Shown here one piece after another: positions 1-64,000 of a stretch of 64,000 nucleotides of DNA (within the stretch, counting starts at the first letter, position 1; each line of letters opens with the position of its first letter). Origin of the DNA: Climacium dendroides (lineage: Eukaryota > Streptophyta > Bryopsida > Hypnales > Climaciaceae); assembly GCA_950106755.1 (NCBI GenBank), contig OX467089.1, forward strand, positions 6,574,501 through 6,638,500. The letters are read 5' to 3'. A model generated the notes under the pieces. That model was not told the DNA's origin, did not search any database, and was given only the letters and a program-made list of their open reading frames with translations. A program made the position numbers and the translations under genes.

Positions 1-2392
1 CTCCACGGATTCCCATTTTAACATGGATGATTGGATAGGATTGTTGTTTCAACCTGCCGGCCAGTGATCGATGCTTTCAGGTTGAATGCCGTTTCAACAG
101 GAGGACGGAAAATCATTCAGGTGATTGCTACTGGATCGGAGGTAACCCTCACGGCCGGATATACATAAATATATATATCCGGAGCTAGCACCCAAATTCT
201 CTTTCGAAGGCTCCAAAGTTTGTGCCGATTGATTGATCAAGGTCTCGATCCCAGTCCTGTGATCGAATTGGTTGTGTGTGCGCCGCGTCTCATGTGTAGC
301 AGATTGACTATGATTTGCTTTTAACTTACTCCCAGTCATACAGGTTTCCAGCTTCGAACTCCAGAAGTTTTGAGTGATGCATGTTTTAAGTCCTGTGCAT
401 CACTCAAAACTGTATGACTGAGTGATGCATGTTTTAAGTTCAATGGAGAAACAACATGGGTAGCGAACTAGCGACGCTGATTTGTAGTAATAGTGTGTAT
501 ATGACACAAATTTACCGAAGTTGCACCACTGTAAAAATGAAAATTAGTTCAAGTTGGAAAATTACTGTATTTGTTCCAATTATACCAACAATGAAATTTT
601 GTGGTGAAGCTCATTTTCGGGCTCATTTTCCTCCACTCATTGATAGGGCCAATCAGTGTAGTAAGATTAGCTGCTTATTACTGATTTATTAGCTACAAAT
701 TAGAGAATTGCATAAGAATGTGGAACCCGTTTAATATTAAAATATGTTGATCTTTCAACCTGCCTTCTCTGGTTTTGTACCAGAGAACATAACTTACAAG
801 CAGCTATGCGACTTGAGAGACTCTCTTCGTAGGTTGCATTTTTAACCCCTGAATGTTCGAGGCACCAAGTTTTGGTGTCAACAATACTTTGAAGTTAAAT
901 AAAACCTAACCAAGTTCTTATTTCTAATAGTTTTCATTTTTGAAAAATTCTTTTTGAAGTCTAGTTTTAGCATCAAAAATGAGATTTTGAAAATGATTGA
1001 TTATGATTTTTCTATTCAAGATTTTGTGTAAGGGTGTCCATTGCAATCTTGGCTTTCCATAGTCAGTCTTGAGGGTTCTTGGAAATGAGCCTCAAATACA
1101 TTAGATCTTAGAGAAAACATCTTATTTGAAACTCATTTAGAAAAATTATAGAGTAGATTTTGAGGAGCTATAGATTGATTGGGATTATGCATGTTAAGCT
1201 CTTTATCGTCATATTTTTTGGTGACCAACTTTTTAGGTTTGACATATGAAAAAAGAGGATTGTAAGACTTCAAATCACTTTTGCAAGTTCTTACACCCTC
1301 ATGATTAAACATTACAATTTTTCAATGTATACGCGATATGGTTGTGTTTTCTTTTTCTAGATGATCTCTAACATGCCTAGTTTGAATTTGTACAGTTACA
1401 ATTCCAAAAAAATTGATACAACTCATCAAAATGTTAGCATTTTGTTCAATTTAAAACAAATTCCTAGAAGCTCAAAAAAGGCCTTGGGTATTTAGGGATT
1501 GAGTATAGTCATGCACAACCTTCTTTACATTCTATGTAAAGTGGGTATCCCCAACCGCCACTTTTTGTTTTCATATTTATTGGACCTACTTCATGGAATT
1601 AGTTATGTGCAAATTTTTGAAGTTGAAACACAGTGGTCACTAAATGCGACGACCTCCTGAAATTGGTTACTCATTGAAGAAAGCAAAATGTACCTCTGGA
1701 TCAGTGATTGCTTTTAGAGCAGGGTCACTTTTAGAGAACCCTTTTAGAGCACAGTGTTCGCTTTTGGAGCATGGTCGAGCACGGTGGCTTTCACCGCACC
1801 GCCTTCGTTACGGCATGCATGAGTTTTACTTTGCAAGGCTCTTCCAACTACACATGAGAATCCCGTAAGAAACTGAACCATAGCCAATAATGCAAGTCAA
1901 AAAGTCCACCGCCAGTGAGCCCAGCCAGCGCCATGGAGAACCGCCATAAACGGATCACAGCAAAGAGTGGGGCGCTAGCTTCAGTGACGAAATCGAGGCT
2001 GATTGCATCGCCTCCAGAAAAGCCTGCCTGCCGGTGAGTGCCCACATGTACCTGGAGTTGCTCCACTCATCTGTCACCGCTAGACTCTCAGAGGAACTAC
2101 TACGCAACAACAGCAACAGCCACAGCCACAGCCACAGCAGCAGCAGCCTCAAGATAAAACAAAAAAACGAGCTCCGTCAATGTCACCATGATTCTACACC
2201 AGCAAAAGCGCGGACCCACTCAGCCAGCCAGGTGAGCCTAAGTTAAGTTAAAAGGCTACGTGAAACACACTCTCCGAATCTCCGTCAAATCCACACTCAT
2301 CACAGTCAGTTTCTGGCTTTCTGGCTGTCGGTCACTTGCAAGCAACCGCGGCATCAATGCTTTCACATGGATTGCGTCGGAATCGGAAGTCT
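1..2392. other. Gene-free AT-rich region
   Basis: No reading frame here has the length, composition or motif of a gene; frames at 94-339 (minus), 456-692 (plus) and 1644-2246 are short and unrecognisable. About 1690-1800 holds a few loose copies of a CTTTTAGAGCA-like phrase, and 1880-2160 is a C/A-rich stretch with a CAGCCACAG microsatellite-like run near 2110-2145. I cannot assign a function. Confidence 0.6.
366..438. repeat. 16-bp perfect stem-loop plus direct repeat
   Basis: Positions 366-381 (AGTTTTGAGTGATGCA) and 396-411 are exact reverse complements, giving a 16-bp stem with a 14-nt loop. The phrase TGAGTGATGCATGTTTTAAG at 371-390 is repeated directly at 419-438. It may be a remnant of a small inverted-repeat element; no target duplication was found. 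Confidence 0.7.
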
Positions 2393-2625
2393 GTAACATA
2401 AAAAAAAATTTGGAACCTGGCACTGTTTGTATTTATATTTGCAGCCCAGAAAAACTAATTGGGTGTCGCTTGTAATATTAAAAACATTTTGAAACCCGCA
2501 CTGTTTGTGTATGTACTTGCAGTCCAGAAAAACTAATTGGTGTCGCTGGTAATGTAAAAGATTTGGAACCCGCACTGTTTGTATTTACAATTGCAGCCAG
2601 AAAAACTAAAAGTGGTGTCGCTTGC
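2393..2625 (+). repeat. Tandem repeat, three units of about 77 bp
   Basis: Three consecutive diverged units begin at 2393, 2472 and 2549. Each reads GTAA..., then a ..GGAACC(C/T)GCACTGTTTGT.. segment, then TTGCAG..CCAGAAAAACTAA and a terminal GGTGTCGCT. The units differ by small indels and substitutions. No coding capacity is evident. Confidence 0.85.
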
Positions 2626-2834
2626 GACGCATGGAACTTCCAACTGAGAGAGATGAGAGAGATAGTGTGGAGTAAGCTTGTGCATGCTGTCATTGCTAGC
2701 TTTGTGAGATTGAAAAGGGTATAATAAGAGTATAATAAGAGTAGGTTTACATGTGAAGTACTAAAAGACAAGAATAGTTCCATTGATCATTGGTGAGTGG
2801 AAGTTGGAGAATGGATTCCATTGATATCAATGCG

Positions 2835-3262
2835 TTCTACACTATAGAAAAAACATAAAATTGTGGTTTCTATATTTGTATGTTGGTGATGAATGCACCC
2901 ACCCATCCACCCACTAATACCCACTAATACATGTATGTGAAGAGGTTCTAAAGTTAGAAAGAATGATACCCATGTCCTCATAGGTGTGGTAGATTCTACA
3001 CTATAGAAAAAACATAAAAAGAATTTTTTTTTATATTTGGGGTATCGTGAATGTACCCACCCACCTATCAATACATATAAGGAGGCCCCTTAAGTGAGAA
3101 AGAATGATACCCATGTCGTCATGGATGCGATGAATTCCAACACACTATAGAAGAAATGTAAAAGTGCTTTCTATATTTGGATATTGGCACCCACCCATTG
3201 ATACATGTAAAGAGGCCCTAAGTCAAAAAGAATGATATCCATGTCCCTTCACCAATAGGTGT
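2835..3262 (+). repeat. Tandem repeat, three units of about 120-160 bp
   Basis: Three diverged units start near 2835, 2994 and 3140. Each opens with a CACTATAGAA(A/G)AAA-like phrase, passes through a C-rich CACCCACCCA segment and ends with AAAGAATGATA(C/T)CCATGTC. The units shorten from left to right. They differ clearly from the 77-bp repeats just upstream. Confidence 0.8.
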
Positions 3263-3385
3263 GATGAAGGGATTGATGTAGGTCAAAGTAAGGTCAAATT
3301 TGTATGGGAGTCTTAGCAATTGGGGATCTAAGCAAGTGTTGTGCTAGTATAATATGAGATTATTTAAGATTTGAGATATCTTTAG

Positions 3386-3553
3386 TATTTTCTTTGTCCC
3401 AAAATGATCTTCTTGAATTTGAATCTCTACCTAGGCTTGAAATTCTATTTGCTTCATCCATTTCCATTGTAGTCCTTCTCGGAATTGCCACTAGCTACCT
3501 CCCTCAGACATTACAATGTACAATTGGAAGATCATTTTGGGATAGAGGAAGTA
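3386..3553. mobile_element. Stowaway-like MITE (Tc1/mariner type)
   Basis: The ends are inverted: TATTTTCTTTGTCCCAAAAT on the left matches the complement of the right end, TACTTCCTCTATCCCAAAAT, and both continue into GATCTTC. TA dinucleotides lie at both borders. The core CTnTnTCCCAAAAT resembles the CTCCCTCCGTCCCAAAATA terminus known for Stowaway MITEs. The 168-bp length and the absence of an ORF fit a non-autonomous mariner derivative. Confidence 0.6.
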
Positions 3554-6360
3554 CACATTAGAATTCCTCATAACAAGAAAGGTTGTCAAAGTTTTGTGTC
3601 TAGTAATGGGTCATTGCAAGAAACATTGTCCACTTTCTTTAGCATTTTAGCACCAGAGTACTAGGAGCACTAGGAGTACTACATAGTGGAACAATCTTAG
3701 CCATTGACTAGAAAAAGTGACGGCTAAAAGTACTGTTGCAAATATTGTGGAGTATTTGCAAGTATTGAAATAGTACTATAGAGAAAAAAAAAGACAAAGT
3801 GTCATAGAAAATAGAAACAATGAAGTATAAATTAATAATTAATAGAAAATTAGTTCTACTACAACAAACCACGTGCAAACAAGTGGTTTCTAATAAACTA
3901 TAATTTTAACTTCAAAATTTGAGCATTGTTTACTAATGACAATAGGATTCTACTCCCAAAATTTCAAACTCAAATAAAATATGGAATGATTTCTAGTAGA
4001 GGTTTAAAATGCACTAAAATGACATGTTTTTTAAACTCAAATATTTTTAGAGAACACATTTAGATGACCATTGCATCAATATTCAATTCAAAATGAGCTT
4101 TCAATAGAGAGTTATTTTTAGGAATTCTTTTTCATTTTTTAAACAATTTTTCTTATATAATATAGGGGTGTGAAAATATTTTTCAGTTCTACAATGTATC
4201 TTTTTACTTCAAAAATTTGTAACTAATTATTGTTAACAAATAAAAATATCAATAATTCAAAACATAAACTTTCAAAGTAGAAAAATCTATTCATATTTTT
4301 TCACTTAATTTTATTTAAAATTCAAAAAGTATATAGGGGGGTCCAAAGTTTTGTTTGCCCACTAACATCAAAAAAAGGGGGAGTGCACCCCCCAAGTGTT
4401 CAGAAGTACATGTGCAAGGGAGCCCTATTTGTATGAACCTAGAGGACATAAAATAATATATTTTTATATGTCCTTTAGTAGGCATATGCCTACCTAGTGT
4501 GAGAGTAAACTACTAAAATTTTAACTTTAGATCATTCAATTTAGGTACTCCAAACATATTGAAAATTCCTAAATCTCAATTGTGACAATTTAACAAAATT
4601 GATTTTTAAATATAAAATGATTGTTTTTAATTTCTAAAAATAAGGAGTTTAATGATTATCAAGTTAGACATGTCCAATAGAAATTTCATGCTCTTAGGGC
4701 TTGAATTCAAAAGTTATACTAGAGGATAACAATGTCACTCCAATTGTGACAAATAATAGGACTAGTGTTTCTTGCAATGACCCTAATGAGCCAAACATGT
4801 GAGAATAAATACCTAGAGCTCTTTATTGTTGGAACTTCTAAATAGAAAAGTTATATAATAATATTATATATTTCGTTGAATTGGCAATATTTCACAAGCC
4901 CAAAATTGTAACATATATCTTTACATAGGTCTAATTTCATTCTACAATCTAGAACACATAAAGATTTTGGTTCCAGGTTGCAAACTGAATCATGCCAAAG
5001 TAATGGAATATCACCAATTTAATGAAATTGATGTTCTAGATATTTTAATATGATACTTTAATATGATTGTATGAGATTCCAAATAATAAACTAAAATACC
5101 TTGAAATTTTGTCATATCAATGTATATACGTGATGTGGATATCTCAAAAACATCAACTTTGTTAAATTGGTGGTATTCCATTTATTTGTTACCTTTTAGA
5201 ACACCTGTTTTGAAATATAAATCCATATTTGTCCTAGATGTTAGACCTTTATGTACATGTATATCATAATTTTGGCACTAAAATTGCACAATATTAACTT
5301 CCAAATTTAAAAAAGATTTTAGATCTTTAATTATATTTATACTAAAGTGGGCACAATATGGATCCAATTAAAGAAGGGAGAAATATATATTGTAACTTCT
5401 GGGCTTCCAACTCCAAATTTTCAACTTCTAAGTTGACTCCCACAAGGGCATTTGAACTAGATCTTCATGTGGAGTTAGAAACATTACGATTTTCCAAATG
5501 TAGAGATACTACAATAGCTTTAACTTCTTATGGTTATTAATGTTAATCCCTTAAGGTTCATGTTTATGTTTCAAAACTATCATTTTTAGTGCAAAGAGCT
5601 AGGGTGAAAATTAATTTTTTTCATACCTAGCTATAAGATTTTGCACTCGACATGGATGAAAATGTGTAGAAAAAAATTTCATACACTTTGGTCATATAGA
5701 TTGGAAGATATTAATGTTCAAAGTAAAAAAAATTGATTTTTCTATCCACCTCATGTAATTAGGTTTTGAGACTTTGAATCCTTGCTTAAATTATTATTTT
5801 TGCACTAAAAAGTTCATTAGTTTAAATCTTTATAGTGAAGAATTGAGTTCAAAATCTAAGAAAAAAAATTCAATTTGTTTTTAATAATTTTTATTCTTAA
5901 AAAAATTATTAAGTAGAAGTACATATGAGATGAAAGGAAAATTTATATTATTAATAGTTCTAAAATGGAATTGAAATATATAAATTCTAATGTTCAAATC
6001 TTTATATCAAGTAATCTATACCTGTAAGATGTTTTAATTTTGAAAAATTGTGAAAATTTAGTTTTGAAATGGATCCTGTATGTTATTTTTTCAAGAAAAT
6101 TTTCTAATTGCTTACAATACATAAGAGGAAATTTGTATCCTAAACAAGGTCATATAATTGTATAAAAATGTGCAATTCCAAAAAAAATTAATTAATAAAT
6201 AATTATCTATTTATTTTGGGCCTTTTTAAGGTTAAAGGCCATAATAATTTAGTAAAACTTTCTTACAATTGATATCACATACATTTTTTTAATCATTTTG
6301 ATATCTTTTCTAATAAATAGCAACTTATAGAATGTCAATTTTGTTAAATTGGCAATATTC
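3554..6360. other. AT-rich gene-free region with dispersed repeat
   Basis: No gene is supported. An inverted pair at about 5003-5037 and 5149-5183 (core CAAnTTnATTAAATTGGTG) surrounds AT-rich sequence. A G/C palindrome-like patch lies near 4372-4398. The segment 5735-5990 is recognisably related to 14900-15130, which marks a diverged dispersed repeat. Confidence 0.5.
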
Positions 6361-6548
6361 CACTACAAGAGAAAAGGGTGTTTTAAGTGAGTTTTTAAGT
6401 ATAGTTCTAAATATAAGATTATAAATAATGACCTTTTAAAGAGATTTTAAGTAAAATTTTACTAAAAATCTCTTAAAAGGTCATAATTTATAATTTTATG
6501 TCTAGAATTGTACTTAAAAAATTTTAAACACTCCTTTTTCTTATAGTA
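6361..6548. mobile_element. CACTA-type MITE, nearly palindromic
   Basis: The left end CACTACAAGAGAAAAGG is inverted at the right end (…CCTTTTTCTTATAGTA), and the inner sequence also folds on itself (AAGAGATTTTAAGTAAAATT opposite AAAATCTCTTAAAAGGTCAT). CACTACAAGA termini are typical of plant Spm/CACTA elements. The flanking triplets (TTC and TTA) do not match exactly, so the target duplication is decayed or the end is off by a base. There is no ORF. Confidence 0.65.
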
Positions 6549-6599
6549 TTATGCTACAAGAGAGTTTAAAAAATAGTTTATCACCAACACTACTAGAAA

Positions 6600-7270
6600 A
6601 TGTATGTTTTATGACTACAAAATATGACTACAATGAGTAAAAAAATTTCAAAATATGACTCACACCAAAATTACTGTAGATGATTTGGAACATGACTAGG
6701 TCCAATCATTACTAATGAGTCATATTGAACATCAATCATATTAGTAATCATATACATTGAGGAGTATAATTAGCCATAATTAGCAATTTTTTGCCAATGT
6801 GATGTATATGTTAACTATTCTTTGAGGCTTGATTTTCTCTTCAGCTGTCCAGGAAGAAGGAAAAAAACCCTACGTAACATATGACTCCATGTAGTCATAT
6901 TTTTGGCTAACGTGGAATATGACTGCAATGAGCTATATTTTTGGCTGACTTGAAATATGACTATAGTAAGTCATATTTTAGTCAAATAGTCATATTTTAG
7001 CTAACATGGAATATAACTACAATGAATCATATTTTTGGCTGATATGAAATATGACTGTAGTAAGTCATATTTTAGCTAACATGGCATATGACTTTGTACA
7101 ATCATATTTTTGTTAATGTAGAATATGATACTTGTGAATCATATTTTCTACTAATGTGGAAAATGACTCTCTTGAGTTATATTTTTGAATGATGTGGAAT
7201 ATGACTTGCATGATTTTTACTGATGTGAAATATGACTTTTGTGAGTCATATTTATAGTTGATGTAGTAGT
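6600..7270. repeat. CACTA left subterminal repeat array
   Basis: At least ten copies of ATATGACT and its complement AGTCATAT occur in both orientations, spaced roughly 20-60 bp apart and often joined by ATTTTnGGCTnA and TGGAATATGACT. They start within 15 bp of the terminal inverted repeat. By analogy with Spm this would be the binding zone for an element-encoded DNA-binding protein. Confidence 0.8.
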
Positions 7271-8399
7271 TCACATGAATGTGATTGATAATTTATACCT
7301 AATTGCAATCATGTTTTTAAAAGTGCAAAGTCACCTTTTGGCGTGCATAACTATAAGCATTATATGACTAATTAGTTATATCTTTAATATATATTATAAA
7401 ATATAACTTAAGCAAGTGATTCTCCCGATGATTGAAAGTCACATGTGTGTGGTTTGTGATTAGGGTAATGAAGGTTTAAAATAGCTTCAATTACAAACTA
7501 CAATCACATTTTTCATGCATTTTAAATGGATATGACACGTTGTAATTATACATTAAGATAATTGAATATTTGAATAAAAGACATTATGTGGTTAAAAATA
7601 AATACATATGATTTGAGAGATATAGAAGAAACAATCATACAAGAAAAAATGTGACTTTCTTCAATGACATTTATTAATCATCAATACAAAACATATATAT
7701 CACAATGAATCATTTAAACAAGCTAATAGAGTCTATTTTCCTTACAATAATGTGAAGATGGTTCTATTGAGTTATAAGTAGCCTCCAACGACTTTGTTCT
7801 AGCTTTTCATATTTGTATATACAATTAAAAAAATGGGAGGTTAATTTTTAGTGAATGAACAACAAAGTTCAACCTTAAAAACTTACAACAACACCAAATA
7901 TGTAGCATAAGTTTAAAGTTGGAAGAATAACAATGGTAATGGAGTAAAAAAGAAGGAAAAAGTGGTAAGTGTTAACTCTTAAAGGATTTTGATTATGTGT
8001 TCACCAAAAATGCTCCATAACTGCCATGTCTAGTACAAGTACCAAATTTTTGAAAAAAAATCATTTTTGTAGAAATTGTAGATGCCGAAAAACATCTCGT
8101 ATGCCCAATTTGGATAATTTTTTCAAAAGTTATTGGCCTCCAAAGTTTGCAACCAGTTAACCCTAATTTGCCTGATTCGTCCGTTAACAGTAAGATTCTG
8201 TCCGATATGACAACCGTGCCGTGTAGATTGCAAGATATTAGCATTTAAAATAACAAAAATCCTTTTTTTGTCCCTACGAAAACCCGAGCAGTTACACTTT
8301 TTAAGGTCAGATCATTATGAAAAAAATTTCAAAATTTTCAAATCATTTGGAATTGTACAATATATAGGAAAAAAATAGAAAGTAGAAAGAAGTAGAAAA

Positions 8400-8930
8400 T
8401 GATTCAAAATACAAAATTATTAACAATTTATTTATGAAATTGAAAAATGCCAATCCCAATGGTTGTAATGTTTTAATAAACAATCTACACCCAATTATTT
8501 TATTTTATTCCAAAAATACTAAAAATTGAGTTAAATGATGGACTTTGTAGTTTATTTTAGAGTAGAGATTTCATAACTACTTTCAAACTACCCACAACTA
8601 AAACTCCTCATAACTTTCATCTCATTAATCAAAATGGAATGTTTCAAAGATATCCATGTGTAAATAAATTTAGAAAATTAATTTCAAATTTTTATTTTTT
8701 TTAAAAGTGATTTTTAAAGAAGTTTTTTTTTGCTCGGACTACTCACAGAACAAAAAAAACTACATATGATACAATACCTTTTTAACCATGTAGTCAAAAG
8801 TTATAAAAATTGTTGGGCCTTAAAGCTACTCCTCGGACACATGTTGTATGAAAAATAAAAAATTCATTTGTAGTGAGCTACCTAAAATCACTATATTGCC
8901 AAAAAACACTGTTTGGTCCTTTAGGGGTTA
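8400..8930 (-). repeat. Dispersed repeat copy, inverted relative to 49.46-49.98 kb
   Basis: Read on the minus strand, this block follows the same order of phrases as 49460-49980: AGGACCAAACnGnGTTnTTTTGGCAA, then AnnTTTTAGGnAGC, then CATGTGTCC, CTTTAAGGC and ATTTTTACTACATGG, ending with TAGGTGTAGATTGTTTATTA. The two copies are clearly diverged. No coding sequence is evident. Confidence 0.7.
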
Positions 8931-9410
8931 AGAGATAACAACAAGCAAGAGTTGAGATGCAACAAGGAGCTACAACTAAGAAACAATAAGAAACAACAAG
9001 AAAAAAGAGTTAAAATGCAAGAAGAAGAAAGAATTTTGATGCAACAAGAAGAAAGAGTTAAAATTTAAGAAGAAGAAAGAATTTTGATACAACAAAAAGA
9101 AACAAGAAGCATGAACTAAAGAGCAAGGAGAAGCAAGAGTTAAACTATGAGCTAAAAAGCAACAAAAAGCAACAACTAAGAAGCAAAATCAAGAAGTAAT
9201 AAGAAGTACAAGGTAAGAAACAATACAAGGCAAGGAAGAAGAGCCCAAAGAAGTGGCGGCTAGGGTTTCAAAACCTTAAAGAAATGGTGGCTAGGGTTTT
9301 CAAAATCCTAAAGAAGTGGTGGCTAGGGTTTCAAAATCCTAAAAAAGTAGCGGCTAGGGTTTCAAGATCCTAAAAAAGTAGTGATTTGATTTCAAAATCC
9401 AAAAAATAGG
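8930..9410 (+). repeat. Two adjacent degenerate tandem arrays inside the CACTA
   Basis: Positions 8935-9240 are a purine-rich array of loosely repeated AACAAGAAGAAAGAGTTAAA-type units. Positions 9245-9400 hold about five units of 30-34 bp with the core GTGGCTAGGGTTTCAAAATC. The TAGGGTTT phrase matches the plant telomere heptamer only once per unit, so this is not telomeric DNA. Confidence 0.75.
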
Positions 9411-9818
9411 TATTTAGGATTTCATAATTCTAAACAATGGCTTGACCATATTTTTTTGGATTGCCTATATTTTTAGAGGGCTGCCTAAAAAAATATGATT
9501 GGAAATATAATTGAACCAAAAATATGACTAGGCATTTTTTCAACAATTTCCTTTCCCAAATTTACTTTGGATTACCCCAAACAAAAAAAATGTAATGACT
9601 ATAGAGATATGACTCCAAAATATAACTGTGAAATATGACTCTACGTCCCCAAATATGTTCCCTATGTTTTTCTATAGTTTCCTATGAAGTATTTGGTGTT
9701 CCCAATGGACGTATACTATACACATATGAAATTTAAGGTCAAAATATGACTTGCAACTAGTCACCAGTCATTTTCAATCATATTTTCATAGTTATAAAAT
9801 ACCCACTTTCTAGTAGTG

Positions 9819-11959
9819 CAAGGTAATGATACGAAGTTTATCATTTAGGTGGTATTCTTTGCAAATGTTAGATTTGACATAAATTAAGTCATTTTTGTAA
9901 AAAAATGCTACATGGCATTTAGTGATTGATACAAGGTGGTGTGGACTTATCAAAATTTGAGTATTTGACATGGAAATTCTATATTGGCACCACTTTGCCA
10001 AATTTGACATCTACATCCAATAATGGTTCAATTGAGATGGTAAATTTCATTTCATTTTTTCTATGATAAACTCTTTAGCCCTAAAGTTCGAAGTTCATTT
10101 GTAGGCACTTTATTCCCACCTTTGGAATAAAGTGTATACAATTAGGTTTTTAGTGTTTTGCTTACAGTAAATCCTATGGGTGTCTACATGTAATCCAGTT
10201 GTACCTTTCAAGCAATGGATCTTTTTGTTGTATGTCCTATTTCAAACTTCTTTTATGAAAATGACTAACCACATGAAACGAATTATTAGTTGAAATTGGG
10301 TTTTGGTTATAACAACCAAAATCCAAGTAAAAAGATGTTAGTCAATCAAAAAATACGAATGGACCAATGTGTAGGTATGATTTTTTCCTTTCCAAAATGA
10401 TAAATTAATCTCAAATTGGCCTAAATCCCTAAAGGATAATGGTGGATGAAGTTTTGACTCTAACCTAATGTTTAAAACTTCATCCATCAATTGTGAGAGT
10501 TCTAACTATTGAAATCAATTGAAATTTTTGTGTTATTTTTGATATTTTATCTTCTTTCTAAAACCTGATTTTGGTTTGTTTTGGTCAACTATGGTTGACT
10601 TTCATCCAATTCCTTGATAACTTTGGTTGAAACTTTACTCTATTCTAAGTTTTTGGGTTTTTATCTAATTCAAAAGGTAAAGAGGGTGCTAGAATCTTGG
10701 AAATATTATTCTTAAGATTCTAAATTCGCTTGTTCTTTCTTTTACCTTTTACGTCTTGGGTAGTTTTGGGATGAAATTTACGTCTTGGGATGAATTTTAC
10801 TGCTAAAAGTTACTAAAGGTAATTCTACTCTAATCTTTAGGTAAAAGCTAATTTTACATGATTGCTTTTGAATTTTACCCTTGAAGATAAATTAAAGTTA
10901 CTTTCACTTCCTTGGTAAATTTTACTTATGGGCTGATCTTTTACCGTTGTTCGGTTTACCAAGATCCTTCCGCAAATTTCTTTTGCCCTTGGAGTTGTAA
11001 AAAGTCACTTTTTACTTTCACCTTTTATCCTATATTTTAATTTAGGTTAATTTCCTAATTGTTGTCTAATTCCAATAAGAATTCTATCAAGATCATTTTC
11101 TATGGTTTACTTATAGTTTTTTAAGAAATGAAAGTAAAAATGGAAGCTTCACAAACGTACTTCTATGAAGACATCTTCCATATTTGTTTGAATGGCTACC
11201 ACGTCGTCATGTTGAACAACCTCCATCTCAGTGATTTGAGAAATTGAAGTTGTATTTCCACGCCTTGGTGATGCTTTAAGTCCGTATATGTCTCCCATAT
11301 TTCTTTCCTTTCCTTCTTCCTTCTCTTTTGAATGTTTTCTTTCTCTTATGCTTTCCTAGATCTTTTAAAGAATAAAATCCTATCAAATCTAATCAACCTT
11401 CTAATTGCCAAATGTTCCAATTTGCTTAGGAATGGTTGAAGACAAAGCACTTTTGGCATCTACCAACCAATAACTAACTTCAAGAATATTTAGAAATCCA
11501 CTATTCATCTATTTGTTGTTTTCCCTTTGTCTTAACCAAAGTCAAACCTTGATTAAAGGATTCAAAATATTCTTGAATGGATGAACATCCTTCACTTGAG
11601 CTTTATTACTAATGCACTTGTATCTCCCTTTGCACTTGTTTTGTCAATTGTGTTTTTTGGAGTTGCGGATGTATTTCAAATTCAAAATTTTGCAAGTAGG
11701 AATGTCAACAAGCATCATAGATGAGGTTCTGATTTGGAAACACAAAACAACTCCAGCAAGTCACGTCCTGGTTGAGCCTTTGTTTGGTGAACTACTTGGA
11801 TGGTTGTTTGTGCTTGCTAACTCAGTCTCTAAACCTTTCAAACTCACTCTCTATGATTTGAATTTTTGGTCAACCAACGTTGACTTCAGAATTAGACCCT
11901 CAACCTCACCCCTTAGTTTGATAATTTCAAAGTTGGGAGCCTTCTCTCAGTATCTCATG
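9819..11959. other. Gene-free region
   Basis: AT-rich sequence with short frames only. The longest (plus strand, 11612-11965) has no recognisable motif. Nothing here supports a gene, RNA or defined mobile element. Confidence 0.5.
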
Positions 11960-12290
11960 CTCTAGAGGTTAGTCTCTGGACCTCTCACAAACTTTTATAA
12001 TCTGAAATTTAGTACTTGAATCCTCTTTCAACTTTCATGATCTGAAATTTAGTACTTGGGTCTCTCCCAAGCGCTCATAGTTTGAAATTTAGTCCCTGGC
12101 CCCTCTCAATTTTTTGGAACATGGTCCAACTACCTCTCAGTTGTTTACTAATATGAAATTTAGTCCCTGGACCCTCTCTCAAGCTCTCAAATTTGAATTT
12201 TGGAGATCTGGCTTTTCTCTCACTCTCATAATCTGAAATTTGGTCCCTGGGCCTCTCTCAACCTTCAGAAATCCAAATTTAATACTTGTT
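11960..12290 (+). repeat. Degenerate tandem repeat, about 50-60-bp unit
   Basis: About six diverged copies of a unit reading approximately TCATAATCTGAAATTTAG, then T(A/C)C(T/C)TGGnCCTCTCTCAA. The phrase TGAAATTTAGT recurs near 12003, 12043, 12084, 12157 and 12233 with variable spacing. It is noncoding. Confidence 0.7.
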
Positions 12291-15200
12291 GGTTAATTTT
12301 TCCCAACAAAAATTAAAATTAAAACTAACTTGGAAATTATGTGAGAAGACGAAGCTTTGCCATACGAGGATTTGGGTACTAGAAATTTGGGCAACAAATA
12401 CTAATTAATAACATAGAGGTGGATTTAAAGCAATAGCTTTGCCGTAAAATGGTAAGCATGGGGAATAACACAAAGATTTGACAAAGGAAAATTAAAACTA
12501 GGATGGAATCAAGGGTGTTAATATAATAACATCTACCATGTTAGTGTTAATATAACAACTATCCCCAAGACATGTTAGTACAAGAAGTTAGTACAAAAAA
12601 TCATAACCATAACAAGCTAAAGGTTTTCCCTAAGTGGCATCGCCAGTCATAAGGAAAGAATCCTTTAGGATTAGTGCAAAATACTCAAGTCCTAACAAGA
12701 GCTTGAAAGAACAACGAATATATCCAAACAAGAGTTAGTACAACTAAAATACGACCAAACCTTTGCCAAAAACTTCAAAAAACAAGTACAAAGACAGCAA
12801 TTAAGACTTGAAGGGACCCCAATGTCCTTCAAGGCTCACAAAATAGTAACAAAGGATCTTGAAATGCTCCAAAAACACCACGTTCACAACTTTGGCTCAA
12901 AAATGGCCAAAATTCCACATTAATGAACCAACGTGTTTACAAAGCCAAAAAAATGGCTAAAAGGGGTGAGAAGAGAGGAAAATGGGTGCCTTTTTATACT
13001 CTTCCAAGGTCACCCACCTCCTCTAATTTTTTCATGGTAATCTTATCATTTAGGGTTTTCATCCTAATTTACTAATTTTGACTTTCTACGCTGGTTCAAA
13101 ATTCTAACTTTTGGAAATTAACTCCAAATCACAAATGGATTGCGCCATTAGGAAAAAATTGAACCTACAAAGAGGCCTTGAGTTTTCTTACTAATTTTTA
13201 CACTAATTGAACGAATATGAAGGTGGCCACGTCTTCATTAGTACCACCACTTGGCGTGTGCTCCATTCTTCATGATGGAACCATCATGAGATTTATAAGA
13301 TCATGGAGATGGATTAGGTAATGATTACAAATTTTTGAATTTATTGTGCAATTCATAGCCCAATTAGTGAGCTGAGAAGGCTCTTCCCACTTAAATTTAT
13401 AAGATTGTAGAGATAGATTGAATAACGATGATGAATTTTTGAATTCATCATGCAATTCTTGGCCCAATTAGTAAGTTGAGAAGGCTCTTCCCACCCAAGC
13501 TTTTGCATTACGAAGCGGCCTCTTTTGGGGTTCAATTTTTTCCTAATGCATTATCTTCAGAAGGCCATTTTTAGAGCAAAGAAATCCCCACCCCTTTTCC
13601 ATCCACTAAAAACCCACTAGAAGTTAGCACTAATTGGAACCCCAAAACGGATAAAAATCCAACTTTTGGAGGTTGACTTTTCTGAAAAAAATAATTAGCC
13701 TAGGATCTCAAATAAGTATGAGGGAGTAAGAAAAGACCTATCTTGGGCCTCATTCCGACTTCTTACACTCTCAATACGCCGGTCAACTCTATGGTAAACT
13801 TCAAATTTGCTGATCTTGAGAGGATCTTGCCAATTTTGGATCTTTTGGCTATCGAAATGTCCTGAAACTTGATGGGGTGTTTTATTAACAAAAAACAATC
13901 TATCATAATTTTTAGTGAGATTTTACCGCATCCCAAGTAATTCTTAAGAATTTTCCATTGTAGGTTTCTATGGTTTGACTGTCTAGAAAGGCATCTTCTA
14001 GAAGCTAGAAAATTCTGAAACTTTTTATGGAATCTCTCATGAAATCCCACAAAATATGTGCAATCTCATACTCTTACTTTGCACAATAGTCATAAGAGAT
14101 TCAAATTCCGCCATCTTCTTTTTATTATTGATGCTTAGAGAATCTTTCACACAAAGAAGAATCTTGATGAGCCGATTTCACCTATAAGCTCCTAGCGTGT
14201 AACTGCCCCTAGAACACCCTCCCTTGGCCATAGATTCCTCTACAATCTCATCTTGAGTTCGTGACACTTGCAAGCCAACAATTGGGGTTTCTACTAAAAA
14301 TGAAATATCGTTTTGGAACTTGAAATCTCTCCTTGGAAATCATCTTAGGGTTCTCACCTAGATTTCTTTGGACCAATTGGGCTATAGTTTATTACGTATA
14401 GGACAAGTTTGGCTATTTTGGCTATTTACACTAACTATTTATAATTTACCCTATTTCTAACCTATTTTGTTCTAACTAGATCCCAAGTTCTAACCCTATT
14501 CTACCCTATTTCCCAGGTTCTAACCTATTTTCAACTAGGTTTAGATTCTATTTGGATAAAAACACTCAATCTATGACCAAATATTATAGTGGTATGTAAC
14601 ATACCTATTTTGGTTTTACACTCTTTTGGGGGCTTTTTGTATCTCAAATTGTACTCAAAATAATTAAAAACAAAAAAACAAAATAGTAAGTTTTAAGTGA
14701 CAAAATGGGAGCTCATACCATTTTTCATCAAAATCCTTAATAGCTACCATTTTCAATGCAAACATTTAATTTTCTTTTTCATATCCAACCTTAGGATTTT
14801 GTATTAGACTAGCATGAGAATGTTGGGAAGAAATTTCAAAAATTTGACCATATCAACAAGACAATAACAAGATATAACTATATAAAGTGAAGAAAACTAA
14901 TTTTTTCCCCCATCTTGACTAGATTATAAGGCTTTGAATCCTCTTAGCTTGAAATTTTTATACTACAAATTGTGAATTAACAAAATTTTATGTTGAAGAA
15001 TTGAGTTAAAAATTCGGGACCCTCTACCCTTAATTTTCATTCTTTAAAAAATTGTTAAGCTAAAGTAGGTACAAGATAGAAGGAAAAATTAAATTATTGA
15101 TAGTTTGAAGATGGAATAGAAAATATACTACTCCCAATGGTGACATTGTTCCAAAAAGAAAACTAAATCACATGCAATTATTTTTTAAATTATTAAAATT

Positions 15201-17522
15201 GAATTCATAAACAAATTTTACACATTATTTTCTTACAAATTTGCAAACAATACAACAAGCTTAATAACTTTTACATAATCTATTCAAATGGAATGAATCA
15301 AATCTTTCTACATAGACAAAACTACAATCTATAAGAAATTGAAGAAATTTTAATAATTAAAATTTTTATGGATTTTTTTGATGTCCGCCCTAATCTATTT
15401 TGGGCTTATTGTAGCACAACTTTTGCTCCCACGCACCAATTCAAATAAAATTATAATGAATCCTTGTAAGCAAATAATTATTTCTATCTTTAAAAAAAGT
15501 TTCATAAAACCTTATTAAAAATAGAGATCATAGGTACTTGTCCAAAGCCTCAAACCTTCAAGAGGGCAATTACAAGAAATATTTGTTATTTTTTCCATCA
15601 TGCGTTAAAGGAAATTTAGACATTGTACATGGCCATTTGATTGCATGAAAATGTGCAATTACAAAAAATTTAAAATCATAAATATTAATTTTTTTTGCCC
15701 TTGTGATCACTTGGTGTGCCACATAGGACTGGGGACTAATATTCTTTTACAAAAGAAATTATGAAAAAAATATTTTTTGCAAGAATTATGTTTTTTTCCC
15801 CCTTGGATTTGTACATTGGCTAAAAGTCAAATGGCCCTCTACAAGAGTAGAAGGGCCAGATTTTTTCTAATGCATCCACTATGGAAGTTGTTTTGTGCCA
15901 TAAGTATTGCAAAATGATTGAATGAACGTAAAATTCAAAAATAAGCTACCTATAATAATAGAAAATGTACTTGAATTATTTTAATTTTTTCAAAATTAAC
16001 TCAATAGATGAGATTGAATTTTGAATATATGTCACAAATGTGGTTTTGGTGATTTTTAGTACTATCAAGTACCTTTTTTGAAGAGTAGGCTAATTCTTCA
16101 AATAGAAATACACCTTTTCAAAAGAGGGATTTCCAAAAACATGTTGCAATTGTGTTTTGCATTGGCTTAACTCCTAAACACCTAAGGGGACCAAAAGAGT
16201 CTTCTCATAGTTTAGATCCAATTCAAAGTGCTATAACTTTTGCACCCATGTCCGAATTTAATAAATCTTTTTGGAAATTTTGCGCTCTTTCTTCTAATTT
16301 GTGAGGTAAAAATTTCAGATCAATCAAAGATGTGCTGATTCTTTTTAAGACAATCAAAGTTCAAAGGTTCAATTAGTTCACCAAACTACATTTGATGGTT
16401 GCTTTGGGGGCTTTTATCCCCTTCATCCAATATTTGTTTTCAATAAAAAGTATTGGGCTTTGTTCCCCTTGAAGTCTAGTTATTGTGGTAAAATTTTCAT
16501 GCCAATCCAAGTTGTTATGAATGTTTAGCAGCATCTCAAAGTTCAAAGTCCCAACACTTTGGTGGCTTGTTTTTTCTTTAAACAATGTCCATTTTCAATA
16601 AATTTTTTGAGCAAAGTTGCACATATTAGTTTAGTTTATGTAGCTAAAATTTCATATCAATCCAAGAAGTTATGAGTGAATGAGAAGCATTTTAGTAGAA
16701 GGAGGTTCAATCTTAGATGTGTTTTTTCTTGCTATGTTTTGACATTTCAAAGCCATTTTGCAGATACAATGAATCAATTGAATGATGTGTTCTTTCACCA
16801 ATATATTTGTATATTGGTTTTGAATATCTTCATAGTTTCAAATTTTTTCATTTTGAGTAGGTTTAGAAATCAAATTTCACTTTCAAATGTATTGCTAGGA
16901 AAAATCAACATCTTTTTTCAACACTAAAACATTATAATCTTACAATCTATGTGGCCAAATGACTTCACATTTTATTCACATCATTTGCAACATGTATACT
17001 ATAAAATTATATAGTTGAGATTTTTATACCTTAGTGATATGTAGATCTATAGTACTTCAAAAGTGATGATGTTTTTGAATTCAAAAAGACCTTGAGCTTT
17101 TAGAGATTAAAGTGTGCTATATATAGATTGAATATATGCTGAATTAAGAATGAATTTTTAGTTCTAACTTTGATATTCATTCTTTCATTCTTTGCTCCTA
17201 GTTGGCAACAATGACCACTTTTAATCCCTAAAGTCCCAAAGTCCCAGCGGGGACTTTGGATAGGCTTGTGTGATTTCAATATTTCACATGTTTTTTTGAA
17301 TTTTTTTTAGATAGGAAATCAAAATAGCTTTTGGAGAATATAATTTTATTTCTAATTGATGCCCAAGAGTGAAAGTTATTCACAAATGCCCAAAAAGTAG
17401 CTTGAGGGATAACCCCCAAAAATCACAACATTATAAAAAATAAAATTCTCAAAGATTATTTTTTTGTCTACATCTAAAGATTTGATTCATTCTATTTGGA
17501 CTAGTGATAAGAAAGTTATGTA
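12291..17522. other. Gene-free region with old repeats
   Basis: I see no gene. The block 14900-15130 is a diverged direct copy of 5735-5990, and 15100-15400 resembles parts of 8400-8930. Positions 16250-16690 contain two to three very degenerate units of about 150 bp with the core AAATTTCAnnnCAATCCAA. Minus strand near 12990 has GAGTATAAAAAGG, a plausible TATA box of a decayed LTR, but no LTR boundaries could be set. Confidence 0.45.
13270..13499 (-). repeat. Tandem duplication of about 110 bp
   Basis: Two adjacent diverged copies (about 13275-13385 and 13386-13499) each end in AGAAGGCTCTTCCCAC. They share GATTTATAAGATnnnGGAGAT-like and CAATTCnTnGCCCAATTAGT segments. The short minus-strand frames across them mirror the duplication and are not taken as genes. 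Confidence 0.75.
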
Positions 17523-18376
17523 CAGTAAGGTCTACTTCATTTACGAATTCTTGTCTCCCGTTCCTTGCGACTACACAGTTTTTTCAATTTCTGACTCCAA
17601 GCTCCCATCCCAAACATCTACCTCCAGCGTCCTATTCCTGCACCTTGTTTGGCACAGTAGTACCCTACTTGGAGCTATTGCTTTCCGCTCCAACAACGCA
17701 TTCCATGCACAATTAAATTTTTTTTTGTGATTGCACCAAAAACTCACCGGCGCCATACTTTACCTGTAGCCTACCATACCGCCACTCCTTACCTTCAATT
17801 CCATGAACAATGGCTGCTACTAGTCTCCTACATTGTCTTCTTCTATTGCCCTATGATCCGTCTCTTTCCCCAGCCTCCTTGTCGCCACATTTCAATTGAT
17901 TTGGTCTTAGGCTTCCACACCGTGACTCTCATGTTGGTGTCTATTTTTTTGTTCTTTTTTTTGGGGGGGGGTATAGCCTTATACCTTGCCGATCAGCTTG
18001 GTCGCCTCTCAGAGTAACAAACATTATGGTTCAATTCTAATCATTCTTCTTTGCGTTTGTTGGCAATTCTTCTTATCCATCTCCGCCCCGCCATGGACGT
18101 CCCGACTAGTACCTGTGCCCCGAATTGCAGTCAATTCCACTCGATTTGAGTGCTTCCTTGGAGCTTCACACTGCAAGATTGGGTCACTAGCGTCTGCAGC
18201 TACAACAATTCAACTCCAATATTACAATTGAGGTCAGTTTTGGCCTTCAATTTTGCTCTCCATTTGAAGTCAATTCTACGCATTTAAATTTTGCATTTTT
18301 TCTCATTCTATATCATTTTCTCATCAGATTATCATGTGGACAAGGACGTTAAGCGATGTTGAACGAGTTAGGATTG

Positions 18377-18734
18377 TGTTGAAGAAGGATAATGACCTAT
18401 TGGGGAATTACCCTATTAGTATAATAAATTCGTTCCAAGGGAGACGGTCAAGTAGGAAATGTATGCTAATGGATTAATTCAACTTGAAACTCTATCACCA
18501 AAAACATTATTACAACGACATACCAAATCCAATGAGGCTTACAAATTTTGCACTCTTGTATTTCATAATTTAATTTCATCACATCAGGTACACACATTTA
18601 TACAAATTGGTGTGTAATTTCTCTTCTTATTTTTTTTATTAATTTTTTAATTGGTGACATATCACCATTACAAATAAGTTTTGCATTTAACTCACTTATT
18701 ATCCACCACTCAGACTTCACAAGTATTTTTAATT

Positions 18735-18768
<34 letters not shown>

Positions 18769-19691
18769 ATGTAATTGCTAGCTAATCTTTCCAGCTAGCT
18801 TCTCATTCAATCAATATCCAATTGGGGTTTTAGCATCCTCTTCTAATCTCATCATTCTCCACCCAATTAGGACTTAATTCATAAACCAAATTTATGCCAG
18901 TCCACCATCTGCTCATACATCTCTCCAACTTGGAATACTCCAAATTCCACAGTTAGGCATTCACCATTTCTCTCCATCACATTAAAACTTCAAAGACTCA
19001 ATCATAAATTCACATGCAACATAAACTCAAGCACCTGCTTGATACACACATATAAACAAACAAATACACAGCTTCACCAAGCTGGGACTCGCATTGGCTC
19101 TTTCTAAGTGGGTGAATAGAAATGACACAAAAACAAACCCAAATAGGAAATTCCAAAACGGTTAGCAAACCAAATCGGTAATGCAATAGCCGCTTCTCCT
19201 AACTGCAGCACCCCTGTTCAGAAACCGCAATTCCAACTTGGATTTTAATTCAATCCCAATTGGACTTCTACTTCACCTATTTGGAAATAACTACCCAGGC
19301 CAGGTTGTACATTCACACCTGACCCGCTCTCTTCCGAATAGGACGAAAATAACTACTTCCAACTTTATTCCTGTAACTCCGACTTGGCCTTGCCCTGCCA
19401 TCACACTCGACTAGACTCACAACCTAATTGGTAAATACCTTTAACTCATGCATAGATCCAACTTGGAAAATTAGACAGCCATCTCAATAACCCGACTTGG
19501 TAAATTATTCTCTCACTTTCCACCACATTCCAAAATTCATCCAAACATAGACACAAAATAACACACTTCCAATTGGAAAACATACACACAACATGCAAGG
19601 AATACACACAAAATCAGCAAAACTAAACTAAAAAAATTCACTCAAAGCATTTCAAAAATTTAAAACTTTACTGCCTAATTGTATATCTACA
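18377..19691. mobile_element. Solo LTR inserted in the Tc1 transposase
   Basis: A 1315-bp segment begins TGTTGAAG and ends ATCTACA (TG…CA), and is flanked on both sides by GATTG (18372-18376 and 19692-19696). A 5-bp duplication with TG…CA ends is the signature of an LTR retrotransposon, here reduced to one LTR by recombination. Removing it with one copy of GATTG leaves the transposase frame uninterrupted at that point. It contains a (TA)n run at about 18737-18758 and no protein motif. The superfamily and orientation are undetermined. Confidence 0.8.
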
Positions 19692-19814
19692 GATTGTTGG
19701 CATGAGAGAGGGAGGCATGAAATCTAGTCAAATAGTTGAAATCTTGAAAATACCACGTTCCACAGTTTCAACTGTTCTCACAAAATGGAGAGTTTTTGGT
19801 CAAATGACCACTCT

Positions 19815-20028
19815 CACTATAAGAAACCTATGTTTTAGGTGACAAGCCTAATTTTTTAAATAGATTTTAGGTGATGTTCAATGCAACAAATCCATGTTTA
19901 TATGTCAACATTGATGTTACATTGAATGTTTTTTTGACATAAAAACCTAGATTTGTTGCATTGGACATCACCTAAAATCCGAATTAAAAAATTAGGCTTG
20001 TCACCTAAAACACGGGATTCTTATAGTG
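19815..20028. mobile_element. CACTA-type MITE in the Tc1 transposase
   Basis: The ends are inverted: CACTATAAGAAACC at the left matches the complement of the right end, CACTATAAGAATCC, and both continue into TGTTTTAGGTGACAAGCC and AATTTTTTAA. The triplet TCT flanks both sides (19812-19814 and 20029-20031). The 214-bp palindromic body has no ORF. It lies between the DNA-binding and catalytic parts of the transposase. Confidence 0.88.
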
Positions 20029-21329
20029 TCTAAAACCTAAACCTCGGCCTCTAAAAATTGTCTAATTGTAGTATGAGAGACCTTGGTCAAATGATCCGTT
20101 CTCATTGGCGGTTGACATTAGCAGCACTTGCAGGAAAATCCCATGTTCATCAACATACGATGGGGAGATACATTTGTAGATTAGGATTTCAAAATCGTAT
20201 AGCCCGTACCTCAATAATACTCATATGAATCACAGGCTGGCTTTTGCTAAGAAGTACCGCAATTGGATAGTGGATGATTGGAAAAGAGTGATTTGGACGG
20301 ATGAATCAAGTTTTGAGCTTGGAAAGAATCCAAGCGCATTTGAGTTTGGAGAAAGACTCATGAGCGTTATTCCTTGCAATGTCTTGCTCTTACATTCAAA
20401 TTAAGGAGGACTTCAGTGAGGGGGGGGGGAATTTACTGGATTTCACAAGAGTTGTCTAGTTTTTATGCTGCAAGGAGAGCGGATTGTAAGAGATTTTGTT
20501 AACAACGTCTATGAGGGTGAACTGTCTCGATTCTATTTCATGCACAACGAGCCTCATAAACTTACTCTCATGGAAGATGGTACTCCCGTCCATCACGGGA
20601 AAGCTCCGGCAATATAGCAGAGCACTCATGGTATGAAAAATTAGAATGGCCTACAAACTCCCCTAATTTGAACCCAATAGAAAACTTATGGCACATTGTG
20701 AAAGATCTCTTACACCACCATCAAAAACCAAAGAACAAGAAAGACATGATTCAAACCATTCAAGCAATATGGAATGATGTTTCTTTAGAGATACTACAAA
20801 CGTTGATTGTAAGCATGCCGAACTGAATTCAAGCTACAATTGCGGCCAAAGGTAGTAATACTAGATGGTAGACAATGTAGACTAGAAATGGTAAATGTTG
20901 TATGATCTCAAATTTTCAATGTAAATATTTTTTTTATATGTTGAATTACTCTTCTATACAATTCCAATGCAACTTTTGGTTCAGAAATTGGTTCATTTTT
21001 GCACATGATATGACAATTTGAAGTTTGTGAAATTTCAAGGCAACATTGTTGAAACTCAGAATTCGTAAATGAAGTAGACCTTACTATACAATCTTGTTTG
21101 GGGGGCAATCTAAGCATTTTAAAAAAAATAACTTGTAGAATTCATTTTTGAATGCATTTCTTACAATTTTTTAAAAGAAATTGTTAGGTATGGTTAAATT
21201 TGCTTGATAGACAAATCTCACTAGTAGGATTATTATGTTTCAATTCCATCTTGGAGCTATTAATGGTTTAGTTATTTCTTCAATCTTGAACGTATTTTAG
21301 GATTGTTACTATATAGACCACCTACTTGC

Positions 21330-21640
21330 TCATCCATCCAATTCACATGTCTAATTGAAGTTATGCCTGTCCAATATAGTCAACATGTAATTGACTTTTT
21401 GTGAAGGTAAAAAAAGCCGATGTGGAATTACCTTGATGGTATTTGGCTACCAGCATAGACATGAGGTAAGGATGTACATCGAATGGGGTGTAAACTTATG
21501 TTAAGGCGTAGATGTAAGTTGGATATGGATACAAATTCATGTCAGGGTGCAGATGTATGTAGGATCTAGGCACAGAAGCCTATCCAAGCGTGGACCTAAT
21601 TCTGTTAGGGTGTGAACGCATATCGTCCGACTAGACAATA
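21330..21640. mobile_element. Decayed terminal fragment related to the giant hAT
   Basis: The order of phrases GTCCnATAnAGTCAACA, AnTTGACTTT, then AAAAAnnGnC and GTGGA matches the left end of the hAT at about 23497-23560. Degenerate copies of an AGGGTGnnGATGTA-like motif follow, the counterpart of the AGGGCGCGGAC repeats there. CpG positions are mostly converted to TG or CA, consistent with an older methylated copy. No complete end or target duplication is visible. Confidence 0.6.
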
Positions 21641-21751
21641 TTCTTGTTTGGTTTGATTATGTCCCTAACCAATTCGATTAAATTTGCATTGTTGTGAATT
21701 GGGGCCATTTACAGATTAAAGATAGCCATCTTAGTAAAAAGTTGTTGATTC

Positions 21752-21968
21752 TGTTGCGAACACAAAACTTAAACAAAACCAAAACACCAAAATATACTCA
21801 AAGAAAAGAACATCTTCATTCAAGAGATTGTAGTATATACAATGGAACAAAATGAGAGAGACAATGAATAGTTGTCTTCTCCTATTGGTGAAAAGAATTC
21901 TACCTAATCTATATGACACGTGTCGTTCACCATATTATAGTGAGCGTTCACACTACGTTTTCTTATCA
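21752..21968 (-). repeat. Copia 3' LTR
   Basis: Read on the minus strand it begins TGATAAGAAAACG and ends GTTCGCAACA, with TG…CA termini. It pairs with 48102-48318. It contains a GACACGTGTC palindrome with a G-box core (CACGTG) near 21914-21923. Confidence 0.93.
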
Positions 21969-21981
21969 CTCCTCCTCGCTC
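21969..21981 (-). promoter_or_regulatory. Copia polypurine tract
   Basis: Minus-strand GAGCGAGGAGGAG lies immediately upstream of the 3' LTR start. A purine run here is the plus-strand primer site for reverse transcription and confirms the element's orientation. Confidence 0.85.
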
Positions 21982-22071
21982 AACATAATAAGAGAAAAAT
22001 AAAATAAAATAAAAATTTGGTGTAAACAAGTTGATGGAGTCTATAAAATCAATTACAAATCAATCACTGTC

Positions 22072-22182
22072 GCCAAGTCGTGGACTTGGTTGGCTGGTTT
22101 TGTACGTCAGTAGTCAACCAATCGATTCGAGGTTCAATATCCATTGGCCTTGTCGACTGATTCGGGAGACCCACGACTTGGC
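22072..22182. repeat. 12-bp inverted repeat in the copia 3' untranslated region
   Basis: GCCAAGTCGTGG at 22072-22083 is exactly inverted at 22171-22182. The intervening 87 bp has no ORF. It may be a small foldback insertion or a structural element of the RNA; no target duplication was found. Confidence 0.6.
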
Positions 22183-22534
22183 ATAGCTAGTGAAGCAGGA
22201 ATAAATAGCCGATCCACTATCCCACCCCTGAGCTGTAATGTGTCAAGATGCATGACACTACAAGATGCTTAACAAGTTCCAACATTGACCTCCAAACTGT
22301 GGTTTTCACCACGACCCCACCTTTTTCTATATAATTTCTGTAATCTTGTAATTTTACGGTTGTTGCCTCATTAAAACCTTATCTAGGAAAACCTTGATTA
22401 TTTTCAAAGACAAAACCGCAGATGAAGGAAAAAAAATACAACACCTTTATTAATCCATTCTCATGGTAAAATTCAATGGGAAAAATCCATGGAGGGATAT
22501 CAAAAGGTTTACATAGTAATAACAATAAAAAAAA

Positions 22535-23445
22535 CTATTGAATTTCTTGCTCTAAAATATTCAATCGCTGCATTCCAATGCCATGAACAAGTCGATGATG
22601 TGTATATGATGGAAGAGCCTTGGTAAAGAGATTAGTTAGATTATCTGTTGATATGACTTTCTTGATTTCCAATGTTCTATTTGTGATCAAATCATGCGTA
22701 TAACTAAAATACTTCAGATCAATATGCTTTGTTCGATTGCCTTTGACAAAACCCACTTGCATTTGTGTAACATATGCACTGTTGTCTTCATATAAGATAC
22801 TTAGAGATTCATCATAAGACAATTCAAAATTGGTTCGAAAAAATTTGTTCATAGATCGCAGCCAAATACATTCCCGAGACGCTTCATGAAGAGCAATGAT
22901 TTCCGAATGATTCGATGATGTTGCAGTAATTGTTTGCTTCAAAGATTTTCAAGATATAGTAGCTCCATGTTGTAAGAAAACATAACCCGTTTAAGGCTTT
23001 GATGTCGTAGGATCAGACATATATCCAACGTCGGCATATCCCACCAATATAGGATCTATCAATCAAGTATAGTATAATCCCAAATCTTCTGTTCCTTTAA
23101 GTAATAAAAAATGTATTTCAATATCAAAGTGTAGGGCGAGCACTATGCCTTGCAAGAACATTAACTACAAATGCAATATCAAGCCTCGTAGACGCAGCTA
23201 AGTATAAAAGTGCTCCGACCACAACGAGGTATGGATATTACTCACTCAATGTTTCTTCCTCCTCCTCGCAAGAACGATATGGATCATCATCTTTACTGCT
23301 ACGACACACCATAAGTGTAGAAAGTGGATAAGCATCTATCATATTGAATCTTTTTAGGATTCAGTTGATGTAAGTCGTTTGTGAAAAAAAAAACTGCCAT
23401 CTTTCAAGTGAAAAACTTGAAGACCAATGCAAAATGTAGTTTTGC
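22535..23445 (-). pseudogene. Copia RT C-terminus and RNase H fragment
   Basis: This is the 3' part of the copia polyprotein, downstream of the hAT insertion. The last intact frame (22535-22942) carries the copia RNase H signature: TATSSNHSEIIALHEASREC, WLRS, then EDNSA and KHIDLKYF, ending LTNLFTKALPS. RNase H degrades the RNA strand during cDNA synthesis. Upstream, 22943-23445 is RT thumb/connection sequence with several stops. The sequence flanking the hAT is contiguous in frame with that right of 36889 once the insert and one target duplication are disregarded. Confidence 0.88.
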
Positions 23446-23459
23446 CATGGTTGTCATAA
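23446..23459 (+). repeat. hAT left terminal inverted repeat
   Basis: CATGGTTGTCATAA, preceded by AGTTTTGC. It matches the complement of 36875-36888 except at the third base. Confidence 0.93.
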
Positions 23460-23584
23460 TGGATGGATGTCTGGTTCGCCCGTCTGTTAGAGGGCTCGCC
23501 CGTCCGATACAGTCAACACAAAGTTGACTTTATGAAAATGGAAAAATAGGCCACGTGGATGCCACTGGGATGCCACGTGGATTC

Positions 23585-23705
23585 TGGAATATGCAGGACG
23601 TGGATGCCATCATCAGGGCGCGGACGCCATCGTCAAGGCACGGACGCCATCGTTAGGGCGCGGATGCCATCGTCAGGGCGCGGACATGAACGCCAGGGCG
23701 CGGAT
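23585..23705 (+). repeat. hAT left subterminal GGGCGCGGAC repeats
   Basis: About six copies of (A/C)GGGCGCGGA(C/T)GCCATCGTC at roughly 21-bp spacing, including variants AAGGCACGGAC and GACGTGGATGCC. They are the complement of the GTCCGCGCCC repeats near the right end, so the two ends are symmetrical. Likely transposase-binding sites by analogy with Ac subterminal motifs. Confidence 0.8.
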
Positions 23706-24049
23706 GGTATTTAATAAATATACTAAATTAATATGCTTTTTACATATTTCCATTTCATATTTCATATTCCAAGTCACTACAACAATCCATATTTTTATTT
23801 AATGTTAGATCATATCACTGTAACACCCAAATAAATTCCATATCCTAATCAATCCATCATTCCATATTTTTGCAGGGTGTTAAATTACCTCATTATAAGT
23901 TTGTAACACCCAAACCACTTCCACGTCCAAATCACTCCACCAATTCACCATTCCATAAATTTTTTGGGTGTTACATTATATTACACTGACACCCAAAGCA
24001 TTTCCATATTCGAAAGCACTCCACCATTCATATTTCTTTTAATGTTAGA

Positions 24050-25080
24050 TTATATAACTCCTTCAAAATAATTGGCCACCCTAAAATAAATTGGTATGCT
24101 TTTCAAAAGCTTTGGTCACCCCATCTCCCCTTTTGGACATAGATTTTTAAAGCACACTTCCATTCCAAGTAACTGCCATTATTTTTTGGGCGGAATCATT
24201 CTCTTTCCTATTTTTTTGGCATCATTACCATAAGTCTTTTATTTGAATTCAATGCCACTTGTGTAGGGTGGAATGACTTTTTTTTCCTATTTTATTTTCC
24301 GTGATTAGCAAAATTGTTCCATCCCAAGCCGAGGCCATTTCTTTTTTGTTGATCATTCCCATTCCTTTCATTTTTTGCTCCATAGCAAAACTCTTTCATC
24401 CCAAGTGAATTCCATTTATTTTTTGTGGTATCCCAACTCTATTTGAACTAAATGGTAATTTTTTGGGGCTGTTAGTTGAAATCACTTTGACACACTATTT
24501 TTTGTGGGCTTATCTCTCTCACAAAATTATTCCAACCCAAGCCCAATCCATTTTGTATTTGTTCCATCATTTCCTTTTCTATTTTTTTTCCATTAATGAA
24601 CAAAGCTCTTCCCATCCCAACTCTATGCCATTCTTTTCGGTTCGGATCATTCTCTTTTTTTTTTTTCTTCATTCCTAAAACTCTCCCATCCCAACTCATA
24701 GTTATTCTTTTCTTTTCGAACATTTTTTTTTGAAAGAAATGGACAATTTTCATGTTCTAACATTCCAAATTTCCAATTTCTATTTTGTTTTGGTTCATTA
24801 ATTAGGAAGACTATTTTATTTGAACTCATAGTTCTGCTTTATTTGTTCAATATTTCCCTTCCCTATTTTATTTTTCTGATTCACTAAAGTTATTCCATCT
24901 GAACTCAAAGCCATTATTCTTATTTTTTTGTTCCATCATTCTCTGTCCTTTTATTTATTTATTTCATTACTAAAATTATTCCAATCTACTTCAATGTCAT
25001 TCTTTTTTTTGGTGGATCAATTACTTTCTTTTGGAGGGGGGGCTTCATTAACTTCTAGAATATAGACCTGTTCTTTTAAT
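24050..25080 (+). repeat. Degenerate 80-90-bp repeat array, kinase-gene side
   Basis: About ten loosely repeated units alternate a CCATTnTTTTTTGTTnGATC phrase, TTCTCTTTCCTATTTTTTT and CATCCCAACTCnAnG. The reverse complement of the same units forms the array at 30350-31125. It lies downstream of the kinase gene's 3' end. Confidence 0.75.
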
Positions 25081-25421
25081 GCATTGTTTTTTCCATTTGT
25101 TCAAAAAAGAAACAAAAAAAACATAGACCTACTGAAAAAATACAGTGTATGTATTTTTATACCAAACTACTGCATTCACTGTTTTTGTAGAGGTTTTACC
25201 ATCAACTCATAGAATTCATAAAAAATAAAAATGCAATGAGAAAGAACAATGATATGGCATATTAATATATTATGACATTTTAAGTAGAGAATACATCCGA
25301 TTTTATATATATTTGAGATGTTTCACAATTGCCAAGTATGTACACATGGTCCTCTACGAGGATGGTTTACCTTCTATGCCTGAACTATATGGTAAACTAC
25401 AAAAATTAAAAAAACTAAATA

Positions 25422-27002
25422 CTATGTACGATAACAACAATTTGGCATAGTCCAACAGTGGGGGGCCTTCTTCAATGTGTCCAGAACATCTTGCACTGTC
25501 GCCCTTTCACTCACATCATCTTTCATGAGGCTTCTCAATTTGATCCTGAGGTTCACATATTGCTCTGGATTCTTCGTTGTAAAGTATTTGGGGTCCCACT
25601 CCTCTTGCCAAATTGCAGCTGCTATCCATTCCGCCGCATATGCATCAGCTGCCATGGAGTACAAATGCGTTTTCTGCATGGCCTCAATTGAATTAGCTGA
25701 ACCTTGCTCTCCGTATACATAAAACAACTCAAGGGCTGCAAACTTTCGCTTTTTCTTTTCCTTCGCTAGGGTCTCCATGTTGGGAAAGCCATACCTTGAT
25801 GGCTCTTTCTCTACAACTCGGCTAGAAAGTCCCCAATCACATATCCCTATGTACACCCTGTGCTCTTTCCAATCATCAAAATGGAGCAAAACATTGGATG
25901 GAGTTATGTCGTTGTGCATGTACTGCGCATCGTGGCATTTCCCCACAATGACAAGCAAGGAGAGTGCCAAGTTCACTCGGTTCCTTCGGTAAGTTGCAAC
26001 CCATGCAAGCTCTTCTTTTGTCAACAGCGTACCTTGTTCACGCTCAATGTCATCCACATCCACTGATTCGTTCACTTTCGAATTGTACTTGGATAAGAAA
26101 GAAATTAGAGATCCTCCATTCCACCATAGGGTATAACCTTCCATCGTTTTAGGGTGGATGTACGCAATTCGAATGATGCCAGGATGTATCACTGGACACC
26201 CTCCCGCCTCATTGATGATTCCTTAGCGCTTCTCCTTCTCATTTGTGGTTTTCAAGCTCTTCCCAGCAAAAAATATCCAACTAGGAATGCTCTCAAGTTT
26301 TGTAAGCATCACCTTCCTCACGGTCCCATATGAACCAACCGCACTATTGTCCGGCATGGGGATGACTTTCACTATACTTTCAAGCCACTTGAATGTTCCA
26401 CTCACACAATGAGCCGTTATGGCGTCTTCTATTGTTGCTTTCCATGGTGCTTGTTTTTTCTTATGCGATGAAGAAAATTGTTGAGCGAAGTTTTGAATGA
26501 TTTTCAACTTTGCAACCACCTCTTTATTCTGCATGTCCCAATCGCTACCATCTTCTTTCTTCCCCATGTGGTAACACCAATTTGACACTATATTGGTTGT
26601 AAAGGCAACCACCTGTTTATCCAGCCAGTCTTGGTGCAACCAATAATCAGAGAAATTGTTGAATTTCTCTGATGATTCAAATTTGGACTCCAGCTCCCTT
26701 CGCAGGTCCCTCGTCAGTTTGTGGTATCCTTCTTCGTTGTGCGCCACATACTCCCTGGTCAACATAGTTGTACTTTGACGAGTGTAGAACACCACAACTA
26801 TTGCTCTCCCTTCAACTATGAATTCGTGTGGAGGCATATGGGGATTGGGTGCTTTCTTGCGCTTCTTTTGGCCCGATGAGGAAGGATTCGATGAACTTGA
26901 GGCCACCAATGTATTCGTGGATGGAATTACCATCTCACCGACGTCATCCAAATCTATGAACATGGGACGTTTCTCCGCCGATCCACTCCCTTCCCTTGTC
27001 AT
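25422..27002 (-). pseudogene. Protein-kinase-like gene in the hAT, one premature stop
   Basis: The frame starts at the ATG at 27002 and runs 526 codons to 25422, broken only by TAA at 26223-26225. Residues 1-210 are unrecognised and include a basic patch (GQKKRKKAPN). A kinase fold follows: glycine loop AVGSYGTVRKV, the Lys of FAGKSLK, an alpha-C Glu (NEAGG), hinge-like GYTLWWNGGSL, catalytic loop MHNDITPSNVLL, metal site ICDWGLSS and an AALE segment in the APE position. The catalytic Lys, Glu, Asp, Asn and metal Asp are present; HRD is HND and DFG is DWG. It would transfer phosphate from ATP to Ser/Thr or Tyr; the substrate is unknown. It shares a divergent promoter with the RING gene. A kinase domain is not a standard hAT component. 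Confidence 0.85.
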
Positions 27003-27193
27003 AATAAAGAATATTTTATACGATGGGCCTCCGTATCTCTCCCCAAGCACGGAAGTTCAAAAAAAATTAAAAAAAACCGGGTCACATATGCGGGCCAAGC
27101 CCACCACCCACCAAACTCACTCGCATAGGCCATTAGAACTAGCGTGTGAGGCATAGGGCGCGGACTTGGCAAAAAAATGAGGGCAGGGACTCG

Positions 27194-27203
27194 CTTTATA
27201 TAG
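27194..27203 (-). promoter_or_regulatory. TATA box of the kinase-like gene
   Basis: Minus-strand CTATATAAAG lies about 190 bp upstream of the ATG at 27002. It is the mirror image of the TATA box at 27500 for the divergent RING gene. Confidence 0.65.
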
Positions 27204-27499
27204 TCCCCCCCCTCACGTCCACGCCCCATCTCTTCGCGTCTCCGCCCCGTTCCCACACGTCCGCCCCCCAACCGCGATGACGTCCGCGCCCTGGCACGTG
27301 GCGTCTACGCCCTCACTTCACGTCCGCACCCCCACATCGATGGCGTCCACGCCTTGGTTTGACGTCCACGCCCCGGCTCGATGGCGTCCGCACCCCCGCT
27401 CGATGGCGTCCGCACCCCGCTCGATGGCGTCCACGCCCTGCCTTCACGTCCGCGCCTCCGCATCGATGGCGTCCGCGCCCTGGCGTACCCCACCTCCCG
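27204..27499. promoter_or_regulatory. Repeat-built bidirectional promoter core
   Basis: The 296 bp between the two divergent TATA boxes is almost wholly made of units reading GATGGCGTCCGC(A/G)CCC and GTCCACGCCCTGG in the plus direction, about 20 bp apart. The same GTCCGCGCCC core is found at both ends of the hAT. The arrangement suggests that one DNA-binding factor acts both on the ends and on this promoter. Confidence 0.7.
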
Positions 27500-27510
27500 C
27501 TATATAAAGT
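27500..27510 (+). promoter_or_regulatory. TATA box of the RING gene
   Basis: CTATATAAAGT lies 130 bp upstream of the ATG at 27638, leaving room for a leader of roughly 100 nt. Confidence 0.7.
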
Positions 27511-27637
27511 CGTCCCCGCCCCATTCGTCCCCGCCCTGCATACTCTCAGCCTTCCACCTCTTCATTGAGTTGGTTGTAAGCGTTGTGCAGGGTCCTCTTG
27601 ATTGCCACGTGGGAGATTTTCGATTTTTTCTGCAAAA

Positions 27638-29934
27638 ATGGCTATGCCACCAAGAATGACCAAGGAGGAATGAGACAAGACCCGACTTCGACCAGGAAAT
27701 AAACATCGTAAGCGACTGCATGTTCTACGTAATCCAGCCAAGCTTGCATTCAAGGGGTGGGAGGACGTGCCTGATCCATGGACCTTTGATGACTGCACCA
27801 ATTACATCGAGTGGTGCCACATTGACAAGGTCTTCCCAAAAGAGCGCCACAACTTCCACAGATGCTTCCACAAGGCAAATTTGAAACATTGCCTTGACGA
27901 GGAGTTCACGACCCGATGCATTGAGGTGGTCCAAGTGTTGTATGATGTCGCGACTGTCCCGCGCAATGAAGTGCATCTTTTCATTGTACGAGGGGTCCAT
28001 GCAGAGGTGAAGTTGAACAAGAGAGTGGATTGGTCAACTTTGAAGACAATGGGAAAAGATGTCAATATTCCTACCCCAGCAAATGGATTCATTCCAAGGG
28101 GGGTAAAAGGATACCCGAAAGGTGGTCTAGGGAAAACAACTACACAAGTTCAACCACCACCAACATATGAGACTCTGGACTCATCTGCGGATAGCGACTC
28201 TGATGGATCTCGTGTGGTAGTTCCAATTAGCCATAGAACACAACAACAACGTGCTAAAAGGAGAAGGGCTGCGCGTGCAACTGCTGAGGTTTACCTGAAA
28301 ATGTTGTGGAGGAACAAGTGCCACCTATGGACGAACCAATAGTAGGAGTTGTCGATGTTACAGCTGCTGCAAACCGAATTCAGAGTTTGCTGACCGAAGT
28401 GAATGACAAGAATGCGGAATTGCGTTCTTTGTATAATGATGTTAATAAATTGAGGGAAAAAATCCAAGAGAAGGACAACATCATCAATCAACAACAACGT
28501 GACATGGAGGCACTTCGACACACTCTCCAGGCAGCAACAATGGCCAATGCTAGTCAAGATCCACGAGGGGAAGCACAAGGGCCTTTGAATACTTCTCAAA
28601 TTCCATTGGAACATGCAGAAGTTGGTGCAACAATGAATACTCAAAATGATTCATTGTCCTTCAGAGAATTACCCACAAATGAAGTTGCAGCAATGTCTGT
28701 TGACCAAAGCACCCAACTGACGGACGTGCTTGCAAAGAATTTGAGATTGAAAAATCAATTGCATGTGTTGATGGAGCAATATTATCAATGGAAGATGGCA
28801 TGCGTCTTCAGTATTGACAGGACTAGGCAAATGGTGGAAGAATTCAAAAAAATTGACCACAATTACGGCGCAAACAATCAGGAGAGGGTTTTTGGATTGA
28901 CATCATGGGCCCTGGTGGATGATCATTTCAACATGGATGAAATGGCGATCATCGACAGTATTGGTCAACCAACAACCATCGATTGGTCCAAACATGGTTG
29001 GGATTTCAAGAATCAAGTTGGCACTGCTGTCGACCATCAGGGCAATCCATTACTACTGTGGCCAAACCCTTCAACCTTCGTGCATGATGGAACTACATGT
29101 CCCATTTGCCTTAATCCATTTGGCCCGGAAGGTGGAATGCACCTAGGCACGTGCGAACATTTGTACCATCCATTCTGCCTAATTAGCTTGATGATTGTTC
29201 GCCGACGTTGTTCATTGTGCAAGGCTCCTTTCCATGAGCATTTGTATGAGTTGTTTGGATTAGTTCCCTACATGCCACCGCATTGGGAATACAATGAAGA
29301 AAATGCGCCTGATCATTTGTCGAAGTGGAGAATAGACTTGGTATGGAATTAGAAACTGAACATCCATTCGTTGGGCAAACAACACCTTTGTACCGAATGG
29401 GGTTGGGAAACAGATCCATCTAAAATTGTCGAGGTGTGCCACCACTTGGTTCCACTAAAGGACAACTTCAGCCAAGGACGACGGAATTTCTTTTTCCAAT
29501 GCTTCAATGGGCATTGGAATGAGGCTAGACAATACTTCCAATTTGGCCCTCATCCTCGTGGATGGTTGTGGGGCGTTGATGGACGTTGCATTACTGATGA
29601 CCAAGGCATGCGTATCGGGGGAGACATTGACATGCCAGACCCAACTGAACTTGCACTACTATCAGAGTCAGAGTGGAGAGAAACCTTTCGAGATGAAGGG
29701 ATGGACTATTTGATGGAACAACATAGCCCAGGAACTCTACAATGTTTTGAGAGCCTCAAACAATCACAAATATTGAGGGCTATATTAGAGGAAGACGAAC
29801 CAGCAAGGAGAACCCGATCCGCAGTTCGTAGACTTCGTTTGGGCTCAGATGAAGACCTTCCAGTCCGCGCCGAGACACATGACAATGAGGCTGGACCAAG
29901 TGGCAATGCAAGCAGTCCAATGAACATGGACTGA
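27638..29934 (+). pseudogene. Coiled-coil/RING-H2 protein gene in the hAT, degenerate
   Basis: The reading frame begins at ATG 27638 and would encode about 765 residues. It is broken by TGA at 27671, a one-base shift between 28288 and 28342, and TAG at 29350-29352, but each side reads on in register. The N-terminal 230 residues are unrecognised and end in a basic nuclear-signal-like stretch (QQRAKRRRAAR). A coiled coil follows (28360-28540, ending EKDNIINQQQRDMEALRH). A RING-H2-type finger lies at about 29097-29225: CPIC, then CEHLYHPFC, then CSLC. The last 190 residues are acidic/basic and end near GPSGNASSP. RING fingers recruit ubiquitin-conjugating enzymes, so an E3 ligase role is inferred. 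It pairs divergently with the kinase gene. Confidence 0.85.
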
Positions 29935-30283
29935 GTACAGTTTAGAGTGTTTTAGCTAGGGAGCTTAGGTTTTCTTAGAAGACTTACTTTCCTAGCATTA
30001 TATAGGCTTATATACTTTCCTACTTTGTATTACACTATGCATATGAAATATATATGATTTTGTTTTGAATGGTTTTGCCCAAAGTGACTTCGTTCATTTT
30101 TTGCACGTACTCATTTGGAACGACTTGTCCACTTCATACATATTAAAATTGTTTATACCATGAAATTAAATGTCATTGAATTGGAGTACAATTCATTCCT
30201 AAACACAAATCAATGAATAAAATTAGAAAACGACCACAAATGTCATTTACTAGGAAAAAACGCTTTTGAAATGTTGTTAATGG

Positions 30284-30342
<59 letters not shown>

Positions 30343-30349
30343 AATTAAA
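29935..30349. other. 3' flank of RING gene with (TA)27 microsatellite
   Basis: No gene is present. A perfect (AT)n run of about 54 bp spans 30286-30339. An AATAAA-type signal occurs in the flank (ATGAATAAAATT near 30215), which could serve polyadenylation. Confidence 0.6.
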
Positions 30350-31125
30350 TAAAGAATGATGGAACCCAAAAAAAAATGGGATGAAAATAGTCAAATAGGT
30401 ATGTATTTAATTGCAAAATAGGCAAAGGAATGATGGATAAAAGCCAAAAATTGGGAAGGAATGGTATACAAGAAAATGAATGGCATTCGGTTGGGATAGA
30501 ATAATCTTGCAAATCAAGGCCCAAAAATAAAGAATGGGTTTAGGGAATACAAAAATTAAATGGCCTTGGGTTGAGATGGATCTATTTCGCTAATCAATGA
30601 TTTACAAAAAAAAATGAATGATTTACAAAAAAAATTAATGGCATTGAAGTGAAATGAAAGAGTTTTAGGAATGAAGCAAAAACAAAAAAAGGAAAGAGAA
30701 TGATGGAACAAAAAAATAATGGCTTTGAGTTGGGGTGGAAGAACTTTGGAAAATAAGCAAAAATAAATTAATGGCTTCGGGAGAACTTCAGGAAATAAGC
30801 AAAAATAAAATAAGGGCTTTGAGTTGGGAATTTTGGAATTGGGATCAATGGGATGGGAGAATTTTAAGAAATAAGCAAAAACAAAATAGAGAAGGGAATG
30901 ATTCAACAAAAAATAGGAAAGGAAATGATGGAATAAATAAAAAATGGCATTGACTTAGGATGGAAGAGTTTTAGGAATATAGCCAACAAAAATAGGACAG
31001 GGAATGATTCACCAAAAAAAAATAATGACAATGAGTTGGAATAAAAGAATTTTAGGATTGGAGTAAAAAAATAGAAAAATTTCTCTAATTAATGAAGCAA
31101 GAAAAATAGGAAAATAATGATTTTA
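30350..31125 (-). repeat. Degenerate 80-90-bp repeat array, RING-gene side
   Basis: Units of TTGAGTTGGGATGGAAGA, then TTTAGGAATnAAGCAAAAA, then GAATGATGGAACAAAAAAnA repeat about nine times. They are the reverse complement of the array at 24050-25080, so the kinase/RING pair is enclosed by inverted arrays. Noncoding. Confidence 0.75.
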
Positions 31126-31499
31126 TCGAGTACAATACATTTTCAAAATATTGCCTAAACATTTCCAAAACATTTCCAAAATATTTCCTTAAAGTGTTCT
31201 AACCATTTCCTAAATCAAAGAATTTAGAGTCTTTGTTTTACACCCTAAAGTATATGTTGGTTCAAAGTAGTTTGAAGTGTTAGAAGAAGTAAGGAGAAAC
31301 ATTTTCCACCACAACGATGGGACATGGTCTTCCATGAAGTTTCTTCCAAATCTTAGTCCGTGGAGCTCTTAATTTGGTCTCTTGCTTTCATTGACTTGTC
31401 GGAATCTAAAACAAGTTGTTGAGGCTGAAATTAATGGTTCACCCGCTCCAAGAATAGGACGGATTGAAGGATGTTAAGCCCAAGCGCATTTCAAAGTCA

Positions 31500-31830
31500 T
31501 GCCTCCTGTGCTAGACGACCACGTCCACGCCCTGGAATCCGCGCCCTAACTTCAAGTCCACGCCTTGGAGTCCGCGCTATGACTTCAAGTCCGCACCTTG
31601 ATTTGCAGTCCGCACCCTGATTTGAAGTCCACGCCCTGAAGTCCACACCCTGACTTCAAGTCCACGCCCTGGAGTCCGTACCCTGACTTCAAGTTCACGC
31701 CTTGGAGTCCACACCCTCACTTCAAGTCCGCGCCTTGACTTGAACTCCAAGCCATGGAGTTTGTGATTCAACTGCGCTCTCTCAAGTTCCGCCTCTGTGA
31801 ATTGTCCGCTCAGGAGTCCGCGTCCTGACA
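31500..31830 (+). repeat. Internal GTCCGCGCCC island 1
   Basis: More than a dozen copies of (A/G)GTCC(G/A)C(G/A)CC(C/T)TGACTTCA at 20-25-bp spacing. The orientation matches the right end of the hAT and is opposite to the left end. It marks the outer edge of the kinase/RING cassette. Confidence 0.8.
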
Positions 31831-32049
31831 TAGCCCATTCAGCGAAAATGTATATTTAACTTTGTCAACTTCTCTCCCCACAAATATGAGGAATCCAAAA
31901 CAAGGTGTGTCAGCATTTAATGTTTCCCTTTCTCCATGAAAAGGAGGGACACCATCTTCCAAGACCATTAAATAGGAAGAAGGAGGGATCCCATGCCGGA
32001 GGTCAACCTACTTTTCAGTGCATCCCCATGTGCGCACCCCCATTTCTGT

Positions 32050-32285
32050 TATGGTGTCACTCCCTAGAGTCCGCGCCTTGGAGTCCGCGCCCTGTTCTGG
32101 AGTCCGCGCCCTGAAGTCCACGCCCTATCATGACGTCCACGCCCTGAAGTCCGTGCCCTACCTTCCTGTACCCGCCTTGATGCCAAGAATTCAGGTGTGC
32201 GTTGTGAACGTCCTTCACAAATTCTCAGATTGTGCGTCCACGCCTTGTTGGCATGCACAGCGATGAAGTCCACGCCCCTGCATTC
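32050..32285 (+). repeat. Internal GTCCGCGCCC island 2, upstream of transposase
   Basis: About ten copies of GAGTCCGCGCC(C/T)TG and variants end just before the transposase TATA box at 32291. Placed like promoter elements, they share their core with the terminal repeats. Confidence 0.8.
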
Positions 32286-32290
32286 CCTAA

Positions 32291-32300
32291 GTATATATAG
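32291..32300 (+). promoter_or_regulatory. TATA box of the hAT transposase gene
   Basis: GTATATATAG lies about 260 bp upstream of the ATG at 32560, immediately after the GTCCGCGCCC island. Confidence 0.6.
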
Positions 32301-32559
32301 AAAAGGAAGACCGAGCATTCCCCACATTTGTCACCTGGCCTCTATTTCTTGGACTTCAATTCATTTTGAGCTCCTTGTGAGTCTACTTGGGTGGCAGATG
32401 GCCCTAGTTTGTTGTTGAGGTGATGTCAAAATCAGTTTAAGCAGTGGATTAGCGCTAACTGTTGTTACTAATACTTTGTTCGGTATATCTTTGGTCTTTT
32501 TAACTTCAATACAAAGGAGGAGGAAGACATTTGGAATTATTTGTGAACGGCTGAACGCA

Positions 32560-35500
32560 ATGGCAAGTCAAAGGAAGCAGACCAAGGAATGGGAATCGTG
32601 GCTAAACTTTGCGGAGAAATGGGATGAAGGTGATTTGTGTTTTTCGTGCTGGGACCTTTAGTTACAAACGTGAGCGTGCTTTTGCACATTTCGGATATGG
32701 CTCAAAATCAGAGAGGTCAATTTGTCAAAGTATGCCTCATGCAGTGCGCTATAGATTTGCCAATTGTGCAGGTTTTGTCCCGCTACGAATGGATCCTGGG
32801 GACATGTATGAAGGAGAACCAATTCAAAGTGCGCCATCTAGAACAACTCCACTTGCAAGTTCAAGTGAAGCCACAGAAAATGAGGTGACGGGTGGGGTCA
32901 ATGGTGGGAGAGCGGAAGAAGGGGCAAATGTTTCAGAAGGAAATGAAACCCTACAAACGTCCAATAGCCTTGCTGCATCAAATTCTACGAGATCTAGATC
33001 ATTACGTCAGCAGCGCATGGTGGACGCATTCAACATTGCAAAGAGGAAGGAGTTGGATGAGAAGTGGGCAAGTTTTTTCTATGAAGCAAATGTGCCATTT
33101 AATGTGGCAAGGCATCTAGCCTTCTTCGAGGCTGTGAGGGCAACTTCATTGGCGAGGTTTGAATATAGTCCACCTTCTTACCATCAGTTCAGGACTAATT
33201 TAATTGAACCGAGGAGGTTGCAAATTGAGAAGCAGATTGAAGAGAAGGTTGGTTTTGCTGTGAAGCACTACGGGGTGACGATATGCAGCGATGGTTGGGA
33301 TGATGTCAATCGGAGGCCTCTCATGAATGTGATGATGTCATGCCCCGCAGGTGATGTATTTTTGGGGTCGATTGATACTACCTCACAAAAGAAAACCATG
33401 CACTATATAGCGGACCAAATGAAAGTGTACATTGAGAAGGTGGGTTCCAAATATGTGATACAAGTGTGCACAGATAATGCAGCAAACATGCTTGGGGCAT
33501 TGCAAGACATCACTCGAACATACCCGCACATTTTTGCGCAAGGTTGCATGGCACATGCATTGGATCTCATGTTGGAAGATTGGGCCAAAATCCAAGAATT
33601 TGCCGATTTGATTGTCAGGGCAAAAAGATTGTGCCAATACATTCGAAACCATCATGTGACCATGTCGGTTTTCCGTGAGTTGAGTCCGAATCTGCAACTC
33701 GTAGTGCCTACTGAAACCCGCTTTACTTGTAATTTCCTCATGTTGCAACGCCTGGTGAGACTCAGAGCAGTCTTGGAGCGGTTGAATAACCACCCGCGTG
33801 TTCTAAATTACTTTGATACCTTACGGAACGAACAAAATGGCCCGCAGTCAGCTACCGCTGCACGTAATGTCAGAAACACCATTCAAGATGTGGCCTTCTG
33901 GCAACGATGTGTGAATTACGTGTATATGACTGAAGACGTATTGAAAGCTTTGCGTGTGTTTGATGGACGAGAACCAGCCATGGGTCGGGCGTGGTTCGTA
34001 ATGCACAATTTGCGAGGGCACGTGTATTCTTTAAGAGAACCACCTTTCAGCTTACGTGATGACATAGCGGTCACTTTGGAAGAATCTTTCAATGAAAGGT
34101 GGGAGATGGCTTTTGAAGATATACACTACGCTGCGGCCCTTTTGAATCCATACCTCTTGGATAATGTGGCGCTCAGGGTGGATGGAATTGCCCTACGTGC
34201 ATTGTACAAAGTCATCCGTAAGATGGCAGATTCAGTGGGTGTGGATTTCGATGATGTGCTGGCGGAATTAACACAATTTGAGGAGGGTACTGGACCGTAC
34301 AGTGCAGCTGAGACACCCAACATCCGTGTGACACAAATGCTTCCCCACCAATGGTGGCACAGGGTTGGAGATCAAGCTCTTTCTAAAATTGTCGTGCGTC
34401 TTTTATCCCTCACATGTTCCGCAAGCTCTTGTGAAAGGAATTGGAGTAACTATTCATTTGTTCACAATAAGGTCCGAAATCGATTAGCCCCCGAAAAGGC
34501 AGAGTCATTGGTATATATTTATACCAATAGCCGTGTACTTCAGCAACGACCAGGAGCCGATCCAGTTCGTTGGTATGATGCAAATATATACTCGGAGGAT
34601 TCTGATCCAGATGCCCTTGGTCCAATCCCGGTGAATGAACACAATCGGGAATTCGACGCAATGCAAACAGAGGAAGAAGAAGAGGTTGATGGAGAAGCCA
34701 ATCTAAACCCTCAAGAGTATCCGGCAAACCCAGATCTTTGGAGGCGAGGAGCCGATCACCTCGAGGAAGCGAGGAACTACTATGGAGAGGAGGAACTCCT
34801 TCATGGTCGTTGGGGTCCTTGGGGGCCACCCATTCCACCCAATCCACGTCGCCATCCTTCACCTCCACTTCCTCAAAATGAAGGGAATGCTGAAGTCCAA
34901 GCTTTGTCGTCTTCTTTAGAGACCGACAATCCAAATGACGATAACGTCGATGATGGTATTTCCCATAACAACAACGACGATGATGACAACCTCCCTCCAA
35001 GAAATGGCGGTGGAAATGGAAATGGTGGTGGAAATGGAAATGGTGGTGGAAATGAAGATGGCGACGGAAACAGGGGGAGGAATGCAAATCCAAATCGTGG
35101 AGGATCTTCTCACAATCGAGATGGCAATATAGGGCTTATGGGAGTGAGGCCATCAACTCGTAACATTAGAACTATTCAAGGACATCATGACAGAAACGTT
35201 AGAAATGCAAGAGTGGCACGCCCTATTGCAAGAAATCAACCGGATGGTAATGTGAGAAGGCCTTTTGATCCAGAGCGTGTGGACCCTAATGATGTTTTTG
35301 CATTTGTGGACCCTGCAGAAGACCTTGTCCGTGTACCTGCTCCAATTGCGGGCCATCCTACTATTTCAGAGCAAGGTACACAAACGCCACATTCCGTAGA
35401 CCCATCTTCAATAACAACTTCCAATGCCATCTGAAGACCTTCTCAAGAAGGGTTAGGCTCAGTGGGAAATGTTCATTTGACTCCTCAAAGCGTTTCACAT

Positions 35501-36130
35501 GGTACTACTAGGGGTAGACCACCTATAGCTCCTCGGCCCCCCGTTCGTCATGAAGTAGGGCAATATCAACAAGGCCGTGGAAGGGCTGGAGGCCGTGGGG
35601 GGACTGGAGGGACTGAAGGCCATGGAGGGATTGGAGGGACTCGAGGCCGTGGAGGGACTAGAGGCTGTGGACAAACAGAAGGTCAACAAATTGGAGAAGC
35701 ATCATCATCAAGGCCTACTAATCGTCCACTTCTCGGAATTGGGGCAAGAGATCCAAATAGGGTGGTAGAACCGTTCCTAAGTACATACGTACCAAGACCT
35801 AGTGGGTCAACCCCGGCATTTGTTGTTCCAACAATTACAATTCCAGGTGGGCCCACTATAAATTCAGATGTAGAAGATCCCCACGTACAACGACATAAGA
35901 GATTGAAGCGCAAACGTAGTCAAGGTCAAACTACTGTAGAACTTCGAAATGAAAACTCGGAAGTTGAAGGACATTGGACCACAGACAATGGTGAAGCAGA
36001 AGATGAATATGATAGCAACGAAGATGCCCATGACGAGGCACCTGAGGATGATGATGTTGTCATTCGAGATGCTAATGCAGCGGATCCAGGTGCCCAAGAA
36101 GTTCGTAGGTCAAGTCGTTTGAATAATTGA
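32560..36130 (+). pseudogene. hAT transposase, BED-DUF659-dimerisation type, broken
   Basis: This would be the element's cut-and-paste enzyme. The ATG at 32560 opens MASQRKQTKEW and a BED zinc finger: Cys at 32638 and 32647 in one frame, His at 32687 and Cys at 32723 in the next, so a small indel lies inside the finger. The long frame then runs to TGA 35432-35434. It holds a DUF659/RNase H-like core with SDGWDD, CTDNAANM and CMAHALDLML, and the hAT dimerisation domain with SSCERNWSNYSF, NKVRNRL and AEKS-like spacing. After the TGA the same frame stays open to 36130, adding a tail of about 230 residues with Arg/Gly repeats (GRGRAGGRGG) and an acidic end. Gly-Asn repeats precede the TGA (near 35005-35060). 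Its termini are the natural substrate. Confidence 0.92.
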
Positions 36131-36529
36131 GGTTATAGAGTTGCATCGATGGTAGATCTCGGGTCTTTAAGAGTTGAAGAGAATTGTAGCAATTGGAAGA
36201 AAGATGGACGAGAAGCCAAAGGATTGTCTTAGATAACCTATGAGAAAGTGGGCGTATTTTGGAAGTATAGATTCATTGTATTGTTATTGTACTTTGCAAT
36301 GCATGAATTTTATAAACAATTTTGGTTATTACAAATATTGCAGCCTACTATTATTTTTTTGCATTTTTGTATTTGACGTGCATGTTGGAAATATTGGTGA
36401 GTACAATCATGTAAAATATATTGTAGTTACTGGTTCTTTTAAATGCAGTGGGGTCATTACCTTGTTCAAAAAAAATATGTATATATATTACATATATTGT
36501 AGAACACATAAATAAAATCCACCATTACC

Positions 36530-36735
36530 TGATTACCCGTCCGCACCTTGTCTATGACGTTGAGGTCCGCGCCCTCATACTCACGGTGAAGTCCGCGCCC
36601 TAAGTGTACGAGTCCGCGCCTTGACGCTGAAGTCCGCGACTTGATAGCACAAGTCCGCGCCCTGACTTCACGAGTCCACGCCCTGATGGTGGCACGGTGA
36701 CGTCCGCGCCCACACATGATGTCCGCACCCTAGAT
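36530..36735 (+). repeat. hAT right subterminal GTCCGCGCCC repeats
   Basis: About nine copies of AGTCCGCGCC(C/T)TGA and variants, in inverted orientation relative to the left subterminal cluster. The 395 bp between the transposase stop and this cluster hold no gene. Confidence 0.82.
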
Positions 36736-36874
36736 TCGCTGTTTGAGGTGACGTGTCATTCAAAAAAATTCCACAACTTTGAAAAATTAAAGCCGTCCAA
36801 TTGGTCTGGACCGTCCGTCTGTCCGGTCCGGTTTGCCCGTCCGTCCAGGACGTCTGACGACCCTAACTCGCCCG

Positions 36875-36888
36875 TTATGACAACCCTG
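36875..36888 (-). repeat. hAT right terminal inverted repeat
   Basis: TTATGACAACCCTG, followed by the duplicated AGTTTTGC. The complement begins CAGGG, the common hAT terminus. Confidence 0.93.
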
Positions 36889-37900
36889 AGTTTTGCCAAG
36901 TAACTTCATTTCGAATTCACGAACAAAAAGTTGAGTAGTTGTAGTACAAGCGTCTTTTGTCCCCACAAGGTTTAAGTCATCAACATATACTGCAATAATG
37001 ACAAAATCAAATTTGTCTTGTTTGATAAAAATACATGAAAGTAATGAATCATTTGTAAAATGATTCTTAATAAAAAAATATCAAATACATTAATACCACA
37101 TCAACCCAGATTGTTTGAAATCATATAATATTCGTTGTAATTTGACACCACGATGTTCGCCTAAAATTGGTGTAACTTGGGTTGTAGAGTCAAGTCCTTC
37201 TGGATCTTTTATATAGATGTCAATATTCAATGAGCCATATAGGTAAGCAATGACAACATCCATAAGATGCATCTCAAGTATGGCATGCACAGCCATTCCA
37301 ATAAAATATCAAAAAGTAATGGAATCCATAACTGGTGAGTATGTGGAATCATAATCAATACCAAACTTTTGTATAAATCCTTGAGCAACCAAGCGCACTT
37401 TGTAACGGATAATTTGACCTTTGTCATTGTTTACACACAAATACTAGTTTGTATCCAAGAGGTCGAGAAGGAAGATTATTAACAATTGATCCAAAAACTT
37501 GCCTTTTACATAGAGAAACATACTCTTCCTCAATAGCAATTTTCCACTTCAATCAATCAGGTCGATGCATTGCCTGTTCAATAGTATTTGGCTCAGGGTC
37601 ATCTTTCTCGTAAGAAGATGTTTCTACCATCATAAAAATGAATGAATTATCAATATCAATTGTTGCTCTATCCCATATATTACCAGTATCACAATACATT
37701 ACAGATAACTCTATATTCAATTTAAACTTTTCTGTATCAATTATAGTAGTAACATTTGATGTTGATGGAGAGTCTGAAGTAATAAATCCTTTAACATTAG
37801 TAGTGGTAGCTGAAGGCATAGAAGGGTCAATAGCTTCAATAGTTGCCTTGCGTTTACGTGATTGTTTATCTGGTCCACAAGTCCGTTTGTTCAACGTTTG
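36889..37900 (-). pseudogene. Copia reverse transcriptase, N-terminal and palm part
   Basis: Minus-strand RT copies the element's RNA into DNA. The catalytic YVDDLN motif is encoded near 36975-36990, about 90 bp before the hAT insertion point. Upstream, 37090-37430 contains the copia RT phrases around LKIQ/YLYGSLN and the end of the fingers region. Several stops and shifts break the frame. The target duplication at 36889-36896 reads in frame with the RT fragment at 23445 and below. Confidence 0.8.
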
Positions 37901-39130
37901 AATAATTGGAGTTGCAACAGACTTTGGTATCGAAATTCGAGTAGTTCATTCAATGGCGTTCTGATAATTATAGGTACATCATTGAAACCATCAGGAGTTT
38001 GATCCGCAATCTTTTGCAAATGCAAAATTTTGACAACTTCAGTTTCAGCCAAATAAAGAAAAGTCCTGCAGAAGGTTGTTGAATAGAAACTCTTCCTTTC
38101 AAAGATGGAAAAACATCTTCTTCAAATCGACAATTGGCAAAATGAGTACGGAGCAACGTACCAGTGGATGGGTTTATGTATCTGGTGATACTTGGAGAGT
38201 CAAACCAAATATAGATACCTTCTTGTCGATGAGCTCTAATAATATGGCGTTGAGGTTCTAGAATTGGAACCCAAATATGACAACCAAAGATTCGAAGATG
38301 AGATACATTTGGAACTCGTCCTGAAAAAAACTCTTACGGAGAAGTAATCTCCATAGATGAAGGATGGAGTTGAATGAGGGTTGCAACATAAAAAACTGCA
38401 TGACCCCACATAAATGAAAGCAAGTTCACATGAAGAAGCAAAGGCTTTGTAATAAATTGAATTCGTTTGATAAAAAACTCAACCAATCCATTTTGGGCAT
38501 GCTCGTACGGAATTGAGTATGTTAAATCAATCCCCGTTGCAATGCAATAATCTTTAAAAGATTTTAACCGAAACTCTTGAACATTGTCCATCCTTAGTGT
38601 CTTGATAGGATAATCGGAGAAATGAGCTTTAAAACAAATCAACATAGAAAGTAAAAAAGTAAATTGACAAAAGCCAAATTTCTTTTAAATAATAATAATA
38701 CATGGGATTGTTTGCCTGATGCATCAACGAAAACCATGAAATACCTAAATGGTTCAGACATAGGGATAATTGGACTACAAATATCACCATGTAATCTTGA
38801 AAGCATAGGTGGTAATTCATGTGGAAGTTTCCACAGAGATGGTTTAGCAATAAATTTGCTTTGTACACATGCTTGGCATTGTGTCATAGAATTAACATCT
38901 GGGGGTTGTAAATTATGGCCAACAATACATGGAAGGATTTTACGAAATAAAGTAGAGCTTGGATGACTCAGTCTTCCATGATAAATAGATATTTTATTAT
39001 CTTTAATAGATAAAGCAAAACTAGATACAACATGTGGTCGGATTGGAATCCGGTACAAGCCACTTGCCGTAGCAAAGGTTGTTTCCACTACTTTATTATC
39101 ATGCATAAAACTAGAGCCTCTCGCCTATCT
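37900..39130 (-). pseudogene. Copia integrase with GAG-pre-integrase zinc site
   Basis: The integrase would insert cDNA into the genome. Order on the minus strand: zinc-binding segment (IYHGRLSHP … MTQCQACVQSK, around 38860-39000), first catalytic Asp in LHGDIC (about 38790), second Asp in RMDNVQEF (about 38590) and catalytic Glu in QNGLVEFFIKR (about 38480). All three acidic residues are still present, although the frame shifts between segments. The piece 37900-38300 is the decayed C-terminal part. Confidence 0.85.
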
Positions 39131-40458
39131 AGAATTCTGGTCGAGAGGTGAAAACCGTTGGTACACACATCTCGATAACTAATTAGGCTTCGAGGCGCAA
39201 AAGGTGAATACATTACACACATGTAAGTAAGGGTGGTGCCCTCAGGCAATATCACTTTTGTTGGTCCCTTTTGAAAACGAAATACATTCGATCCAGCCAT
39301 AGTCATTAAATTTTTGGTTTGCCAATTTGAAAGATTATTAACATAAAAAAAATTATTTATCCCGCAGGATTGTATGAGTAGTTGTAGAGTTAAGGAGCGC
39401 ATCACAAGACTCATCAATGGAGGTATCCTCAACAATATATGCCTCCGCATCTTCAGCTCCAAACGGGTTCATAGATGCATCTGTGGTGTGGGCTTCCCGA
39501 GTTTGGGCACGGAGTTTCTTATTTTCCTGAAATATTTTGACAAAATATTTTGATGTTCGGCATACATTTGCCAAATGTCCGACTCTACCACATTTGTGGC
39601 AAGAATGCGTCTTTGATGAACGCTTACCATGATTGTTAGTAGAGGAAGTGGTGTTCTTCCTTTGAACATGTTGGTTATTATGGCTATGACTACTAATTGT
39701 CTATGACAATGTTTAAAGCGATGTTTTTTTGTTTTAGATTTCATAGTTGAAACCTTAACAGCATGAGACTCAAGAACAGTAGTCCCAATAGAGTGGGCCT
39801 CTGCAATACGTAGAAGGATCTCGTTTTTCTTTTCAGCAAGAAGTAACAAAGATATGAGATTTGAGTGATTCTCAAATTTCATGTTTCGATACTGCTAAGC
39901 AAGTACAACAAAAACTGGTGGAAATGTTGAGAAATTTTTTTCAATCATTTCTTGTTCGGTAATGGATTGACCACACAACTGTAACTGCGATATGATACGA
40001 TACAATTCATTGTTAAAAGCAACAAGTGTTGGAAAATCCAATACTCGTAAATGGGTTCAGTCGTGGAGAACTTTAGGAAGGAACATCATTTTCTGATGGT
40101 CAAAACGAAATTTAAGCTTCTACCAAAGCTCATCTGATTTTTCTATCTCTAAATATTGATGTTGTAAGGAAGGATCAATATGGCGATGGAGCAAAAGTAA
40201 AGCTTTCCAAGAAGTGGAAGGAGAAATAGTGGCAGCAGAAACAGTGGCACTTACAGTGGAAATAGTGTCAAAAACAATAGCGTCTGATAACTGCTCAACA
40301 AATATATGTGCTTTAACAGTCCTCGCCCATAATAAATAATTGCTCCCATTAGCTGTCAGTTATGGAAAAAGAAGCGGTTGAAGTCATGGTGCCTCAATAG
40401 TGGTAGCAGATACTGAAATAGTAGTAGATGTTGCAACGGAAGAGGTTGAAGTAGTCAT
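39130..40458 (-). pseudogene. Copia gag and protease region
   Basis: Gag starts at the ATG at 40458 (MTTSTSSVAT). It contains the copia capsid phrase ANGSNYLLWARTV (near 40330) and a long helical capsid segment in frames broken by stops. A CCHC zinc knuckle CHKCGRVGHLANVC lies at about 39560-39603. The following 39130-39470 segment covers the protease-to-integrase transition; no intact DSG or DTG protease motif was identified, so protease is inferred from position only. Confidence 0.8.
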
Positions 40459-40891
40459 GATGGAAAGGAAAAAGTGTTATATAGAAGAAAATTGGAGAAT
40501 TAGGGTTTAACATGAAATAAAGGATAAAGAATTTTTTTTTGTAAAAATAAAAAGAATTGCAAATAAAAATAAAAATAAAAAATTGAAATATTTTTTTTTA
40601 TTTTTAAAAACAAACTGTAAAGATAAAAATAAAAATAAAAATACTGTAAAGAAAAAGATTTTTTTTGTAAAGATAAAGATAAGTTGAATTTTTTTTTTAA
40701 AATATATATGAAAATTAAAAAAAATTAATGGAGGAGGAGGCTGGGGGAGGCAGAGGAGGGCGAAGAAGAAGGGAGGGGGAACTGCAAATAGGGGGGGACT
40801 GCAGGTAGGGAGGCGGGGAGGAACAAGAGGCTGGTGGGGGGGGAGCGAGAGGCTGGCGAGGGGGAGCGGGAGGCTGGTAGGGGGGGCCACC
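40459..40891 (-). other. Copia leader, proximal part with C/T-rich repeats
   Basis: Plus-strand positions 40735-40885 are G-rich with repeats of GGGAGCGGGAGGCTGGTAGG. The same unit occurs at 47735-47850, showing that both belong to one leader now split by foreign DNA. Poly-A/T-rich sequence fills 40520-40730. Confidence 0.65.
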
Positions 40892-40909
40892 AGGGCCTAC
40901 TCTAAGATA

Positions 40910-41591
40910 AAAAGGAAAAAAGAAGGGGAGAGAAAAAAAGGAAAAAAAAAAGAAAAAGAAAAGAAGAAAAAGAATAATTGAGCTTTTAAATCAATTAAAA
41001 TCAAAACTCTAGCATCAATACCTTAGAGAATAGAGTTTGACCTCTTGATTTATTATGAATGAAGAGTTTAGAGGCTTTGCACTCTTTATATTTACTTATT
41101 TACGCAAAATAAAAATTGAATAAAAGTAAAAGTAAAAATACAATGGTAACATTTGTTCCTCGTTTTTTTTCTATACTACATTGAGATATCCCTAGTTGTG
41201 CATTCACTAATCATTCTCTTTATACCATTGGAGAGCTTGAAAATAGTACTAAAGTCATATCATTATTTTTGGATATAATACTATATCATTTTTCAAAATT
41301 TAATTTAAATGATGGTCTTCAAAATTGTTCACAAATTCATCATATATTATGACATTCTTAACATCACCACAAAACTCTTAATGAATAGAAATGAATAGAA
41401 ATACATGTATGGTAAATCTATATATTAATTGAAATACACCTAAATTTTAACATGAGTACAACTAATATGTACTACATTTTCTGTTTTCCTCTTTTGTCTT
41501 CATCTTTCTTTTCTTGTTTCAACTGAAATTGATTTCGGATAAGGAAATTAGAATTTCCAAGGCAATTTTCTACTTGACAATAATATTTCCA
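40910..41591. other. AT-rich flank of the DDE transposase
   Basis: No gene. A/T-rich sequence with purine runs (40915-40980) forms the presumed 3' untranslated region and terminus of the inserted element. Confidence 0.4.
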
Positions 41592-44500
41592 TCATACTGC
41601 AAACTTTTCCCAATCAACTATACTATGATTGTTTGGTTTGATATGTTTCTTTTCATTTTGATGATGCAATAAATATGAAAACAATTGAGTCTCTTTTTCA
41701 GAATATGGAGTGCCTTTTGCTATAAATGATACAATTGCTGAGTCAATGTCTCGAAGACTTGGAAGTTGACTACAAAGTGGAGGCTGATATATAGATTCTG
41801 ATCTTAGTACTTGTAAAGCATTTGAATCAACCGAAGGCAATGATGTTGGTAAATCTGCTATAATTTGAAGTTCAGCTTGCATCTCCACCTCTTTAGTGAT
41901 ATTGGGATAAATATCACCTACAACATTAGAATTAGAAGACTGTAGGATTGAAAGTTGAGCTTGCAAATACTTATACCGTCTTCTAAGTTGTTCATGTAAA
42001 GATTTGTAAAATCCCAAAACACCCTTGGATGCTAAAGCATTCCATTGGAGCATTATAGAAACTTTCCAACGAATTGACTTTGACACAATTTGTTCGTCTT
42101 TTACCATAACCAATAGTGCTTCATCTAGCAATAATGTAGAGTATTGAGAAATTGAAGGTAGAACATTTGCCATAGAAGGAATACTAGTAATATCAAGGAT
42201 GGATATAGTTTCTTCTTCGTGAATGACATGTGATGTACCAACATCTTGCATAACTTGCGCTTCTTGTCTAAGATATGAAGTTATTGTATAAAGGGTGCTA
42301 ATAATGCTTGAAGTTCGTACTATACTTTGAAATGTAGTTTGGAATTGCACCATTGCTACCATATCAAGTAATTGTTGTTTTAAACTTTGCAATGGTTTAG
42401 GGCGCAAATAGGTCTTGAAAGAGAAATCACTTTGTCGAATGGCAAAAATGCATACATTCCAAACTCGAAAGAGTGCATTATAATTGAAACCTTGGAGTGG
42501 AAAATCTTTCAAATGAGAAAGTGGTTCTTCTGTAAAACAATGCATAGCAATAAATCGCAAAACTCGCCGTTCTAAAGGATTAAATATAGGGGATAGGCCC
42601 ATAATTGAATCCCATAGTGCAAGGCTATCAAAGGCACTAAATCTGTGATTGCTAAGTGTATTAAGAGAACCTAACCTTTTCTTATGACTTGATGCTGAAC
42701 CATGAACATGAACATCTGCAGTCCTTTGTCTCTTCAATGGATTGCCAATATTTTTTTGAATTGTGCTAGGAATAATATGATCTTTATTAGAATGAATGTC
42801 ATAGCTATTCAAGTCTAGATTCCCATCATGAACTTGTTGTATAGCATTAACCACTTGCTCTGCAATCGGATCAAATGTGTGGCTATCCCAAATAGCATAA
42901 TCAACTAGTGATGTAATGACAACATTGAAACCTTTATTTTGGTTAGACAAAACATGTGGCAATGTTGGCAATGATTCTGAATAGGAATTTGTGATGCCAA
43001 ATTCATTATCACAATCATGTAGTGATAATGGCAATGGGCAAAACATGGTACATATTCCATCTGTAGAAGACAAATTAGACCTAGAACGTAGAGCTAAGTC
43101 TTGTGTCAAAATAATGTGTATTGTTGAGATAGGTAAATATGCCCATTTATCATTGAATTGTACTTCTCCACGAAAATTCCACCCACATACTAATGCAGTA
43201 GTGAGTGCATCACCAAATGAAATCCCACATGACTCTGGAAATGAAGCTCGAAGGTGTCGCCAAAAGTTTTCATTTCGTGAAGAGCCACATCGTAATAAAC
43301 GTTTGAAAAAACGATCCAATATCTCATGTGAAAGCCCTGTGGGAGGATTCAAACAATTCAAAAAGTGTTTCTTTTGTGTCTCATGACATTTTTTTCAATG
43401 GCTCTCTAATAATATGTGTAGATGTTGGTAAGTGTGATTCAAATTTTTGAAAACTTTCAATAAAAGATGAAAGTTTTGCATAAATGATAGAACCAAAGTA
43501 TCGCAACTTTAATTCTTTGGCAAGGTCTATATGTTCTTCATTAGTTGTAGAATTAGTCCACCGGTGAGCAATAATTTGATGCCGTTCATTCATAACAGCA
43601 AATAGTCCATCTATAGGTGCAAATTTTTGACCTGTTGTAGGGTCATCAATTTGAATTCTAGCAGGTACATTATGATGATGATCTGCTACCAAATGTGACC
43701 CTATTAAACCACCTTCAAATCGTTGAAAAAACTTTTTTTGTTGACTTGTTATGGCTTCAAATATAGACGTTGCAATTTGCTTTGAGGGACTTGATGTCCC
43801 ATCGAATCCATTGCAATGTTGAAAAACCATAGGAAAATCTTGGAAAGTTTCTTTTACTGTAGTGTAAGAGTGGCTCCTTACTACCCCATTGTAATAATCA
43901 ATGTGTCCTTTCCATGCTAAGGACCGCAACATAAAGTAAGATGTTCGAGCATTTTTAACCATGGCTATAAAATCATTAATTCCTGCATGACTTGTTGTCA
44001 AATCATACATTGATTGAACTAAAGAAGTAGTCCAAGCACTTGTATGAAATATTTGCACAGGACATTGTAAAAATGCCTCATAAGGAATGATATTGTTTTT
44101 TAAAACAACATCTTCATCCATGATAGAAAATGTTGCACCACATCCATTTTTGGTTGCACACTTGTAAATTGTGGATGTGAAATAACAATTATATTGCAAG
44201 TCATGAACATGCCTTGGTAAAGAAAATTCTTTGAATCTCAAATAACCTTGTTTTTGGCAAGTTGGACATTGTTGTGAGCATATAGAAATGCCCAACTGTC
44301 ATTCTGGGTGCCAAGTACTCAAAGGCTTCAATAAATAGTCATCTAAACTCGGCCGCATATTCCACTTTGGTGTTGGTGAATAATTCCATAAAGGAATGTA
44401 TTTATGATCATATTGTTTGAATTGATTCAAAATAGCCTTGATTTATGTTGATTGTAATGCATTCAATGTACCAGAAGTTTTGTCACATCCACTACATTTT

Positions 44501-44688
44501 ATAGAAGTGGGACATTCAAGTGGAGAAGAATATTGTGGAGGCAATATTGAAGGTACAGAATGCACCTCTGAGGGAATAACAAGGTCTTCACGAAGTCTCT
44601 GAGATTTGAGGACCATCTCCAAAATTTTTGAGATTCCATACATCTTGAAATCTACATTACAAAAGAATTTTATTTCAAATAAGAACAA
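41592..44688 (-). pseudogene. Unclassified zinc-ribbon DDE transposase
   Basis: One minus-strand frame runs from 44688 to 43381 with stops at 44443-44445 (TAA) and 44299-44301 (TGA). A one-base shift near 43400 moves it into the 589-codon frame ending at 41592, about 1,030 codons in all. The N-terminus has CxxC pairs (CSGC near 44480; CSQQCPTC, then YKCATKNGCGATF at 44140-44290) forming a zinc ribbon. A probable RNase H-like core follows (LVADHHHNVP, then GLFAVMNERHQIIAHRWTN near 43560-43640), and then a CGSSRNENFWRHLRASFPES motif (43230-43290) of the kind that supplies the last acidic residue in several animal and protist DDE transposases. The middle Asp segment appears lost. I cannot name the superfamily; KDZ-like and Dada/Kolobok-like groups are candidates. 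Confidence 0.7.
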
Positions 44689-46440
44689 TGATAATTGGCT
44701 ACTTTTCAGTAATTCAAAAATAAAAAATAATTGAATTTACAATATTGATGTCTATAATCAAATGCATCAACAACCAAAAGACATTTGAAAATAGTATTGG
44801 TATGTGTTACCTTGTTCAAAACTCCAAGCATGTGAATTCTTCAACAATAGAGAATAATAGAGAAATATTTCACACTGCCAATTTTTTGTAGTTGCAATAG
44901 TGTTGGGCCTTCAAAGTAATTGATGTATTTGTAATATGCTAACTTGAAGGCAAATAGTCCTACAAAAATCAAACAAACATAAGGGTTATATTTTTTTAGT
45001 GTTTAGTGCATTAATATAGTCTATTAGAAGTAGTGAAAAATGATTATCACAAATTACAAGCATAGAGAATTTGAATATTAAAACCAAGATCCAAATGCAA
45101 TGTCAAATAAACCCCATCTATCGCCATACATAATCTTAAATAAATATATCCTTAAAGGTGAACAAATGTTCAAATCCATGATAAATCTACCAATACACAA
45201 CAAGGCAACATCAATTCATTGCAATATTCATTAAATTCACTCTTTTTTAACCAAGACATAGCGAATACCCTTATTTAAATTGAATTTAAAGATAACTAAT
45301 TTTAATTATAATTTTGAAATATTCTCCGATACGTGAAAATATTTAAAGAACTAATCCAAGAAGTTCCACTTGAAATAAAATGTTTAACATGCTAGCTAAT
45401 GGACTTAAACCATTTGAGAAAATGACAAAGAGATACTAAAAAAACTATGTAGTTTGAATATTTTACCTTCAATACGTTGTAGAAGATCATCTAGAGCTTA
45501 GTACTCATTAATCACCCCGTTACCCTAGCTAGCTAAGGTCTCAATGACTACTACAAACTCATACTTCTAGATTCAAAGTAGGAGGTTATAAAAGAACACA
45601 ACTTCTAAAATTGTCCACCTCTTCAAATGTACACTATTTATACATATTGAATTTTTATAGTCTTCAACAATGTACAAAAGGTGTACATTTTAGGAGGTGG
45701 GCTATTTTAGTGCCCTATGCCATTTCAACTTCAAAATTTTATAACTAATTTGACAAAACTCCAAAAAACTTGAAACGACTTGGGTTAGATGTTAATTCCA
45801 CTTATCTTTCAAGGAAAATTTACTAAAAAAATATTTCAAGAAAATTCACCTCTCAAAATTCAATTTCAGATCTTAGGTGGGCAATTCATAGACCTCTTAC
45901 CTTATACAATGAAGTTGTTGCAAGTCTTTCACTTGCCCATGTATGAAAAATAAATGATATAATAAACATTTGAGTAGCCAACGAAGTCTGCAAAAGCTTG
46001 GAATTTGCTTGGAATTTTTGTGCTCAGTATGGAAATGAATGTAATTCACATTACTCTGGGTGGAGCACTTTGACAACCACAATGGATGCAAAGTGAAATG
46101 GAAATGGATAGTTAAACCGCCCTCTTAAACCTAACTTGAAAAATCTGCAACATGAAAAGCATTATTAGAACATCTATGACAATACAAGTAGGAGCACATT
46201 TTGACACAACAATAAACATGATTAAGACAAGATTGATCTAATTAACCATTATACAATTGTTCAAATCGTTCTTAAACCCTACACTAAAACAAAAATTTGA
46301 ATTGAAAAACTACCAATTTTAATAGGAACAAAGAGTATTCCTTTGACTTTGAAACAACTACTTACCAAATTAAATATGTATACTACATTCTCAAAGAAGA
46401 AATCCAACAACCTAATGAATTGATTTATCATTCATGACAA
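44689..46440. other. AT-rich gene-free segment with small hairpin
   Basis: No gene. At about 45613-45707 GTCCACCTCTTCAAATGTACAC is roughly inverted as GTGTACATTTTAGGAGGTGGGC, a small foldback. Confidence 0.5.
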
Positions 46441-46470
46441 GGGCTTCAATTTTTGAAACAAATTACAACA

Positions 46471-46980
46471 AAGCTTGAATCAGATGACACAAGGGCTTGA
46501 ATCAGATCACGAGGCTTGAATCAGATGACACAAGGGCTTGAATCAGATCACAAGGCTTGAATCAAATGACAGAAGGACTTGAATCAGATTGTGAGGCTTG
46601 AATCAGATGACACAAGGGCTTGAATCAGATCTCAAGGCTTGAATCAAATGACAGAAGGGCTTGAATCAAATCACGAGGCTTGAATTAAATAATACAAGGG
46701 CTCGAATCAGATTATGATGAGGGCTAAATAATCAGCTCACAATCAAGGCTGGAATTAGCTCAAAATGAAGGCTTGAATCACATTGTGAGGCTTGAATCAA
46801 ATGACATAAGGGCTTGAATCAGATCTCAAGGCTTGAATCAAATGACAGAAGGGCTTGAATCAGATCGCGAGGCTTGAATTAAATAATACAAGGGCTCGGA
46901 TCAGATTATGATGAGGGCTGAATAATTAGCTCACAATCAAGGCTGGAATTAGCTCAAAATGAAGGCTTGAATCAGCCACG
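46471..46980 (+). repeat. Higher-order tandem array GGCTTGAATCAGAT
   Basis: A basic unit of about 41 bp alternates GGGCTTGAATCAGATCnCnA and GGCTTGAATCAGATGACACA. A longer block containing GATTATGATGAGGGCT and CAATCAAGGCTGGAATTAGC appears twice (about 46690-46775 and 46895-46985), giving a higher-order period near 200 bp. Stops occur in every frame. Confidence 0.88.
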
Positions 46981-47044
46981 ATGAGGACTGAGAGTTGAGG
47001 GCTTCGTGAGGATTTAAATTAATACCAACAAGGGTTTCGAAGAT

Positions 47045-47190
47045 TGACTTCTGCTCCCAACATCAACTTCGAGTAGAAGCACCAACGCTCCCAGCATCAA
47101 CTTCAAAGCACTAGTGCTTCCAACATCAACTTCGAGCAAAAGCACTAGCGCTCCTAGCATCAACTTCGAGCACAAGCACCAACGTCGACC
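47045..47190 (+). repeat. Tandem array CAACATCAACTTCGAG, about 34-48-bp unit
   Basis: Four units of GC(T/G)(C/T)C(C/T)AnCATCAACTTCGAG followed by nnAAGCACnAnCG. The array follows the 46.5-kb array after about 65 bp and has a different unit. Confidence 0.8.
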
Positions 47191-47345
47191 AGCAGCAACA
47201 ATAATTCTGACGAACAACAACAACATCAACTTCGATCAATAGTAGCAGTACCAACTTCAGCCAACTGTAACAACAACTTCTTCAATCGATCTCCAAGTAC
47301 AAACTCTTCGGAACCAACCTCTAGCTCTCTCCAGAACAGTTGTTC

Positions 47346-47560
47346 CACTACAAGAGAAAGTCGTTTTAATTGACAGAAATCAGCCCCTCCTAATCTACAG
47401 AAATTTGACAAGTTTTTGTCAATTAGGACAAAAAACTGTTCGAATTGATAGAAAATTGTCCAAATTGACAAAAATCTGTCAATTTTCTATCAATTAGGAG
47501 GGATTGATTTCTGTCAATTAGGACGATTTTCAGTCAATTCGGACAGGTTTTCTTGTAGTG
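47346..47560. mobile_element. CACTA-type MITE
   Basis: CACTACAAGAGAAAG at the left is inverted as CTTGTAGTG at the right (complement CACTACAAGAAAACC). The body carries repeated inverted TTGACAGAAAT and TGTCAATTAGGA motifs. The flanking triplets TTC and TTT differ at one base. It belongs with the MITEs at 6361 and 19815 (CACTAyAAGAn ends). Confidence 0.82.
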
Positions 47561-47730
47561 TTTCTAGATCCTACATGTTTGCACAACTCGACCAATTTTG
47601 AAAGTTCAAGAGCAATACACGGCCCCTACAGAGGAACGAAGCTGAAAGTCACAAAAATCTCATCCAAACCGACGACCTTCATCACTTTAAAGTTATTGTC
47701 CTACTTTGTCCTATCTGAGAGTGAGACCCC

Positions 47731-48101
47731 ACGGGGGAGGGGCGGGAGGTTGACAAAGGGGAGTGGGAGGTTGGCAGGGAGGGGGCGGGAGGCTGGCAGG
47801 GGGGAGCGGGAGGCTGGCAAGGGGGCGTCAGGAAAGGAAGCGTTGCGGGGAGAGGAGGTACTGGGGAAGGGGAGGCGCTGGGGAAGGGGGAGCTGCGGGA
47901 TGGGAGGCGCTACGGGAGGGAAGGCACTGCGGGAGAGGAGAGCACAGCAGGAGGAGAGAGCACCAAAAAAAATACAAAATGGGGTGGGGCTGCAAAGCTC
48001 CCCAAAATCAAAAATTAAACCAGAATTTAAATCGAAAGTCAGAGTTGAAAAGAAAGAACGTGTGATTATACGGACACTAGTATGAGAGCGTGCTGATAAC
48101 G
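47731..48101 (-). other. Copia leader, LTR-proximal part, with primer-binding site
   Basis: Minus strand directly after the 5' LTR reads CGTTATCAGCACGC (48088-48101), a sequence of the kind found at the primer-binding site of many plant copia elements. Then comes the C/T-rich repeat zone matching 40735-40885. Plus-strand frames here are by-products of the G-rich repeat. Confidence 0.65.
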
Positions 48102-48318
48102 TGTTGCGAACACAAAACTTAAACAAAACCAAAACACCAAAATATACTCAAAGAAAAGAACATCGTCATTCGAGAGATTGTAGTATATACAATGGAACAA
48201 AATGAGAGAGACAATGAATAGTTGTCTTCTCCTATTGGTGAGAAGAATTCTACCTAATCTATATGACACGTGTCATTCACCATATTATGGTGAGTGTTTA
48301 CACTACGTTTTCTTAACA
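48102..48318 (-). repeat. Copia 5' LTR
   Basis: Minus strand begins TGTTAAGAAAACG and ends GTTCGCAACA. Eight differences from the 217-bp 3' LTR (96.3 percent identity by direct reading), mostly transitions. Confidence 0.93.
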
Positions 48319-48955
48319 AATTTCAAATAGTTATGGGTAGCCTCATAGGGGGATTAGGATTTTTGTTGAAATAGCCTTGTTGGCAGGTTTTGAGGGCCAT
48401 TTGTTCCATATTGTTGGAAGGGTAGACTTCTTCTAGAGGGTTCTTAAGAACTTAGCTCCCTTGTTTGGGACTCACTCACTTCTTTTTTGCATTTAATCAC
48501 TTGGACTTAATCAATTTTGTATTTGCACTTTGTTTTGGCTTTTGGCTTTAGAAATTTAGAATCATACTTTTTGCTAAGAATTTGGATTTAAAACTATGTT
48601 TTGTGAAGGGTTTTTTTTTTGTTATTAGGTTTATACTTAGATCTTGAAGGAATTTGGTAGGCAAATTTGAGTGGGCTTCAAGTGATATTATTTCTTTAGT
48701 TTTGAGTGTGGAGATTTAGGTTTGGTAAAAAGAAACCGCTAAAGCAGTAGTGGTGACTTCTTGTAGTTGGCAACTACCTTCTTTTGACTTTTATGATCAA
48801 ATTAGGGGTTGGTTTAGGGTTTTCTTTGGACTTTTGTCAATATTTTTCATTCCGCAAACTTTTCCACAACCAAGAGCCCCGTGCTTTTTCATTCCACAAC
48901 TTTTATAACAATGTCAAATTTAATTAAGTCCCAAATTGACCAATTAAGTTTGTGT
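48319..48955. other. Gene-free flank
   Basis: T-rich sequence without a supported gene or element boundary. Confidence 0.5.
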
Positions 48956-48959
48956 CCCA

Positions 48960-49330
48960 TTCTTACATCCGTACCCTTAAGTCCACGCCTATAAATTCCC
49001 GCCCAAACCCGGCTTTAAGTCCGTGCCCCATCTTTAAGTCTGCACCTTTAAGTGGGTGCTCCATCTTTATGTCTCCGCCCATTCCCTTTAGTCCCCATTC
49101 AGTCCTTTAAGTCCATATCCATACAATCCCAATAATTAGAAGGTTTTGGAAGTAAACCAAGAAGATTTTGGAAGTAAACAAAGAGTTTCTTAATCCACGC
49201 CCTTAAAAGCAAGCTTGAACAATTCCAAAAATTAAAAAAGGTTTTAAGAATGATTGAATGAATAACAAGTCCCTTAAGTCCATGCCCATCCTTGCATCCG
49301 CAACTCCATGCACTTAAGTATGTGGAGGTG
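48960..49330 (+). repeat. Decayed GTCCACGCCC-type repeat cluster
   Basis: About a dozen diverged copies of CTTTAAGTCC(A/G)(C/T)(A/G)CCCAT. The core CTTAAGTCC(A/G)CGCC corresponds to the GTCCGCGCCC repeats of the giant hAT, with TTAA in place of TGAC. It is probably a relic terminus of a related hAT. Confidence 0.55.
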
Positions 49331-49459
49331 TTTACTTCTTTAAATAATTCTTGAAAATATTCTGTTATTTTTTTAAATCCCAAATTCTAAAAATCTTGAT
49401 TTTTTTCTTTTGTTTTTATATAATTAAAAAGATAAAATAATTGAAGTACCTTCTTTTTT

Positions 49460-49980
49460 ATTTCTAAAGGACCAAACGGGGTTCTTTTGGCAACATAGCA
49501 ATTTTAGGCAGCTTACTACAAACAAACAAAATTTTGTTCTTTGAAATTTTCATGCAACATGTGTCCAAAGAATAGCTTTAAGGCTCAATAATTTTCATAA
49601 TTTTTTACTACATGGTAAAAAAGTTATTGTATGATATGTAATTTTTATTGCTTGGTGGATAGTCTAGGCAACAAAAATATACTTCTTCAAAAATTTCCTT
49701 TTAAGGAAAATTTAAATTTGAAATTGGTTCCTTTAATTTATTTATACATGGAAAGCTTTAAATCATTCTATTTTGATTAATGACATAAAAGTTATGAAGA
49801 ATTTTAATTGTAGATAGATTTTGGGTAGTTATGGAATCTTTATTCTAAAATAAACTTTGAAGTCCTTTATTTAACTCAATTTTCAATGTTTTTGGAAAAA
49901 ATAAAAAAATTAGGTGTAGATTGTTTATTACAACTTTACAACCATTTAGATTGGCACTTTTTAAGTCTCTAAATGAATTG
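49460..49980 (+). repeat. Dispersed repeat copy, partner of 8400-8930
   Basis: Runs in the plus direction through the same phrases as 8930-8400 on the minus strand: AAGGACCAAACGGGG, CAACATGTGTCC, TTTACTACATGG and TAGGTGTAGATTGTTTATTA. No coding sequence. Confidence 0.72.
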
Positions 49981-50270
49981 TTAATGTAGCTAAAGTTTTG
50001 CCTACTCACAAATGCCCAAGATTATAATATAAGGGTTCCAAATCTAGAAAATAGTCAAATAGTCTAACGTCTTGTGACTAAAGTCACTTGTATTCTATAA
50101 GGGAATGGAAATTTTACTCAAAGAACATACAAACACAAGGATAACAGTATTAATCTAGTTTTCACTCTTATTCCCATGTAAAAATTTAGTAGGTTGTCTA
50201 TTACCAATGCTATGGACACATGAGTGCGATTCCAATCCTTGAATCCTACCTAGTGTGCTATGGGCCTAAT

Positions 50271-51450
50271 TGACAATTTGTCGTGATAAACCACAATTCG
50301 TCAATGCAACATGCTCTAAACCTAATGTATATATATAATAATATATATATAATATAATATAATATAATATATTTCCTTAATTACTAGTGATATTTTTTTA
50401 TCATGACAATTTGTCTCAATCACTACTTAACTAACCTAATTACTAATTAGGATGCTCAACCAAATCTGTCCCAATCCTATGACAATTTGTCTCTATCTAA
50501 ATGCAAGGGCATGATGTGTATGCAATTCTTTGTATTTTATTTTGCTTTGCAAAATCCGCAATAATTAATCAATATACACATAAATTCAAATTATTCCTTC
50601 TATCCAAAATTGTCGGCATTTACTCCAATTTTTCTTACAAGTAATTCACACAATAATTTGACAGTTTGTCAATTAACAAAATTTCACTTTAAATCCCATT
50701 TTATAACAATTATTCCAAATTTGAAATAATCGCTTCCACAATTTAATGAACTAAGAATTGACAATTAGTCAAAATAAATCTCCTACCATATTCTACAATA
50801 TATTATACCAAATTCGTCAGGGTGGTAAATTAATTCTAATATAAATTCAGAATACTTTCCCCCACTAATATTTCCAATATAATTTGACAATTTATCATTG
50901 TCATGTATACAATTATAAATATTTCCAAACATAAACAATATGCGTCTAAAATTTATCAATTTAATAACTCAAAATCATCTACTTATGCTGAGTTATGATT
51001 TTATCTTTTATAGCTTGAATTCATACATACTTCAAATTTACGACAATTTGTCTAATTCATAACAAACAAAAATGACTGAGTTCATTCTCATATACATGAA
51101 TGTCTGCTGGGTATATTCACTATCACAAAAGAAAAATTAATTATATAATATTAATTTAATCAAACATGAATTCATCTTAACAAAATACTTATCTTTTACT
51201 TCTCCATTCATTAGACCAATCTAACTATTTCTCTTGATTGCCCAAGGTCTTCATCAACCTCTAAAACACTAGGTTCAACAACTCCATTTATGACGATTAG
51301 TCAATAATTCTCCACCAACATGGCAATATATGTACTAAACTCCAAGCACCAAATTGATAAATAACTTCACATCTCAAAATATATATAATTTCAAACTTCA
51401 ACTATTTATGTTATCCAAGAACACATAGGATTATACTATGGATAATTTGT
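50271..51450. repeat. Cluster of TGACAATTTGTC motifs
   Basis: Nine or ten copies of the near-palindrome TGACAATTTGTC or one- to two-base variants occur at about 50271, 50404, 50480, 50659, 50759, 50885, 51041, 51291 and 51441. Spacing is 75-250 bp in otherwise AT-rich, gene-free sequence. A TA-rich simple repeat lies at 50328-50372. Confidence 0.65.
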
Positions 51451-51589
51451 CTTAATACTCAATTACAACCATAGCCCGAAACTCTGAAACATTCATTCAA
51501 CATAACATATTAACAAAACACCCAATAAATTTCAGAGAATTTATTTGTCATTACAATTTTGCACAATTTCATAATCACAATCACAACCA

Positions 51590-52252
51590 CACTACTAGAA
51601 AACTACGACCAAATCAATAGAAAATCAACTAATTTCTATTGTTTGAAGCACTGTAATGACCAAATCAACAAATTTTTGTTGTTTTTGTAAATGCCAATAG
51701 AAAGCAAACAACTACTTTCTGTTGATTCAAATAATGCAATGACCAAATCAACAAATTTGTGTTAAATTCTGAATCTTTTTGGAATTTTAGATAACCCTTT
51801 TTAGAATCTCAAAGAATCTTTTAGAATCTTAGGGAATATAGGTATCTTTGGATATCTCTGGAAATCTTTACATTCAATTTAATACATTTTATAATATTTT
51901 GGAAGATTTTAGAATGTTTTCATACCTTTAGCATTATCTAGGACAATTAAGGTTGGCTCATTGATGTCAAATAATTAATTAACTCTTACGGCCTTGAGGC
52001 ATGTTTCAATCTATTTTCTATTTTGGGGTATGCCCTTTACAATGCAATATTTGTTGAATATGATTCATATAAAAATTTTGCCAAAAATGTGTTTTACTAC
52101 TCATTCAATGCCTAGAAAATTCAAACTATTCAAAGTTGCAATTAAAAGTTATGTCTCCAAAGGGTTGTTTTTTAAATGGATAATTTCATGTAGCTATGAC
52201 AAATACATTTAATTGGTTTGAAATTTTTTTCACATACTTTCAAAAGGATTGT
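51590..52252 (+). mobile_element. Orphan CACTA-type terminus
   Basis: CACTACTAGAAAAC is identical over 13 bp to the end of the CACTA element at 6588. It is followed by subterminal ATGACCAAATCAACAAATTT repeats (about 51655 and 51740). No opposite end is seen before 52252, where the gypsy element is inserted, so the rest may lie beyond it. Confidence 0.55.
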
Positions 52253-53109
52253 TGAAACACACTTTTTCACTTCAAATACATTTATCTAATTCCATGTATC
52301 TCAAACTTGTACACAAACTAGGAGTTGCTTGTTATTTTTAAACTTGATAAGCTTCTTAAGTCTTTATCTAATTTGCGGGAAAATATCTTTTATTATTATC
52401 TCTAATTCTTCAATCGGTCTTGAGTCTTCCTATTGTTTTGACTTGCTTTCTCCTTAAGTTCTTTGTCTTCGTTGTTGCAAGCCTTTAATATCTTTTTCGT
52501 CTTTTTATTTGTTATTTTTGAATAAGACATTTGTCCCTTTATATAGTTTTCCCCGGTGATAGGGGACTATTACAATAACCCTAACCGTTTAACCTTGGAA
52601 ATAGGTCTAAGACTATTTCTCCTATAATTTCCCTAACTACCTTTTCCTATCTAATTCTTTCCTATAATTAGCCTAGTAAGTCTATGTACTAGGTTGTATT
52701 GCCGCTTTGGTCTTCCTTGTCTGTACTGAAGTGGTCTTTTGTATAATTAATAACTTGTGAATTAAGATTCTTTCTTCATTATTAATTTGTGAATGTTGTA
52801 GTCCAAAGTATATACTTTAAGATTCTTCATTATTAAATCCAGTTTTTCATGTTTTACCAATTTTCATTAATTGTGGAAAGTGCTCAAAAGTACAGGATTT
52901 GATACAATTTTGTCATCTTTCCAAATTAATAACTTTTGTATTTTTATATTTTTATACATGTGAATCATTTTTTTCCTTGTAGTCTATCATACTTTATTCT
53001 TTGATCTAATTATCTTGAGATTTCTAAAATATTAATAATTATTTTCAGTAATCTAAAGTAAGCCAATTAATAATATTTCCTTCCTTTCAAAGAACATAAT
53101 GGGTTAACA
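52253..53109 (-). repeat. Gypsy 3' LTR
   Basis: Minus strand runs TGTTAACCC…GTGTTTCA. A TATA box CTATATAAAGG (plus 52536-52546) would start transcription at about one third from the LTR's 3' end. The left flank ATTGT (52248-52252) should recur right of the window. Confidence 0.93.
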
Positions 53110-53124
53110 TTTTACCCCCCTTCG
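53110..53124 (-). promoter_or_regulatory. Gypsy polypurine tract
   Basis: Minus-strand GAAGGGGGGTAAAA lies directly before the LTR start TGTTAAC. It is the plus-strand primer expected at this position. Confidence 0.85.
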
Positions 53125-53303
53125 GGAAAAAAATCATGTCCTCATGATTTATGAGTAGATTCTAAAATTACGCGGATCATGATGCGGTATGCTAAGGTTG
53201 GGATAAGTGGCCGTAAAATCAAATTCTTTGTATGTAAAGATTTGAGCTCTTGTATTGTTATACATATGTTCAAAGCCTTTTATAAAATCAATTTTTCTTA
53301 AGG

Positions 53304-55592
53304 TTATTGGAAAATTTGGATATCGTTTTTGTAAAAATCAAACCATGTATCTTTAATCTTGTGATAGAATGCTTTATCAAATTCTTTTAACTCATTGAGT
53401 GCCTTTTGAAATATAGATTGATTTTTTAATAGAAATCGAGATATTGTTTGTATATTCGTCTCATCATTTCTCCCACGTGGTTTTAATGGCTTCATTAATG
53501 AGTCATTTGCAAAGAAAATTTTGTGATGACTTACAATCATTTGATAAGAACAAGTGATGTAACAAATCAGGTAACATACCGGGGATGCCGTATATGCCTC
53601 TACCACTCCTTTTCCAATATGAAGATCTCCTATATGCCACATAAATACAATTAGCTCTTTTAACTCAGAACTTGCTTTTATCCAAATGCTTTCAAATTCC
53701 TGTCGATTAATAAGAGTTTTGTATGGGAGATAAAATAAACCATCCATTCCCAAAAATAATTTACTGGTAATTTCATAGTGTTGTTTTAAAGATATCGGTG
53801 GATACGCAAAACTTCGTATATTGTACAGTATGTCTTTAAAGACTTTGGTTTTTAATTCTGAATTGGATCTTTGTTGGTTTTGTTTTGGATGTGATGATGC
53901 TTCATTTGTAATCTTTAGGTCAGTAGAGTTTTTCTTTGGAATATTAGGAATGTCGTTTTGAAAGGTATTACTTAATTGTTGTAATGTAATCCGTGTGACC
54001 TCATGGGAAGCCTCTTCTGCACAAAGAGCCATTTTCAGTCTTTTTATTTCCAATTTTAATTGTCTATTTTCTTCATATAAGTCCAAGTTTTGGTTAATTT
54101 TAAATTCTTGCTCTTTGATTGAATTACGGTCGATGTATTTTTGAGGATTCTTTCCTTGAAGAAATTCCGGTATTTCTTTCCATGATTGGTCTGCTCTTCG
54201 TGTTTCGGTAATTAAAATATCTTTTTCCTTTGGTCTGTTGGTGTGATGATCAATTGGGTTTCTCTCTCGTTTCGTGGTTTTAATATTAGGGTTTGATAAC
54301 CCTAATTTTTGGTGTGCACCTTCATCGTCAAAGTGGGCGATGTTTTGGGGCTGTCTTGAGCTTGTCTTCGTTGTATTGTCAGAGATAATTTGATAGTTTT
54401 CAGAAGAAATTTTTGGTAGTAATTTCTGTCTTTCGTTTCTCACGGTCCCGTCATTTGCCACTGATCTCTTCTTCCTTCTGTGTTCTTCTTCACGGTAGTT
54501 ATCAGTTTGTCTCCGCTTCTTGTTGGTGGTGTTTGGGGAGGGATTCGGTGCAGGATTTGGAGCCGTTGTTGGAGCTGGCTCCGCTGTAGCTGCTTTCGTC
54601 TTCTCCGAAACCCTTGCCACCGTTTCTAGCTTGGGATCGCCCTCGACGTCGCTCCTATCTTCCAACTCCTCGCCATCGTCCTCGCCTCCATCAACGCCCT
54701 CGATATCGCGTTCTTGCTATTCTGGCTGCTCCTCGTCGTCGTCTTTGCCACATCGGTTGTGCACGAGCTTCTCGCTGCGCTTGTTTCGCCACTTGCAGTC
54801 CGTCGCAAGCTCCTGATGTTGTTGTTGGGGTTCCTGCTCTTGGTCCTCTAGTGCTTTCGTAGCCTGGGCTGTCATTCGCCTCGTCGCCGTCGTTTTCTTC
54901 CTCCCCCGATCAGTGTTACCGCTGGATGTTGTTGCTGGGGCTCCTTCCTCCCTACTCCCGTCGTTGTAATTGCTAACTGCCGTAGTAGCTTACCCTGCTA
55001 AAGTCGCTCCTGCCGAAACTCTCGCTGCCAAAACCCTCACTACCGTCGGAACTCTCTTGGTTCTTGTTATCCGCCGTGCTATTGTCTGAAGTTGGTCGTT
55101 TCCGTCGTCTTCCTCCTTCGATTGCTTGGTTGCAACTGTTCGCATCAGTCCTAGTGGTGTGCTCTCCCATGATGCCTGGGTTTCTTTCTTCTGCCGTATC
55201 TCTAGGTACGCTTTGTTGGGGTTGTTGTCGTCGTGATGTTGTCTTCCTCGCGTAGTTTGTGCAGGAGTCGGTGTAGGGGTCGAAGTTGGAATTGTAGCAA
55301 CCACAGTAGTGCTTGCAGGTGTTGAAGTTGCGGTCGATGTGGTAGTTGGAGCGACCGTCGGGTTCGGAGCTAGCAGATTTGGGGCTGACGGGTTTGGAGC
55401 CGGAGCAGCAGCATCGTCGTTCGCTGGTATGTCCTCTTCTCGCCTCTTATCCTTTTCTTCTTCGTTGTTGAGTCTCTTCTTGCTCTTGATTTTGCATGTC
55501 TTGCTCCTCATCGTCATCGGCCTCATCTCACGGTCCTCATCCTCCTTTTTATGAATTGTCATGCGTTTCGATTCGTCTTTGTGAATTGCCAT
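53304..55592 (-). pseudogene. Gypsy 3' ORF-C, coiled-coil protein of unknown function
   Basis: A single frame of about 763 codons from 55592 to 53304, broken by TAA near 54987 and TAG near 54720, both readable as CAA/CAG after one C-to-T change. The first 250 residues are low-complexity: basic start, Ala/Pro/Thr-rich middle and Asp/Glu/Arg-rich stretches. A leucine-type coiled coil follows (EENRQLKLEIKRLKMA, near 54050). The C-terminal 180 residues look globular, with aromatic phrases such as SLKQHYEITSKLFLGM and KDTWFDFYKND. No family is recognised. It sits between integrase and the 3' LTR, where Athila-group elements carry env-like or accessory frames; I see no signal peptide supporting an envelope role. 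Confidence 0.7.
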
Positions 55593-55651
55593 GCGGTCTC
55601 GTCCTCCTCTTTCGCTTTGTTGTGGTTTTTCTGGTTTTCTTGTGGTTGCCT

Positions 55652-57013
55652 TTACGCTGGTCTCGCCTGGGCTTTCTTCTTCGTTGCACTCCTTGTTTTG
55701 CGCTCGTTCCTCGGTGTTGCTGCTCGTTCCTTGTTGTTGCTCTTGTTCTTGGTTGGGCTGCTCTTCTCAACTCTTATCGTTTGTGAGGTCAGAGTGGAAG
55801 TTGGGGCAAGAAGTGTTTTTCCTATTTCTCTCTTGTTTTTAGTTTTTGGGTTAGTTATTTCTTCATCCTCTTGAAATATCTCTGTGTAAGTTTTCTCAGT
55901 TTCCATAGTATCATTAGAGATTTCTAAATTAACAATTGCTACTGTAGGTATCTCTTGTACTCCTACAGAACCACCCAATATTTCTAGAAGCTCCAGTGGT
56001 GGAATCAAATTTTTGATAACTTTTGTTCTCTTAATAGTTTGTAAGGTTGCCTCAAATAATAGAGACAATAGTTGTTTCTTTTTGTATTTAGGAGTTACAT
56101 GGATTTGAAACTTTTGTAGTGCTGTTAATGCACTCTTTTTTGATAATATAAGATTGATATGTATTCCTAATCTTGTATTAATGACAATCGGTTTTGGACC
56201 TTGTAGTTCTAATTTTATTCTTTGTAATTCATAATGAAAATATAGTTTGAACTTTTGAATCCAGTCTATTGGTTCACCTTTCATTGCTAATTGCATGTCT
56301 TGTACTAATGCCCATGGAACTTCCCCCGTTTTTTGTTTTAGACTAAGGGCTGAACCTACAAACTTTAGAATTGTCTTAATTTCTTCCAATTTACACATAG
56401 CTGAAGTTACATTAGCACCTTTGTTTGTAGCAGCTCTTTCAATAATTAATTGATTTATGAGATTTTTGTCTTGTATACATGGACTAGTTCCAAGGTGAAA
56501 GATTTTTGCAAATAGTTCTTTGTAATTTAAAGGTATCAACTCACAAGTTTTGCCATTGAGAAGACTAATCTTTGCCTCCATTTGTAGATTTAAAAGTACT
56601 TCTTGCAATATTTCTTTTATCATTTTGCCCTCCCATTGTACTTGAGTAGCAAATTGTAGTATCCCTATTTGTGCCAACATCTGTTTTTCAATTATACTGA
56701 ACCCATTTTTTGGTAAACTGACTGTTTGGAAATTAAATGCTATGCCCTCCATGACTTGTACTGTTGAAGTTAGAGCACGAGCATATAGAATTGTAATCTC
56801 TAGAAATGGAATAAGAAAATAAAGTGAGAAAAGTAGAAGGGGAAGAAGTGAATGTATTCCGAGGGAAGTTATTATAACTTCCCACTTATCCTTTAATGTA
56901 TATAAAAGTTTCATACTCAATGATTTAGTTAGAGAGGTTATTTGAACTTCCCACTTATCCTTGATCTTCATAGTCTTGTCTCCACTTATAGAATTTTGAA
57001 TTGTTTTGACCAT
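55652..57013 (-). CDS. Gypsy 3' ORF-B, one hydrophobic segment
   Basis: An uninterrupted 453-codon frame with ATG at 57013, overlapping the reading zone of ORF-C in another register. Residues 52-78 (LLPLLLFSLYFLIPFLEITI) form one strong hydrophobic segment, preceded by a duplicated KDKWEVxITSL phrase. The middle is a globular, Leu/Ile-rich domain of about 270 residues. The C-terminus is Lys/Arg/Thr-rich (NERKTRSATKKKAQARPA). The single membrane-type segment invites comparison with env-like ORFs of plant gypsy elements, but the order (membrane segment first, basic tail last) is not that of a classical envelope protein. It is the only long intact frame of the element. Confidence 0.65.
   Translation of the reverse strand: MVKTIQNSISGDKTMKIKDKWEVQITSLTKSLSMKLLYTLKDKWEVIITSLGIHSLLPLLLFSLYFLIPFLEITILYARALTSTVQVMEGIAFNFQTVSLPKNGFSIIEKQMLAQIGILQFATQVQWEGKMIKEILQEVLLNLQMEAKISLLNGKTCELIPLNYKELFAKIFHLGTSPCIQDKNLINQLIIERAATNKGANVTSAMCKLEEIKTILKFVGSALSLKQKTGEVPWALVQDMQLAMKGEPIDWIQKFKLYFHYELQRIKLELQGPKPIVINTRLGIHINLILSKKSALTALQKFQIHVTPKYKKKQLLSLLFEATLQTIKRTKVIKNLIPPLELLEILGGSVGVQEIPTVAIVNLEISNDTMETEKTYTEIFQEDEEITNPKTKNKREIGKTLLAPTSTLTSQTIRVEKSSPTKNKSNNKERAATPRNERKTRSATKKKAQARPA
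56870..56965 (-). repeat. Short duplication inside ORF-B
   Basis: Minus-strand AAGGATAAGTGGGAAGTT occurs at about 56946-56963 and again at about 56879-56896, each followed by (A/C)(A/T)AATAACnTCnCT. The 67-bp period is not a multiple of three plus zero shift by chance: it keeps both copies in the same frame only with the intervening small indel. Confidence 0.55.
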
Positions 57014-57269
57014 ATTTACTTTTGATGGTTTATCTTTCTCCTTACCGTGGTGTTTATTGTATTTATTCCTTTGTATGTTTTTTTTAATTTTGGATAAGTC
57101 CGATAATTTTCACTAAATAATTTGCAATAATGTATGGGTCAAAGTCTTGTTTGTTTCGGAAATTGCCATTGGTTTTTATTAATTGACAAGTAGTACTTTG
57201 GGCGTTATAAATCTTGGTAATTTGTGTGCTTGGTTGTGCATAATAGACATCAAGACATGGTTTTGGTAA

Positions 57270-57727
57270 ATTTTTATTATAATGTTTTACTCTTCAGGCC
57301 GGTATACAAATTTCTAGTCCGTTGGTATTCATTATCTTTATTGTTTGATTAGGATAGATTGCTTTTATTATAGCAAGTCCTACCCATTTATCCTCAGTTT
57401 CATTTTCCATAACTTTTAACCATAGAACTTTTGACCCTTTTGGAATTGATTGATATCTTCTACAGTAAAAATTTGTTGTAATCTTTTTCCAAGTTGTTGC
57501 GTGGTTGGTGATGTTTTAGGCTTTGTATTGTTGTTCTTTAGATATGTTTGTCTCTTATATGCAGCATGGCAGTATAGGCAATATTTTCGTTCTCCTAATG
57601 GTTTCTTATTTGATTCGTCCATATTCCCTTTCACATAATCTTTTGTATTTTTCTTGGTTTGATTGGCTAAGTGTAAGGTTGGGCTTTTATTTTTATTGTC
57701 TTGTACCATAGATAGAAAAACAAACAT
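57270..57727 (-). pseudogene. Gypsy ORF-A with second GPY/F-like module
   Basis: An ATG at 57727 overlaps the end of pol (stop at 57693-57695) in another frame. About 70 residues with a CLYC pair precede a shift near 57430 into a segment VLWLKV…EDKWVGLAIIKAIYPN…TNGLEICI…RVKHYN (57275-57430). This parallels the integrase GPY/F module at 57760-57930 (VLWLKP…NKWFGPYEIKIVYSN…TTGLTVRV…KLRPY) position by position. TGA at 57294 breaks it. I infer a duplicated SH3-like integrase C-terminal module that became separated from integrase. Confidence 0.6.
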
Positions 57728-59260
57728 TGGAAATCAGATCGGTCATTCCTTCTTCCATGATATACGGTCGTAATTTATTGACATTCACCCGAACGGTCAG
57801 TCCTGTGGTCTCATATAAGTCTACTGTTCCATTGGAATAGACAATTTTTATTTCGTAAGGCCCGAACCATTTATTTACAAATTTTCCTTTTTTCTTCTTA
57901 ATAGTAGGTTTTAACCATAGGACATTTTATCCTATTTGATAACTTTTTGTTGAATCTGATACGTATGGCGTAATATTACTGAATCTTGTATTGTTGGCCA
58001 TATTTTTCAGAAATTGGAAATTAGAACACTCCCCAACCTCTTATGTGTTGTGAGGTGTTTGTTGGTTTCTTTGATTTAAATGATTGGATTTCTCATGATG
58101 AGACTTTCTCATTAATTGCATTTTAGTTATGTAATTTTCAACCTCAATTCGTCGTAAATCCATTTGTTCTAGTTGTTACATGCGGTGTGCCAACATTGTA
58201 TACACTGATAAAACCCTTTGATGTCCTTGTGGTTGAGTTTCTAAGTACTTAATGGGAAGTAATGCCTCTGTTTCATATACTAGTAAGAAAGGTGTATGGC
58301 GAGTAGTTACTTTGTATGCTGTTCGGTATGCCTATAGTGCTGAAAATAACTTTTGATCCCAATCAGTCTGATTGCCATTTACTATTTTTGTGAGTATTGC
58401 CTTTAATACTTTGTTTGTCCATTGCCTTGAGGATTATAAGGGGTTGATTTTCGATGTTGAATCATAAACTCCATGGTAAGAAGTTGTATTGTTGTGTTGA
58501 GGAAATGAGTTCCTTGATCACTTACTAATTCTACTGGGCACCTATACCGAGTAATTATCTCTTCATATAAAAATTTAGCTGTAGAATAAACACTGTTATC
58601 TTTTAAAGCTCGGGCTTCTACCCATTTCGAGGTATAATCCGTAGCTGTGATTATGTATTTGTTAGCTATGGTTTTGGTTGGTGGGCGAATTGGACCAATA
58701 AAGTCAATTCCCCATCTTTGAAAAATCTCAAGTGGTAAAACAAGGTGTAAAGGATTCTTCCCTTTTCCGGGTTTACTACTATTCCTTTGGCATATGTCAC
58801 ACTTTTTACAATAGTTGTATACATCTTTTCGTAAGTCAAGCCATCAATATAAGGTTGTTAAAACCTTATGTAATGTTATAATGGAAGAGAAATGTCCTCC
58901 AACTAGACCCCCATGGGCTTCTGCAATAATTGTTTTGGTTATTGGTCCTGCTACATAGATTCTGGGTAGTGAATTTGAACATGTTTTTACCAATCTTCCC
59001 ATTTCATCTAGATGATAAGGCTGACTTCGTATTGCTATTTGACGACGAATGTTGAGAGGTATGTCCATCGGTATTCTTTTAGTTCGGAGGTAATCAATTA
59101 TTAGTCTTTTCCAGTCATAAAATGGGAAAATTTTCGTTTTGTTGGGGTGTAACTTGTACCATGAACAAGCTTGCATCTGGAAATGAATCTGGTATCCTAG
59201 TAGCTGCTTCACCATTAGTGATTCTTGAAAGATGGTCAGCTACGATATGCTATCTGCCTG
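57693..59260 (-). pseudogene. Gypsy integrase, catalytic Glu lost
   Basis: Integrase would join the element's DNA to the host genome. H2C2 zinc finger: AHGGLVGGH (about 58910) and CKKCDIC (about 58790). Catalytic core: Asp in GIDFIGP (about 58702), Asp in SDQGTHF (about 58517). The PQGNGQ motif that should lead to the Glu is followed at 58411-58426 by a small out-of-frame deletion, so the Glu codon is gone. C-terminal GPY/F module at 57760-57930. Stops at 58844, 58332, 58176, 58041 and 57927. Frames change near 59200 and 58415. Confidence 0.88.
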
Positions 59261-59640
59261 GCTTATGAATGATTTCAAAATCGTATTCTTGAAGCAATAG
59301 CATCCATCTTGCTATTCTTCCAGAAACTATTGTTCAGTTGACTAGATGTAGTAATGCTTTGTGGTCTACGTAAAATTTAAAATGGTTAGCCAATAAGTAA
59401 TGTCGGAACTTATGTAAGGAATAAACCATAGCCAAACCTTCTCGTTCTGTTGTGGAGTAATTCCTCTCAGCTTGATTTAGTAATCGATTGGCATAAAATA
59501 TGGGTGAATCGGTTTTTCCATCCATACTTTGTGTTAAAATACTACCAACGGCTTCATTAGATGCATTGCAATGCACATGAAACTCTTTGTCCCAATCAGG
59601 AGTCCTTAAGATCGGAGTCTCGATTAATTTTCTTTAATCA
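59240..59640 (-). pseudogene. Gypsy RNase H
   Basis: Degrades RNA in the RNA-DNA hybrid. The frame 59334-59576 shows the usual NYSTTEREGLAMVYSLHKFR and HFKFYVDHKALLHLV phrases. The first catalytic Asp of the normal D-A-S motif is Asn here (HCNASNEAVGS), a one-base change expected to abolish activity. TGA at 59334 and TAG at 59250 interrupt the tail, and a one-base deletion at about 59630 separates it from RT. Confidence 0.87.
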
Positions 59641-60975
59641 GTTCAAAGGCTTCTTGACACTTCTCATCCCACGAAAACTTGATTGTTGACTTGGTGAGAT
59701 TAGTCAAAGGCTGTGTGATTCTTGTAAAATCCTTAATGAACCTCCGATGGTAACTAGCTAATTCCAAGAATTGACGTACCTCCTTCATGTTAGTGGGTGG
59801 TGGAAGCGTTTGAATGGCTTTAATCTTTGCAGGATCTACCAATATCCCTTTTTTACAAATGACGTGTCCAAGCAATGTACTTGAACTTACTGCAAACGTG
59901 CATTTTTCCGGGTTCAAACTGATTCTGGCTTCGCGACGTCGTTCCAAGCATTTCCGAAGATGCTCGAGGTGCATGGCTTTACTCCCATATACTGTGAAGT
60001 CATCTAAGAATATTTGCATGAATACATTAAAAAATTCAGCAAATATTTGCATAATAGCCTGTTGAAAAGTTGCTGGAGCACATTTTAATCCGAATGGCAT
60101 TTCGCGGTAGGCAAATGGTCCCCACTCTATAATAAAGCAAGTCTTGAGTTGATCCCGTAAAGCCATGAGAATTTGATTATATCCACTGAATCCATCCAGC
60201 ATAGAGTACATTTCATGTCCTGCCACAGCCTCTGACACTTGATCAGTGGACGGTAGTGGGAAGGGATCCATCTTTGTGACCCCGTTCAATTTCCGGTAAT
60301 CTATGCATACTCGAAGCTTGCCATTTTTCTTTGGGACTATCACAATGGGTGATAACCATTCAGTTTCTTTGACTGGGTAAATGAATCTTACTTTTAGCAA
60401 CTTATCAATTTCCTCTTTGACTTTGGCTGCATATTTCGGATTCATTCGATACATGGCTTGTCGTACTGGATATGCATTAGGCATGAGCTCAATGCGATGT
60501 TCACATACATGTGTTGGTATTCCCTTAAGGTCTTCGTAACTCCATGCAAACACATCCTTGAATTCTTGTAGGAGTTTGACCAGTTCTTCCTTGAATTCTA
60601 ATTCAAGATTCTTGCAGATGCATACATTATGAGGTTTCTTTGTTGTACCCAAGTTTACTTCTTGTACTTGGTCCTTATCCTCTATAGTCCACTTGGCAAT
60701 GTCTTTGCCTTGAACTGATATTGACGCTGGAGTGTCATCAATAGTGAATATACCCTCTTTTTGGTTATAGAAATGGGCAGGATATTTAAGAGATGTATCT
60801 GTTACTTTGTCATATTCCGGTATTTTCTTTTTTCTTGTTTTTGAGGGTGGATTCGTTATGGATAATAACTCTGGTTCAGCCGCTTGACAATTATAAGAGA
60901 ACATCTCTTTGAGTCCTGTGAGCTCAATGTCTGCAATAGGTTGGAGAGATGGTATGGCTTGGTATACTATTTATT
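59624..60975 (-). pseudogene. Gypsy reverse transcriptase
   Basis: The 426-codon stretch 59624-60904 is a full RT core: fingers (WLSPIVIVPKKNGKLRVCID), palm (FSGYNQI, PFGLKCAPATFQQ) and active site FLDDFTVYG (about 59985-60010), then the thumb (FLELASYHRRFIKDF). The usual YxDD or FxDD is FLDD, with both Asp present. It continues in frame upstream into the protease-RT linker, broken by TAA at 60971. It copies genomic RNA into cDNA. Confidence 0.93.
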
Positions 60976-61033
60976 CTTCATTGTCCGTTAATCCCTCTGT
61001 CCAGTCATAGCATTCAATTTGAACTGGTCTTTT

Positions 61034-61800
61034 TTAGGGTGATGGACATGGTATTCGCTTAGTGCTAATTTTCTTCTCTTTTGTTTTATATACCAACGTA
61101 ATGGTATCTTTTGCCCAATCTTGCCTTGTGTTTGCCTGTTTAAGCCATGGTCTGCCAAGCAACATGGTATAACTTCTAGAGTTGGACTCCATTTTCATCA
61201 CTGTAGTTGTGATATTATATTGAAAACCTTCTACTTCAATATGGAGATCTCGTATGATCCCTAAAGGTGTTACCTTCCTTTGGTCGGTCATTTTAATAGT
61301 AAATGGTGCAGGTTCTAATCTTCGATATCCCAATTTTCGACAAAATTCCTCGGTAATTATGTTTACTCTAGAACCTCCGTCTAATAGTACATTATATACA
61401 GTGTAATGTTTGATGCGAGCCGTTATCACTAGCATTTCCATATCAAAGTCTTGTGTTTTGACATGACATACCTTTGCTGGTTTTTCTGGTGTCAAACTTG
61501 TTGACAGGAATGCCTCCATTACTTGTTGCTTACAGTACGGAGCTAACTCTAAGAGTTGTCCAATAGTAATGTTTGCCTTGGTTTGCTTTAATACTTCATG
61601 TATAATTTTTGCTTGCTTCATGTCCTTATCCCTATGGGATTTGTTCTTAATATTATTTGAGACTGGTTTTTGCTTTCTAGCCCTTGTTGTTGTTTCTTCT
61701 TCTGTTGTTGGCCTTTTTTCTTATTTCAAGAGCACAAATTCTTCTTCCTAAGGTGTTTCCCCTAATTCTTCTTGTAATCTTTGAACATCTTGGGTCACTT
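61034..61800 (-). pseudogene. Gypsy aspartic protease
   Basis: Cleaves the polyprotein. The flap-and-active-site phrases are VLLDGGSRVNII (Asp of the D-G-G variant seen in Tat/Ogre-type proteases) and LLGRPWL near the C-terminus. The frame extends upstream through a Gln/Glu-rich linker with TAG at 61748 and TAA at 61721 to about 61800, where it is offset from gag. It runs in the same register as RT across TAA 61034 and TAA 60971. Confidence 0.85.
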
Positions 61801-63681
61801 GTTGGTGTACCCTTCATTTGTCCTCCCATTCCTTAGATGCTCGTTCCCGGAGCTCTCCAAACTCCACTGTTTCCGGCTGTCCTTCATAGCCTCATTTCCA
61901 TTGTCACTTTCTTCACTACTACTACTAGCAGATTCTTCTTCATTTTCTAATTGTCGTTTTTGTGCCCTTGTCATTGCATAGACATCCGGGGCTATCATAT
62001 TGGAGGCAATTGTCGGCTTTTCGCTCTCCGGTATTCCTCTCACCTCCTCTTGGTGTCGTTTCCAAATAAAACATTCTTTCTTGATATGCCCTTTCTTATG
62101 GCAATAGTAACATTCGTCGGGATGACTTTCCCGTTGTTCCATACCTGAGTTGGTACGTCTTGGCCCATCTCTAAATCTCCTATCTTCAAAGCTGGATCTA
62201 TATCGATCCTTAGATTGATTCGCTTGTCTATTATAGTCATTTCTACTCCCAATATATGGGTTACCTCTTCCTTCGTATCCTCCCCGATACGGGTATCTTT
62301 CTTGCTTATAATTTCGTGAATCATAGTAATTGTTTCTAGGATGTTCCTGTTCTCAATCTCGATTCTTAAACTTCCTTACGGTCTCTGTCCTCCTCATGTT
62401 GTTCCACTGAGGTTGAATTTGATTGACTGCTGGTTTCCCTTCTTGGTATCGTCAATTGTAAGTGCATTCCTTGGTGCAATGTGTATTTGTATTGCAAATT
62501 GTACAATACTTTGTTTGACATTCTGTAGGCAAATGTCCCTCATTGTGGCAAATTTTGCAAATTACTCCATTACGAAATTTTTGTTGGTTTGTTGATAGTT
62601 GTGCTATCTCTTCTTATAGCTCCTTCAAAATATCCTTTTCCTTGAACTTTTTGGTTTACTTCCTTCTTCTTATCCTCTCATCTTCTGAATCACTACTTGA
62701 TTCATTTGAATCCGTACTAGAATCTTCCTTTCCTTTCTTATGGAATCCTAATTCTAATTTCCTTTCAGATGTCAACGCGCTCTCTAAAGTATCTGTAGGT
62801 AACATAAGGATATACTTTTCATATTCTTTTCGTAAACCATTCAAGAACCAAGTTTTCTTGAATTGATCGGGTAGTGGTGGGTTGAGCTTACTTGAGGACA
62901 ACATCACTCTCTCAAAGAATTCTTCCACATCCTCATATTTCTTTTGCTTAAGATGTGACAAATTGCCAATAACTTCCCTGTCCGTTTTCTTTTCATGGAA
63001 TCAGTGAATGAAAGCGGTCTTTAATTCCTCCCATGTCTTGAAGTGACTTGCTGGGAATTAGGCATACCATTCCAGGGCTTTCTTCTTCAGACATACCGGA
63101 AAAAGATCTAATCGCGCATCTTCATCTTGATTTGCATAACAAATATGGTTGAATTCTTTAATAAAAATGTCTGGATTCCCTTTACCCTTGAATTTGGGTA
63201 ATTGTGTCTTAATTCTTCTAGCCATTGCCATCCCTAATAAATCTCTTGGTTGAATGTCAACTCCTTGTGTGGTTGGGGTTGGTTTTAATTGTTTTGGTTC
63301 TTTTAACTTCCTTGTGCATATGGGTGTGATTGGTCCTGATATTTGATATGGTAGTCCGTAATCTTGATTTATGGGTGGTTGATTCCCGAAAATTTCTTTA
63401 GTTTCACTGGACAATGCTTTTAACTCCTATGGTTTAGTAACTTCTATTCCTTGTTTTGTCTCTATGTTTTTATCAGTGTTGCTTTCAACTTCTAACTCCT
63501 TGTAGTCACTTCCCCTATAGGCTGTAGAAAATCTTTTCCATTTATCAGCCTTTGCTTTGTCTTGTTTTCTTATTTTGCTCTCCAATTCTTGATCCTCTTT
63601 AAGTTTTTGAAGTCGAAAAATGTGTTCCTTTTCTACTTCTTTTTCTCTTCTAGTACTTGGTGAATTTGGTTCTTTGTTCAT
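61795..63681 (-). pseudogene. Gypsy gag with three zinc knuckles
   Basis: Structural capsid/nucleocapsid protein. ATG at 63681 lies 120 nt after the PBS. One register of 628 codons runs to 61795, with stops at 63427 (TAG), 63058 (TAA), 63001 (TGA), 62656 (TAA), 62614 (TAA), 62452 (TGA) and 62353 (TGA). Every one is one C-to-T step from CAG, CAA or CGA. Capsid (Retrotrans_gag-like) segment: PKFKGKGNPDIFIKEF … ALEWYA, EELKTAF, then YEDVEEFFERV. Knuckles: CKICHNEGHLPTEC and CTICNTNTHCTKEC (about 62470-62555), then CYYCHKKGHIKKEC (about 62075-62115). An Arg/Tyr-rich spacer separates them. Confidence 0.9.
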
Positions 63682-63800
63682 TATTGAAATTCATCCTTTA
63701 ATTTTATTTTATTTTTTAAATTGTGTCTTCCCGTATGATTTTATATATTTATCTTATTCAATTGCAATTTCTTTGTTTGTTTGCTTTCACCGTTGTTGTC

Positions 63801-63821
63801 GAGTCCCCAGCATGGTCGCCA
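63801..63821 (-). promoter_or_regulatory. Gypsy primer-binding site
   Basis: Two bases inside the 5' LTR the minus strand reads TGGCGACCATGCTGGGGACTC. From memory this matches the tRNA-Arg-type PBS of Tat/Ogre elements (TGGCGACTCTGCTGGGGA) at 16 of 18 positions, and less well the tRNA-Asp type used by Athila. It primes minus-strand DNA synthesis. Confidence 0.8.
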
Positions 63822-63823
63822 AA

Positions 63824-64000
63824 TGAAACACACTTTTTCACTTCAAATACATTTATCTAATTCCATGTATCTCAAACTTGTACACAAACTAGGAGTTGCT
63901 TGTTATTTTTAAACTTGATAAGCTTCTTAAGTCTTTATCTAATTTGCGGGAAAATATCTTTTATTATTATCTCTAATTCTTCAATCGGTCTTGAGTCTTC
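63824..64000 (-). repeat. Gypsy 5' LTR, truncated by window end
   Basis: Only the last 177 of about 857 bp are in the window; they are identical to 52253-52429. The expected right end is about 680 bp beyond the window. Confidence 0.95.

Follow-up and report, generated by a model that had tools for sequence, protein, structure and literature searches.

The stretch of DNA analysed here, a 64-kb window, holds a hAT element of 13,443 bp (23446–36888) in which a protein kinase gene and a RING-H2 gene accompany the transposase gene (Table 1). Our analysis shows that this trio moves as one unit between hAT ends and has been co-inherited across at least three subfamilies. The kinase and RING genes appear to belong to a three-gene hAT lineage as integral accessory genes, given the copies that carry the trio, the parallel divergence of the genes under purifying selection, their congruent trees and the arrays that they have in common. 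We are highly confident in the overall reading that this is an old giant hAT lineage, its full form equipped with its own transposase, kinase and RING protein, in which the arrays would couple the ends to expression, and the kinase and RING protein probably aid the element.

Table 1. Features of the element and of its insertion site (window positions)
Feature	Position	Strand	Remarks
Left TSD copy	23438..23445		octamer AGTTTTGC
Left terminal inverted repeat	23446..23459	+	CATGGTTGTCATAA
Left subterminal GC-rich array	23550..23704	-	GTCCRCRCC-type sites, 2 exact
AT-rich array	24150..24960		units of ~80 nt; inverted relative to 30400-31110
Protein kinase gene	25422..27002	-	526 codons before final stop; one premature stop in window copy
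GTCCRCRCC array between divergent kinase and RING genes	27157..27480		flanked on either side by TATA-like sequences (visual inspection)
RING-H2 protein gene	27638..29934	+	early stop, frameshift and internal stop in window copy
AT-rich array	30400..31110		inverted partner of 24150-24960
GTCCRCRCC arrays upstream of transposase gene	31516..32276	+	
hAT transposase gene	32560..36130	+	N-terminus zinc-finger-like; DUF659 and Dimer_Tnp_hAT domains; window copy has one frameshift and one stop
Right subterminal GTCCRCRCC array	36539..36729	+	
Right terminal inverted repeat	36875..36888	-	CAGGGTTGTCATAA, read on minus strand
Right TSD copy	36889..36896		octamer AGTTTTGC

Boundaries and insertion site

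The 14-base ends have the short CA/TG-like inverted form of hAT elements and are identical at 13 of 14 bases when the right one is reverse-complemented. With no mismatch allowed, GGTTGTCATAA occurs at only two places in the window, which are the two ends of the element. As the duplicated octamer alone is frequent in the window (n = 11), the duplication counts as evidence because it exactly adjoins both ends and because an empty site exists. The element is inserted in a Copia element whose paralogs elsewhere in the genome show this empty site: a 360-base query (flanks joined, with one copy of the duplication) matched across the junction at 38 other places with 79–92% identity, 33 of the 38 matches extending to within 3 bases of both query ends. 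The search scored the best 40 of 121 candidates, and the 40 listed consist of these 38 and the two half-sites of the window. The claim of the earlier note that the ends and an 8-bp duplication without mismatch define a single hAT element is thus borne out, including by empty sites elsewhere.

The three genes of the element

A Pfam search of the transposase frame (32606–35434) found DUF659 (6.6e-37) and the hAT dimerisation domain (7.6e-8; 3.1e-9 and 2.4e-9 in two relatives), which confirms the internal DUF659 hAT transposase described earlier. Pfam reported no BED domain for the window copy, nor for either of two relatives; a CxFC...H...C pattern recurs widely in the relatives and is interrupted by the frameshift in the window copy. 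Across 19 aligned rows D290 and E610 are invariant and D229 nearly so, in contexts that we take to be those of the hAT DDE catalytic triad.

The kinase of the window element belongs to the general protein-kinase superfamily. In this decayed copy the match to Pkinase (piece 25422–26222, minus strand; 6.7e-6) falls below the Pfam cut-off, and no domain was found in the piece 26223–27056; the kinases of all three relatives tested pass the cut-off. In the 16 rows aligned (of 21 relatives found), K235, E252, H350, N357 and G378 are invariant, while D352 and D376 are nearly so (HND and DWG forms occur). These residues presumably represent the beta3 lysine, the helix-C glutamate and the HxD...N and DxG motifs, and on this alignment the predicted protein kinase keeps its catalytic residues.

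For the RING gene, likewise decayed in the window copy, zf-RING_2 was matched below the Pfam cut-off (piece 28288–29352, plus strand; 3.7e-5), a cut-off passed by one of three relatives tested, and a profile comparison matched the protein to the RING of RNF24 (2.8e-7). Of its ligands, C483, C486, C501, H506, C509 and C520 are invariant in 24 aligned relatives (34 were found), and H503 and C523 are present in at least 90% of these rows. The predicted product is a coiled-coil RING-H2 protein with eight zinc ligands, a putative E3 ubiquitin ligase.

Copies, gene linkage and subfamilies

The 14-base end occurs 236 times in the genome, as against 3 occurrences of a reversed control. The copies read measure 11.6–18.5 kb, and 8 of the 10 fetched retain remains of kinase, RING and transposase genes. 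Exact 8-bp duplications, as in the window element and in S1 (see below), flank copies A, C, D and H (4 of the 10 fetched), all with remains of the three genes; the duplication of copy E agrees at 7 of 8 bases, copy I has a 7-base match offset by one, and copy B has no matching duplication at its ends. The window copy is dead, and none of the copies read has all three genes uninterrupted; in copy J the kinase and RING frames are whole and the transposase is broken. A deletion derivative of 3.4 kb and facing end pairs 303–305 bp apart (MITE-like) are also present, which answers the proposal of the earlier note to look for short non-autonomous derivatives.

Linkage was counted over scored places: 84 of 729 candidates for the kinase (88 matches minus 4 secondary pieces of the same place), 59 of 1211 for RING (62 minus 3) and 42 of 931 for the transposase (75 minus 33). 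Among the matches listed, a kinase lies within 10 kb of 44 of the 59 RING places (head-to-head in 39 of the 44), and 33 of the 42 transposase places have a kinase or RING gene between 5 kb downstream and 25 kb upstream, the chance expectation being ~1% per transposase. The kinase is on the strand opposite to the transposase in 29/29 of the cases listed and RING on the same strand in 24/24; where both partners are listed, the order is always kinase-RING-transposase (20/20). Nine transposase places and 15 RING places (of the same 42 and 59) are without a partner among the matches listed; one of the nine was inspected and has a RING gene upstream. Taken with the fetched copies, these counts show that the three genes travel together, and they support the earlier claim of two large non-transposase genes inside the element; copies with the same ends but uniformly devoid of these two genes, which would have spoken against it, are not what the genome contains.

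Two further subfamilies (47–71% protein identity) carry kinase, RING and transposase. S1 (52–57%) is a complete 16.9-kb element with the duplication CTCCCTTG and the terminal repeat CTAGGTTGTCACATTGG at both ends, starting with CT instead of CA, and has the same gene layout within its own ends. These ends were located by comparing S1 with S2, a TIR-guided search of S1 having failed to find them; searches for the right end of S3 and for clean ends of S2 found neither.

Motif arrays and relatives outside the genome

Arrays of GTCCRCRCC-type sites occupy both ends of the element and the promoter regions of all three genes. The element contains 38 such sites, compared with a mean of 0.3 and a maximum of 3 in 500 block shuffles, and S1 has related sites at the same places. 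An array also lies ahead of the RING gene in a relative with 39% identity, whose contig comes from a different source.

The AT-rich arrays (24.15–24.96 and 30.4–31.1 kb) are inverted repeats flanking the kinase-RING pair, and could be regarded as the ends of an independent element that nested in a simple hAT, as the earlier note had considered for the 24–31 kb stretch. This is contradicted by the left ends, 37 of 40 scored (the window's included) starting no more than 57 bases from the end and continuing to ~24400 in window coordinates, the 36 others at 86–95% identity, and by the same layout in S1 within its own ends. Since the gene pair's promoter and the hAT ends have the motif arrays in common as well, we regard such nesting as extremely improbable.

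On a foreign contig (L035), a hAT-like right end lies ~0.5 kb from a RING gene; the interval contains no transposase, and the 1.9 kb preceding the RING gene contain no kinase, so either the trio arrangement is not universal or this contig holds a deletion derivative. Scans of IMG/VR with the kinase, RING and transposase alignments gave 0 confirmed loci in each of the three. A scan of contigs of prokaryote genomes with the RING alignment gave one locus, whose contig, assigned to a cyanobacterial MAG, we take for a eukaryote contaminant.

Divergence, selection and trees

Between subfamilies dN/dS, where computable, is 0.13–0.26. For kinase, RING and transposase, respectively, the window copy (W) compared with S3 gives dS of 0.71, 0.82 and 1.09 and dN/dS of 0.22, 0.22 and 0.26; compared with S1, dN is 0.345, 0.398 and 0.323 and pS 0.76, 0.74 and 0.69. 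Within the main family the ratios (0.44, 0.63 and 0.66) indicate little constraint, as do those between S1 and S2 (0.84 for the kinase, 0.93 for RING), which is expected of decaying copies of one subfamily. All three genes give the topology ((W,J),S3),S1, with database relatives branching between S3 and S1; the placement of S1 in the RING tree has moderate support (91/89), and the transposase tree is a quick version in which S3 fills 43% of the columns. Overall, the three genes have diverged in parallel under purifying selection, and their trees are congruent.

These data bear on whether the two extra genes were captured from the host and travel as passengers that bring the element no benefit, as in a Pack-type or cargo hAT. 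DNA transposons, hATs among them, are well known to capture genes, and the kinase falls in the general protein-kinase superfamily. In an excerpt of PMC12506042, a 14-kb fungal hAT (ToxhAT) is described as moving a toxin gene. Passengers of this kind would be neither co-inherited nor selected; here both genes diverge in parallel with the transposase, under similar purifying selection (dN/dS of 0.13–0.26) and with congruent trees over three subfamilies, one type of motif array is common to their promoter and to the element ends, and a contig of different origin has a RING relative beside a hAT-like end. We therefore consider the passenger explanation very unlikely.

Purifying selection alone does not tell who benefits, and the kinase frame is full-length and stop-free at 5 of the 84 scored places, so the pair could instead have been selected for a benefit to the host (e.g. 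in stress or immune signalling), with the hAT as a mere vehicle. Against this, copies decay after insertion, with stops in most of the scored kinase, RING and transposase places (the kinase and RING genes chiefly through C-to-T and G-to-A changes), and both genes follow the transposase tree; we give a host benefit little probability. The kinase and RING protein thus probably aid the element itself and are not accidental baggage.

A possible mechanism and comparison with known systems

An element-encoded protein, probably the zinc-finger end of the transposase, would bind the GTCCRCRCC arrays and so couple end recognition to the expression of all three genes, the kinase and RING genes presumably being expressed divergently from one promoter array. 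More tentatively, the two products might form a phosphorylation-primed ubiquitination pair that could act on the transposase, or on host silencing or repair factors, by changing their abundance or activity, and so raise the success of the element. At somewhat under an even chance, we propose that the transposon's own kinase-ubiquitin pair modifies its transposase or host silencing and repair proteins and thereby times jumps or evades silencing, one type of site coupling the ends to expression.

In the usual description, an autonomous hAT transposon has one gene and spans a few kb; the superfamily includes Ac, Hermes and the DUF659-type plant hATs. The family described here shares with them the 8-bp duplication, short inverted ends, a transposase with DUF659 and a C-terminal dimerisation domain, subterminal arrays, and derived forms (MITE-like end pairs and one deletion derivative), but differs in its size (11.6–18.5 kb in the copies read) and in having two additional conserved genes, which point away from a common array. 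ToxhAT, whose extra gene is reportedly cargo, is likewise a large hAT with extra genes, while those of the window family are co-inherited with the transposase and selected between subfamilies. MuDR mudrB, Spm TnpA and VANDAL VANC are accessory proteins of multi-gene autonomous plant elements, which resemble the window family in combining a transposase with accessory genes and in having site arrays at their ends; we know of no kinase or RING accessory genes in elements of this type. RAG1 bears a RING, and to our knowledge neither it nor the Helitron VTD proteins have a kinase partner. Extracts of two reports describe the VTD deubiquitinases as transposon-encoded ubiquitin enzymes (PMC9741609) and RAG1/RAG2 as derived from one transposon (PMC4411706). 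Both are, as here, cases of a mobile element with its own ubiquitin-pathway protein, but in other element classes and with the ubiquitin enzyme within the replicase or recombinase frame. A full-text literature search, in the titles and beginnings of abstracts it returned, yielded no report of a hAT with its own kinase and RING.

That a hAT lineage has retained a kinase and a RING protein across deep divergence suggests that post-translational control can evolve within a cut-and-paste element itself. With many copies, three subfamilies and stop-free kinase and RING frames, the family offers a tractable case for questions of transposon dosage, repair and host silencing.

Boundaries and gene content of the element

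The end core GGTTGTCATAA was found without mismatches at the two ends of the element and nowhere else in the window, and the octamer AGTTTTGC abuts both ends; since the window contains 11 copies of this octamer, its presence on the flanks is by itself weak evidence. A 360-base query joining the flanks around a single octamer matched across the junction at no fewer than 38 other places in the genome with 79-92% identity (from 121 candidates, 40 were scored and listed, including the window's own two half-sites), and 33 of these 38 matches reached within 3 bases of both query ends. The flanks carry reverse-transcriptase and RNase-H-like frames which we read as Copia type, and the junction-spanning matches appear to be unoccupied versions of the insertion site within further copies of the Copia element that the hAT entered. 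Such sites in other Copia copies imply that the 13.4 kb was inserted as a single unit, bearing out the claim of the earlier note that the ends and the 8-bp duplication delimit one element. The internal hAT transposase claimed in the same note was recognized by Pfam (DUF659 and Dimer_Tnp_hAT), and the assignment to hAT rests on the duplication, the ends and this transposase. A BED finger, also named in the note, is a tentative label: Pfam reported none in this copy, and a CxFC...H...C pattern is common among relatives.

All three genes of the window copy are broken (see table). Its kinase and RING products score below the Pfam curated cut-offs, which were passed by the kinase in three of three relatives tested and by the RING protein in one of three. 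The kinase profile weakly matched the kinase superfamily, with CaMKII and VRK1 the highest at roughly 1.5e-5 to 2.5e-5, and the RING profile matched the solved RING of RNF24 (2.8e-7), with RNF38 and Arkadia weaker. Protein searches (∼8000 candidates scored in each) yielded 21 kinase, 34 RING and 29 transposase relatives, mostly on contigs of a few kb (at least 129 kb for 7 of the 84); a transposase relative with 25% identity came from Chara braunii. Alignment of 16 of the kinase relatives showed no variation at the lysine, the helix-C glutamate or the histidine and asparagine of the catalytic loop, and hardly any at the two catalytic aspartates. Across the 24 RING relatives aligned, six of the zinc ligands do not vary and the other two are conserved in at least 90%.

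Features of the window and of related elements in the same genome (C1 and C39 are contigs of the assembly)
Feature	Location	Strand	Size	Remarks
Giant hAT element	23446-36888		13,443 bp	Starts CATGGTTGTCATAA, finishes with reverse complement of CAGGGTTGTCATAA
Kinase-like gene	25422-27002	minus		One stop
RING gene	27638-29934	plus		Early stop, frameshift, internal stop
Transposase gene	32560-36130	plus		One frameshift, one stop
AT-rich arrays	24150-24960 and 30400-31110		∼80-nt units	Mutually inverted, bracketing the kinase-RING pair
Transposase-like fragment, presumably Tc1/mariner type	20560-20826	plus		NSPNLNPIENLWH...; we take it to be unusual beside plant-type Copia elements
Two long adjoining frames	41592-44298	minus	600 and 305 aa	Cysteine-rich start; no Pfam match; reminiscent of a mobile-element protein that is decayed or undescribed
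Long low-complexity frames	53304-57109	minus	470, 258 and 485 aa	No Pfam match for the 470- and 485-aa frames
Retrotransposon, read as Ty3 type	59624-61720	minus		Reverse transcriptase (RVT_1 3.5e-23), adjoining protease-like frame
S1 element	C1:5.34-5.36 Mb		16.93 kb	TIR CTAGGTTGTCACATTGG at both ends, TSD CTCCCTTG
S3 element	C39:3.63-3.65 Mb			Left end CATGGTTGTCATAG; kinase, RING, partial transposase; right end sought, not found
Repeated kinase matches	C39:4.40-4.58 Mb			Five, ∼44.6 kb apart, identical stop patterns; RING matches nearby on both strands; probably a tandem segmental amplification including transposon remains

Copies and linkage of the three genes

Copies were sought throughout the assembly (412.6 Mb, 123 contigs). 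When bases 1-955 of the element served as the query, 40 of 306 candidates were scored; 37 of these, the window's included, start no more than 57 bases from the end and continue as far as base 954 or 955, and the 36 outside the window are 86-95% identical to it. The 14-base end is present in 236 exact copies genome-wide, versus 3 for the reversed pattern. Ten copies (A-J) were fetched, and eight of them contain remains of kinase, RING and transposase. Six of these (A, B, C, D, E and H; 11.6-18.5 kb) have both ends, while for F and J no right end was found within the 20 kb read. Exact 8-bp duplications flank A, C, D and H; copy E has 7 of 8 positions, and comparison of both flanks of copy B gave no matching 8-bp duplication. 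Copy G shows the left 3.4 kb only, including part of the kinase. Both kinase and RING frames of copy J are whole and its transposase is broken; no copy with all three genes intact was present among those read. Copy I, a short derivative of 3.4 kb, retains both ends, the left one differing at 2 positions, and lacks all three genes. Four pairs of facing CATGG-type ends 303-305 bp apart, among 100 end positions listed of the 236, are MITE-like in the placement of their ends.

Among the places scored genome-wide for kinase (84 of 729 candidates), RING (59 of 1211) and transposase (42 of 931), 44 of the 59 RING places have a listed kinase no more than 10 kb away, and 39 of these pairs are head-to-head. 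Of the remaining five pairs, four come from a stretch of contig C39 that is itself repeated, and in the fifth the RING gene is that of an adjacent element of the second subfamily, next to copy A. For 33 of the 42 transposase places, the interval from 25 kb upstream to 5 kb downstream includes a listed kinase or RING gene; for any one transposase the probability of this by chance is about 1%. The kinase, near 29 of these, is always on the opposite strand; the RING gene, near 24, is always on the same strand; and where both are present (20 places) the window's gene order is invariably retained. As the counts cover only the matches listed, absent partners may simply be unlisted; one of the nine transposase places lacking a listed partner was read, and a RING gene was found upstream.

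Subfamilies, selection and phylogeny

Two further subfamilies occur in the same genome, one represented by S1 and S2 and the other by S3. S1 has kinase, RING and transposase in the order of the window element; S2 has kinase and RING, with no transposase in the 20 kb read. Between the window copy (W) and S3, dS is 0.71 for kinase, 0.82 for RING and 1.09 for transposase, with dN/dS of 0.22, 0.22 and 0.26, respectively. In the comparison of W with S1 the synonymous sites approach saturation (pS 0.76, 0.74 and 0.69 in the same order; dS not computable for the kinase), with dN of 0.345, 0.398 and 0.323. Ratios are higher inside a subfamily, at 0.44, 0.63 and 0.66 in the main family and, for S1 versus S2, 0.84 for kinase and 0.93 for RING. 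Main-family changes are C-to-T or G-to-A in 209 of 254 cases for the kinase, 360 of 466 for RING and 632 of 1438 for the transposase; this excess would be consistent with silenced, methylated and decaying copies for kinase and RING, less so for the transposase.

The three protein trees (a quick version for the transposase) agree on ((W,J),S3),S1, the placement of S1 in the RING tree having moderate support (91/89), and database relatives branch between S3 and S1 in all three. The three genes belong to one mobile unit, have long been co-inherited, and are all under selection between subfamilies.

Large hATs carrying cargo are already known, ToxhAT (PMC12506042) being likewise a large element of this kind, as are mobile elements with ubiquitin enzymes, such as Helitron VTDs (PMC9741609) and RAG1-RAG2 (PMC4411706). 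The main text of PMC6431247, which reviews giant transposons of eukaryotes, does not contain hAT, kinase, RING finger, ubiquitin or Academ as whole words. Searches of open-licence papers turned up no hAT that carries both a kinase and a RING gene; the element may be catalogued elsewhere, e.g. in Repbase.

Site arrays and a possible mechanism

The element contains 38 occurrences of the motif GTCCRCRCC and the rest of the window two; shuffling within 100-base blocks gave a mean of 0.3 and a maximum of 3 (500 shuffles). All but one of the 38 sites are confined to the two ends, to the region between or next to the starts of kinase and RING, and to the region upstream of the transposase; the remaining one is inside the RING coding stretch. 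TATA-like sequences were noted by eye downstream of the promoter arrays. In S1, GTCNNNGCC sites occupy the same four places, and some occur elsewhere too.

The foreign contig L035, probably a eukaryote contaminant although catalogued with a cyanobacterial MAG, contains an uninterrupted 814-codon frame with a RING relative (39% identical), preceded by seven array-type sites and a TATA-like box and followed ∼0.5 kb downstream by a hAT-like right end (by eye). No kinase was found in the 1.9 kb upstream of this frame, and no transposase between it and the hAT-like end. By eye, the left 1.9 kb and the last 0.1 kb or right flank of L035 have in common an inverted stretch near that end. The array-plus-RING design is therefore wider than the C. 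dendroides genome; the three-gene order is shown in this genome only.

Binding of the transposase to the arrays would couple recognition of the ends with expression of all three genes. Less firmly than this coupling, kinase and RING may constitute a phosphorylation-primed ubiquitination pair, whose possible targets include the transposase (its dosage or timing), host repair factors and silencing factors. We tentatively suggest, at somewhat under even weight, that such a pair acts on the transposase or on host factors to the benefit of the element.
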